From Rhizoclosmatium globosum (taxonomy: Eukaryota > Chytridiomycota > Chytridiomycetes > Chytridiales > Chytriomycetaceae): a stretch of DNA of 64,000 bases. Under the pieces are notes generated by a model. That model was not told the origin of the DNA. It made no database searches and was given only the letters and a program-made list of their open reading frames with translations. This document shows positions 1 through 64,000 of this stretch, one piece after another. The number at the start of each line of letters is the position of its first letter. The first letter of the stretch is position 1. A program made the translations under genes and the position numbers. The stretch lies in contig MCGO01000015.1 in the NCBI GenBank assembly GCA_002104985.1, forward strand, positions 124,001-188,000, written 5' to 3'.

Positions 1-1780
1 GACAAGCTTTCAAACGCGGGAATCCGTGTCGGAGAATACTTTACAAACCTGGGACTTGATGCTGCTGGAAAGAGTATTGACGGTGTTGGGAATGTGTTTG
101 GAAACACCGAGTTGAATGAAGCCATCAGGGAGTTTGCGAAGCTTGTGCAACGAGAGTTTGCGAGAGATTTGGAAGAATCTTTTGATGCGTCGGAGGAAGC
201 GTTGGTCTTGATGGAGACGGAGGTTGGAGAGAATGCCGTTGTTCAGTATCGGGCGAAAAAGAGCTTGGCGTCCATGGGGATGTTGGAGGTTATCAAATCA
301 ATTACGGGGTGGATTTGTTTGCAGCGTTTAGTGAAGGCGGAGTATGAACGGGTTGCACGTGAAGCTTGTTTGGGGGACTTGCGAAGTGCTTTGTCTGTAG
401 TCAACGCTGATGCACCAGGAGTTGCGAACATGGAAGAGGTTTTAGATGGCGATGTTGTTGTGGATGGAAATGAAACCGATGCGGTTGTGCTGGGACACGT
501 CGGCTCAGGTAACGTTGCACATAAAGTTCTCTAAGCTAACGATGAAGCAGAAAGCAACCATGAAAACCAGAGTTTGGGAGACATAAACGTCCTTTCGCCG
601 TCTCGACTATTTCAGAATATTCGTCGTTACATTCGATTCGCTGCAGGATCTTACGGGAAGCTTGCCATCAATGTTCTTGACCCAACCTCAATTGATAATC
701 CCTTGGCCGAAGAGCCAGACGGCTCCGTCTCCACCAACCACACATTCTTCTCAAATTATACGACTCGTCCTATTCCCACAATCTATCACACAACCGACCA
801 CACAAAGAAAGCAACGGAAAATCAACTACTCCACTCACTTACTAATGTGCCACGAATTCTCCCAGAAAACAAAACTCACTACAACCCTACATTCTACCTT
901 ATTCTCGACCACCCCAACAAGTCCGTAGTGCTCTGTCTCCGAGGAACGCTTTCCCTCCATGACTTACTCGTTGACCTCTCCTGTGACTACTCAACCCTCG
1001 AAATTGACGGCGAATCTTTCCTCGTCACGGAGGAATGCAAGCCGCCGCCGACCGCATCACCCTCCCCGCCCCAGAATACCTCGCCTCCCTCGCCTCAAAA
1101 CCCCAATCATCATCTTCATCCACCGCCCTCCCCAACATCTTCAAAACCGACCCAACACCCCCATACGCCTACGAATCCGTCCTCGCCGGCCTCGAATCAC
1201 ACCCCGGATACTCCCTCATCATCACCGGCCACTCCCTCGGCGCCGGCCTCGCCTCCCTCATCACCCTAAAATGGGGCAACCCATCCACAAACCTCGTCCG
1301 CCCGGAAACAGGCTTCCCAGCATCCACGCGAATCCACTGCTTCGCCTACGCATCCCCGGCAATCATCGCGCACCGCGGTGCATACGCACACCACTTTGAC
1401 TCGTTGATCACGACCGTGAAAGTCGGGTTGATTTTGTGCCGAGTTTGAGTTTGGGGACTGTGCGGGACATTGCGGGGGTGGTTGCGAAGATGCATGGGAC
1501 GCCGCATTTGGCTTCTGGGTTGATTTCGCGGTATGTTACCAAGAAGGCGACGTTGGGGGCTGTTGTTGATGACGACTATGCGAAAGAGTTGTGGGAGGAG
1601 TTGCGGGGTGGGTGTATGGGGAATGAGAAGCTGTTTCCGTGTGGAAGGAGTTTTTGGGTGATGAAGGAGGAGGTGAGGGAGTTGGTGAGAGGAGAAGTGT
1701 TGGGTGAGATTGTGTTTGATGCGGAGATGTTGACAGATCATATGCCGACCGTTTATGAGAGTGTTTTGAGAGGGTTGTAA
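1..1780 (+). CDS. class-3 lipase (sn1-diacylglycerol lipase type), 5' partial
   Basis: The reading frame enters from the left edge, so the start lies outside the window. A 42-nt intron (509-550, GT...AG) joins the first part to the body without changing frame. The body has a strand of the lipase core (VVLCLRGTLSLHDLLVDL, about 914-971) and the nucleophile elbow GHSLGAG near 1220-1240, typical of Lipase_3 hydrolases that cut acyl chains from diacylglycerols; DFVPSLSLGTV follows near 1430-1465. The ORF is broken twice: it must lose one base's worth of frame near 1026 (after GTC, before ACGGAGGAATG) and again at the GGG run 1425-1427. Both breaks are repaired by one extra C or G, which suggests homopolymer undercalls rather than a pseudogene. 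The class is clear; the exact substrate is inferred. Confidence 0.8.
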
Positions 1781-1915
1781 TTTTTGCTTAATGGACTTAT
1801 GACACTTTGAGTATATAACATGTTAAAGATATTAAAGATCTATACCAAGTTTTATTAGCTCTACAATATGGCTTACAGAGAAGAATAAGGAATGGAAGGT
1901 AAAAGTGGGAGCGGT

Positions 1916-4025
1916 TTAAAGGGCAACAACAAAGACGATGGCAACCCCTGCAATTGCAATCCACATATCAAAGCTTTTTGCAGAACTAGTCGGGAATACA
2001 TCATATGTGGCCGAAGCCTGATTATTCGCAGTTTGAATAGGCTTTGGTTTACTGAAGTTTGCAATTGTTTGGTTTCTCTTCGAAACTGGTGGTGCAGGTC
2101 CAATCGAGAACGTTGTATAAGTAATATTCCCAATATCTTGTCCAGGGTACAAAGATTGATCAAGAACGGCTCTGACTCTAACGAAATAGTCAGAGGCTAC
2201 TTTTACGTTATCGACAGGAACATTGACCAACGCCCATGAAAGGTTTGATGACAATGGAGTTGGAGTTAGAGTCGTGATGAATTTGGAGGAGTCTGAGCGA
2301 GTCTTATTAAGCGAACAACGACTTTGTATGGTAATAACTCACATGATTGTTGGTACAAATCAACTATCCATCCAAGGACATTGGTACCTCCTGCGATTTG
2401 AGTCACGTTCCAGGTCACATTCGCAAGACAGCCAGCGCTATAATCAAGAAGAGATAAGTATATCGACAGTATATAACATTGCTGGTCTTACCTCCAGCCT
2501 GACGCAGCAAGTGCAGTCAATCCTATGTTCAAAATACAATATGAATTTCACGTCATATATCGAAAGCGTAATACTCAACTCAAGATAGGACTCAAAACGG
2601 GATTCACAATCATAAAAACACCACTAATGGAACTAATGGGGTCAACCTGATCCGAAACAACTGCCCCATCTGCGAAACCCCAGATGCGGACATAATACAT
2701 TCCTGCTGGAATAGTGGTATCCGGGGTCCAAGTGAAAGTAGTCAAAGAACTGGCTGACAGAATTCTGGCTCCCATATACAATTGGCTGGAATCGCCAGCA
2801 CTGTACAAATCGATATTCCAGTTGGAAACACCCGGTTTTTGGTTATATCTCCAGCTGAATGTGATTGGACTGCTGACGTAGCTTGTTAAAGGCGTGTAAG
2901 TCTTGGGAACGTTTGGTTGCGATGGTGTCGTGATATTAATTTGGACGTTGTAGTTTGATAGAACGTAGCTCGGGAATATGGTGAATCTATTGTTCGGATT
3001 TAGGTAAGTTGAATGATGACATTTCTTACATGGCTGAGGGCAATGAAAATCCATTTGATAAAGCGCCGGAACTGGAGTTAAGTGTTGTTGCGTAGATGCC
3101 ATCGTTTGGAGCCAGACGGACATAAAACGCCTGCGATAAATTGAAAGTGATGGGAACATTGAAGGAGAGAGTACTCGGCGCACCAAATGTCATACTTGGT
3201 GTGATTGGAATGCTTGGAATGATTGTAAATAGTCGACCCAAGACATCTGCACCAGCTTCAAGTCTCATTCTGCGAGGAGTTGAGAATTAAGTTTGAAAAC
3301 ACGAGGGACTAACGTATTGGCACGGCTGAAAGCGCTTCCAAGGACGAAATTGATGACAGTCGTTCTGCCCGTGTACCAAATATCGCTTGATGATGGATGG
3401 TTCCATGAGCCTAAGCATTTTGGCAATAATGAGTATTATAGAAATGAGTTTGTCGCCACTTTGTTGTAGGTTACCTCCGTATGGATTTACAATTGGAAAA
3501 TAAGAAGAGTCCGGAAGCAAAAATGTTGTGTTTGTGATCTTATTGATTCCATATATCTTAACGACATATAATGGGCCTGTTCCAACAGTCGTTGGAATAG
3601 TGACAGGAATATTTCCCGTGTATGGATTCAACGGATCAAACACTTCCGATGGATCAATTTGAACCAGCGTTTGGATAAAATACTGCTGTTTCTGTTCAAA
3701 ATCCGACTTAGCTTCAAGTTGTTCCTCAAGTTTAGCTTCCACAAACCTCCATCAAATAAAGATCAACAGTGATCGTATCCCATTGAATATTAACGTTCGC
3801 TCCAGTCATAAACCTGAACACGTATGATTGTCCAATCGAAAGTGGTTGGTTTGACAAGGGAAATGTGATTCCATTCCCAGCGGTATCAAAGTTTCTTCTG
3901 GCCACAGTCAACGATTGAGAAGCATCATTTTCAGTCGGGATCGTATCCGGTAAAAACCGAGTCGGTGCTGCTTGGATGAAAGCTGCAATAGTTAGGAATG
4001 TGAGAGTCACAGCTGTTGCTCTCAT
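1916..4025 (-). CDS. secreted GPI-type Kre9/KNH-like cell-wall protein
   Basis: About eight short exons on the minus strand. The start at 4025 was chosen because it opens a clean signal peptide (MRATAVTLTFLTIAAFIQA). Exons I could place: 4025-3747, 3682-3475, 3410-3314, 3269-3030, 2986 to about 2590, a tiny exon near 2520-2490, about 2448-2342, and about 2298-1916. The protein carries several copies of the Kre9/KNH beta-sandwich module (for example PITFSWRYN...GVSNWNIDLYSA and CLANVTWNVTQIAGGTN...GWIVDLYQ). It ends in a hydrophobic segment (MWIAIAGVAIVFVVAL), as expected for a GPI-anchor signal. Likely role: cell-surface protein linked to beta-glucan or wall assembly. The join between the 2986 exon and the tiny exon is uncertain. 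Confidence 0.7.
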
Positions 4026-4459
4026 TTTCAACAGATTTACGTTCAATCGATGCGGGATTTTCAACGCACAATCGGTTCTTGAATGATATGTGTACTTTTA
4101 TCGAAAGATGCAAAGAAGATGCATTACTCATGCAGTGATGGCTTCTAATTAAAGATTGTATGCGAGATTCATTCGCCGTATTAACCTTTAACTCTATCTG
4201 ACAAACGCATTTGAATATGGATTTGGCGCGTGGAAGCCATCAGGGTTTTCATCAATATACTGTGTCTTACTCCCGCAGCACACAGCTTTCTCCCCAAATA
4301 GTCAGCGCCTTGCACACCCCTGTTAACAACAGTAATCCACTATTTTACAAAAGAACTGGAGTCCCCAAACAGCTCACAGACACCAAACAAGAATGGTGGA
4401 TGGAGATGAAGAGATGCCTGTTTCTGAAAATTCTTGCTCGAACTTGACTGCAACCCCTG
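4026..4459. other. intergenic region between the wall-protein gene and the first receptor
   Basis: Shared upstream region of the divergent Kre9-like gene and the first seven-helix receptor. It holds an ATG at 4393 opening a short frame with N-glycosylation-like NLT that runs into the receptor's own start in another frame. One extra C in the CCCC run at 4453-4456 would fuse it to the receptor as a 22-residue extracellular tail. Nothing else was recognised. Confidence 0.4.
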
Positions 4460-5507
4460 ATGGCCATCCTGACAAATGACGTCGTCATTGGCATCCTGCT
4501 CTACACATATGCTCTTGGAATGTTTCTGAACGGAGTCATTCTCTTCGCCTCTCTCATTGACCGGAAGAAGCTCCTAAAGACCCGCATGGACCAGATCACG
4601 TTTGCTCTCATCTTGGTATCATTCATTTGGTCGACAGGAAGAACCGTTATCCAAACATTACAAGGTCTTGGGACAATTACACAGGCGAACCAGGGCTCGG
4701 CACGGTTCTCCAATATGTGTTTGGTGTTCATCTTCTTCTTGAACGGCAACTTGGCCATGGAGCGTTACTTTCAAATCAAAGAACATCCGTATGCGAAGCA
4801 ACTCTATGTGCTTCTCTACGTTTCTTTAGCAATGGTGGCTGGAACTATGTTCTGGGCATTTTGGACGTCGGTATGTAGGGGGCACATGTTTCAGGGGCAA
4901 AATGCTGACTGTTTAATGCTAGCCATCTATAACTGGTATCTCACCAATTGATGTAAATCAAAGACTTGCGTGGGCTATCTGTATCTTTCTGACATTTTGT
5001 GGAACCACTCTCGTCATGGTTTGGTGTTATGCAAGAACATACAAATTCTCTGCTCGACAGTTCAAAGAAAACCCAATGATGTTGAGCTTTTTTATGAAGG
5101 CTGGAGAAGAAGCTCAGGACCCCGAAACCTTGGGCTTGATCAGAATCAGACTTGGTATATATTGGTCTTGCGTTTCCCACATCTGGTTTCTAACGAATCT
5201 TCCCTAGAACGACAAATTCTAATGAAATGCATTCTGCTTTCTATGTCTCTTGTTGTCTGTTACCTGCCGCTTTTCGTATATTCAATGCTTCTCTGGTACA
5301 ATGGATTTGACCAGCGTACTCCATGGGACCCCGACCATCAGTTCTTTTTCTGCGGAGCTATATTATTAGCTATTGATATGGTGGTAAGTAATTACGTCGG
5401 TTATATAGAACAATCACTGATTCACGGATGTTCTACAGATTTCTCCCCTCCTTGTTCTTTATTTCAAACCAGAACTACGCGAGACTGTTTTCTTTTGGAA
5501 AAATTAG
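4460..5507 (+). CDS. rhodopsin-like seven-transmembrane receptor, copy A
   Basis: Four exons: 4460-4870, 4923-5154, 5208-5383, 5439-5507; 295 residues. All junctions are GT-AG and in phase, checked against copy B next door. Hydrophobic helices run the length. Helix 3 ends in MERYFQ, reminiscent of the (D/E)RY motif of class A receptors, and the last helix is followed by YFKPELRE, resembling helix 8. The loop before helix 6 (DPETLGLIRIR) is nearly identical to copy B. There is no lysine in an obvious retinal position that I could place, so it is called receptor-like rather than opsin. Role inferred: sensing an external cue through a G protein. The start could lie further up if one base is missing in the C run at 4453-4456. 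Confidence 0.75.
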
Positions 5508-5705
5508 TGGTTGTACAATAGAGCTTTCTTAATTTCGCAACCTTTAAACCTGAAAATGAGGCGGCGTCAATCTTAAATTCTAGATACCATGAGGATAAGC
5601 GATCAAGCGGAGGATGCTGAAACGCCTCTCCTCATGGGCCAATGACGAAAGGAGATGATGGAGATATATCCCAAGATTTTTTGTTAGCATTGGATCTTTT
5701 CAGTG

Positions 5706-6781
5706 ATGTCTGGCCTTCCACCTCTGGCCATTGCCACGGACACTCTCCTTACGATACTGTTCTACATCTATGCAACCGGCACAGTATTGGTAGGTGACCC
5801 CACACCCATGAGGCTATAAATCACTCACCTTCAACAGAATGGAACTATTCTGATCACAATCGCAAGTTATCGTCAAAAGCTGTTTAAAACGTCAGCGGAT
5901 CGATTGATTGCCGCGTTGGTGTTTGCCTGTTTCGTCTGGGCTGTCGGTCGAGCAGTGTTTCATGCTATGCAGGCTATGAACTGGACCAATATAAGAGATT
6001 CTGGAGCCTGCGCATACAGGTAATCAATCGTTTCATTGCTGTGCAAAAGGGATGGTTTGAGGGCAGTGATATGGGAGGGTGGGATATTCAGAGATCACAC
6101 ACAAGCCACCATCATCACATCACTAAAACTAAATCCAAACCTATTCACAGTAACGTCTGTTTAATTATGATCTTCTGTCTCAATGTCCATCTTGCAATGG
6201 AACGCTACTTTCAGATTCGCGAACATCCACATACTGTAAAGATGACTTATCTCCTATACACTGTAGTTTCAGTCTGTATTGGGTGCATTATTTGGATGTT
6301 TTCTACTTCACCCACAAGTGATGGTGTTAAGCCAGATTTGGAACCACAGCGCAGTGCTTGGGTTGCAGTCTTTTCGTTCACTTATGGAATGACAGTTTTA
6401 CTTATGGCATGGTTATACACTCGTACCTACCAGTACTCCAAGCGTCAGTTTGATGAGAATCCAGCCCTCGCTACCTTCTTTATGTCTGATCGTGACAGCA
6501 TGAAAGACGATCCTGAGACATTGGGCCTCGTTCGAATTCGCGTAGAGCGTGAAATTTTGACGAGATGTTTGCTCCTTTCTCTTTCGTTGGTCCTTTGCTA
6601 CGCACCTTTCTATGCCTACCAAATCCAGTCCTACAGAACCGGAGTGATTCCTACCTTCGACTTGACTCTTGCGTACTATGATGGAGTTGCTATCTTGCTT
6701 TCCTCGGACTGTATTATAACTCCAGTTTTGGTTTTCCTTTTCAAGAAAGAGGTTCGCGAGGCTATGAAGTTTTGGGCGTAG
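5706..6781 (+). CDS. rhodopsin-like seven-transmembrane receptor, copy B
   Basis: Three exons: 5706-5789, 5838-6019, 6151-6781; 298 residues. It is a tandem paralogue of copy A in the same orientation, 198 nt downstream. Shared features include AMERYFQI at the end of helix 3, a Tyr/Arg-rich intracellular stretch (ARTYKFSARQF in A, TRTYQYSKRQF in B), DPETLGLVRIRVEREIL, and the C-terminal VFLFKKEVREAMKFWA. Exon 1 encodes the first helix (TDTLLTILFYIYATGTVLNG). Copy B has introns that copy A lacks after helix 1 and before helix 3; copy A has introns that B lacks further on. Ligand unknown. Probably a plasma-membrane G-protein-coupled receptor in the lineage of fungal class A-like receptors. Confidence 0.8.
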
Positions 6782-6982
6782 ACAGAGTATCCTTTCCAGT
6801 TCTTTTTAAATCATTTGTTATATATGCAGTTGAACGAAGTAAATCATTCGTTTTGTATACAACATAACCAGACATTCATTCCGAAGTGTCCAAAGTTCGG
6901 TTTTCGGACAGAAGAACAACTGGACTGAACTAGACCACACAAAAACTCTCTCAAAAACACATTCCAATACACATCCTCCAGC

Positions 6983-8319
6983 ATGGACCAACTCGTACGC
7001 AGCGTCGGGGATCAGCAGCAAGAGGAAGAAGAGGAGGACCAGGTACCGTGCCCACTTCCAACCAAACACTTGATCCCTTACTCTTTCAAACCAGTTGCAG
7101 GAAATCATGGAAATTGACAAGCTCGCCACTTGCGGAATCAACGTGGCCGACATCTCAAAACTCAAGGCGGCTGGAATCCAAACTATTCGTGTAAGCCTAG
7201 TTCGCTACTTCTTCGCCACCGCCCACCAACATCACCTCTTTTCTTCCCAGGGCGTCCAAATGACAACCGTGCGCAACCTCTCCAAAATCAAGGGCATGTC
7301 TGATGCGAAAGTCGAAAAGATCAAGGAAGCCGCGACAAAACTGTCTCCACAAGGCTTCCAAACTGGCACTGAGCTCTCTATGAAACGTCGCCATGTCTTT
7401 CGTCTGACAACTGGAAGCAAGGAGTTCGACAAGATTCTGGGCGGTGGGATTGAGAGCGGTAGCATCACTGAGGCGTTTGGGTAAGAAACTTTGTTCGGAC
7501 ATCATTCTTGAACTAACCAGAACATAATCAAAGGGAATTTCGTACTGGCAAAACCCAGCTTGCTCATACTCTTTGCGTTGTGGCTCAGCTTCCATCAACC
7601 CAAGGCGGCGGCGCTGGCCGCGTGATTTTTATTGACACAGAAGGAACCTTCCGTGACGACCGTATTGTGAGCATTGCCAACCGTTTCGGATGCGACGCTG
7701 CCGAGTGTCTCGAAAATATTGCAATCGCGCGTGCCTACAACTGTGAACAACAGATGGTGGGTGTAACCTGACAAAATCTACTCTTTCTAAATCACTCGCA
7801 GGAACTTATTCTCGAAGTGGCTGCCCGTCTAGTAGATGGATCGTATAGACTCATTGTTGTTGACAGCATCATGGCATTGTATCGTGTAGATTATTCCGGA
7901 CGTGGTGAACTGGCGGAACGGCAACAAAAACTTGGACTTATGCTGGCCCGTTTGACCAAGCTCGCGGAAGAGTTCAACGTAGCCGTCTTTATAACGAATC
8001 AAATGACAGCTGACCCTGGTTTGTTGGTTCTGTTTCCCTGAAGATGCTTATTCTGGTTCTATCAAGGTGCTTCCCTTACATTTGTCCAAGATCCAAAGAA
8101 ACCAATTGGAGGTCACGTCCTTGCGCATGCCTCGACTACAAGACTCTACTTACGTAAAGGACGCGGTGAATCGAGAATCTGTAAAATTTGGGACTCTCCG
8201 TGAGGCTGCAGCCGTTGGCAACACATGAGACTAATAATGCGTGTAATAGATCTGTTCCCGAGGCTGAAGCTATTTATGCGATTTCTGAAGGCGGTATTAT
8301 CGATTCCAAGGATGGTTGA
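6983..8319 (+). CDS. dmc1: meiotic recombinase DMC1
   Basis: Seven exons (6983-7042, 7095-7190, 7251-7480, 7534-7756, 7802-8018, 8067-8199, 8250-8319) give 342 residues, the usual DMC1 length. The order is N-terminal helix-hairpin-helix DNA-binding part ([20 protein letters not shown]), then [19 protein letters not shown], Walker [19 protein letters not shown], Walker B LIVVDS, and the L2 region ending in [29 protein letters not shown] and LSMKRRHVF favour DMC1 over RAD51. It forms nucleoprotein filaments that pair homologous chromosomes in meiosis, so its intact state suggests a sexual cycle. The N-terminus has a run of acidic residues. The acceptor at 7094 could instead be used at 7100, removing two residues. 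Confidence 0.93.
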
Positions 8320-8562
8320 GCATTGACATTCCAGCAGATATCGCTTTCTATTATTACTGAGTCTTTTTGCGATAAAGCACTGAATAAACTACATATCCGA
8401 TTGTTTTATTTGGTGATAAGGACGGCTTCGCGTTGAATCAATGCTGAAACTTGTGACGAGCAAAGGACGGCGTAACACGCGCTTTAGCAGAGACTCGATC
8501 CCTCGCTACCTGTGTTGCTGATTCTGTCCAGCCAGAGTCGGTTGATGACGCCTGCGTCTGTG

Positions 8563-9012
8563 TCAAGAAGAAGTAACGTTTCGGATTCCAAAAGTCACAG
8601 CCTTTGCCGTACTCAATCCCGTAATCTCCGGACTCGTTCGAATACTAGGCTCCAAGTAAACGCGATCAAAGAAGACAATCGAGTAGTTCCCTTCAACAGC
8701 AGGTGCTGTCAAGTTGAAGGACACAGTCTCGCCCAACTGCGAACTATTCGCGATTTGTAGGTAGTATACTTGAGTATGCCCAGGCTCAAGAAATACTTTC
8801 GTCCATTCGGTTTGATATGTTGGTTCGTTGGTGGGAAGGAAAGAGACGAGGAATGTTTCGTTTGGATAAAACACACTGGTGTTGTTTTCGTTCGGCGAAA
8901 GAATCGTCAGAGCTTTTGCTAGCGGCTGGAATGCATGAAAGAGAAGCAGAAGCCAGAGTGTTGTTGCAGAGTTGGCGGCGGGATGAAATTGGAACATCAT
9001 TTGTTGTTTCAT
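8563..9012 (-). CDS. small secreted Kre9-like single-domain protein
   Basis: Intronless, 149 residues. The ATG at 9012 was chosen over one 60 codons upstream because it directly precedes a signal peptide (TLWLLLLFHAFQPLAKA). The mature part begins LTILSPNENNTSVFYPNETF and contains VFLEPGHTQVYYLQIANSS and APAVEGNYSIVFFD, the layout of one Kre9/KNH-type beta-sandwich, with many N-glycosylation sequons. There is no C-terminal hydrophobic tail, so it is probably released rather than GPI-anchored. A wall-associated role is inferred by analogy with the multi-domain gene at 1.9-4.0 kb. Confidence 0.6.
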   Translation of the reverse strand: MKQQMMFQFHPAANSATTLWLLLLFHAFQPLAKALTILSPNENNTSVFYPNETFLVSFLPTNEPTYQTEWTKVFLEPGHTQVYYLQIANSSQLGETVSFNLTAPAVEGNYSIVFFDRVYLEPSIRTSPEITGLSTAKAVTFGIRNVTSS

Positions 9013-9414
9013 CGGCGAATATAACGTAATTAAATGCGATAATGGTGTGAAATAATGCGGACATCTTAGAGAAAATCCGACATATACGAAAGGTGAACTT
9101 CGATAGCTTGTAACAGAATCGATCTTTAGACGGTGGTAATTGGTCATACATTGCATAACACAACCATGATTTGCAATTCGTATTATTCGCACTTTCCATC
9201 AGAAGTGCGAGTCCGCCTCATCGCTCGTGGCGATCCATTGAGTGTATTCTGCAGTGCGGTAAATGAGCCGTGAAGTTGAAACTGAAGATCGAATTCACAT
9301 TATTATCGTGGGATTGTTAGTAATTCGAACTTTTAAGGGCGAGGAGGCGGAACAATTATGCCGCTGTCAATCAAATCGGAGTAAAATCTTCACCAAAATC
9401 GATATCGTCGTTCA
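9013..9414. other. intergenic, divergent upstream region
   Basis: About 400 nt between the divergently transcribed secreted-protein gene and the Ser/Glu-rich gene. Short ORFs here overlap out of frame and have no recognisable content. It presumably carries both promoters; no clear motif was seen. Confidence 0.3.
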
Positions 9415-10968
9415 ATGCAGCAACCAGAGATCCCCCTTCCCACCATCAACACAAGAAGCTTCTCTCAAACCGAAGATTCACGTCCAGCCCAACGCATCTC
9501 AGCCGGTGCTCCACGTCCAAGTCCCTTGAAACCACATGGCCTCAAGTCAGAGCTCAAGTCAGCAGCATCCGCCTTCAAAGGAATCTTCAAGCAAAAGAAG
9601 CCAGAAGGTGTCACAGTTGTAGCTTTTAACAAGATGAATGCTTCCATCCCCGAACCTGTGAAATCTCAAACACCAGCTGAGATCAAAGAGTTCGTTTTCT
9701 CAGTGACCCCAACAGAGTCAATACCTCCAGAGTTTAACTTGGAAGAACTGTCGCCAAGGTACAAGAAGCACTTGAGTCGCAAGTACACTTACAGGTTTGA
9801 TGTGTTTGAAATACATTGACAAAGTCTGACCTTGAATTACAAACCATTAGCTCTGTATTTACAAAGCCCAGTGATACCATCCAAAGAGTATACCAAGAAC
9901 CTGATTTGGATACCTTCTCCTACTCAGAGCCAACAAATCCCATTCCATCAGTGTATGATCCGGAAGACGCTTCACAGTATCCTCCATCCGAGTACAGCAG
10001 CGATTTCCAATACCCTGATGCCTCTGAATTCGAACAAGACGATGCTGGTAATTTGGAACAAGACCAAGAAAACGTCTACGTAGAACGATTTGAGGGAGCC
10101 CACGGTCTCAATTCTGCTGACACTGAATCATACCACACAATTCACCGTTTGAATATGCTTCCACTTGTCGACGATTCAAATACTGCATCCCAACCCGTAG
10201 TCCGTCGAATGTCCACAGGTCACCTCAACCTCCTCGAAACTTATAGCGAGATCATTGGAGAAATCTCAGAACTGGTTCCAGGTACACCGACATGCCAACT
10301 ACCCGTCGAATTCGAAGTTCTGTAGCAAATCTGAAGATCTGATTGCTCAAATGAAGCTGACTGAGGAAGAAAAGAAGAAACATGGACTGATTCCACGGGA
10401 CAGCTCATACTCGATTCTCTCTGCGTATCAATCTACCGAACAAGACGAGGATGAAGACCACTTCCATCAGAGTTGTGGTAGAAGAGTACTTTGTCGAGCA
10501 TTGGGTGCGGCTCCACATTCTGATTCTGAGAGTAATGGAGCCACACCGTCACCCTCAAGTGAACCTTCGCCAACTTCGCCTCCGCTTCTGGTTGCCAGCG
10601 ACAGTGACGCTACGTTAACCCCACCATCAGCCTTCCACGATGAAAGTGACTCTGATTCAGACCCTGAAGCCAAGGAACACCTTATCGTCTCAAGAGTAAC
10701 CAGAATCGTGACGCTTTCGCGAAACAAGGTTGTCAAGAATGTTGAGGTCACAGTGCATCCTCTTGGAAAAGTGGAAGCCCCAGCGCCAGAGAAGTTACTC
10801 GCACGTGCATCTCAACGGAACTTGAGAGCTTTGGAGAAAGAGCAAGCTGCAGCCAAAGAAGTGTTGAAAGAAGAAAAAGGAGAGGCTGGTGTTGTTGCGA
10901 AGAAAGAGGTGAAGGAAAAGAGGCGGAGTGGGTTGAGTCAGTTCTTGCATTTATTGACGAATCTCTGA
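9415..10968 (+). CDS. hypothetical Ser/Pro/Glu-rich protein
   Basis: Three exons, 9415-9794, 9851-10281 and 10337-10968, give exactly 481 codons (480 residues). Introns of 56 and 55 nt match the local size class, and both change frame, which explains the three overlapping ORFs. The protein is mostly low complexity: a basic Lys-rich N-terminus (SELKSAASAFKGIFKQKK), an acidic middle with Tyr/Ser/Asp patches, Ser/Asp repeats (SDSDSDPEAKEH) and a Lys/Glu-rich coiled tail (EKEQAAAKEVLKEEKGEAG). No enzyme or binding domain was recognised. The composition suggests a disordered regulatory or scaffold protein. Confidence 0.6.
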
Positions 10969-11494
10969 TTGTATTTCATTATGTTAGCGGTTAATGCATT
11001 CTTGTTCAATATATCATCAAATTATTTGTTCAATGCTTCCAATGAACACCATTTTTCAGTTTGGCCATTCCCGAGATGAAATTCAACGATTGTATTCGCG
11101 CTAATCAAGAGTTCTCGGATGTTTGCAAATGTTCTGACTCAGTGTTGCGAGTATTACAACAGCTTTAACGAGCTGATGGACTCTATGAAACTGCTGTTCC
11201 GAGGATCTGATAATGAGTTTCCTAACACCGCATTCCACACATACTGATCAGAAGATGGATGTTTCTTGTTGTTGTCAAAACTTTTGCTGGCACTATTCTT
11301 GGTGGATTTGTTGGAAGAGGTTGGAGCTTGTTTTATCCGGGATGAGGAAGACTAAATACCAAATATTCCCACTCTAAAGCTGTATAATTTTCGCGCACCA
11401 AACATTTCGATCTTCCAAATAGCAGTCAACTTTATTATTAATTAGAATCCTTCCCAACTCGCGTTGGTAGATAGCGACTTGTGCATTTGGTGCC
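10969..11494. other. intergenic, convergent 3' ends
   Basis: About 525 nt between the 3' ends of the Ser/Glu-rich gene (+) and the MYND gene (-). No sustained frame and no RNA gene were recognised. Confidence 0.3.
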
Positions 11495-12145
11495 TTAATT
11501 TGACTCCAACTTTAATTTATCTAAATCGATTTCTGAATTGACATTGACAGTATCAGAAGGCGGTTCGACGCATGAGAGCTTGTGAACGCGCCAATGGGCC
11601 TTTTGGCATTTTACGCTACAGTACATGGCACTCTTGCACTTGCTGCATCGCTTGAGACTATTGCTGCTTGCAGGATCGGAATCGGGCTTTGAATCAATAA
11701 TGTTCGGCAGGCCCAACACATTCCTTCTGGCGGTAAGGACGGCCATTCTTGCACCATATAGCACATGACTTCCACGGCTTACCAGGCGCACTACTAGCAA
11801 CTAAGGAAGAGTAGGGCGGCCAAAGTTCGAGTCCTGGCAGAAGCAGGTTCCTCTCGCCAGGTTATGGTGGTAGACAATCTTGTCGACGACGGGCAGCGCC
11901 GAGGCAGCGCCCAACTTGACGCCGGACCACTCAAACTGTTTCGCAGGATGAAGGTGGCGCAGCAGTTGACTTGTGCACGACCCGCACGCGCACTCGCCCG
12001 AGCCAATGCACTTTACTTTGTGGATTGTGCACGCGTGGACGGCGCAGTCTGAGCACGCGCGGTACGAACAGTCGGGACACTTCTTCAATAGATCAAGGTG
12101 GAGTGTTCGTTGGCAGCCATTGCATTCGACGGTTGTTGTTGTCAT
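11495..12145 (-). CDS. Cys-rich protein with C-terminal MYND zinc finger
   Basis: Starts at 12145 (MTTTTVECNGCQRT). The first half has a dense series of CxxC pairs (KKCPDCSYRACSDCAVHAC), then ARGTCFCQDSNFGRP. The C-terminal part is a MYND finger: CSKCKSAMYCSVKCQKAHWR followed by HKLSC. MYND fingers bind proline-rich peptides, often in chromatin regulators. The frame breaks at the GGG run 11815-11817 (+ strand): one more G continues into a Trp/Cys-rich segment (KPWKSCAIWCKNGRPYRQKE). A second frame change near 11695 reaches the MYND finger. Either the gene is decaying or bases are missing in the assembly; I favour the latter for the first break. Confidence 0.6.
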
Positions 12146-12213
12146 TTGTTGTTGGTGGTTTGATGAGTGGAGTTACTTTGTCACTTCTGCTTTTTTGTTC
12201 ACTGAATCCCAAA

Positions 12214-15200
12214 ATGGATGCTCCTCCAAAGAAACGTCTTGGTCGTCCGCCAAAGAGCGCTGCTTCAGCTCCAGCGCCAGTGCAGCCCGGTCCGACTGGA
12301 TCGTTTATGCCCGTGGTGAAGTGCGTGCTCAGTCCTTCATTTGTGACTTTAACTCATGCCATCAACTACCACATCCTTCTCCCAAATCCCACTTTATTAA
12401 TTAAACCTTGTCTTTATAGGAGAGGAAGGGGGCGTCCACCAAAGGATCCAAACAGAGCCCCGCCCGATCCAAACACTCCAGCCAGACTTGGCCGCCCTCC
12501 GAAGGCCCTCGTAGCCATACGCGAAGCTGAAGAATTGGCAAGCAAAGAAGCAGAACGAAAAGAACGCGAGCGATTGGAAGAGATTGAACGACGGAGGAAA
12601 CCCGCTTCTTTGGCTGAAACAAACCTTCAGGGCCTTGTCGTCCTCGACTACCCTCCTCATCCTTGGAGGTACGCCGCTTTAATGAGCTCAACAATTATTA
12701 ATGCTCAAGAGTAGATGGGCTCCTGGCTTCAGACGTGGAGAAATTGTTTGGACTGAACTTGTGCACCCTGCTGTAAGACTTCATAAACAAAGCGCTGCAG
12801 ATGTGCCAAATGGTGGAAAGATTTTGTGGCCTGCTGTTGTTGTGGATCGTTGGGTGAGTTTTAAACATTCTTCCGGCAAAACAAGCTTTTAACACTACCA
12901 ACAGGTGTCCAATCCTCGAGACTCTATCGATCCGCGGCTTGCAGTAGTAAAAGCTGCAACGGCAGATTCCGAAGATGGTGAATTTGATGCCGTCTTCCAC
13001 CCACTTCCAACATCCAACCCATCTGAATCTGGAACCTTGAATACGGCTCCTGCAGTAACAAGCACTTCTACAACTGCCACTATTGATCTGTTAGACACGT
13101 TTGCACGTTATGAAGTGAAGAATGCGTTGAAAAACGTCGCTGATTACCATGGAGACGACGAAGACTCTGGTTCAATGGAGGTTGACGAAGATGCGTCGTC
13201 TGTCATGGATCTAAATGCCAGCTCAACAAATTCTGTGATCGGAGCTGGTGATTTTTATTGATATCGTTTAACCAGTCACTCATGTATTTTCAGATGAGGT
13301 ACCATCCAACAACAGCAATGGCAATTCAACGACTGCAAAACGGCATGTCGTAATTCCGTTCGGTCTTCCAAGCAATCGCGGAGGACGCACAAGCACTCGT
13401 GCATCAAGAACAGCCAGTCCCATTTCCTCCTCCGTCTCAGATGTCGTTTCTGATTTCTCTGTAAGCTCCTGAGCATTCTGATTAATTACTCACTAAGCAA
13501 TCATCATAGGATGTCGACGATGTAATTGCAGCGGCGATTTCCTCAACAGCAGCCACAGTTTCGTCCTATGCAGCTCCCATCAAACCCAAAAACCCTCTTC
13601 CTTTCGTCGCTCAACCAACTCGTCGTGGTCGTGGCCGTGGAACTTTCAAAACTCTACTCAATTCACACGTTCGTCTGCAAGATCCAACAGGAATCACCCG
13701 TAGCACCAACTCTACTTCAACCTTTGCAGACTCTCTCAAACGTAAACGAAAGCCAAATACGGCTAAACCAAAAGATGAGGATTACGAAGAAGCAGCTGCA
13801 TCCAACTCTGATGATGAGACTTCTTCATCTGCTGAATCCGGGGACCCTGAAACTGGTCTTCAAATCCATTATCTTGTCCGCCCATTACCACTTCCCGCCG
13901 GAACAGAAGCATTAAACCGCGATGGCACACATCCACCCACTCCAACAGATTCAACACTTACAAAAGGTGTGTTTTATCGACCCGCAGAACAAGTCATTCC
14001 CTTCGCATTATACAACCCAGACTGTCGCGAAGATGTTCTATGGAACGTAGCCGCCATGCAAGCTCTGGACATTTCTGGATCATGGGGCGTCCCCGTCCAA
14101 GACGCGACCGATCCTGAGGAAGTTGGACTTTGGGGAGACGTACTTGATGCCATGAACCTTCCACCGCGCGGTGTAGATTCTCCTGGAGGTGGGACGGGGT
14201 GGTGGAGTGGCACACTTGTGAACAACGGGAACCCGCATGATACAGTGAAACGTCCCATCAGTATGAAACCTGGCGGTCTCGACGTATGGGGTCTTGACAA
14301 AGAACGTGCCGTGCAACCACTGTTGGCACATGTCCGGCAAAGTAATTGGGTTGGAAACGACGTGGACACCGTTCCGCCTCACCTCACGAATGGAGATACG
14401 TTCTTGAGGAGGTTTCGTTTGGGACCTGAGCGAATTCAAGTTGGTGATATTGTGCGGCTTGGAAGAAATGCAGGTAGAGGACGGGGTGCGATACGGAAAG
14501 CATTAGTTGTTCAACGGAAAGAGGATATGGATCGGTTCATTGCGGAGCAGAGTAAACGGTTTGGTCCACGGACAGGGTCGCCTCAACGAAGACCACTTTT
14601 TGGAGAGGCTGGCGACGCGGGACCGAAAAAGAGTCAGGCATTTGCAGTGGTGAATGGAACTGAATTCGTGTTACGCGTGAATGAAGAAGGGCTTGCTGTT
14701 GTGGAAGCTGTTACTGGCGAAGGAAACGAAGATTCCATGGATGAATCTGTTGGAGACAGTGGATTAGACCCATCAACAGTCTACGGCATTAGTCTGCCTT
14801 CCACAGATGGAATCGAGTACCTTGAAGTCACACACATCATCTTGTCAAGGCCTGATCCCACAGCGGAACAAAAATCAGGCCTCATGTCTCCTGTCGAGTT
14901 TCCTCGCAAGTCTGTTCGTCCATCTGTGCAACTTCGCGGCAGGATATTCTATCGGATTCCATCAGACGGACGCGCTGCACGTTACGTTCCACTCTGGTTC
15001 CCAACAGGTGAAGTCCGGACTGTGAATGCAACTGCGGGAGAAGTATTATGTCGCGTCCATTCACAGTTTCCAAGCGCGACTTTGACTGGTGTTGCAGCAT
15101 CTGGAGGAGCTGGAGGATGGAGTGTTGTTACGAGCTTTGGAACATCGACAACAAGTTACAGTATCAATGTTGGAGGTGTTGGGACGGGATGGAAAGGGTC

Positions 15201-15279
15201 TGGAGGGCTGGAGGAGACAACGTTTAGTGGTATTCGACTACATCGAGATGATATTTTGCGAGGACAAAAGGATGTATAA
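12214..15279 (+). CDS. AT-hook, Clr2-like chromatin-silencing protein
   Basis: Six exons (12214-12320, 12420-12668, 12715-12853, 12905-13247, 13294-13460, 13510-15279) sum to 925 codons with all phases matching. Three AT-hook cores lie near the N-terminus (RLGRPPK, RGRPPK, RLGRPPK), and RRGRGRG lies further on. FRRGEIVWTEL...ILWPAVVVDRW is an SH3-like or BAH-like start as in Clr2. In the C-terminal half, RFRLGPERIQVGDIVRLG closely resembles the 'GaErIwvGDlvRL' segment of the Clr2 family, the SHREC silencing-complex subunit. The last third (IFYRIPSDGRAARYVPLWFP) is beta-rich. Role inferred: nuclear AT-rich-DNA binding and heterochromatin silencing. The Clr2 link rests on remembered motif similarity, so it is moderate. 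Confidence 0.6.
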
Positions 15280-15445
15280 AATTGCTTTGACATTTTCTTT
15301 TTACACTGAAAAAACGATGACTTCTTAAATTGAAATTCTCTTTAGAGGTCTGAAGTTATCTGGTTGTAGTTAGTCGAAGTTGTGATTATGAGAAGCCAAT
15401 ATCCAAGAACATGATTCAGTGTGTTTGAAGAACCGGAATTTCTTA

Positions 15446-16862
15446 TCATGGACATTTTTTGCATTTTGACTTAGCTAAACTTTTGACAGCCATTGAAACA
15501 GTGAAGTATGGCTCATATCCCAAACGCTTCAAAGCAGCCCTTTCCTCTTGGCGTAAAGTTATGTCATAGAACATATAGTCGAAGATACCACGATGAAATA
15601 TCATAATTGGTCCAAAGTCCAGTGGAGACTTCCCGAACACTTGGACAATTTGACCAAAGTCCGCAATTGAAGAGAGTAGTTTCATTATCAAGTAGCTGTT
15701 AATGATTGTTGGAGTTTTTCTGTTGTGTAATGTTCGGAATATGTTAGTGAAGAGCATTTGACGGTCGATGCTATCAGCATCAGCACAGCCAGAAATCCTA
15801 CAAAAATAGATATAAAAATTTACGTAGCAGAATACATTGAATACTTTAAGCACTCACATGTATGGCTTTCCAGAACAGACGTCAGATCTCACAGGATCAT
15901 CAAGAGCATCAGAAAGCAATATATGTGCTCGAGCTAAATCTTCAGCGTGTCCAAACCCTTCTTTAGTACATTTTGGTATGACCAATGGGGAATTGGGATC
16001 TTTCATATAACGCATTATATCAAAGTTACGACCCTTTTAACTTGTGAGAAACGTCACGATTTCTTTTACGACTAGTGCTTACCAACACAGCGGCAGCTCT
16101 AACAGCAGCAGTTCGAACTGCTGGTGAGTTACAATCGAGGACATATTTTTCTGCAATAGCCTTTGGAGAATCTGGTTAAACATCTGCCATTCAGCTTAAA
16201 AGTTTAACCCTTACCTTGGCTCGGAAATATGGATAAAAATGCTGAACCCTTGTGATTGGTGGAATAGATTCCATGGTTGGCTTCGAATTATATCCATACT
16301 GACAAACAGAGGAAGTGTAAACGACGGATCGGACAGAGGGAGACTTAATAATTATATGAAATCCTGTCAGTCTGTAATATGAATGCCTGCTGCTCAATAC
16401 CTTGTAAGCAGCCTCCATAACGTTCCGTGTACCATCAATGTTCACTCGTTTCAAAATCTTGTGATCGTAAACACCAAGAGCAATAACACTGGCGTGGTGA
16501 ATAACATGTGTTACACCCCTCATCGCAATTTCCATGTCAATAGGCTTTGTTATATCTCCTTGAATGAAGAGGACTCGTGGCTCGTGAGACCAAGCGTTAT
16601 GAAGGTCAACAACTTGAACGGTACGGCCCAAATCAAGAAGCTGACGGACTGTCAATTTGCCTAGATTCCCGGATCCTCCTATGACTAAGTACACTGAGGG
16701 ATAAGTTTTGACCGTGGTGGACTTGTTTCTAGTGGCAATCAGTTCTTCTGGGGCAGTGATGAAGTGAAGCTTGTTTGTTGCCAAGAATGCCTGAACACGG
16801 TATTGTACGTATGCCACAACAAGCAGCAATGCGCCAAGTATGATAGTAGCTGCGTAGAACAT
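15446..16862 (-). CDS. 3-beta-hydroxysteroid dehydrogenase/isomerase-type SDR
   Basis: Five exons on the minus strand (16862-16401, 16343-16215, 16160-16083, about 16033-15858, 15797-15446), about 398 residues. An N-terminal membrane helix (ATIILGALLLVVAYVQY) precedes a Rossmann fold with the NAD-binding glycines VIGGSGNLG. Then come VVDLHN, the segment GVTHVIHHAS and the strand VVYTSS. The catalytic YxxxK is YFRAK, recreated by splicing into AIAEKYVLD. This is the extended SDR / 3-beta-HSD family; in fungi Erg26 decarboxylates C4 of sterol intermediates at the ER. The membrane helix fits an ER enzyme. Whether it is the Erg26 orthologue or a paralogue cannot be settled here. Confidence 0.75.
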
Positions 16863-17002
16863 TTAAGCGTTTCTTTTTGCTGGCTTTCAGTATTTCTGGT
16901 CGTTTAAATTGGGAGTGGAGATCTATGTTTGTGATGGTCGACAAACAAATAGATGCAGAGACTAATGTTTATTCATATTATGCCAAAAAGCCATTCCCGG
17001 CT

Positions 17003-18762
17003 TCACTTCTTTTCACTTGTCACAGCGCTCGTGGTGGTAACGTCGGCTGCAGAACCAACAACTACTGCCGCTGTCACATCAGTTGGTACGGGAGCTGCAG
17101 TTACAACGGGTGGTAACCATTCCACTTCCATACCAGGCTTACCCTCTACTCTGGTGAAAAAGAAGCTCCATAACCACTCACTAAATCCAACCATCTGCCT
17201 CGTCGCCTTCTTTACCATAGCCATTGCTCTTTGTTCCATATTGTCCACAACGCCTGCTCCAGCTGTAAGCCACCATCCAGCCCGCGCTTCCGCCTCAACT
17301 CTTCTGGGAGCTCCAAGAATTGCCGTGTAGAAATGCCTCAACAAAAGGCGGTTGAACAATTCAATGTCTTCATGATTCAATGCATGTCCACGACCTTCAA
17401 ACACAACTAATCGAGCCCCAAGCATTTTCGCCAAATTCCATGAAGTCCGCAAGTGAACAAGAGCGTCTTCGGTTCCATGCACAACCATCGCCGGAATCTT
17501 GCTCCTCAAAAAGTAATTCTTCAGGTCCATGAGACGTTCTTTGCTGATGTTGAAGGCAAGCATTCCACGCATCTGTTTTATTGCACTGATGAAGCTTTGT
17601 GGTGGTCTGCTATCAATTCTTCCACCATGAAAACCGAGCATGTATTCGAGGTTGCTTGTGTATCCAGAGTTTTCGGGGGCAGGCAGATTCAGCCATCGCC
17701 GAGAGTAGAGGAAGAAGGGCATTAAATTTTTGGGCTTTGCGAGGCCGAGGAGGATTTTGGTGAAGGAGGAGAAAAGCCAAGGAATATGTTTCATGGGTGG
17801 AAGTGCACGGGATGCAGTTGTTGATGTAAGAGTAAGGGAGTCGACTCGAGACGGGGCCAGTAGAGCAAGTTCTTGTGCAATCTATTGTAGAATGTTAGAA
17901 AATGTGTTGTTTCAGTACTCAAGGACTGCGATCAAAAGGGTTTCATTCCCGTCCACAGAATCACCATCGTCCATATATCAGTCATTTCATGTTCTTGAAG
18001 AAGACAATGGTCATGATTCAAAGAACTCACCATTCCACCCATGGATACTCCAACGACGTGTGCCTTTTCCCAACCGAGTTGATCAAGTAGCTCTACAGCA
18101 TCAAGAGCCATATCCCTCATTTCAAATCCAGAATCAGGAGTAGAGGAAAAGCCAGAGCCTCTGTTCTCGTAGATGCAGACTTCGAAATCGCCATGTCTCC
18201 CAAAAAACTCTGTCTGAAAGCGCCAATTGTCACATGAACCTGCCCAACCAGTAATAAACAGAACTTTATGTGATCCATGACCATGCAACTCGTGATAGAG
18301 ATCCACAGGGGCACCACGAGATTGAGCAACGGTTGTTAGGACCTTTGTGACGTATTCATCTTGATGCAAGATTCTTCGCTGTTGCAGGTAGTTGTACGGA
18401 GGAGTAGGTGGTGGCTGGTGATCGGGAGAAGGGGGTAAAGGAGAGTCTGAGTTCGCATCTGAAGAAGTTGTCGCAGTAGTTGTTGTTGTGGACAGAGACT
18501 GAGCGGGCGATGCAGGCACGTCAAACAAGCGAGAGGCCGTCCGAGGCAGTCCCCGACCCACGTGGAAATCGCGGCTTTGGAGATTGAGCTGACTCAGCAG
18601 CGCCGCCGACGGAACAAGCGCAAGACCCGGCGCACGGCCCGCGATCGACGGCGCACGCCAAACGCTCCGCCGGAACAGCCCTCCATTCTGATTGGTCAAC
18701 GCACTTGAAAGAACACTCGGATTGCTGCCGCGTCGCTGCATCGTAAGCAGTGAAGAGGCCAT
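17003..18762 (-). CDS. alpha/beta hydrolase, probably mitochondrial
   Basis: Two exons (18762-18031 and 17881-17003) around a 149-nt intron give 536 residues. The first about 80 residues are rich in Arg/Ser/Ala with no acids (MASSLLTMQRRGSNPS, FRRSVWRAPSIAGR), a typical mitochondrial targeting sequence. The hydrolase core follows: VLFITGWAGSCDNW (oxyanion region), CIYENRGSG, and the nucleophile elbow GVSMGG, split by the intron right after it. The acid strand region is AMVVHGTEDALV and the catalytic His is in FEGRGHALNHED. The C-terminus has a Trp/Phe-rich amphipathic stretch and a Val/Ala/Thr tail. Substrate unknown. Confidence 0.75.
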
Positions 18763-18881
18763 CAGCGATTGGTGTGTCGTTGCACGTTTTTTTCAAGAAC
18801 CAAAAACACGTGTTACAAAATGGGCCCAGAAGAATCTTCTCAGACACCAACACCAAAAAAGTATAAAATGATTCATCTACT

Positions 18882-21800
18882 TTATTCTTCTGCTTCGATT
18901 CCATCTTCCCACAAATCAAAAGAACCCCCTTCAGTGTCAGCGGCAGCAGCAGATGATTCCAACCTCAAGAGAACTTCTCGCACAAACTCAGCATTATCTC
19001 TGAGGCTTTTGAAATCTGGAACGACTTTCAGCTGTAATAAGAGCTCAACAAGACCCTCGCTTCGTAATGACGCTGACAAACTAAGAGCATCATTTCCTTC
19101 CAAATCCACAATGTTCACATCCGCCCCATTTTCCATCAAAATCCGAGCGACGTAAGGAATATTCAATTTGCAAGCCATATGCAACGGACTGACACCATCC
19201 ATGTCTACAGCGTTCACGAGAGCGCCGAAATTAATCAACAACTTGATGAAGTTTGCTTTTTCTTGTTGAGTTCCCTCAGCCCCAACCGCCAAATGTAGAA
19301 CTGATTTTTGAGTATTTGTTGGCACAGCTTGAACATTTGCTCCATTCTCACAAAGAATGCGCGTTGAATCCAAATCGCTCCTCTTCACAGCAAAAAGCAA
19401 GGCGGTCCATCCGTCAGTTGACGTTGCTGAATTAACGTCGGCTCGATTTTCTATCAATTTGGCAACACAACTTGAATGGCCATTCTCAGCAGCATAGTGA
19501 AGCGCCGTTTTGTAATCTGCATCTAGGGAATTGACATTCACAACTCCCGTTTCGAGAATTAATTCCATAATTTCCTTATGGCCTGCGTTGGAAGCTATAT
19601 GCAGAACTGTGCGATTTTGTTCATCAATTACCCCAATCTGAGCTCCATTTTCCAACAATAGCTCAAATGCTTTTGTGCGTCCAAAATGAGCTGCAAGTAA
19701 CAAAGGATTCCAACCTCCAAAATCGCCAATTCGTCCAGGTTTTACCACCATATCCAGCCGAGCGCCAGCGTCCAAAAGAACTCGTATTACTTCTAAATGA
19801 CCATGCCAACAGGCAATATGAAGTGCGGAAAACTCTTGTTGCAGTGCAACAATAGCATTGACTTCAATTTTCTGCTCAATCAAATATCTAGCAATTTCTG
19901 CATGTCCATTTTGTGCTGCCAAATGAAGCGCGGTAATATCTCCCATTTCTATTTGATAATTGATTTTAGTTTTTGTGGTTACGAACTATCGGAAAACTTA
20001 CCAGTGCGAGCGTTGATGTTTACAAATCCTCCCGACACAAGTAATTTTACAGTTTCCAAGTGACCATACTGCGACGCTTTAGCTAATGCCGCATAATTAT
20101 CGTCACTTCCAAAACCACCATTATCGAAGAGAAACCGAACGACATCCGTGTGTCCATTTTGGGCAGCCAGATCCAAAGGTGTGAATTCAGAGTCTTTGGC
20201 AGCGATGCTGACGTTTGCACCCCTGCAAATCAGTACTTTGACTGCATTCAACAGTCCATTTTGCGCAGCGAGGTGAAGTGGACTCAAATTTGTATTTGTT
20301 ACAGTGTTCACCAAAGCACCAGCTGATATAAGTGCTTCCATGGTCTCAACATGTCCATTTTGGGATGCAAAATGAAGCGCCTTACTTTGATTCAAAGTTG
20401 CAGCATTTGGGTTAGATCCATTGGCGAGCAAAAGGGCAACGACTTTTGTGTCTCCATTTCGAGCAGCCAAGTGAAGTGGCGTCGTTTTGTCTAAGTTGGT
20501 TGCATCGACAAAGGCTCCATGTTTTAGTAATGTTTCAATGGCACCACAATGTCCGTTTTGACTCGCATAATGGAGTGGTGTCTTCTTGGTGCGGTCAGAA
20601 TCAGCGGTATTGATGGCTTTTTGACAGACTTCCTGAGAGAAGAGGAACGAAAAAATCTCAGAATTATAAAACTCAGCCGCGTAATGAAGTATTGAAGCAG
20701 CTTGGCGTCCATTTTTGGACAGAGGATCTGGGGTTTGATGAAATAATTCTTTAACAAGAGATACATCTTGTTTCCAAACCGCAAGCTGAAGAGGCGTCTT
20801 TGCATAAAAAACATTAGTTTTAGCAAACTAAGCTCAAAGAAACTAACCATAGTTTTGCTCAATTCAATCAATTTTTCGTTTCGCTTCATCATTTTGAGAT
20901 ACTCGTAAATGTCGCCTGATGCATAAGCGACAGGAGGTCGACCAAAAGAATCAATGGCGTGGACGTTCGCACCATTCTCGAGCAGAACTTTCACGGTCTC
21001 CAATGACTTTGACCGAATGGCAACATGCAAAGCAGACCTATTACACTCGCCTGCATGTTTATTCTCGAATGGAGTGAATCCTGTGCAATTCACGTCGATT
21101 AATCCCGACTCAATCAGTGTTTGGCAAATTCTTGAAAGACCATGTTTCGCTGCTTCGAATAACGGCGGGGAGAGGAAGTATTTGAACTTAAGTAGTAAAG
21201 AAATAGATGCGCCAGAAGAAACCAGCTGGGAAAATAGCGCCTCGTTTTCGGATGCAATCGCAAACGCTAATGCAATATGTCCATACTTTCTTGCGAACGC
21301 AGAGATGTTTGGAGGGAGCCCCATTTCATCTAAATGAGTATGCCAGTAATTGATGGCATAGAGACTTGAAGTAGGTAACGTAGATGTAATGACGATCGGT
21401 TGTGGTGTTCCCAGGAGAAGATTGATTGCATCATTTTGTAGCGGAGAGTCGGTCGGAAATTGACTGAGAACCGACGCCAAAATGTCAAGGCAATTAGCGG
21501 CGATGTGCTTGTTACAAGCGGCTGTGTCCACATAGAAGGCTTGGTTTGTACATCTGTGTGGGTTCGTGAAATAATCCTTGACGCTCTTATGAATCACTGA
21601 AACTCGAGAATCAGTGATTTTGAGAATCGAGCGAAACTATTAGAATGGTTAGGTATGGATTGTATAAATATTAAGGAACAAACCTTGGCGACCAACAAGG
21701 CGACATCAACAATATTGATTCCTGCTATGGCACTCAAGCCTTCAAAGTCAAGAGGTTCGCGAACATTCAAAATAGCACCCATCACTGCTTGATAAATCTT

Positions 21801-24167
21801 TCCTTTAACTTCCTTGGAATCAAGCACTTTGCCTGCAATTGAAGCATACACTTCATCAGGTCCAGCTGCGAATTTTTCGATCTCCGTAAGGGCAGTTTCT
21901 GGTGTGTATCCATTGTCAACAAGAAATTCCATAACAGTTCTAACATAGATAAACAATCCTTCCGATTTATCAACCAGTAGGTACTTGCATGCCAAAACAG
22001 TTGGCGAGAATGGTTCCGTGACACCCCACAGTCGTTTGAAATGATATGAAACTACTTTTTCAATGTCCTCCAGGTTTGTTTCAGTTGTTGGAACAAGTTC
22101 CACAGAGTTTAGGGAAGTAGAGAGACACGAATAAATATCTTGCTCCGGGCGGCCCGTGACAAAGAACTTTATGTTCGATGGAAGAAGTGGGCAGAGATCC
22201 TGCAAGATTGTGAGAAACGTATGGCGTGTCTTGGGATTGATTTCATCCAAGGCATCAATAACAAAAAGGATCGTCTCCTTTGAATCATCGAGTTTGGAGA
22301 CGCCGTCAATGAGTAAACTTTTAAATGCCGCAATTGGATCACTGAGAATCGATTTTGAAGCGGACTCAAGGTCGTTTATCATTTGGAATTCCACATGTTG
22401 CTTGAACGCAGGAAATATTCCGCAGAGATTCCAGATCAGAGTAGAGACTATGGAAATGGGATCGTTTTTGATGTCATCGTTGTGTCGACAGAAAAAGTAC
22501 GCCACAATGAACTTATCATTAGGCAGGAATTGTGTGAGAGCGTAAGAAATGAGTGATTTTCCAGTGCCTGCTCCTCCATAGAGCCACATAAAAGGAGATT
22601 CGTCATGTTTTCCAGCCCAATCACTGACAGCTTCAAGTACCCATTCTCGAGTCCCCTGAACAAATTCATTTGCGTAAGATTCCAGGTCTTTCGCGAAATT
22701 GACAGGTTTAAGCCACTTCTCAAGAGCTGAAATAATAACTTGCGGAGTTATTGAGTTCATATATCGCGGTACTTTCGAACGAATCTGTCCAGCAATTGTG
22801 TTGAAAGCCGATTTGAATTCATTGCTTCCCAATCGAGACGTCTTGAAATTACCGTACAAATGCCCTGCAGTGAGGAGGAACGCGATGGCAAGATGAGATT
22901 CATGCTTATATTTTGACTCATCCTCGTCGTGATCAAACATGTAGGCGGCTGCGAATTTTAATTACGTTATCTCGAATAAATGCTAGACTTACGAATGAGT
23001 GGCCGTTTCAAGTCGCCAGCGAACCGAATCTCACGGGTACAGTTTGCAGACTCCAAATACGGTTTCGACAGACAAACAATCACTGCCTTACACTTTGTGA
23101 GACCGTGCACCATTCCATCATAGATATCAGTCTTCATCTGTTCTCTATCGAGCCAAATAGAAATCCCAGGAAATTCTGTACGTAATGCAACACAAAGATC
23201 ATCCACCTGTTCTTTCGTGTACCATCTGTGTCAAAAACATTAATCAGAAAAACAACTGAATGAAAAGACGTACGAATATGAAATCATCACGTCAAATTCC
23301 TCAAGTATTCTTTTGGATCCAGATTCATTCAATTCTCTTTCGCTTTCACTGCCAGCATTACTTGACGTCTCGTTGATGGAAGATTGTATATATGATGACA
23401 TGGAGTTCAAGTAAGTTTGCTCCTTAACCCGTTCAAGGTAAAGCCGGAATGACTTGACACAAAATTCTTTCACGCGACTATCAGTTAGTACAATTCGTGG
23501 TTCTAATTCGCTTGGCGCAGCTGAAATGGTGTACTTTGTAGAACGAAGACCTTCAATCCCGTCTTCAATCTGCTCCTTGATATGTTTTACTGTGAAATCA
23601 GAGACGCGGATAATGACTGGTGGAAGAGACGATCCTAATTCATAGACAGTCAGCTCTGCAAAGTCAGAGTAGTCAAAGATGGGCTGTTCAGCAGGTTTCT
23701 TGACTTGATCAAGAATCGGACTTAGAAGGCTTCTGTCAGTAAGCATCTGGCGGCGAAGAGATGCAGCAGTAGTGTCGCGATAGAAAACAATGACTTTGAA
23801 GGATGGTTCAAGGTTGAAACTTGTTTGGATCTTGTTTGAGAGCGTTAGATTTGGTAACGATTAACGACGGAGATTCTACCTTCTCTCGAAGTTCCTTTCC
23901 CCTTGAATTACGATCATTGATAAGAATGGCTTCAATGTCAAGGGGATCTGCAAATGATTGGACTTTGACGAGGAGGGGAAACGAGTGGGCCCAGGACGGC
24001 TCCTGCGCAGGACTGAGGACTTCAGCGGCAATATTGGCTGTTTCCTTGTTCAGTGAAGGATTGCTCCTCGAAGGAGTTGGCGGAGACACTGTTGACAGTT
24101 GAGTTTTAGAATCTGCTTCAGTCAAGATGAGCTCCCTCCACAAACCAATAGACTGTTTCTGTCCCAT
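18882..24167 (-). CDS. TIR-NACHT-ankyrin NLR with N-myristoylation-like start (paralogue 1)
   Basis: Seven exons (24167-23880, 23830-23274, 23225-22993, 22948-21684, 21636-20848, 20797-20002, 19948-18882) sum to 1665 codons with every phase matching. The start MGQKQSIG fits the MGxxxS N-myristoylation pattern. Residues about 65-250 form an unrecognised two-part region with strand-helix-strand pattern like ubiquitin folds. TIR is about 275-363: FDVMISYS, GISIWLDRE, VIVCLSKPYL, CTREIRFA (E347 at the NADase glutamate position). NACHT follows: Walker A GGAGTGKS (484-491), Walker B FVIDALDE (about 590), sensor TGRPE (about 624), and the fungal NACHT-end motif VIHKSVKDYF. From about residue 850 to the end there are roughly 17-20 ankyrin repeats (TPLHLAARNG and similar). 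This is STAND architecture: ligand binding by repeats, oligomerisation by NACHT, TIR as effector. Confidence 0.85.
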
Positions 24168-24336
24168 AAGTTAACTGCAGTAATGCGTTGATGAATGGCT
24201 GCGGCCAATAAGTATGGGACTTTGGAAACGGAGATGTGCACAGCCACCTGTGCAGATTTATTTCGGATCACAAAAAAGTCAAACAAATAACAAGCGGGCA
24301 AGCTTGGGATTGGCACTATTTAAGTCTAAAATTGGG

Positions 24337-25600
24337 TTAGCAAAGTCCGCTACTTGTGAGGTACACACCGTCATCTCCAGCTTTTCGCTTCAGATTCTTC
24401 TCGGATGGCTCAACAACGGGAATAATATTGCGAGGAAGTTTTTCAGGCTTTGTAGGCAATGGAGAGTTTCGAAAGTAGCAATGATTCAAGGCATCATACG
24501 CAGAAACTCGTTTGACAGGGTCATACACCAGCATACTCTCCAACAAATCTAATGCATCATTCCCAGCTGCAGTGAAGAGGGTTTGTAAAGGAGTTCGCGG
24601 ATACATTTGGAATTCAAGGCCCTTTTTATCAGGAAGGTCTGAGAAGCCCTATTTGGTTTGTCATTAGCTTTGTTAATTCAAGGAAAACGTTGCAAATAGC
24701 GTACGGGCCAGTCTTCTTCTGTGGGTGTTCCAAGGGCTCGGAAGATAGTGTGAAGTTGTCCCAAGTCTGTGTTTGAGTCTGATGCCAAGTATGGAGCGCG
24801 TAGCAAGAGCTCGGCAAAGATGCATCCAATAGCCCAAATATCAACGCCAGGTCCATAATATTGACCTCCCAACAAGAGTTCCGGTGCTCGGTACCAAATC
24901 GTCACAACGTTTGAAGTCATTGGTTTTGAACAGCTTCCATAATCTCGAGCAAGACCAAAATCCCCCAGTTTCAGCGTACCGTCCCCAGCAATAAACAAAT
25001 TGTTTGGCTTGAGATCGCGATGCTGAATGCACATTTCAGTAACACTGGTTGCCTAGTTGTATATACATACCAAGATGAAGTTCCTATGACAGTGATAGAT
25101 ACCGCGCAGAGTCATAAGAAGCCAAGATTTAACGTCGCCTTATGGAATGGTGTAGGAGCAGATCAGCGAATGGAAGACAGAGTGATAATTCACCTGCATT
25201 GAAGACAACACTCTTGTTTTTGATGATTGCTTCCAAATCTGAATCCATAAGCTCCATTATAATATTCAAGTTTTGTTTGTGCGCAAAGACGTCAATGAGC
25301 TGAGTGAGTAAGCGTCAGCGGCGTTTATGCATGGCATTAGCGCATTTCCCTACATCGACAATGTTGGTATGCTTGAGCTCCTTCAGGCATCTTATTTCGC
25401 GGATTGTAGGAACATCCAGCCCATCCTGATTCTTATTGTTCTTCTTGATCTTTTTGATAGCGACCAGACGCTTTGTTGCCAGTTCCGTGCCTGTGAAACA
25501 GTTAAACCAGAAACCAGGCTTCGAATAGGTAGCACACACCCTTGTAGACGACAGCGAAAGTTCCCTCCCCAATCTTCTCTGCCTTTTGGTACTTTTCCAT
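24337..25600 (-). CDS. CDK7/Kin28-like cyclin-dependent kinase (CAK, TFIIH)
   Basis: Multi-exon minus-strand gene starting at 25600 ([20 protein letters not shown]). Kinase landmarks in order: Gly loop GEGTFAVVY, the VAIKKIKK lysine, the PSTAIRE-equivalent [35 protein letters not shown], the catalytic loop HRDLKPNN (rebuilt across an intron), DFGLAR, the T-loop with [15 protein letters not shown], and [23 protein letters not shown]...[15 protein letters not shown] and the C-lobe order fit CDK7, which phosphorylates the RNA polymerase II tail in TFIIH and activates other CDKs. The C-terminus (ENLKRK-like, [12 protein letters not shown]) is basic. The gene is head-to-head with TAF12 across about 49 nt, pairing two general transcription genes. 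Confidence 0.85.
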
Positions 25601-25649
25601 TTGTCCACTTTTTACGATAGTTTTCAACGACAAACGACAAACGACGACG
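25601..25649. promoter_or_regulatory. compact bidirectional promoter (CDK7-like / TAF12)
   Basis: Only 49 nt separate the start codons of the minus-strand CDK7-like gene and the plus-strand TAF12 gene. Any promoter must be shared or lie inside the coding exons. The gap contains direct repeats of ACGACAAACGAC near 25628-25646. No TATA box is visible. Confidence 0.5.
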
Positions 25650-28195
25650 ATGCCACCTCGTCGTGCACCCGCGGCTGCCCAGCAACAGCAACAACCGCAA
25701 CCAACTGCGCCAGTACCTGAGCCACCGCAGATCGCACTTCCACCCGGCGCTCCGACGCAGCCGCAAAACCAGAATCAAAATCAAAACCCAAATCCAAATC
25801 CAAATGCACAGGCCGCACTCAACCAGTTAAGCCCCTTGCTTTGTCCGTCTCCAATAATAACACATCAAATCAAACCAGGCTCCTCAGCCAGCATCAGCAG
25901 CTCTTGCGCTTGAACGCGGCATCGCCTCAACTCGCTCAAAACAACCAGGCAATCAATCTGCTCCAACAACAACAGCAACAACAATTGGCTCAAAATCCTC
26001 AACTTATTAATATCTTGATGCAAATGAATCAGCGCAACAATCAGCAGGGTGGTGGCGCCCCACAGAATCTTGGACAGCTCCTTGCAATACAACAGGCCAT
26101 GGCTGCCCAGAATATAGCTGCGCAAAATAACGCTGCAAATCCTGGAAATCTGATGAATCAGCTCAGTATGATGCAGGCCCTTGCTGCAAGACAGACGGCG
26201 ATGCAGGCAGCTGCGAATAATGCGAACCAGGCCAGCCTTTTAAACAATAATAATACGGCCGTGAATTCTGGCGCCGCATCTAATGCAGCCAATGTTCCCA
26301 TGCAGCAAATGATGATGAACTTGGGCCAACTCAACCAAATGAATCCAGCTTTTGCTGCCAATCTGATGAACAATATGAGAAATGGTGTCAATCCAAATCT
26401 AGTCGCCATGCTTCAAAATTCCCAGGCACAAGCAGCCATCTCTGGTGGCGCTGGAACGACAAACGATAATCAAACAATGTCCGCATCAAGTCCAGCCCCC
26501 GCGAATCCAGAAAATCCTGCGACACCCGCTGCAGGTGCTAATAATCCAACCACACCTGGTCCGCTTGCTGGTCTTGCTCTCCCCACCATTCCACTCCAAC
26601 AACAACAGCAACCAATCACTCAACAACAAATGATGCAGCAATTCCAACAGCAACAGCTGCAGCATTTGCAGCAGCAGCAGCAGGCCCAACAGCAGCAGGC
26701 ACAGCAACAACAGCTACAGCTTCAACAGCAAATTGCCAACCAACAACAAGCCAACCAACAACAACAGCAGCTTAACCAGCAACTACAACAACCAGGAATG
26801 TTGCAACAACAACAGCAAGGCCCTACTCCCAACGCGCAGCAGCTTGCTGAAAACCGAGCAGGTCTTATCAACCGCCTCCGCTCCATTGTTGAAGCTTTAC
26901 AAAGGCAAAATGCTACGGAACCTGAACGTTTGACGTTGTTGCTCAACCGCCTCGCGACTCAAATGCAAATTATTCAAGTAGAACATCTCTACAAGGTCAG
27001 CACAGGAGTTGTTGTCACGGAGCAGGAGGCTGCTGCCACTCGTAACAGTGTTCAGAACTTAAAACAACAAATTCTCGTTGGACGAATGCGATTGAATCAA
27101 ATTCAGCAACAGCAGCCTCAACAACAGCTTCAGCAAGTTGTCACTCCTGGTCCTATAGTGCCGAATACTCCAATCAGTGCACCTACACCGGTTGAAATGG
27201 CTGTCCCTCACGTCCAGCAACATGCTCTTCTCCAGCAACAACAGCAATTAGCGCTTCAACAGCAGCAACAGCAACAACAACAGCAGTTACAATCGGGTAT
27301 AATGAGACCACATGGGCCTCCACCCTCCATTCCTATCAACCAACAGCCACCTCCAGGTCAGCCAACAACACAACAGCCACCAACAGGAATAAACCCTGCC
27401 GCTCTCGCCTCAATTTTGCAAGCTAATCAGCCTCTTATTCATTCAATTTCTCCGCAACAGTCTCGAAAAGTGTTTGGAGGTCCTGAATCATTTATGGGGC
27501 CAAATGCGCCAACAACTGTTGAAGGGTATCTTGCTACGCGTGCCACGGCGCTTTTACCACCTGTAACCATGGAGGAATCGCTTAATGCGTTGTTGGAAGA
27601 AGATGAAGAGTCTGTTATTGGTGGTGGTGGGCGGCGGCGTGGAAAGAGAAAGATACGGGATCTGGTTGCAGAAGTGGAAGGTGGTGGAAGTGTGCAAGCA
27701 GAAGTGGAAGAGATCTTATACGATCTCGCTGATGGATTCTTGGACCATGTTACTGGGATGGCGTGCAAAATGGCAAAACATCGAGGGGCTTCTGTTGTAA
27801 CTGTAAAAGACTTCCAGTTTCCACTTGGTGAGTTAAATAGTATTTTATCAGCTTTTATTCAACAGTTCATCACAGAACGGAATTGGAACCTTCGTATCCC
27901 AACTTCTTCAGCGGCTGATTCGCTTGCTATGGCGAGATCAGTCTCACGACGTGTTCCCACCGCGAATCATGTTTCACGAATGTTGCATGTTCGACGCCTT
28001 GTTAAAGAAGAACAGGCCGCCATCAATAGGGTTCGTATGGCAGAGATGGAGGCTGCTGCGGAGGCTGCTGCGAAATTAGCAAGAGAGGTCGCAGGGAAAG
28101 ATGAGACCGAAGCGGATGAACCGACATTAAATGAAGAAGGTGCCACTATACACGAGGCAAATGGGGGGAGTCAACCAGCTCTTGCCGTTGTATAA
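25650..28195 (+). CDS. TAF12: TFIID/SAGA subunit TAF12, Gln-rich
   Basis: Exons 25650-25825, 25888-27827 and 27876-28195; 811 residues after removal of a second, in-frame intron. About 600 residues of Gln/Asn/Pro-rich, prion-like sequence precede a C-terminal histone fold: KRKIRDLVAEVE (alpha 1), EEILYDLADGFLDHVTGMAC (alpha 2), KHRGASVVTVKDFQFPLERNWNLRIP (alpha 3 and tail). This is the TAF12 signature; TAF12 pairs with TAF4 in TFIID and with Ada1 in SAGA. The intron at 27828-27875 is 48 nt, has GT-AG ends and no stop, so naive translation adds 16 residues inside the histone fold; splicing restores LERNWNLRIP. The poly-Gln tracts are CAA/CAG mixed. Confidence 0.9.
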
Positions 28196-28341
28196 TATTA
28201 ATAAATAAATTTCGTATCAGTGATGGGTACCAGATAACCCCTTGTCAAAAATCACAAGCAAACTCCAAAGGTTCTATCCCTCACTCTTTTTTCACTCTCA
28301 TCCAAGTTCTAGTATTGACTAATCAGTTCTACAGCTTATAT

Positions 28342-30255
28342 ATGAAAGCCACTAGAGCTTCCTCAAATGCAGTTTCATATTTGAAGCTGAACCTATTGTT
28401 ACTCTGTGCCTTCAGCTCCAGCCTGCCGCACTCGCTACCAACTTCGATCAATCACTCACTTCTAAACTCTACTATCAATACATCGATTCTACTTCAGTCA
28501 CATTCGCGTGATTCCATCCCTCAAACTGGGCCACCGCAGTCCAGCCCTGGTCGTTTCTGTGCTGGTGTCGCCCCTTGTCTTAAAAAAGCGTCAAAGAAAG
28601 TGTACTTTCAAGGAACTGCAGAATATAAACAGGCTCTCGACGCAGAATATAACGTTGCGGCGATTGGACTAAATTCTCCCGCTGCGTTTGTATATCCAGG
28701 CTCTGAATCTGAGGTAATGCAATGAAGCAAGATCTAACCAGCTTGAGCAACAGATTCTGAATCCTCAGAAAATTAGCACTGGATTATATAGCTACAAATT
28801 TTTTTGACTAAAACATTATACAGATCTCGTCTGTTATTCATTGTGCTGCCGCTTTCAAACTTCCTGTGGCCGTGAGGGGTGGCGGTCATTCCTACGCTGC
28901 GCTTTCAATCGTAGACCAAGGAATTGTGGTGGATATGTCTTCCTTCACTTCAATATCGGTTAATACAAAGTCGCAAACTGCTGTTGTTGGAGCAGGAAAC
29001 TGGTTGGGACGCATGTACGTGATTCTTGATAACCATGGTTTCACGCTACCTGGTGGAGATCATCCCAGCGTTGGAGTGGCGGGATGTACTTTAGGGGGTG
29101 GCTTTGGGTTCTTATCACGAAAGTTTGGATTGATGTTGGATTGGTTACTTGAAGTGAGACTAGTGGACGCTAAGGGAAAAGTGAGGGTTGTAAATGCACA
29201 GACCGATAGAGATTTATTTTGGTGAGTGAAATTCTTAGTCGTTGATGAGATACTTACTCACTGCCAATAGGGCGATTCGTGGGGGCGGATCAGGAAACTT
29301 TGGAATCATCACTTCCTTCAAGTTCAAATTGATTCCTATGAAAACGAAGATGCTTACGTACCAAATTTATTGGTGGTCGGCCAACAATTCTGCAACAAGG
29401 CAACAAATACTGTCGGCATATATTGAGCAGACACCAAGCTACCCTGACGACATAACGAGCTCACTTTATACGACGTCTGTTCGTGATGCTATCAGCTTAA
29501 CAATCGTTCGTTGGAATAAGGATTTATCTGACGGAATTATGAACTCGACACTTGCTATGATGCCGCCTATCACCAGCTCAGAAACGAAATATTTTTCAAG
29601 TTACATTGATATGATTTCTGAAGTCTGGTACTATCGAAATTGGACTCGGAAAGATTACCTCGATAAGTCAAAACTGTTTGCTCGAGATTCTTTCTTTGCT
29701 ACATCGTTGTACTCTGAACATTCCCCAAACTCCACAGCTTCTAATGTAATAAGTAGCAAGAGTTTAAACCTCGCGAAAAGTGTGGATGCCTTTCTGGCGA
29801 CAGGAAGTACATACTTGGGGAGCATTCAGTTGGATACGTGGGGAGGTGCGATTAGCAAATCTCACAAAAACGTAACCAGCTTTATTCATCGCGGAAATTA
29901 CATCAGTTATCAAGTCTGGACCAGTGTGGACAAGAATGGGACTGAAGGCCCGAAGGCATTTGTCAACTCGTGGCGGCAGTCTATTGCTCCTTTTGTAAAT
30001 CAAGAAGCATATCAGAACTATATGGATGTGCAGCTGCCTCAAGAAACCTATTTTGGTTCTAAAAACTTACCGATCTTGAGGAATGTGAAGAAACGTGTTG
30101 ATCCAGAGAATCTGTGGGATAAAGGAGGAATAATTGAACCCACACTCGGAACTTGCGGTGGAAAAAGCACAGGAAATGGGCTCTGTGTGATGGTTGGTCA
30201 ATGCTGCAGCAATGAAGGTGAATGTGGAATGGGTCCTTCTTTTTGTAGCTTTTAA
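28342..30255 (+). CDS. BBE-like FAD-linked oxidoreductase with C-terminal CBM18
   Basis: Three exons, 28342-28713, 28824-29221, 29271-30255; 584 residues. An N-terminal hydrophobic stretch (LKLNLLLLCAFSSSL) indicates secretion. The FAD domain has VAVRGGGHSYA, whose His normally binds FAD covalently, then GDHPSVGVAGCTLGGGFGF and AIRGGGSGNFGI. At the place of the second (Cys) covalent link of bicovalent BBE enzymes there is a His (DHPSVG), so mono-covalent flavin is expected. The berberine-bridge C-terminal segment is NLWDKGG. After it comes a hevein-like CBM18 module with eight cysteines (CGGKSTGNGLCVMVGQCCSN...CGMGPSFC) that binds chitin. Likely a secreted oxidase acting on chitin-derived or other oligosaccharides. 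Confidence 0.85.
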
Positions 30256-30394
30256 TACTCAGTAATTGCATTGCGTTTTGCATAATACTTATTATTTGGT
30301 TATGTGTGTGCTGACAGCTTGGAACTGAGGAAAAAAGCAGCCAAAGTTTCTTTTTCGAAGTCCACCCACTTTGTGCCGCACTCAATACTTACCA

Positions 30395-33300
30395 ATGCTG
30401 GCAACAGTCTCCGAAGAAAGGCGTGATCCTCAGAATGATCCGAATGATGATGGTAAGCAAATCCCTCTCAGTTCTTCTTGTTGCGCACTAAGTCAATGTC
30501 TTGCGGACTTACTTACACTGTTCTTACCTTGTTTAGATGATGATGCACACAATGAAGGAATGCCAAGCATCCAGGCAGTACATCGTAGAGTCCGCGGACG
30601 GAAGGGTGAGTCTATCGATAATGGGGACTCAATTGACCCAGATTGCTCGAAGAACTTGATCTCGATCACCGGGTCCTTCCGCACGCTGACGAAGGTACTA
30701 CGTTGTACCTTTCATTGGTCCTGCTCTTCTTTGCTGACATTCAATAACCCAAAGATCTCCTTGCTGTCGGCAGACACAATCACAATTACCCACTAAAAAT
30801 CAAAGTCGTTAAACACTTGGATCCTAACGACTATGAACTACTCTATGTGAATAAGTCCATGAGAGGACGGGACCTCAAGGCTCTGGTTTGTTTTTGCTCA
30901 ACTTTTGGGCTTGCACACTCAATTATCATTACCAACAGATCAAAAGTGTCTTTGAGCTTGAAGACTCTTTCAACGTTCTCATATTTTACCTTATGGTCAC
31001 TTCCACTGGGATTAAACGTCGGATGCTGACGGATCGTGGCCGTGTCGCTCCCATTCTTGCTGATTTCGATGAACCTGCCGAAAAGCCTGCCTTCGACTTC
31101 GCCAACTTTGTGGAATTGTCTGTTGCTCAGGGAGGCTCTAGAGTTGTGGTAATTCGAATCTTCAATCTCACAATTGACCACTTGAAACAACAAGTTCGTA
31201 ATATTCTCTCACCGACCCAAGCGTTAACGATTAGTTTAGATTGAAAAGTACTTTGAGGTGAAAGGAACGGAGTACAAGATTCTCGCCGCAGAATCTGAGT
31301 TATCACCTAAAATTGCGGTGGAGCAAGCCACACTCAAAGACTTATGTATTAATGGATTTCAACTCTATATTGAGCGTACGTTAGCTGCAACTACAGTTTC
31401 TCGAAAGCCTTCAGTGAAGCAAGCTCCTCGTATGGTCAAGCATGTGAATTCGATCGATAGCGACGACTTTGATGTGATGCTTTCTTATTCATGGTCCACT
31501 AAAGATCAAGTCTTTGATTTACATGATGCTTTGATTGAGACCTTGCCTGGAATCCGTGTTTGGGTCGATCGTGACGAAATGAATGGAAACTTAAACGAAT
31601 CAATGGCTCGTGGTGTTCTCAAGAGTACCGTTATCATCACGTGTTTATCTGAATCGTATCTGGTTAGTCAAAACATAGTCTAATCATAACAACTAACCAA
31701 TTCTTGGTCATTCAAAAGCGATCCTGGAACTGCAACAAAGAAATCAATTTTGCCGATGAAAACAAGAAACATTTAATTCCAGCGTATATGTTTGGATCTC
31801 TAAGCTTTGACCAGATACAAGAGTTAAAACACTCGCAAGATCTCTCAGCGCCCTTCATGATTACTGCTGGGAAATTACATTCTGACTTTGGCCTCTCCAG
31901 AAAAGGATCTGTGCAATTCACTGAATGTGTAAAGTTGATCACCGACGAACTCCGGATTTTGATTCCGCGTTTCCGAAGCGTGTCAGAACAGACGGACATC
32001 GTCCCAGCTGTGTACGTTCCTGAAGACCCTATCAGAAAGTGGACTGACCCTGTCGACTTCACTGCTGATCTCGAAAACTACAAAGAAGATTTTGTCGAAG
32101 GAACTCGTGAATGGTTTGGTCATGAGGTCCAAGAATGGATCACCAAGCATGACGAGTCTCACGTAATGTGGGTAAATGGTGCAGCCGGAACTGGAAAGTC
32201 TTTACTTTCCTATTACATTGTTACCCACCTCCCTTCTACCAACTTCATAACATCAGTGTACTTCTTCTGTCGTCACAACGATGACGAAAAAAACGATCCT
32301 GCGCATGTGGTTAAAACTCTTGTCTGGAAGCTTTGCGAGCAATTTGACTCATTTCGAAAATATGTGGACCTTGTTTTGACGGACGACAATGACGCTGTAA
32401 AAGGTGGTCGCTCTACAATCTTGAAAAATCCCTACAGGGCATTCGAGCAAGTCATAGTTGATGGTCTAAACAATCTCGAGGAACAAGACCTAGCCAAACC
32501 GCTCATCATCACAATCGACGCACTCGATGAATTAAACCCAAAAACGCGTTCAGTGATCCTTCGCATTATTGTCGAGTTATCTCCCAAACTCCCCAAGAAT
32601 GTGAAGCTGTTTGTTACTGGTCGTCCAGAAAAAGACATTTACGATTGTCTCACTAGCATCGGGTCGTTTGAACTTGAACCAACGACCGCCGAAAATATGT
32701 CTGACGTTCGCAAAGTTGTTGTTGACAGGTTCAAGACAATATGGGGTGTTCAAGAACCGTTCTCTGGGCATTTATTGGAGTGCTTAAATCGAGTTGTTCA
32801 AAAATCGGAGGGTGTGTTCATCTTCGTTAAGGTTGTTTGTGAGTATTTGTCAGCTGGTAGTGTGACTCCAGAAGAAGCTTTGGCTGCCATCGACGGATTT
32901 TCATCAGGTCCTGATGATGTGTATGAGGCAATTGCGAAAAGAGTTATAAGGGATGTTGGTCTCAACGTTTATCAAAGTGTGATGGGGGCAATTTTATTTG
33001 TCTCTGAGCCCCTGGATTTGGAGTCATTGAGTATTCTGGCCTCAACTCCATTGAATGATACTGTCAATCTGTTTGATAAGGTGATACTTGGTACTGTAAT
33101 TCAAGTTTTTAATTCTTCATTTAGATGCGCTCTCTTCTCCGAATTGTTGATGGAGATGTTGCAGTTATCCATAAATCTGTTAAAGATTACTTCACAACGG
33201 AACAACGTTGCGATCCAGCCTACTACATTGACTCGGCAAACGCGAATATGCTTCTTGCCACATCTTGTCTCGATATCCTAGCATCACTACTTTCTGAAAA

Positions 33301-34915
33301 TGGGTCAACAATACTTCCCAAGAGTTTTAGATCGCTTGAACATTCTGAAACGTTCACTGCAAACGACAGCGCTTCTGCTGCCGCCATAGGAAAATATGGT
33401 AAACCCATGCCCGGCCCCAAGACGTCCAAGATTCAGCGAGCAACACTAGATTTATCAAACGTTTCAACTGTTGCTCGATACTCTATTCAAAACCTTGTGC
33501 TCCATTTGGATCCATTGTTTTTACCACCAAATATTGAAGATTTCATGAACAAATACGGCTCGGAGGTGTTATTGCACCTTGCTGCACGCAGCGGTGGTAC
33601 AAACGTAGCACTTTGGCTCATTCAAGATCGAAACACTGACATTGAAGCTGAAGATGCTCTTGGAAAATCTCCTCTTGAACTTGCTGTTGAAAACCGACAG
33701 GCTGAGATGGCAAAACTTCTAATTGACAATGGGGCCGATACAGAATCATGCGACTCTGTTGGCTGGACTCCTCTCCATTGGGCAACTTGGAACAGTCAAG
33801 CTGACTTAGTCAAAGTCATTCTTGCAACAAAGCCCAACGTGAATGCCGTAAGTAAGCTCGATCGCACTCCTTTGCATATTGCTGGATGGCATGGGAATAT
33901 GGAAATTGTAAAGATGCTCATCAAAGCAGGAGCAAATTTGGAAATTCGGGAGAAGGAGGGCAAAACGCCTTTGATCATGGCTGCTGAAAAGGGACATTTG
34001 GAAGTTGTCACGTACTTGCTTGACATCGGAGCAAATATCATGGCACACGGTATTTGGGGTCAGACATCTTTGCACAGAGCTTCAGAGAATGGGCATTTGG
34101 CTGTTATCAAGCTTTTGATAAAGCGGAATGCCACCGTCCCCATTACAGACTTTTATGGCCGTACATCTGTTTCCACAGCGTCATTTGGAGGACATAAGAA
34201 TGTGATTCAGTACCTTCTTGAAAATGGGGCGTCGTTTGATACTGTTGATGCAAAAGGCATGACACCCCTACATGAAGCGGCAAAGCAAGGGCATTGTGAT
34301 GTAGTAGAGTTCTTATTGGAAAATGGTGCAAATGTCCTGACTGAAGATCAAGAAGGTCGTTCCCCACTATATATTGCTGCACTTGGATGCTACAATGATT
34401 GTCTGCAAATACTCATCAAGAATGGAGCTAAAATCAATGAACCAAATCAATACGGAGAACCACCTCTGTTTTTGGCTGCTATGAGCGGATTTCTTGACGT
34501 TGTACAAGTATTGCTGGAGTTTGGTGCAGATGTCAGTGTTACTAACGAGAATGGAGACACGCCATTGTATGTGGCTGCATCTGTAGGACTTAAGAGCATT
34601 GTTGAGGTGCTGGTACAGAAAGGTGCAGATGTGAATTCAAAAACAAAAAGCAAAGATACTCCATTACAAGCTGCCTTACGCGGGGGCCATCAAGAAGTTG
34701 CTCAGTTACTTCGGGACTATGGTGCAAAAGAGGAAATGGAATATCAAGAAGTGGGTCAAGAAGAAACCCCCAAAGTAGCGCCAACTCATCCCAATGGGGA
34801 AGATGGCATTCAAGAAAATGTAATACTCAAAGATATTGGAAAGAAGAAAATGAAAGGACCTGTCAGATTTGGAAATTCTGGAGAATCTGATAGCAAAAAA
34901 TGTGTGCTAATGTAG
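30395..34915 (+). CDS. TIR-NACHT-ankyrin NLR with C-terminal CaaX box (paralogue 2)
   Basis: Seven exons (30395-30452, 30537-30605, 30755-30885, 30939-31193, 31240-31662, 31719-33080, 33125-34915) sum to 1363 codons. Same order as paralogue 1. The N-terminal ubiquitin-like-looking region is at about 50-220. TIR is about 248-335: FDVMLSYS, GIRVWVDRDEM, VIITCLSESYL, CNKEINFA, with E320 at the NADase position. NACHT has Walker A GAAGTGKS (466-473), Walker B TIDALDELN (about 580) and VTGRPEKD, then AVIHKSVKDYF. About 12 ankyrin repeats follow (WTPLHWA, RTPLHIA, MTPLHEA). The last residues, SDSKKCVLM, form a CaaX box with Met at X and lysines before it, as in Ras-type farnesylated proteins. The first two exons have no counterpart in paralogue 1; the junction 30606/30754 is the least certain. 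Confidence 0.85.
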
Positions 34916-37900
34916 GAGTAGGAGGTGAACAGAAAATCAAAAAATTAGAAGATACAATACAAGAAAAAATAAATGGGCATAGATGTTATTTACCTTTTCT
35001 TTTATATGCCTTGTGAGATAGGAAATTTATTCAATAATCGCAAAACAGAACATAATAAAGTTCCATTGGAGAAGGGAACTAAGTGCCAAGTGTACATTTT
35101 GTTGCTTTCCAAATTGAAGATGTTCTTACGAGGTTTTCCGCGTATTCTGATGTTCTTCCACCTTTAAATGAATGGGACACTGGAAATGAACCAAAACACA
35201 GCGAGCCAAATTGCCATTACCATACTATTCTTCTGCGGATCTTGCAAGAATGGCTGCTGGTTACCCTTGTTTGCACTCAGTTTAACACATTATTTTAAGC
35301 CAGAAGTAAATGTGATACTTTGTATCTCAATTTAGAAGTGGTCAGATGCGGAACCACATAAGAACACTTAAACAATAATGAACCCCTTACTTTGTGGATG
35401 CTTGTTTTTCATTACAAACAGAACATCTAGTCCTTCTTTGGGTTCTATATTGTTTGCCCGTTTATTATTGCACTTATTATGTTCCTTCTTCATATTCTCC
35501 AGATTTCCACCCAGTATCCTTATCTTTCACTCTAATTTATATATTATTAGGTTGAGAATTGCTTTGCTGGTTGTGCAAACATGCTATTTAGGTGGAAACC
35601 TTTAAAGAGGGATCAGAAGGAATTGAGGCGGCATACAGGTGCTAAATCAGTGTGTCAGTTAATCCAAGGAAAAAAAAATCAATGAAACCTACAGTATCGT
35701 TTCCAAACTTTGTTTACAAAATTTTTTAATTCCTTTTAGCAAATTTATTTGTGCAGGACCTTCTCAATTGTTGTGACTGCGTCGTTTCTATTTCTGATTT
35801 GACCCTGATGCAAGTAGCCGCTGAACCTTAAATCCTACTTCTCTACCACCCCCAGCAAACAGGGAACAAACATCAAATCGTAATAACTGTGGTTAGAAGG
35901 AGGGTATTTTGACAGCTTTGTTGATGAAGATTAAACACAAAAATTGTTTGTGCTTCAAACTGACACTATCATGACCACGGTAGCCTTTGGGTAGGCCGCT
36001 TCCACTAAAGAAATAATAACGGCAGTCATTCGTGTCGGCCTTGTTTGAAAATGGGTCCAGATTAGGACTGACCCTTCAAGAACTATCTGCTCTTGTCACT
36101 CCCCCAGCCCCAAAAATGACTACAGACTGAAGTGCAATATAAAACAACACAATGCTTAATTCTAACCTCCTCCTATGAATGTCAAAAGAGGAATCTAAAG
36201 CAACCTGTCAACCCCAACAGAACAATGAAAAACGTCCTGAAGCATCAGAAGAACATGAAAAGTTTTAAACTCAAAGGAAAAAATTGCATTAATCAAAAAC
36301 TGTTGCTCCCTTTTTACTTCAGTCATTTACTCAGCAGCCTGCATCTTTATTTTTCTTGGCTTTTCCAATGGAAGGCTTGCAATTTGCTATATCCCCTGTG
36401 GAATGCTGTGCTTTCCTCTGCTATTGCCATCTCATGCCACTCTATACAGGCAAACATTGTCGCTGGTATTGTGAACATGTGATGGATTTGTTTTAAAGAT
36501 CTCTTTCTGATGTGGTGGCCACTCAGGCTTTTGGATTAGACATAATGTCTTATGAGATACATAAGTTGCGCTTGTTTGTCAGATCTGAGTCCATTGTTGG
36601 TAGAATGATAAAGTTTGCCTGCCTTTAAATTCAGGAGATAAATCTTTAGCCTATGACTTTAAGGATGGGTGAATGATGGTCTTGATAGTCTTGTTAAGCC
36701 ACACATTGAGTTTTTGGATCAGAGTTTGATGCTATTGACTTTGCAACAGCTGACTATGTTGTTGTATTCAACTGAACTGCTCTTCTTATTGGCTTTACAG
36801 AGTGGATTGATTTTGCTCAAATGTGTTCAACCAAATTGCCATCATACACCCCAATCTACAAAGTCCTACAACAGCCTTGACTCTAGAATGATTCTTCACT
36901 TTTGATCAATAGCAAAATTGCTGTCAGGACACTTCCATATGTATGGCAAAAGATGGAATTTGTTGTATGACAGGGTGGCAGGTTCATCAGCATTGTGGAA
37001 CCTTCAGCTAGTTGTTTGTTTGTTGTTTTTTTGCTCACTTTCTATGCTGGCCCAAGCCAAACTTGCTGAACAAACTTCAACTGACAAGAAGGAATCTTAC
37101 GCCTCAATTCTATCATGATTAACAATTTAACTATGTCAAGTGACTTATTTTTCAAGCCAACGTTTACGTTTGCCATTGGAGCATACCTTAGGTTTTCTTG
37201 CCTGCACTACGTCAGACACATGCTGCTGACCCAAATCAGTGAAAAAACCCCTTGTAACATCTGTCTTGCTCTGTCCAACCTGGGCCTTGAGACCAAGCAC
37301 ATCCACAACATCTGGGGCCTCACCACCAAGCACATCATTGTTGAGTAATGCATTGCTGAAGACTAGCTTGAGGGGCTAAAAACTAATCTGACCACCTTCT
37401 ACAACCTGCATACCTTGCCATCCAGAAGTACCTCGAAATACTTGGAATACAATTCATTTTTTATTTTCAATACTCTATATAGTATAAATATAAATATAAT
37501 GTATATATATATAAACAGTTTTTATCAAACATTGACAATTCCAGCAGTTTATATTTAGGTTTCTCAAAGGATTGACATAAACATGGACACTCTGAATTAT
37601 AAAATACAACTATGACAGTTTATGTTTATGTGATCTGGAATTTGTACAAAAGGATGTCGGCAAGCCAATGATGGTGGACAGGGCGAGCGTAGACTTGATT
37701 GGAGTGGTAGATTGTCGCAAGCGTGACAATTCACGCTGCTGTTATCCCTTCGAAAACACTCTCTCCTCGTCAAGCCCACCCAACACTGCTGCAACACTGC
37801 CCTTTGACAACATGGATCTCAATTTCAACAATATTTTCTATATTGGTAAGTTTCTTCTTTATTTTATAGCTTTATAAATAAAAGGCTAAAACAGAGATAA

Positions 37901-38819
37901 ATGCGCAAGCAGAGAATGCTGCAACGTCTTTGTCCTTTTATAACAAACTAAGGCAACTTCTCCAACCTCAAAATACTGCTGGATGTATTAGCAGGGGCAT
38001 TTTGGAACCGCTTTTGGTCCAATCATAACCACTGCCGCAAGTTATCCAAACACCTGTGCCCTTACAGAGCGCTGCCTACTTGCCCTTGCCTATCACCCTT
38101 TCTTCAGCTACTGCACCAAAAATGGTTTGACCTACTCGCTTTCTCTTTTCTTCCTAATAATACAAAAATAGAGTCAAACAACGCCCCTACCCATCAGTAA
38201 TAGTGTTCTGAATCCTTCGCATCTTTCCTCAGTCCAGATTTAGGCACAAACAACAACATAGACGCATTTTTGGCCAGTTTGGAACCTGAACCTGCAACGT
38301 CAAAGCAGTGGATGTGTAACTTGGATGGAGGAACGTTCAGAGTATTTAATTGGATTCCTGACAATGAAACTGCAACCATAGTTGTGTCATCTGTGGGAGT
38401 TATTTTTTTGGTTGAGACATAGAATTGATTTGGATTGTTTGTCTTCTTTTTCGTTTCATAAATATAAGCTACTCTTAGCATAAACTCCAATACTTTGAAT
38501 TTATGAGGATTTAATCAAAAATTCTCATTTATATTTGGGTGGGTATATTTTATGTTTATATTTATGCTTCACGCAGTTTTCAATACAAGATACTAATATC
38601 GATGATCTTAAAGGGGCAAATTGGAACACATTTACTGCTGCGCTGCCATGACTGCTGATGTTCTTGCAAATAATACAAGTAGTAGCCACTTGGGGGCATG
38701 TTAGCCAAACATTGACAGAGACTTTGAAGTAAGACACTCTGTCTCATAAAGGACTCCTTTGATTATTATCTCAAGGAATTTACAGGAATGAAAGGTAATA
38801 CAACTGTTGTTCTGGAGGA
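34916..38819. other. AT-rich gene-poor stretch, no intact gene
   Basis: About 3.9 kb with only short, overlapping ORFs and no recognisable domain. Open frames at 36669-36905, 36918-37118 and 37115-37348 look like scrambled coding remnants (NLGLETKHIHNIWGLTTKHI near 37270-37330) but I could not name them. A pure A/T microsatellite-like patch lies at about 37470-37520. Composition and codon pattern differ from the flanking genes, so this is probably old mobile-element or intergenic filler. Confidence 0.4.
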
Positions 38820-39385
38820 GGGGCAACGTACAATCTCCAATTCAACATGCCTTTGGGATTCCCATCAATCATGACATCAACATTGTGGATTGATTGCCGC
38901 TTCTTATAAGTCTGGAGGGCACGTTGCGAAATCAAGGCGTTTATTTGGCAAATGGCATTTATCCTACTTGGGCAGTCTTTGTCCGAATGATTGCGGCTCC
39001 AATCGGAAAAACAAATAGTAATTACACAATGATGCAAGAATCTGTGAGAAAGGATGTGGAACAGTTGCCTGCGCTTCTTCAATGCTGATGAGGAATTTGG
39101 ACCAGGAATCCAATGTGGTACATTATGATGGCGTTTATAATAATGCATGGCATGATTCTTGACAATGAGGGTGTTGACTATGGGAAAAGTATTCCTCAAG
39201 CCCGAAACATATATTCAAGAAAATTATTAAGCAATGATGAAAACAAAATTCAACAGAAAAAAGCTAAATTTACGTCAGTTTCTGAGTATATGCGTGGAAT
39301 GCTGAAGAAATGGGAACAAGTGAGGAATAAAGCTGCTCATAATCAACTCAGAACCAATCTGATAAATCTCTTTGGATGCAAATGA
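38820..39385 (+). mobile_element. degenerate Harbinger-type (plant transposon) transposase remnant
   Basis: Two frames carry pieces in the right order for the PIF/Harbinger 'plant transposon protein' family. YLANGIYPTWAVFVRMI followed by QESVRKDVEQLPALLQC (38894-39088) matches the family's 'YYLADGIYPxWxxFVKxI ... QExxRKDVERAFGVLQ'. After a stop and a frame change, MWYIMMAFIIMHGMILDNEG (39113 on) matches 'IMxACIILHNMIVEDE'. Upstream, MPLGFPSIMTSTLWIDC near 38848-38900 resembles 'MGFPGMLGSIDC'. Much of the catalytic middle is missing and stops interrupt it, so it is a dead copy. DDE residues are not all identifiable. Confidence 0.65.
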
Positions 39386-40280
39386 GATCATCAAAGTAAC
39401 TGAAGTAATAAAAGAAAAGGGATGAAACAAGTTCATTATGGTTCTTCTCATCATCTTCTCTGAAACAGTTAGACTCTACTTCGCTCTGCACATGTTCCAT
39501 AATTTTTCTTTGCTTAAACACACTTAGTTCCTGGTTGTAACCTTTTGAGAAGAACATTCGTCTTGTACCTGTTGATTGCCATCCCTTGCAAGAGCAACCA
39601 ACGTCTTTCGCGTTTTGGCAAGCAATCAATGAGAGTCTCCCAAGTTTTGGAGAACATTGGATTTCTTGCTCTCAATATTGATATCAGCCTTGTGATGGTA
39701 TTCAGCTTTGTTTGAACACCTTGACCTGCAAGATGATAGGATCAGTAGGACAAACAATAATATTCTCACTAGATTCAATTTAGATTATACAACAGGAGGT
39801 ATATGGGCAGATGGCTTCTTTTTCTCAGTGCTTACAAACCATTTTAGTAAATCCTTCAACACCTCTCAAACTGGCTTAATCTCATTGTACTTCATATTTG
39901 TAGCAAAGGTTTCTTTGTCCCAGCTTTCTGTGTAAGCTGTTTCTCTATTTTCCTTGTTCCACCCCCAGGCAACCATCTCAGATGCATTGGAGTATTGCTG
40001 TTTGTTTTACTTGATGTTTTTGAATGTGGCAGACAGATTTCCATTATTGAGCAGCTGTCTGATTTGCTCCAACAACAGATCTTGGCATACTGTTGCCCAA
40101 AGTTTACAATTGCAAGAACTACTGCTTCAGCATTGTCAGATCAGATAAGAAGGGTGTTGGGTAATGCATAGACTGTTTCCACGTTCCCAAATTCCCACGA
40201 GGGTCAGATCCCAAAGAAAAAGAAGCTACGCTCAGCCACAAAACCAAGAGGGGGAAGGGGAAAGTCGTTGAAGAGGAAAG
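39386..40280. other. gene-poor stretch, no recognisable feature
   Basis: About 900 nt with scattered short ORFs on both strands (for example 39708-39935 + and 39629-39348 -) that match nothing I know. It is flanked by transposase relics, so it may be element sequence too degraded to read. Confidence 0.3.
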
Positions 40281-40282
40281 CA

Positions 40283-40628
40283 CGAGAAGTCTACAGAAAG
40301 AGCAACCAAGGCTTCTCGCAAGGGACCCGCAAATGCATCTAGAGCGCCGTTGAAGGCAGAAATGAGGGTGTTTCTTTGGTCAAAGGAAGTAGAGCTTCCG
40401 GGAAGAGGGCTGTTGAAAGAGATGGAGACAGGTATTGAAGACAGGGGCTGGTGGGCTGAGCTGAAAGAGTTCGTGGCAGAGAGCAGAAAGCAAGATGTGA
40501 AAAGAAAGACACACAAGAAGGGGAATGACATTGGCGAAGAAGGTGGTGTGGAGGAGGAGGAGGCGGAAGGTGTGGCCGAGAATGACAAGAATGAAGGAAA
40601 GGATGAGAGTGAGGAAGAGGATCAGTGA
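40283..40628 (+). other. open frame, basic then strongly acidic low-complexity protein
   Basis: A frame open from about 40283, with an ATG at 40350, encodes a Lys/Ala-rich start (TERATKASRKGPANASRAPL), a short ordered stretch (MRVFLWSKEVELPGRGLLKE) and an acidic tail rich in Glu. The plus strand here is almost all purines. It lies 180 nt upstream of the DDE transposase fragment in the same orientation, so it may be the N-terminal part of that element rather than a host gene. Confidence 0.35.
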
Positions 40629-40804
40629 AGTGAGGATGATTATAGTGATGACGATGATTACGAGAATGTGGAGGAGGTTTGGTAGTTGTTATGGTGAAAA
40701 AAGGAAATCTTCGTGAATGAATCTGAGAAATAATAACTCTATTCCTTTCATCCAACTTTGATTCATCTGGGAATATTCAGGAAATACTGTACACTCAAAT
40801 CAAA

Positions 40805-41160
40805 AAAGGTGTTTATGAAGATGGTCATGAGCGTTCTGATGTTGTGACATATTGTGGACCATATTGTGCTGAGATCTTGGCTTTACTTCCACGTTCAGTA
40901 GCAAAATGGTGGTTTGGTTGAAGTTTCTCCTGTTTTGGTTCCTGTGGAGGAAGAAATTGTCTTTGTTGTTCAAGATGAAAGTGCTGCCAATGATGGGGAA
41001 AACTTGTTTATCTGCAACACGGTGAAAAGGTTTTGTGTGGCCCAAGGGAAATGGAAAGTCTTTGATGATTTCTGGATTCAACTGCCAATGTCATGGACTT
41101 TTTCATCACATCATATGGTCCATTTTCTCCAAAATCAAACTTTCACACACTTTTTTCCTT
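40805..41160 (+). mobile_element. degenerate DDE-superfamily transposase, N-terminal/middle fragment
   Basis: VYEDGHERSDVVTY (about 40810-40850) and, in another frame, IVFVVQDESAANDG (about 40955-40995) followed by a Lys/Gly-rich stretch and VFDDFWI are the ordered landmarks of a eukaryotic DDE transposase family: a 'DGHER.DVV.YR' helix and a 'HDES....NDG' strand holding the first Asp. The frame shifts between them, and the catalytic middle is gone. The matching C-terminal part lies at 45.4 kb on the same strand. Confidence 0.55.
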
Positions 41161-41631
41161 AAATCTCCCCTACCAGCCACACCAAAAAACAGATTCGTGT
41201 GCTAACTAATCTGAATCTGGATCGTATTAAGGGACATGATATGAATCTTCAAGAAAGACAGATTTATTTTGTGAAGTGAAACGATGGAGAGCAGAAAACA
41301 ATAATTGAAGTAGAAAGGGACCTCAGAGCCCCAAATCCTTTCTTGAGATAATAAGCTTCAAAGTTTCCCAAAAATGATCAAAATCTTTCTTTTTGGTCTC
41401 CAACTTGGGTTTATTTTCCTCGGAAAATTTTCTCAGAACTCCTGTCCCCTGACCAGAAAACGCCCAAAACAAAACCCAAATGGGAGAAAACAGGAAATTT
41501 ATAAAATAACATTACCAAGCTATATTATTCTTCATCATTTTCAAGAATAGGATCATCGTTCGACCAAATTTGGCCGATTTCTTCCAACTTGGCATTATGC
41601 GTCAATACCAGAGCAACTTCTTTCTGTTTCT
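41161..41631. other. gene-less spacer between element fragments
   Basis: About 470 nt with no usable frame; it contains the presumed 3' flank of the minus-strand DUF7869-type element. No terminal repeat was identified. Confidence 0.3.
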
Positions 41632-43530
41632 TCACCGCTTTACTTCCTGATCCCTTCTCCTCAATTTCAAAGTCGCTAGGTTGTGTCTTGTTTCCTCTTT
41701 CTCGGTGAGTTCGGCCTTATAATCTGCGAAAGAGGCATTCAGGTGAGGTGCAAAACAGCTGCGATCCTCAGCTGTCAGAACAATAGTACATTTTATCTTA
41801 TCCAATTGCTTTAGACAGTCAACTGTAAGCGTTTCAACAGTCATTTTGAATTCAGAAAGCGGTTTGAAGCCTACAACAGCAATTCCAAGAGTCACATCTC
41901 GAACAATTTGAACTGTAACGATTGAACGAAGAAGATTCTTGACTTTCCATGGATGTTTGTCTGATTCTCGAAATTGAATTGAACCGAGGCTTGTATCAGC
42001 AAACTCAAACTCGTGCATTGACATTATCTTCGGGATTGTTCCATCAAACATCTGTTCCAGAAACGCCGAAAATGACCACCAATGCACCTCTGTATCTTTT
42101 ATGGCCTTGTTTTGCTCGGAGTGTTCTATGCAATCATTGAAATCATTCGGTGTCCAGATGTTTGAGCTGTGAAACCTTCTCTGGATTACTCCAAAGTTGG
42201 TGTCAGGCCCAAACTTAGTATGTCCAGCTATCATAAAACTCAAATTCACTTGGCATAGAGACTTCATAATAACAAGCCATGAATAAAAGAACATAGCCCA
42301 ACGGTTTTTGTTCTGACCAGAACAGTTATCGGCCCATGCATGAAGCGCTTGAGGTACCATTCCATTTGATACAAGACGTAATTTTAAGTTGTGAAAGAGA
42401 GAGGACATAACACGATCTTTTTGGGCAGCTGGAGGATTTGGAGCTGAACCTTCAACCATGGTGTAGTTGTTTTGGACGCGTAGAGACTCGGAACAGATAC
42501 CAAAGAACTCTACTCGCAATCCTGTCATAAAATAAAAGCAATTTTGCTGGCGAAGAGAATGCGGTAAGAGGACTTTTTGAGCAAAATCATACTGAATACA
42601 CCACGTTCCGTTTGTTTGACACGCTATTACATCATTTTGGTACTTCAACTTCATGGCAAAAGCTGCATCTTGGTGGTCAGTAAGCTCAGCTTGTGAGACA
42701 ACAGAATTAATTGCACGTAGTTGTGTGCATTTGTCGCAAAACCCTGACCCAGGCATCATAATCTTCACATGAGAGCACCGATTCTTCCAGATTCGATAAA
42801 AGCGATTCAATGATAGCGGAATAACACAAAAGACAATACAATCTTCAATGTATGCGTTGTACACTTGCTTTTTGGTTGTTTCTGGGTGAAGAAGGATGTG
42901 AGCTCCAGAACCACCAGGATTCGGATAACCATTAGCTTGAGCAAAACTGATTATACTACTTGCTGCTCTTTGTGTTCCAATTGGTTGGTTATTCCTAGTC
43001 TGTCCAGAGAGTCCGTGCATTCCAAGTTTAGACGAGAATGGATTCTTTGACTGCTTTTGCCAAAGCAACCTTCAATGCTTTTTTGCTAATATCCCGTCAT
43101 ACTATGCCAAACTTCTTTACAAACTTTCCGGCCAAAGAGTGCATAGGAAACTAAGGCTTGAATTCGCACCACACTTTCCCTAGATTGCTTATTCTTGTTA
43201 CCACTGAGATTAATAGGAGCCATGGTCATAGAAGACGGTTCACAAACAATGGTAAGATAATCTGCGAGCCATGCACGGTGTTCGGCAGGTGTTTTCTTTG
43301 CAAAAAAGGTCTGAATATTTGCTGCTTCATCAGCCAAGAACTGATTATGCGGAGCAGGACAAGCCACACAGCAGTACTCACTCTGATTAACAAAATTAGA
43401 TTGCATTTTATGCTGGGAGTCCTCACTAGAAGTTTTGGATCAAATCCAATAGTTTCATCATCATCATCGTCTGAATCCTGGTCTGATTCGGAGTCATTCA
43501 GGCCCATCCTCTCATGCAACTGCTGCATGG
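41632..43530 (-). mobile_element. DUF7869-type transposable-element protein, frameshifted
   Basis: The main frame, 43068-41632 (478 codons), has CDKCTQLRA, HAWADNCSGQNKNRWAMFFY, FMIAGHTKFGPDTNFGVIQR and a C-terminal WWSFSAFLEQMF, matching the widespread protein group with 'H.DNC.GQNKN ... GHTKF.PD..FG' (DUF7869-like), usually found in multicopy, transposon-like loci. Upstream pieces of the same protein lie in two other frames: an acidic start (MQQLHERMGLNDSESDQDSD, 43528), a Cys-rich segment (SEYCCVACPAPHNQF) and VSYALFGRKVCKEVWHSMTG (ends near 43086), then KKALKVALAKAVKESI. Two or three single-base frame changes (near a CCC run at about 43420 and around 43085 and 43045) interrupt it. Inactive copy or assembly errors. 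Confidence 0.6.
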
Positions 43531-44074
43531 CCTCTCCATCACTTACATTAAGGCAAGTTAAAGCCTCTTGAATTGTTTAGAAAGAATAAAATGGATGGAG
43601 AGAGCAGGATTCTATTGAATCCAAAGCTAGAGCATTTTTGGATTCTGAGATACGCACAATCATAGCAAGACAATATTGCAAATGTGTAGAGCGCATTAAG
43701 GGCTTTCCAATGAATCTAAAATGGTTTGATTTGGACCAGTATTGGTGGAGTTAGATGTTTTGAGTGCAGGAAAGCCATCAGGGCATGCACCATCTGCATG
43801 CCATCTCCATCTCAAAAATTTCCCCAAAAATTGGACTTTCAAAAAAGAATAAGTAGAGGGCCTCTCCCACCCTTCTCCTACCACTTTTTTGGGTGGGTGC
43901 ACACACCTGGATTAGTCAGCTATATTCTATACTCATATATATTGATAAACAAAATAGTTATATATACTTATACAAAACAAACACTTTTCATAACTGTGAG
44001 AAGAATAGCTTGTGTGCCTCATCATACTTACACAGATTCTTGTCACTATAGTCTATATTACTTATAGAATACAT
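43531..44074. other. AT-rich spacer, no gene recognised
   Basis: About 540 nt. ORFs at 43726-44067 (+) and 43902-43696 (-) are antisense to each other with no known motif. The right half is strongly A/T-rich. Confidence 0.3.
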
Positions 44075-44229
44075 CAGCTGAGTTGGGAGACTGGGGCTTG
44101 ATATATAGATGCAGATATATAGTTACACCATAGATAATTATACATTAACAAATAGATAAGAATATATAGAATAGAGATAGATATTGATATATATAAAATA
44201 GTAACAAGCCATAACCAGTCTCCCAGCTG
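44075..44229. repeat. imperfect terminal inverted repeat around AT-rich core (MITE-like)
   Basis: The left arm, CAGCTGAGTTGGGAGACTGG then GGCTTG (44075-44100), is the imperfect inverse complement of the right arm, CAAGCC then ATAACCAGTCTCCCAGCTG (44205-44229). They share GGGAGACTGG, GGCTTG and the outer CAGCT(G), with small insertions in each arm. The core of about 100 nt is nearly all A/T. This is the layout of a short non-autonomous element or a strong hairpin. No target-site duplication could be confirmed. Confidence 0.5.
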
Positions 44230-45419
44230 TGCTTTTGCCCTAAGGGGTGAAACCTCTCTTAAGGAATCAAGAGAGGCTTCTTCCTCTTATTCCTTTTTAT
44301 GATTTTCTGTCTTGGGTTTCAATAAAAGAATTTACAGTGATTCTTTCTGACTGCTGTTTCAAACTACTAACAGAGGAATCAAAATGCTGTATTTAAGCTT
44401 CATGACTGCTGAGTTCCTTTTCATCAACTTGTTTAATCACATATTGTTGATTAAGGTCAATGGTGCTGCAATCTATCCAAGAGATTGAAACACTCCACAA
44501 ATCAAAAAGAAACACCATACCTGCTGACAAGTATGCCTCAAGAATCCAATCATGAGCTGGAATATTCCACAAGAAGTTGGAAGGTCCATGTTGGACTCTA
44601 GACATCCACCGCAGCATGGCAACCTGGTCCTGTTAATGCACGTGTACAGGCATGCCATCTGGAGCGCCACAGGTGAGCAGATTTCACTAACACAAGGGGT
44701 GGTCAAAGTTGAGAAATTTGACAAATGAAAAGCGAAGATTTGGGTGTTTGAAAATCGAGGTTTCATCATTTTGAAAAGTGGTGGTTCAAAACCTGTGGAT
44801 AGGGAGGGTTCAGATTTGCGGTTTTGAACCACAGCCTATTGTGGTGTTTCTTCATAGTAGTTTTGGTGGTGAAAAGCAAAATCAAATCACAAAACTCAGG
44901 CGGAATTGAAAAGTGACCTAGAGGTTCGCTTTTGGATTCAAAAAGCAGATTTTGGACATTTCATTCGTCTTTCCTCACCTTTGAAAGTCCCTGCTGCACA
45001 AACACAACATCTCCCCAACCAACTGAGTGGTACACAAAGCATAAGGATTCCACCTGCCTTTTGCTGTACCTTTACCACTTTACCATTATACGTTTATTTG
45101 GTAGAATGCTCTGAATAAAAAGTCACCACCTCATCAACAACAACAGTAACATTGGACATTCTCATAATTATAATCCCCATCTGATAACTATTGAAAATGA
45201 TGGGCTAGACTCCAGTCACCCACCCTGCAGGAAATCTATTAATAGAACTGTAAGGAAAGTGGGCCCAACCCCCTCAAACTCCCCCCTTTCAGAAACAGGT
45301 TGGCAAGCAACATGCAATGTGAGGGTGTTTTTCCATTTAGTTGTTGTCAAGTTAATGCACTTTCGCATTTTCTTGATTTTTTGGAGCAGAAGTCATAGCT
45401 TGACAAAGCCTTTGCTGAT
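44230..45419. other. gene-poor stretch, no recognisable feature
   Basis: About 1.2 kb holding antisense ORF pairs (44832-44473 - and others) without known motifs. It separates the inverted repeat from the second DDE fragment. Confidence 0.3.
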
Positions 45420-45712
45420 GTCAAGCACATGATGAAGCTCAACCCAAAGTTTCACTGTGAGTTGTCTTGGATTAAAAATGTGGTGTGGCATGAAACGCTT
45501 TACTTGAGCAAACTGCTCCTATAGCTTTACAGCCTTGAGGGAAACTCTTCCAGAGGCAATTCAGTATGTCAATTCTGATGAAGGATTGGTCAGGAACAAG
45601 CGCTATCAAAGGAGATGTTTCAGGCTGATTGATGTCATCTTTGGTGCATTCTTTCCGTTATCCTTTGAGGGCAAATCATTTGAAACCACAAGACCATCAA
45701 CTAATGAAATTT
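45420..45712 (+). mobile_element. degenerate DDE-superfamily transposase, C-terminal fragment
   Basis: NPKFHCELSWIKNVVW (about 45438-45485) matches the family 'KFHPELNPIE..W' block that carries the last catalytic acidic residue, here altered (SWIK rather than N.IE). After a frame change, TALRETLPEAIQYVNSDEGL and RNKRYQRRCFRLIDVIFGA (45528-45650) match the '...ARRCWRYMDAY..G' C-terminal block. Same strand and same family as the fragment at 40.8-41.2 kb, 4.3 kb away. Confidence 0.6.
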
Positions 45713-48700
45713 AATGGAGAATGTTTTAAAGGCATTGGAAATTATTTATTGAGAGTTTTTTCCATTTGCGATCATTGACAGTGGCCAGTTGTGCAAGGAC
45801 TTGAGGAACTTCGGCCACAGCAATTGGCTCCAACTCCAATGGCTCAGAGTCAGAGTCATCACTATCCTGCCCATCTGACTCAAGCAATTCCGACTCAATG
45901 GGGACAATCCTTCTTCCATCAGCTGCTGCTGCAGCTGTTTCTTTTTTGCGGGCCTTTCACATTAGTGGCATTCAGAGGGAAAAAAATGAAAACTGCACAT
46001 TTTGGAGCTTTGTCATTTCCACCACTGTTTTCAGCACCCTCAATTACCTTAATGCAAGAGTCTTTGTTCATTAGCAGTGTGTAATATGTAGCTGCAACAT
46101 CAACTTGACTGTGCAATGAAGAGGTTAACACTACAGCGTTTCATTCTCAGGTAATCGAAACTTCTGATTTTGTGCTAAAGCTGCAATCTGACACAATATA
46201 CCATCATCTATCACCAGTTCCTGGCTGGGTTTACCCGTCCAGGGGTTTCTTCTGCGATGTGTGTGTGGGTGAGAGTCAAACCTTTCGGCAGAACTTCAAC
46301 CGTGGGAAGCTCTGTGTATCCCGAACCAAAACATCTCTGAATAAAACATATCATTCATAAAATAAAGCTTATATTAAAGTGCTGAAAAAGAGTGGAGTGA
46401 TGGCGGTGGTGCGTTTGTGACGGCTGTGACGCAAGCAGAAACCAAAACCTTCAAAACCCTAGCTTATCTACTATATGCTGTTGAGGTGACCTTCCAAAAA
46501 TATTTGAGAACGGAAGACAATTGTCTTTTCAAACCAATCAGACGGCTAAAATTCAGCTAATCAACAGAGAAACTGACCACAAAAAAATGATAGACTTAAA
46601 ATGACAAGTGATAACTCGCTGAAAGGATAGTTATGTGCGTACATGAATGGATATAAGCTTCAGCAAAGTGTCTTAAGTACTTGTATTGAACAGGATCGAA
46701 CTTGAACTTGAATCTTATGGCATTCCATCTCATCACACCAAGTTATTTCTGAAAATCCATTGTCTTCTTTGAAAGGACCCATTATACTGCCTCTATCTTG
46801 TTTTTTGATTTCAAAGACTTGGCGAGGATACTACTTCCCCGAATTGAGTCTCCCATTCTGCAATGAAAGTGGTCCCATTGTGCGCCATCTGTCCAGTCTG
46901 CAACTTAAACTATCAGCATAAATTATCAGTTTTACTCAGATTAGTAGATCCCCTCCAAAATAGGACGTTCTTCTTGCAGAGCCCAAATTCTTCTCCTCCT
47001 TGATTGCAACTTTCACAGAATTGGGGAGAATATGCAGGGGAATCCTGCTGTTTGGGTGATTGTAGTGGTTGAACTTACAAAGAATCCATGACTTTCTTGT
47101 AGACTGGTGTCATTAAGAGATAATTTAAAGCTGTATGTTTCTCTTAGACAATTGCTGTGTTCAGACGAGGCATTGGTGGTGTCATATGATCCTTTGAAAC
47201 TGTGGGTATGGCATTCCAAGTGCCAGTTGGACTTGAGTTTTGGAGGACAGCTTCCCACTCATTCTTTACACATCCCCGCAACCCTCCAACTTCAGTTTCC
47301 TTCTATCAGTGGGTTGCCTTCTCTGGTGGGAAAGGGCATGTTCCGTTGCGTCATTAAACCATACAACTTTTCCAAGATATGTGTGGAACTCTTGCCCAAC
47401 CCACCAGCAGTATCCTTTGCAAGCCAGGATCTTCTCAATTCCTTGATTGAAGCAGAAACTTTTCCGATATTTCAGAGGTTTGTAGAGGAAAGTCATAGTT
47501 AATTTATGGGAGAAAAACGCAAGTGTTTGGTGAATGACCACTTCAAACTTGATAAACTGTGGTTCAAGGAGCTGGAGAAAAGGAATCAGACATGTATATC
47601 TTTACATTGGCGGAACTGGATCAAGAAGTTAATGACTTAAGTAGTGTTTTGTTACTTCTGTGAGCTGGATCTATTTTCTTTGAAGTGATGCAAATGTATT
47701 GCGACTACAGGATGACGTTCCTATTTCTCAACACCACTTTGGGATAACAGGCTCCAAGCTAGCACAATCTAAAAAAGCAATATATATTACAAGTACGCAA
47801 AATTTGGGAACATGGCAGTAAGTATTTTGCTATTAATTGTGTGTTTTGTTGGAGAGGAAGTGGCTTAGATTTTTTTCTCCCACTCATTTGAGAAGATGTC
47901 TCGAGTTCTGAAACTGATGGTCAAGTGTAAGAAAAATAAATCAGTACCTCATAGTCAACAAGAACGTGGTCTTGGAACATGGAGAGTTGCGTTACCGACA
48001 CACGAGATGGTGAGTTTACAGATGAGATAGTGGTTGCTGGTGGCAGACAGACGTACTCACCTTTCATGACTCGTTTGCCCTGTATGTATTGGAGACCACA
48101 TTGAATTTCAGTTTGTTAGAATATAGCCGTTGTTACATTCCAGTTAACGCAGGATAGATATTAGATTGTCTGGAACAGACTTAGAGGTGTGAATGTTTAC
48201 AAGGTGTGGAGCCAGTAGAGCATCAACATTCCTCCAAAGTTCACTGTTTTGGTAAGCTGCGGAGTCAGATGTGGATCCTACCTAATCACCACACATCAGC
48301 AAATCAAAACAGAAAGTCAGTATCACATGCCAGATAGATTTTTGTCTCGGAATTTTTTCTGGTGGTTCAGTTTTCTAGGTTAACTTTTTGTTTCTTCTTC
48401 AAATAAGAAATAGTGAGAGTAAATATGACTCAATCATCAACATTAATAATGTGGAACAATGGTCAATTATTACGAGAGGGAATGCAGCATTTTAAATTCA
48501 TGTCTAGAAGTACTTCCAATGTACCACAAAGACACTTTAAACTGCAATGTAGATGCGTATCAGAGACGCTTGCTTCAGCCGAGGATATGAGTCTGAGTCA
48601 CAAGAAAAATTTTGGAGCCAAAAAATTTTTAGGAGCCACCCTCCGAGTACAAAAGGCGAAGCCAGACGGAAAGCAGTCCATCATCGTGCAAAACGAAAAA

Positions 48701-48716
48701 TAACAAACTCAACAAC
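45713..48716. other. AT-rich gene-poor stretch before the MFS gene
   Basis: Three kilobases with no convincing gene. The longest frame, 47107-47502 (+, 131 codons), overlaps an antisense frame, 47541-47266, of similar quality; neither has a known domain. 48413-48703 (+) runs into the promoter of the MFS gene. Probably degraded element or intergenic DNA; the last few hundred bases should contain the MFS promoter. Confidence 0.35.
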
Positions 48717-50191
48717 ATGGGTTTCTTTGACACCCTCAACCAAGCTCGCACTCAAGTATACGTCATCTCCTTTGTGTGCTTCCTCTGTCCAGGAATGTTC
48801 AATGCGCTCAATTCGTTACCAACCTCTGGGCCATCAGCCCAAAACGTGAAAGACAAACAGAATGCAGCCTTGTATCTCTGTTTCGCTATTATGGGACTTC
48901 TTGCAGGTGGTTTGAACAACATTCTGGGACCACGTGTGCTCGCTGCAATTGGAGGAACAGGATACGCTATCTACGCTGCTGCCCAATATAACATCTTCAA
49001 ACAGCAAGGCGGAAACAGCAATGCTGAAATTCCAGAGTCGGCGAACACGTTCTCCATCTTCTCTGGTGCCTACATCGGCCTCTGTGCTGGAATGCTCTGG
49101 GCTGCTCAAGGCCAAATCTGTTTGACATACCCTACTGAGTCTCAGAAGGGAACGTTCTTTGCCACGTTCTGGGTCATTTTCAACCTGGGCGCTGTGCTTG
49201 GAAACACAATTGGAACAATCTTGGCTTGGGGGGCGGGCCCTGAGGGATATGCAATGAATGACGCCATGTACTTAGTTTTCATCATCCTGATGGCATGCGG
49301 TTCTATTGTTGCCATGTTGATTCAACCTCCAGGCACAATCATCCGAGAGGATCAGACACAAGTTGAGACACCTCCAACCAACGTTCTCCGTGAATTTGTC
49401 GAAGTTCTCAAGCTCTTTGCCAACCCTGCAATGCTTACAATTGTGAGTTTTCTGTTTTTCAATTTCTGGCTTGCCAAATGAGGTTTGAACAATTACTAAT
49501 CACTATCACACAGTTGATTCCTTGCATGTCCTCCAACTGGTTCTATACCTATCAATTCGGGCCTTTTGGAGACTTTTTCACAGGTCGTACTGCCGGTCTT
49601 AAGGCTATTTTCTACTGGTTGGCCCAAGCTGTTGGTGCATGGGTTCTTGGAAACATGTTCTTGGACAATACAAAATACCCACGTATCACCCGTGCTTGGA
49701 CTGGCTGTTTGATTATGGTTATTTCTACATTCGCTTTCTTTGGTGGTGGTGCGGCATTCCAATACGTTGCGTCTAATGACTCTGAGTTTACCAAGATTGA
49801 CGCTGGTGAGAACTTTGGTCGTTTCTTTGGGCCATGGATCTTGTATATTTGTTACGGTCTCTACGATGCATTCTTCCAGACATACGTCAACTACCTTATC
49901 GGAGCCATTTCCAATGACTCCGAAACCCTCTCTCGTTATGCTGGTTTCTACAAAGGAACTCAATCTGCCGCAGGAGGTATTTCCTGGGCTTTGAATGGAT
50001 TCGCCTTCACCAAGGACAAGGGAAATGCCATGACTTCCACCACACAATTTTGGGTAATGGTAACTCCATGTGTTATTTCTCTCTTCTTTATGGCCTTGTA
50101 CACCAAGCTCTTTGTCAAGGACACAACTGATGAGGACATTTCTTGCAAGGCTGAACTTGGCGCGGACTCTGGATTTGTCCAAGCAAAGTAA
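48717..50191 (+). CDS. UNC93-like major facilitator protein
   Basis: Two exons, 48717-49442 and 49514-50191; 467 residues. About eleven to twelve hydrophobic helices. The N-terminal half has LCPGMFNALNSL and NNILGPRVLAAIGG, then AYIGLCAGMLWAAQGQICLTYPTESQKG and WVIFNLGAVLGNTIG, typical of the fungal UNC93/DUF895 MFS group. The second half contains PCMSSNWFYTYQF and GPWILYICYGLYDAFFQTY. Transport substrate unknown; such proteins sit in plasma or endosomal membranes. Well-expressed codon style and an intact frame, next to the gene-poor region. Confidence 0.8.
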
Positions 50192-50270
50192 AAGGGACAA
50201 TTATTTACGCATTCGTTATTGTAAACATTGTTTCATTCGAAATAATATACTCATTCGCATTTCATCGGTT

Positions 50271-51643
50271 TTACAACTTAGCAGCAGATTTCCCTTCATC
50301 GAATCGGAACAACACTTTACCAACCTTTCTCTCTTCAAACAGCTTGTACATTTCAACGGCTTGGTTGACATGGACAACCCGATCAATCAAACCCCCGCCG
50401 CCAATTTTCCCTAGCACATCTTGACGCCGTTCCAAAGTACCCAAGGCGAGAGGGAGTAAAGCACGAACAGGACATCTCCCAAACGCGAGAGAAACATTTT
50501 TGTTGTACAAGTCATCGCCCGTGAGGGGGAAAGTTGGAGAAGTGTGCACACCAACAGAAGATATGACACCAAATGGTCTTATGAGATGGTACGCGAGGGA
50601 CAGAGATGAGTTTGCTCCAACGGCCTGTAATAGTAACTTTGAGTGATTCTGCTAAAAACATCACACAACCAGAAGCAAACCTCCAAAACGGCGTCAGCAC
50701 ATTCATCGAGATTTCTAGATTGAGTCCATTTCTGCGCTTGGTCCAGATCCAAAGATTCTACGACGAGATTCTTAAACCCTCCTGATGTCTTTTGAATGGT
50801 ATTGACCATATTCACTGCAGTGAGTCTCCTTTGAGGAACCCCATCAACCAACAACAATCTTATCGAACGTGACAGAAGAGAATCGTCGGGGAGACGAAGA
50901 GGAGCCTGAGTTGGACGCATGAGAATATCCAATAGAGAAACAAGGGCACATTGGCCCACAGGCCCAAGACCAACAATAGCAAAAGTAAGAGCAGGGGCAG
51001 TTAGGGCAGGAAGTGGAGACGTTGAAGGAAGCGGAGAGACTGCGGACCAGACCAAGTCAGTTTGCGGGATGCCCCTCAGAACACCAGCCAAGTTCGGATG
51101 AGTCACGGCCTGAAGCGCGGCAAAGAAACCCGTTGGAAGAATGTCGGCGCACAAAAGCAGCGATTCGCGCGACACGTCCAACACCGGATTCAAAGCGACG
51201 AGCGAGTTCGACGCGTGCGGCACTTTGACGAATTCGGCCTGGGCGCCCGCGAGTGCCGGCGAGCCAAACAACTTTGCCGCCGAGCACCGACTCGACAGCC
51301 CGCGAAGACACCCAACGCACGAGCCGCAACTCGTCGAGAACGGCGCGACAACAAGTGTCCCGACTGAAACAAATCTGCTGCGGCTCGACACAACACGCCC
51401 AATAAACTCGTGGCCCTGGATCGTGCCGCGTGGAACGGACTCGGCTCCGCGGTACACGTGGAGGTCGGATCCACACAGTCTGCAAGTGTGATTAGCCTAT
51501 TACAAACCACAACATATCTTATGAGGCTTACCCTGCAAGCTCTACTTGCACAATTGCCTCATCTTCTTGCAGATCTTGCTCTCGAGGGGCTGGCACTTGT
51601 GCAACTGCCACTGTGAATGGTTTTCAAACACCACTGCTTTCAT
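50271..51643 (-). CDS. zinc-dependent medium-chain alcohol dehydrogenase
   Basis: Three exons (51643-51532, 51479-50681, 50624-50271), about 421 residues. MKAVVFEN starts the GroES-like fold. The catalytic zinc ligands are in LCGSDLH and GHEF; the structural zinc site is CGSCVGCLRGLSSRC. The NAD-binding turn is GLGPVGQ. Long Pro/Ser/Leu-rich inserts lie before the Rossmann strand. Exon 1 is one base short: its length gives phase 1 while the intron needs phase 2, and adding one base at the GG pair 51619-51620 restores a normal ADH start (ENPFTVAVAQVPAP). The enzyme probably oxidises an alcohol or a hydroxymethyl adduct; the substrate is unclear. Confidence 0.75.
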
Positions 51644-51713
51644 TCTGTTGGTTATTTCAAGAGGACTCTCCATATCAATTACTGCCCTCGTTTACTTCTT
51701 CAATAACAAACAA

Positions 51714-54700
51714 TCACCAGTTACAATAACAGTCCTCTTTGGGGATAAAACACTCCTGACAGATCTCTTTGCCGTCAACAATAGTGGGTGCAGGATATGC
51801 ACTTTGAACACTTTGGAATGAGTCGCGATCCTTGCTTCCGTGATATCCCACTCCTCCATCACTGTGACCCGCTTCGCTTCCACTGTCTCCCAACCCAATC
51901 TCAGCCAATGCAAACTCTTCTTCAGCTTCTTCAGCTCGCTGCATCATTTCATAGTCACTCAGACCACCCAAAGTGCTGAATCTTGCCAGCATATCCTTTG
52001 CTTCTACTTCCTTCTTTTGCAAGAGCATCATGCTGGCTCGATTTCTCAACGCCGCTGCATTCATTCCACCGTTTCCAAGAATCGGTCGAGCACCCGGAAC
52101 ATCCATTCCAACTGGATACTGCTGTTGTTGTTGCTGTTGAACTGGAGGAGCAATCCGTCCTTCTTTAATAGCTCGTGCTTCCTCCCTCCGCCGTCTTTCC
52201 TCTGCAATTTGTGCTTCACGCACAAGCCGCCTTGCTTCTTCCTCAACTTTCCTCCGCATTTCCTTGACACTTTCCTCAAATCCAAACATGAAAACATGCA
52301 TCGCCGTGAATATATGCATTACTTGTTTACGCAAATCGCCCGAGTCTTGCTGTTGCATCTTCATGTGATAATTGGGATCCGGATTCGCTGCTACTATTTC
52401 CAAGAGCTCAGGAATCTGTAAGTAATCGTCGGGATCTTCGGCAAAATATCGCGCTGTTTCCATCCATGTCTGATGAAGAATCGTAAAATGCGTGCGAAGC
52501 GTTGTCAGATCGGTTGCAGCTTGCTGCAATCGAGGCTTCAACAAAGCAAGGAATTGGAGGTTCTTGTACTGATATCCTTCCAGTGCAGCAAGCCCTGATT
52601 CCAATTGAATTAAATGGGCCATCAAAACCCTCAACTCAATATGCCGAATCTTCTTCAACTCATGGAACTTTTGAGTAAAATCAAGGACCTAAAGATCATT
52701 CTTTGTCAGAAAATAGTGCAATTCAATGCAATATGGTACTCACGTCAGGGCGATTTTTATCGACTAGCCCCACAAGGAGACTCATCAAACTCCAACCTCC
52801 GTCAGCACTCTTGACGTCTTTCAGTCTCGCCAAACCATCGATTCGGAAACCAATCGCTTTCGCCTCTTTGCCCATCCACGGCCTGAAACTAGAATTTCCA
52901 GCACCCAAGTCCTGATTCGACATTTGCCCCAGTCCATACACAGTCTCAAAATAACTTTCAAATCAGAAGATGTTTGGAGTTGTGTACACATGGATATCAT
53001 ACTTTGCAGCTGTGAAATCATATCCTTGCTTTCATGTGGCAGTTGTTGAAGGAACAAGAAAGCTTCAACATGTTGTCCAATGTCTAAATCGCTTTTGATG
53101 AGATCAGTCATGAAGGTTTCAGCCGGGGCAAGAGGCAATGCGTTGGGTGGGTGAGTTGAATTGTAGTATTGGTTCAAAATACGAGCTTCGCTTTCAGTTG
53201 GGATGAGTTGCTTGAGCTGCACTAAATCTTCAACACTAATTTTGAAGTGTCGAGGTTCGTGACAGCCTGTGCTAGTTGTGCGCCAGTGATATTTTGTCTG
53301 GTGAACCGAGACATTCCAATTGCGATCACATTCGCTCTGCGGAAATCCAACAGTGTTGTGAATTGAGCTCTACAATTTATCGAAGTCAGATTCTGAGGGT
53401 TAAGTTAGGTATACTTACTTTTGCACAAGTTTGCCCCGTCCCTTCCACTTCCTGGAACGAAAGAGAACAACTCCTCGAACTTTTGAACAGTCACCTCCTT
53501 GCCATCTTTACCAATTGCGGCTTTTTAGAGCTAACTTCGGTCTCTTCGCCTGACACTTCGCCAGCGCCACCATCCTTGCCCTTCCAATGCAGAGTTTGAC
53601 GCTTCTTGAGTACGTTTGCTTTTCGCGTTGTTTCGCTTTCCCTTAATTTGGTCAGTTTCTCCTCAACAACAGGTTCAGGGGTTGGTTCTGGTGGTGGAAC
53701 GGGGATATCAGGTGTTCCGGCACGACTGTCTGCCAATCAGAGTACATTTCCAAATAGTCCAAGTCATAGTCTTCTCCGGTTTCAGGTGGCGGTGTTGGTG
53801 CAACAGTTGTGGTACTTGTGGTTTCGCTCCAAGAAGGCTGCCTCGTCAAAGCCGCCGCTGCACTTCCAGCCGAACTTTACCGCTAGGTGCAGAAGTTGTG
53901 AATGTCATAGGAACACCTCCTTCACCTTTGTTGGCAGGACACTTGCCGCAGCTTCTTTAGCTAAAGCAGCAGCTCGACGTGCCTTCAGCTGCTCCAGCAA
54001 CGCTTGGCTCTTTGCTTCTTCTTCAGATTTTGCGGTTCCTTGATGAGGTAACCTGCACGTGAAGTTTTTCGTGGTGGTGGGACAAGTGGTGCGTTGCTTT
54101 GTTGCAACAGTGTTTCAAGTCGTTGGATACTGGTTCGCACACCACTTCCAACGCTCCCATCGCTCAAAAATCCGTCACTACTTGTTGTTGATAGTTTTCG
54201 GTTGAGCGGCGCACGGCCACTGTTTTGCGTTGGACTCAGGTCGCGGTTACGAGCTGCAGTCTGTTGACGAAGATTCGAAATTGTAGGCGGAGCTCTTCTG
54301 CCTCCATCCGTGGTTTGTGCAGACGTTGGTGGAGATGTACGAAGCTGCGGTGCTGGTGGTACTGGACTTGGTATTGGAGGGGCCAAGACAGATTTGTAAT
54401 ATTCATATGCAGCCTTGATGTCATTATTTGTTCTTTGCAATGCGATACATGCTATTTTAAACTATAATTAGTTCTTTGAGATCACCGGCGTCCTCAGCAC
54501 CCAGACACTAAAACGAAACTCACCAAATAGTCGATCTATGCCCATGCCCTCTAAGCCCTTCAACATTCGTTCATCTACTTTAACAACATGATATGAAATA
54601 AGTCTAGGCAGACACTTGTTAATATTTTTGTCCAGACTCTTGGTATAGCCAACGACTTTTCCTTCATCTGCGACTGCTGCTTCATCAAACACCAGATCCA

Positions 54701-55995
54701 TGGAAAACCCAGCCCCGAATCGCCCCTCTTCAACATCTCTGCGAGATAGATCGAGATCACGTGCAGCTACTCGAATAAATCCTGGGGGCATAAATCCAGT
54801 GTGGAAAGAGAAGTTCACCATGGTAATAACTTGTGTTGGAGGCGATACGCCGTCATCAACGTCTGCACAGTGAAAAATTCGAATCTAGAGTTGTATGAGC
54901 GTTGATCAATTAAAGCTAATCTTGGTCAGGTTGTAATTCACCTGCACATCCCGTTCTAACACTAAACCTGATTCTCCAAATCCAAAGACAATACGGTCTT
55001 CCTCCAAATCAACTTCAACAACTCCACTGCTGTCAAAGCGGCTGTAGACACTGCTCCAGACTAACTTTCGTTGCTGATAAACTTCAATGCCGGGCCGACA
55101 AGATCCGTACTCATCAAAGTCGGGAATGGAATTCAAGACGATGCAATCAAGAGTAGTGGTGATGGAGTTGGGAGTACTCCATTGACCAGAATGGTATTGT
55201 TGATGTATTGAACATATCGACGCATGGAAACGGATGGCCACGATTGATCATGTGGAGTTCTGAAGCCAGTAGTTTAATTAATATACACTTTGGGTCTAAG
55301 TAGGGGACAACAAACCTCCTTGCAACGAAAAACTCGAAAGCAGTGGCAGCATCCACGAAGGTGTCATCAAACCTCAAAAGAGTGGCTATGGCAAGTCCTG
55401 TTCTTCCCACTCCATTTGCGCAATGAACGATAGCGACATTCTCATGGTCCAATTTTAACCAGGCATGAATGGAACGAGCAACATCCAACAATGTTTTCAG
55501 GGATAGTTGATATGCTTTTGAGAGTCCAAATGAAACGACTTGGTTGTTGAATAGGGAGGGATCATAAGCACCGAGTGAGGTATCACCTGAAGCCCCAAAC
55601 GTCAATCAAAGTTCTCCCCCTTAACACAAAACGCACCCGTTAAGTTCCACATCATGAACTTGTCCTTATATCTGGCTTTAAGGAAACGCGCCAGGTCTTT
55701 AGCGTTGTTCCTATGTCCCTTCTGGTCACTCGCTTTCGCCCATGGAAGTCCACAGGCAATAACACGGTCTGAATCAGTAACTTGTTAGTTAAACATTGAA
55801 TCATGAAAGCGAACCAGTGATCCGAGTAACGTCCAATGAGGCAACCATCGCTCGAAACGCTGGATCCTTGATGACCGAAGCTGTTGGGGCTGAAGGAGAA
55901 GCAGCCCCTCTCCCCAGAATTGAGTTCCGTTCCCGTTCTCGGTCTTGTGGATAGAAGGCGTCTGGCGTCAGCACAGGAACTTGCGGACGGGACAT
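51714..55995 (-). CDS. PTEN-C2-FH2 formin (PTEN-formin fusion)
   Basis: Many short exons on the minus strand starting MSRPQVPVLTPDAFY (55995). First comes a PTEN-like domain: VTRITDRVIACGLP, YRNN-like HRNNAKDLARFL, and the P-loop VHCANGVGRTG (near 55420) with catalytic Cys and Arg kept but both PTEN lysines replaced by Ala and Val. A C2-like part follows (about 55200-54540). A short proline region is APPIPSPVPPAPQ, then PDIPVPPPEPTPEP. The FH2 domain runs from QTLHWKGKDGG through FEELFSF, ARILNQYYNSTHPPNALPLAP and HIELRVLMAHLIQLESGLAAL. The tail has a coiled coil and ends ICQECFIPKEDCYCNW. Formins nucleate actin filaments. The linker at 53.8-54.05 kb needs at least one added base (CC at 54038-54039), and another join there is unresolved. 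Confidence 0.75.
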
Positions 55996-56094
55996 TGAAA
56001 TTGGAGGTCAACTTTATTGGCAGGAACAATGGGAACCTCTCTCAAAAGATATTACTGAAATGTTCTTTCTCCCAGTGCAGGAATAAGTCCTACT

Positions 56095-56698
56095 TTACTT
56101 TCCCTGATTGACCGTGAACCCCCAAGTCAAGGCTGGAACACCGTCTCCAAGAGTCTTGTGCACACCACAGTACTTGTTCACACTCGCATCCACAACCTTT
56201 CTCACCGCATCCTCTCCAACGGTTTCAGCTCCTTCCTTCATCACAACACGAAACTCAGCATGAACACTTTCCCATCCTTCAATTGCCTCATTTCCATCCC
56301 CAACCTTTCTCTGCCCTGTCACAGTCACAAACACGTTGTCACGGGGATTCGCTTCTTGGCGAGCACCATGCGGATGTTGACAGAGGCGCAGCCTCCAAGG
56401 GCCAGGAGTAACAGGTTCATCGGACTGACGCCTGGTTCCGTGTTGTCAAGGGACAAGAGAATCGGATGGTGATTATGGAGGCAGAGTCGGCGCCAGTAAA
56501 CTGATAGCGAGAGTTTGGAGACCATTGAACCGTCACGGACGTTGTTGCACGTGACGAATCAAATGAAGGAGGATGCATATTTGGATCAACTGAACCAGTA
56601 GCAGTTGAGTACAATCGACAGACGCCGTGAGTTCCAATGGATAGAGGTCTGTGGACGGCTGAGACTGTGGCGCGTCGGGCAAAGTGGGCAGCAAGCAT
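56095..56698 (-). CDS. OsmC/Ohr-like protein, probably mitochondrial
   Basis: Starts MLAAHFARRATVSAVHRPL, an Arg-rich stretch that looks like a mitochondrial targeting sequence. The OsmC core is GVSPMNLLLLALGGCASVNI with the reactive Cys, followed by MVLAKKRIP, then VFVTVTGQRKVGDGNE and a helix-rich C-terminus (AVRKVVDASVNKYCGVHKTL) with the second Cys. These proteins reduce organic hydroperoxides. Two one-base gaps break the frame, at GG 56477-56478 and GGGG 56343-56346 (+ strand); adding one base at each gives one continuous normal protein. Gene order: upstream of, and divergent from, the Lnt-like gene. Confidence 0.75.
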
Positions 56699-56918
56699 AG
56701 CGATGCGAAATCAATTTCAAACAATTTCAAAGTATGAATTTGCAGACATTTGTGGTACTCTTATTCAGCCAGATATTCTATTTACACGCTATCACAAAAT
56801 TTAATGGTTTTGTTGATCCGTCATCTTCCCTCATCAGAATTTTTCAAACCAAACTCCCAAAAGAAGCCAAAGAACCCAACTTTCAACGAAAAACCCAACA
56901 AAAGCAACCTTCAAAACC

Positions 56919-58590
56919 ATGGCTGAAGTTCGGAACAAACGTATCACTTTTCATGTTGGTTGCCTGATTGCAATCTTTGTTTGTACAGTCTTCGGTCCCG
57001 GTTTGCAGGTGTGGTTCTTGGAGATCCAGGCTATCTGCTCACCACTTCAATTAGAGTGTCGCAGCACTCGCTTGGCTATTTTATCCTTTCCTCATTCACT
57101 ATGGCAGAAATGGCACCACTCGTTGGCCAATGTGGATTGTACTCGCCTTCGTCTGGGCTTTAGGAAGTTGGGTGGCTAATATGGGTGCCCTACGGGTCTA
57201 TGACGACGAAGGCTCCTTTGGAATTGAATCTCTTGAAGTTCTTGGCTATGCAGCCGCTCTTGTTATTCTAATGATTCCATCGGTTCTTGTTGATAAACTT
57301 GCTTGGAAACAGTGGGGAGAAAAGTATCCCTTATTGACCACGCTTGTCTTTCCAGCGGCCTATGCTGGAACCTGGAGAGTCTTCTTTTATGCAATGCCTT
57401 TCGGTGCATTGGGCCATGTAGCTACCACGGTGTACCAATGGACTGATTTGCTTCAATTGGCATCTGTTTTTGGTGCTGACGGAATAGCTTTCCTGATGGC
57501 TTGGAGCGGTCCTGTAGTATTTCACAAGCTTTACTCAGAGTCTCAAATCAAGTATGATTCGGTCTCTGATACAATGGAGACTCTCCAGGAACCTCAAGTA
57601 AAAGAACAAGCGAAGAAATCCGTGAACAAAGCCGTCCAATTTATCAAGACACCCATTGGAGTCTACTTTTCTTCAGTATTCTTGGTCTTCCTTATCGGTG
57701 GATTCCGTATTTCAAGCTGGGGCACAGGTGGATTTTTCCAAAAAAGCATCTCGCATACTGCTCCAGAATACATAGATTATGGCTGTGTAATATCCGATGG
57801 CACTTATCGAGATGCTACCTCTCTTTTCGCTCGTAGTCAAACTCTTGTGAATCGTGGTTCTAGGCTGATTTTGTGGAGTGAAGAGGCTGTGATCATGAAC
57901 ACAACAGTGCTGGAAACGCAACTGCTTCAAAACACAAGCAAATTTGCTAAAGCGAATGATATCTTCATTGGCGTCACGTATCAAGTATTTTTGAATCAGA
58001 ATCAAGACTCTTCGAGAAATATGATGGCGGTTTACGGACCAAACGGTGACCAGCTTATCCTCTACCAAAAGACGCACCCAGTTCCACTTGCTGAGCCAGG
58101 AGTGATTCCTGGACCTGAAGGAATTCCCACTGTTGCTGTCAAGAACTTTACAGGCCACAACCCCTCCACATCTCTCACACTCGGAACAAGTATCTGCTTT
58201 GATGTAACTGGATTTCCTCAGCACGATCAGTATGCCGCCTGGAACAGTGTCGATATTGTCCTACAGCCGCTTGGACTTGGGGTCCGGTCGCGTACCAAGA
58301 TTATCCTCAAGTGTTTTACGCGCTGTGAAAACGGTGTGACTGTTTTCAGATGTTCCAGTAGAGGTTTTAGTGCTGTGGTGAATGGCTTTGGTGTTGCCAG
58401 CTACCAAAAACAAACAACTGCAGACGAGGACTTTGTCGCTACAGTTCCAGTAGCCAAACGAATCTTTTCTTTGTTTCCCTTCTTTGGATTAGCGTTTGGG
58501 TGGGTCTGTTTGGGGCGTACTGTGCTTGTGCAATCTGGTTGGTTTGGTTGCGTATATCTGAATGGAGAAAGAAGCGGGATGTTACCATAG
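56919..58590 (+). CDS. Lnt-like membrane carbon-nitrogen hydrolase
   Basis: N-terminal membrane helices (HVGCLIAIFVCTVFG; WIVLAFVWALGSWVANMGA; AAALVILMIPSVLVDK) are followed by a nitrilase-fold domain resembling apolipoprotein N-acyltransferase. The catalytic triad is visible: Glu in ILWSEEAV, Lys in LYQKTHPVPLAEPG, Cys in GTSICFDVTG. In bacteria such proteins transfer an acyl chain to lipoproteins; fungal homologues are poorly characterised. The frame needs a base at the CCC 56997-56999 and another near 57105. In addition a stretch at about 58269-58320 is read in the wrong frame between two compensating gaps (one base, then two), where WTWGPVAYQDYPQVFYA is encoded in the alternative frame before ENGVTVFRCSSRGFSAV resumes. 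Confidence 0.7.
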
Positions 58591-58690
58591 TTTAATTATA
58601 TGGAATGTTGAAGCAAGAATACAAGTTATTGATAATAGTTTGGTTGTCTCGCGGGATTTCCCGAAAAAAGTAACATAAAACAATAAAACG

Positions 58691-60083
58691 ATGCCAACTC
58701 GTCACGCCGCCCGTCTGATTGGAGTTGGATTGACGCCTCTAAATGCAAAGCCATCTCCGTCACCATCGCGCTTGATGCAACAAGCGCTGGACTCTGCTCT
58801 CCAGTCTGTGAATCTGCAGCGAAAGGACATTACGGGACTCATTGCGATTCCCTCGCTCGCAGCGCCGCACTTTATGGAAGTTAGTTGTTGCGAAACGAAG
58901 CTGTGGCTGTGGCGGCACTGACATGAGAAACAGGCGCATCACTTTGCAACTCAAGTTGGACTTCTTCCGGCCAAACATGTCCAGTGTCGAACAATCGACA
59001 CTGGCGGTGCTGGCCTGTCACGGGACTTCTCAGTGCCACGCGAATGGTCACTGAACAGAACCACAATCTTGTTGCCGTGGTTGCGGGCGACTCGGTGAAG
59101 GGATTGGACTCGGAGGAGTTCTTGAAGAGAGCCGATGCCACGTGCGGTGGTCCCGACGCTGACAATCTCCCCGCGGATTACGAGCCTTTGCCAAGTCCGG
59201 TGATTCCAAATGGATACGACCGTGTTGCGCGCTACCAAATGAAAAAGTACGGATTGACGCGAAACCAATTGGCTGCCTGTTCTGCACTCATGTCATCGTG
59301 AGTTCACTTATTTCTTTGAATGCAATGAAAAGCTAATAGGTTGTAGATGGCTGCTCGTCATCCACATGCACTCACCAAATCACCAAGAACAATCCAAGAT
59401 GTGTTAGAATCGCAACACGTAGCCCCAGTTACATCTGTTCTTGAATGCGCGCGTCGAGCAGATGGAGGCGCTGCTCTTCTTGTGGCTTCATCCAGATTTA
59501 TGGAACGAATGGGTCTTGACAAGAAGCTCGGAGTCGTTGTAGTAGGTGGTGGCGAAGCTTCCGGCCTCTGTATCCACCAAAACCAGAAAAGATAACGAAG
59601 AAATGTTTTCGTGTGAAGAGGCTGCTGAGCAAGCGTATAATGAGGCGCAAGTTGGCGTGAAAGACATTGACTTTTTCGGACTGTACGACTGTTTCCCCAT
59701 TTGTCTCGTTCGTGCTGTGGAAGCTGTTGGACTTTGTGGCAAGGGCCAAGGAGGCCAATTTATTGAACTCAAGTACAACGAGATTCTCTATCGTTTGGCT
59801 CAAGATCCAAAGTTTAATCCGCAAGAAGTGTTCCCCGTCAACACTCATGGAGGCTTACAGGTAAGATGGTTTAATTGCATATCTATGTATTCTTATATTC
59901 GATGTAGGCGTTCGGGCTCCTTGGGAGGTACCTGCCATGTACAACATCATTGAAGCTTTCTGGCAACTGACGCATTCAGCTGATTCCAGACAAGTCAAGA
60001 ACGCACGAAGAGCGTTGGTGTATGGAAACGGAGGAATCTTTTCCCATTCAGCGGTGGCCATTCTTGGCAATGGCAAATACTAA
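58691..60083 (+). CDS. thiolase-family protein, SCPx / lipid-transfer type
   Basis: MPTRHAARLIGVGLTPLNAK begins the thiolase fold. Then come LLPAKHVQCRTIDTGGAG with the candidate nucleophilic Cys near 58985, VTGLLSATRMV, the AVVAGDS turn, and MKKYGLTRNQLAACSALM. The second half has SVLECARRADGGAALLVAS, FGLYDCFPICLVRAVEAVGL, and the C-terminal VFPVNTHGGL...FGAPWEVPAMYNIIEAFWQL, characteristic of SCPx-like thiolases that handle branched or sterol side-chain acyl-CoAs. No PTS1 at the end (GNGKY). Exon 1 is 58691-58879. One-base gaps at CC 59014-59015, CC about 59565 and near 59597 break the frame, and the junction at 59298/59346 also lacks one base. Confidence 0.75.
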
Positions 60084-60114
60084 TGAATTAAAATTATGTG
60101 ACTTCTTGAAAGAA

Positions 60115-61736
60115 ATGTCAGCAACCAGAAAACACACCGCTCCTCCGGCACGCAGCACGCCGAGTCCAACACGCCGCAGCCCTTGGACGCCACGTGACAC
60201 GGTCTCGACTGAATCCGCTGCGACGCACCTCTGGCGCACCGGGACTTGATCTCACAAGTTCATCGTCATCGAGTGAGTCATCGAGTGAGTCATCGGCCTC
60301 GGCCTCGTCGCCACGTTCCTTTTCTCTTCGGCGCAGATCTCGATCGTTGACTACTCGGCCGCGACCATAAACCACGTTCTCGTCTCGCCCGCGAACCTCG
60401 AATTCGAACTCCGACGCGATCGTCCGCCGAATTCGACGCGCTGGATCAATGTCGCCGGTCTCTGTCCCGCGCCATGAAAACGCTGCAGGAATCCTTCAAA
60501 CTGCATCCACTTGCTGTCGAAGATGTCTTTCACCTGCCCCAAAGGATCAAGGCCGATCACTTCGACAACCAACTCTATGTTTCAATGCTGCTTCCAATCT
60601 TTCGCTTTCCTAATCAACCCGGCTTGAATGTCGATGGTCTTCCGAATTTATTCAATGGCCATCACAGCAAGTTGCATACAACTACTGATCTGAAACCATC
60701 CGAATTGAAGGAATTAATCCGGCCGGACGTGTTTCTGGAGGAGTGCTCTTTCTTTCTAGTGAACGACAATGTGGTAAGCATCAAAACTGAGCTGATTGTG
60801 GAATGATTGGACCTTGTGATCATAATTAAAAGCGTTGTTAATTACAGGTGCTTTCAATATTCCAGAATTCTGGCCGACAAATATCAGATCGTGTCATGGA
60901 AGTTCTTTTTGGTGCTCCACCCCCTTCATCTCACCTCATACCAGTCGGAAGCACTCAGATTTCGCTCAGCTTTCTTCAACGCTTCCACTTGCGGAATTTG
61001 TCAATTCATTGCAACAATCAGCTCAAAATTCGCGTCTAACCATTCTCCGCAAATCGAATGATCCTCTTTACTCCTCCATGCACTCATGGATGTTGTCGTG
61101 GACCATTTCTTTGACCTCACCGAATTCTATGACGACCAAATCTCTCACATTCATGATTGTATTTTAGATTTCCCAAAACTGGACTATACCAAGAGTTGGG
61201 TGCTTCTGATTTTCCGACCAATTCCACATTAACTTTAATAAATTTAGCGCTGCATTTGATGCACAAGGAAGTCACAATGCTCAGACGTAAACTCAGCCCA
61301 CAGAAAAGCTACTGACGGCTCTCAAAGATACATCTTCGACAACTGAATTCATTTCCAATGTTTCAAAGACGTATTTTAACGATATCCATGATCATGCCTC
61401 ACAGTCTTGAAGAGCTTTTGGCCTTAGAACAAACAACTACAGCATTGATGGATCTCACATTCAATATGATTTCGCATCAAACAAACGAAAATATGAAGCT
61501 TCTTAGTGTTGTTAGCTTTGTGTTCCTTCCAATAACATTTGTCGCTGGAGTCTTTGGGTGAGAATGATGGACATTTGCAGAAAAGTAATAATTCCTTTAC
61601 TTTGCAGAATGAACTTTGAAGTCTTCCCTGAAATTCACTTCAAAATGGGTGTGCTGTATTTCTGGATTCTCACAATCATGTCGCAGTGATAAGTATAGCC
61701 TGGTCTTGGCGACTTGGGCTCTTTCGGAGGAATTAA
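60115..61736 (+). CDS. CorA/Alr-type magnesium transporter
   Basis: A Ser/Arg-rich disordered N-terminus (MSATRKHTAPPARS; Ser/Glu repeats near 60260-60300) precedes the CorA cytosolic funnel: FKLHPLAVEDVFHLPQRIKA (60494 on), MDVVVDHFFDLTEFYDDQI (about 61084) and SLEELLALEQTTTALMDLTF. Next comes membrane helix 1 with VSFVFLPITFVAGVFG and the pore signature GMN, rebuilt across a 45-nt intron (61560-61607). Helix 2 is VLYFWILTIM; one missing G near 61683 hides the rest (VISIAWSWRLGLF, stop at 61736). A further gap lies at CC 60472-60473, and the middle (60,780-61,300) changes frame several times, so exons there are approximate. It imports Mg2+ across the plasma membrane. Confidence 0.7.
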
Positions 61737-61855
61737 ACAATGTGATTACAAAATAAAGGGGTTATAATTATCTGGGAAATCGTCCTTTCGTCCCCTCGAA
61801 CGAAAGGGATGAACGAAGTGCCCACCAATTGGCCTCGTGAGCGAACAGTACCTGC

Positions 61856-62680
61856 ATGGATTCCAAGTGCTCCTATGAACGTGTTACTGTAAATGACCCC
61901 AGTGTGAAACCAAACAGGTTGATGGACCGGTTGAAACAAATATTTGAGTCAAGGACCAAGTTGTGTAAGTTTCGCATAATCAAAAAGCCAGCAGCTGGAT
62001 CCAATGGCATACAAGCTTTGAATATCATTAAACCAAATGGCGAGGGTCGCAGTAATTACAATGTCCAACACGATAAGTCAGATGATCTGAATCTTGATTC
62101 CCAGCAAGAATTCAGTATCTGATCGATGGAAAGATCTCACATTTTCAATCAAGTATGTTTTCCTTCTTGATAAACATAACAATGACGCCTTTTAGTTCTT
62201 TCCATGCCGAGCTTAACTCAGAGTCCTCAATCAAAGATCACGAGCCTGAAGATAAAAGGATTCTTGCAGGCGCAGTACTTGTCAGCCATGTCGCCACAGT
62301 AACTCCGTTATACCGAAAAATCCATCTTGTTGCAAGCAACCCAACCTCCGCATTCCCGTTTTGCCCTTCTCTCAACTTACTGCGAAATCATGGATACACT
62401 CACAAGTCTTCTTGAATCTCACCCTGACACAATCACAAGCAAATGTAAGCCTGTCAAGGCTTTCTCTGTATCGCAAGAATATATGACGTTTCTCCTTGAA
62501 CTATTGGATACACCTGTGGCTGCCGACGAAAATATATGGTGCCTGATAACTCTCCGACTTCGAGTGTGGCAAGTTTCAATACTTGTAGTGAGAGTCTGAA
62601 GACGTTTGTGCTTGGTTCGCCAGCGTTGCTGTTTCGGAATGAATCGACGCTCTTGCATTCTGTAAGCGAATTGGAGTAAC
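61856..62680 (+). CDS. hypothetical protein, uncertain frame
   Basis: Begins MDSKCSYERVTVNDPSVKPN and continues over two frame changes to a C-terminal part, TLTSLLESHPDTITSKCKPV then PVAADENI and VPDNSPTSSVASFNTC, with a stop at 62680. Each piece has protein-like composition and the same orientation as its neighbours, but no domain is recognised and the exon joins could not be verified. It may be a real small gene with assembly gaps, or two short ones. Confidence 0.3.
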
Positions 62681-62770
62681 ACACGCCATTACTTTCTTTG
62701 CTTGTATGCTATTTATCATAATAATCATTCTTTTGCTGACGCTTTTTGATATTAACTTTCCCACAAACAC

Positions 62771-64000
62771 ATGGCTCCACTATCACACATCAAAGTTATA
62801 GAGTTTGCTGGTCTGGCGCCTGTTCCATTTGCGGGAATGATGTTGGCCGATTGGGGAGCAAATGTGATTCGCATCGATCGAGTTGGTGGCGGAGGCATTG
62901 ATGTTCTTTCAAGGTGCTAGTGCCACTTAACGCATCATGTGGCTTACTTTTCTTCATGCAGAGGAAAGAAATCAATCGCAATCAATTTGCGAAGTCCTCA
63001 GGGAGTTCAGTTGGCGTTACGGCTCATTCGTGATGCTGACGTCGTTCTTGACCCTTTTCGACCGGTAAAAGCAATCAGCACTAACCGCTTCGTATAAGAA
63101 GCTCATAAAAGCTGAATAGGGAGTTCTCGAATCTTGAAACTCGGGCCTGACGAAATATTTGCAATTAATCCGCGTTGTATTGTGGCGCGCTTGACTGGAT
63201 ATGGCCAAACAGGAGCGTATTCGAAATTAGCAGGTCATGATATCAACTATATAGCTGTTGCTGGAGCGTTGGCTGGACTAGGACGGGCGGGAGAGGTTCG
63301 CATTGCTCATGTCTTCAAAGTTTAAGTATCGTTCAATAGAATCCAACGCCTCCAGCCAATATTCTGGGTGATTTCGCTGGTGGTGGGATGTTTTGCGTCG
63401 TTGGAATCCTAATGGCCTTGTTGGAACGCGAGAAGTCGGGAAAGGGGCAAGTCGTGGACGCAGCGATGGTATATGTTAATGATTGCTAAACGATGCCGTA
63501 ATCATCAACCGTCTCAGATTGATGGCGCAGCTTATTTGTCAACATTTGAAGTGAAGATGAAGCAGGCTGGATTGTGGAATGCACCAAGAGGACAGAATAT
63601 GCTGGACTCAGGAGCTCCCTTTTATGATACGTACAAAACAAAAGATGGAAAATACGTTTCGGTGTAGGTCCAATATCATCGTATTTTCAAACAGTTCTCA
63701 CTCATCAAATTAATAGAGGCGCGATTGAGCCCCAGTTTTACAAACTGCTGCTGAGAGGACTCAATTTACCAGTCGAAGAATATGCATCAAAGCAGCTCGA
63801 CACTGACGAATGGGGCTCGACAAAGCAACTATTCTCGGATATATTCCAATCAAAAACACGAAAGGAGTGGGAGACTATTTTTGAAGGAACTGATGCATGC
63901 GTTGCTCCTGTGTTGGAATGGGATGAAGTTTTGGAGTCGAGGCACTTCAAGGACCGTTGCGGAGAAGGATTCAAGTTTGACGATTGGAATCCTGCTGTTG
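62771..64000 (+). CDS. CaiB/BaiF CoA-transferase family III, AMACR-like, 3' partial
   Basis: [20 protein letters not shown] starts a family III CoA-transferase fold; exon 1 is 62771-62913. Landmarks of alpha-methylacyl-CoA racemase are present: [51 protein letters not shown] (catalytic His), [11 protein letters not shown] (catalytic Asp) and [23 protein letters not shown] converts (R)- to (S)-2-methylacyl-CoA so that branched fatty acids can be beta-oxidised. A base is missing near 63135 (TCTTGAAA, expected TCTTTGAAA). The coding region runs off the right edge. Another family III transferase activity cannot be excluded. Confidence 0.8.

Follow-up and report, generated by a model that had tools for sequence, protein, structure and literature searches.

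TIR-NACHT-ankyrin proteins of the chytrid Rhizoclosmatium globosum as putative NLR-type receptors of an expanded TIR family

We propose that two large genes of Rhizoclosmatium globosum, N1 and N2, encode receptors of the NLR (STAND) type that belong to an expanded TIR family of chytrids and the TIR domains of which would be clustered for NAD+ cleavage, a reading in which we have moderate confidence. Judging from the sequences, N1 and N2 are most likely non-self sensors in which the NACHT domain would bring about this clustering. Both genes lie within a stretch of 64,000 nucleotides (the window, C57:124001-188000) of the R. globosum (Chytridiales) assembly analyzed, which comprises 56.9 Mb in 420 contigs.

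Neither gene has a single end-to-end open reading frame, and the frames are intact only after splicing. The models rebuilt from the sequence contain six introns per gene, all of the GT-AG type (12/12); the sole uncertain junction is intron 2 of N2 (149 bp), which was picked among alternatives. The genes and their domains are the following.

18882..24167, minus strand: N1, 7-exon gene for a 1664-aa protein of the layout tandem beta-grasp - TIR - NACHT - ankyrin (spliced model and Pfam)
24167-23880, 23830-23274, 23225-22993, 22948-21684, 21636-20848, 20797-20002, 19948-18882, minus strand: exons of N1 (model rebuilt from sequence)
23426..23978, minus strand: N1 predicted tandem ubiquitin-fold (beta-grasp) region, ~residues 64-231, one intron inside (alignment to relatives and model of relative P0001)
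22926..23296, minus strand: N1 TIR domain, ~residues 275-367, two introns inside (TIR_2 277-367, 53.9 bits)
23030..23032, minus strand: N1 putative catalytic Glu codon E347, motif C-T-R-E
22095..22655, minus strand: N1 NACHT ATPase of the NPHP3_N type, ~residues 458-644 (104.4 bits)
19047..21264, minus strand: N1 ankyrin-repeat region, ~residue 906 to near the C terminus (Pfam)
30395..34915, plus strand: N2, 7-exon gene for a 1362-aa protein of the layout tandem beta-grasp - TIR - NACHT - ankyrin (spliced model and Pfam)
30395-30452, 30537-30605, 30755-30885, 30939-31193, 31240-31662, 31719-33080, 33125-34915, plus strand: exons of N2 (model rebuilt from sequence)
30784..31371, plus strand: N2 predicted tandem ubiquitin-fold (beta-grasp) region, ~residues 53-215, two introns inside (alignment to relatives and model of relative P0001)
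31468..31790, plus strand: N2 TIR domain, ~residues 248-336, one intron inside (TIR_2 250-336, 55.6 bits)
31740..31742, plus strand: N2 putative catalytic Glu codon E320, motif C-N-K-E
32100..32690, plus strand: N2 NACHT ATPase of the NPHP3_N type, ~residues 440-636 (105.7 bits)
33545..34735, plus strand: N2 ankyrin-repeat region, ~residues 907-1303 (Pfam)

The two proteins are identical at 496 of 1364 aligned positions (36%), with 47% identity in the TIR domain alone, and are paralogues. The genes are oriented head-to-head and are separated by a TAF12-type TFIID gene, a berberine-bridge-type FAD oxidase gene, and a third gene that, from inspection by eye, we take to be a CDK7-like kinase; given these three intervening genes, a promoter-sharing NLR pair was ruled out. 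Protein searches with either query returned no near-identical R. globosum protein, and N1 and N2 may be absent from the public annotation of this species or cut differently there.

The TIR, NACHT, and ankyrin STAND architecture given for both genes in the initial annotation was recovered in Pfam scans of the spliced models, which covered N1 residues 1-1044 plus exons 6 and 7 and N2 residues 1-979 plus exon 7. Both proteins exceed the curated TIR_2 cut-off of 28 bits, and the NPHP3_N matches compare with a cut-off of 24.8 bits. The NACHT profile PF05729 (cut-off 26.7 bits) scored 37.2 bits in N2 and 26.6 bits, just below the cut-off, in N1. The Walker A (GGAGTGKS in N1, GAAGTGKS in N2) and Walker B motifs (FVIDALDE and ITIDALDE, respectively) were read directly from the proteins, and the NACHT motifs are complete in both, as had been claimed. 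The additionally scanned exons (6 and 7 in N1, 7 in N2) matched ankyrin throughout. With a NACHT domain bearing both Walker motifs and with C-terminal superstructure repeats, N1 and N2 can be classed as NLR/STAND proteins. Near-identical repeat units were found inside neither protein, and fast-evolving sensor repeats were thus rejected for both.

Within their own genome N1 and N2 form an ordinary pair, and the earlier view of an isolated, rare pair had to be abandoned. TIR_2 gave at least 94 genome matches (counted per exon and hence a lower bound), which merged into 89 loci, whereas the 66 NPHP3_N matches merged into 60 loci; because both haplotypes are partly represented in the assembly, these locus counts do not equal gene counts. 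A TIR was located upstream on the same strand at 36 of the 60 NACHT loci (haplotype copies included), at a distance of ~2 kb in two cases. Only 5 matches were obtained with PF01582, compared to 94 with TIR_2, and the family is therefore of the TIR_2 type; PF05729 gave 34 matches, compared to 66 for NPHP3_N. Furthermore, a TIR lies 331-339 bp upstream of five of the six NB-ARC matches, and the one of these five loci that was read (L063) encodes TIR, NB-ARC, and near-identical TPR units. Among the TIR-NACHT loci with long flanks, WD40 Pfam matches were obtained at L040 and L032, with near-identical units in L040, and WD-like repeats were seen by eye at L027, L036, and L042. The sensors thus appear to be exchangeable across the family, being ankyrin in N1 and N2, WD40 in other members, or TPR on NB-ARC. 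Of the effector domains usual in fungal NLRs, the search covered HET, and none of its 18 matches in the genome was within 5 kb of a NACHT match. STALD and LSDAT_euk, tried as sensors of TIR products, gave no result, and the controls were equally silent. Among fungi, the R. globosum genome looks unusual.

The rebuilt proteins place the putative catalytic glutamate as originally numbered, at E347 within CTREIRFA (N1) and at E320 within CNKEINFA (N2). The 36 TIR-NACHT loci comprise N1 and N2, a frame-broken copy of N1 on contig C26 that was left out, 27 loci that were read, and 6 that were not fetched. One of the loci read, L041 (C46), which had been assigned to the TIR-NACHT set from its spacing (1.9 kb), could not be aligned to the family TIR profile and was excluded from the Glu count. 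Glu and Cys were invariant in all 28 alignable NACHT-linked TIRs (N1, N2, and one haplotype copy of N2 included). After removal of 8 near-duplicates (nucleotide identity 88-100%), the 20 non-redundant TIRs had a mean identity of 44% (minimum 25%) and 10 of 129 columns were invariant, namely, W, D, M, S-x2-Y-x2-S-x2-C-x2-E, P, and F. Nine of these columns, Glu and Cys among them, were left after adding the proteins P0002-P0005 and P0037. P0003 (BCR33DRAFT_848072), whose N terminus is 100% identical to L036 (C13) over 86 aa, and P0037 (BCR33DRAFT_857744 of R. globosum, locus L060) are annotated products of counted loci, so that the independent additions are only P0002, P0004, and P0005, three other chytrid proteins that all keep the Glu. 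Relatives devoid of this residue, which would have spoken against the initial annotation, were found neither among the alignable paralogues nor among these three proteins. To judge from these alignments, the Glu is evidently under constraint.

The TIR fold that had been expected was present in the predicted model of paralogue P0003. Among the fold matches listed, this model fits NADase TIRs and scaffold TIRs equally well and, for this reason, does not inform on the choice between them. The TIRs may alternatively be non-enzymatic scaffolds, comparable to those of Toll-like receptors and MyD88. The activated NLR would then offer TIR surfaces to stand-alone TIR proteins encoded in this genome, and the output would lie with these recruited proteins; we consider this rather unlikely, while giving it real weight. 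Toll-like receptors, too, retain a Glu in this motif, and MyD88 was among the best PDB matches listed, both by sequence profile and by fold. Candidate partners exist, since 53 of the 94 TIR_2 matches are followed neither by an NPHP3_N NACHT nor by an NB-ARC, and the ORFs scanned include one encoding tandem TIRs (L025) and one combining PH with TIR (L033). However, in profile alignments the family Glu aligned with the Glu of Cat1 and Roq1 and with a Gln of MyD88, and the Cys that precedes the Glu by three residues (C344 in N1, C317 in N2) is likewise present in Roq1 and Cat1. These features speak against the scaffold reading. The initial annotation had described an intact NADase glutamate position; its conservation is real, but it is no proof of activity, because TirB of the amoeba Dictyostelium is described in the accessible text of a 2026 preprint as keeping the putative catalytic Glu and yet showing no processing of NAD+ (PMC13142454), which is also consistent with a scaffold role.

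Contig C26 represents a second haplotype of the window (98.4% identity over 15.8 kb). The claim of intact frames holds for both window genes after splicing, whereas the C26 copy of N1 carries frame breaks, with single-base gaps in 21 codons, one of them beside the Glu codon; the N2 copy has none. One could conclude from these breaks that this multigene family is drifting and serves no function at present, with intact frames marking recent copies and the C26 copy of N1 decaying. We consider this highly improbable. The single-base losses also strike the neighboring CDK7-like gene, which is expected to be essential, and spare the exons of N2, a local pattern that makes assembly error likelier than decay of N1; decay of the second copy was rejected accordingly. 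Columns of the TIR that stay invariant at a mean identity of 44% also argue against drift, as does a relative of N1 in R. hyalinum (98.8% identity in a stretch of 241 aa and 96.2% in one of 683 aa).

In gap-free codons, the haplotypes of N1 differ by 52 synonymous and 35 non-synonymous changes. Such differences could mean that N1 and N2 help chytrid individuals tell self from non-self, or act in development, instead of serving anti-parasite defense. Several characterized fungal NLRs indeed work in heterokaryon incompatibility, although most are thought not to, according to the accessible part of a paper that also describes hnwd repeats (PMC12881547). We judge this role improbable, since N2 is near-identical between the haplotypes (6 synonymous and 6 non-synonymous differences), assembly error may account for part of those seen in N1, and the close R. 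hyalinum relative indicates that N1 is not a fast-diverging locus.

In addition, a region overlooked in the initial annotation precedes the TIR domain. In the predicted model of relative P0001, a beta-beta-alpha-beta-beta-(alpha)-beta topology occurs twice before the TIR, and alignment suggests that this conserved tandem ubiquitin-fold region is shared by N1 and N2. Crinkler-type N termini of the ubiquitin clan are known in fungal NLRs, as stated in the available portion of Wojciechowski 2022 (PMC9815663). A Crinkler-type N terminus was rejected here, as PF20147 matched neither N1 and N2 nor the relatives scanned, and none of its 29 genome matches was within 3 kb of any TIR or NACHT match. PB1 (PF00564) was matched by one of the eight members of A2, Zopfochytrium P0005, with 2.1e-4 and 21.6 bits, which is below the cut-off of 23.6 bits. 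The conclusions from fold searches hold among the matches listed, and one domain can fill such lists.

Under the NAD+-cleaving reading, the ankyrin repeats would detect either a ligand or a self protein that has been disturbed, upon which the NACHT ATPase would oligomerize. The clustered TIRs would then cleave NAD+ via E347/E320, causing lower NAD+ levels or a nucleotide signal, and we infer as the outcome death or growth arrest of the thallus or zoospore. The tandem ubiquitin-fold region probably tunes the assembly or binds a partner and represents a testable regulatory add-on ahead of the TIR. The data single out no one trigger among a parasite, a phage-like invader, and allorecognition. More tentatively, and with considerable doubt on our part, this early-diverging fungus may possess a TIR immune repertoire of plant scale (TIR-NACHT-ANK, TIR-NACHT-WD40, and TIR-NB-ARC-TPR), in which its NLRs would signal mainly through TIR and not through HET, HeLo, or patatin. 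The receptors of one branch would bring along a PB1- or ISG15-like tandem ubiquitin-fold module, which might control TIR filament assembly or join the signal.

The following statements are drawn from the accessible portions of the papers cited. TIR occurs in fungi (PMC7075850), and TIRs in NLRs were reported from plants, bacteria, and Chytridiomycota (Wojciechowski 2022, PMC9815663), so that TIR-NLRs in Chytridiomycota are already known; a small group of fungal TIR-NLRs has also been reported (PMC10197012). A survey from 2014 found no NLR matches in chytrids (Dyrka 2014, PMC4986451). The 2026 preprint found almost no bona fide fungal TIRs in EukProt, all of them from Rhizoclosmatium globosum, and refers to a very small number of fungal TIRs reported earlier (PMC13142454). 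For R. globosum, 88 xenologs in 22 gene trees were described in a paper in which the term TIR is absent from the main text (PMC11291939). We found no description of the tandem beta-grasp - TIR - NACHT - ANK layout or of the scale of the family in the open-access literature searched, as far as its text was accessible. With this family, one could ask in a fungus whether immunity based on TIR NADases, as in plants and bacteria, operates beyond those lineages, and how TIR and the HET domain found in other fungi are related.

Compared with known systems, the N1/N2 family is similar to plant and bacterial TIR receptors, and N1 and N2 probably act through the TIR enzyme domain. The plant TNLs Roq1, RPP1, RPS4, and RUN1 combine NB-ARC with LRR, whereas N1 and N2 combine NACHT with ankyrin and, unlike plant TNLs, have the additional tandem beta-grasp before the TIR; Pfam scans of N1 and N2 revealed no LRR, and NB-ARC reached only 15.2 bits in N2 (cut-off 23.5). 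The S-x2-Y-x2-S-x2-C-x2-E spacing of the chytrid TIRs is plant-like, and it is the same in bacterial Cat1, a CRISPR-associated TIR that was the best PDB profile match (8.6e-06). Unlike N1 and N2, Cat1 is a filament-forming, CRISPR-associated protein of 263 residues without NACHT or ankyrin. The HNWD receptors of Podospora (HET-E/D/R) share with N1 and N2 an N-terminal TIR-related domain, a NACHT, and a repeat sensor. N1 and N2 have a true TIR_2 domain in place of HET and ankyrin without near-identical repeats, and neither HET nor WD40 was matched in their Pfam scans; the near-identical WD40 repeats of HNWD proteins have their counterpart in paralogue L040. N1 and N2 can also be compared with TIR-NLRs of other Chytridiales (proteins P0001, P0002, P0004, P0005, and P0031, from Rhizoclosmatium, Podochytrium, Zopfochytrium, and Chytriomyces), all of which have a TIR and an NPHP3_N-type NACHT. 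Four of these five have the Glu, the gene model of P0001 being without the Glu-bearing exon, and in those with uncut N termini (P0001, P0004, and P0005) a region aligns with the tandem beta-grasp of N1 and N2. The predicted proteins of the Podochytrium, Zopfochytrium, and Chytriomyces relatives carry a WD40 sensor, whereas N1 and N2 carry ankyrin.

In the copy of window positions 18600-25900 carried by the other haplotype (contig C26), single-base losses were found in clusters across the receptor gene N1 and the CDK7-like kinase gene that lies between it and N2, and the N2 exons contained 0 such losses. The clustered losses probably reflect a local, low-quality assembly consensus. The differences between haplotypes from position 35320 up to the end of the compared stretch (~37100) consisted of insertions and gaps. 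Adjoining N2, window positions 34000-48000 form an AT-rich block (GC ~39-41%), inside which a DUF7869 protein is encoded on the minus strand (41635-43071); the block as a whole resembles repetitive or mobile-element DNA.

Elsewhere in the genome, the related protein P0037 (R. globosum BCR33DRAFT_857744, contig C409) contains a second beta-grasp and a truncated TIR stretch after its ankyrin region, and its annotation seems to be a fusion of two adjacent receptors. Non-NACHT TIR proteins include a PH-TIR protein (L033, 2570-3691) and a tandem TIR-TIR protein (L025, 5930-7519). At locus L063 (C146:581900-586900), one gene encodes TIR, NB-ARC and TPR domains in that order, and its TPR units, each of 42 residues, are nearly identical to one another; a TIR also lies upstream of four more NB-ARC matches (C92, C62, C31 and C59).

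Downstream of the receptor gene in L040, which encodes a TIR-NACHT paralogue, there are short tandem repeats with a 13-bp unit and its multiples. Their translation gives HLHQDSTPAIYT-like strings, also present downstream of the receptor gene in L032; these repeats are possibly a non-coding satellite. The L040 paralogue itself contains near-identical WD40 repeats (2260-3462, minus strand; 126-bp unit, 9.6 copies, 81% matches), the same pattern of near-identical repeats as that described for the fungal hnwd receptors.
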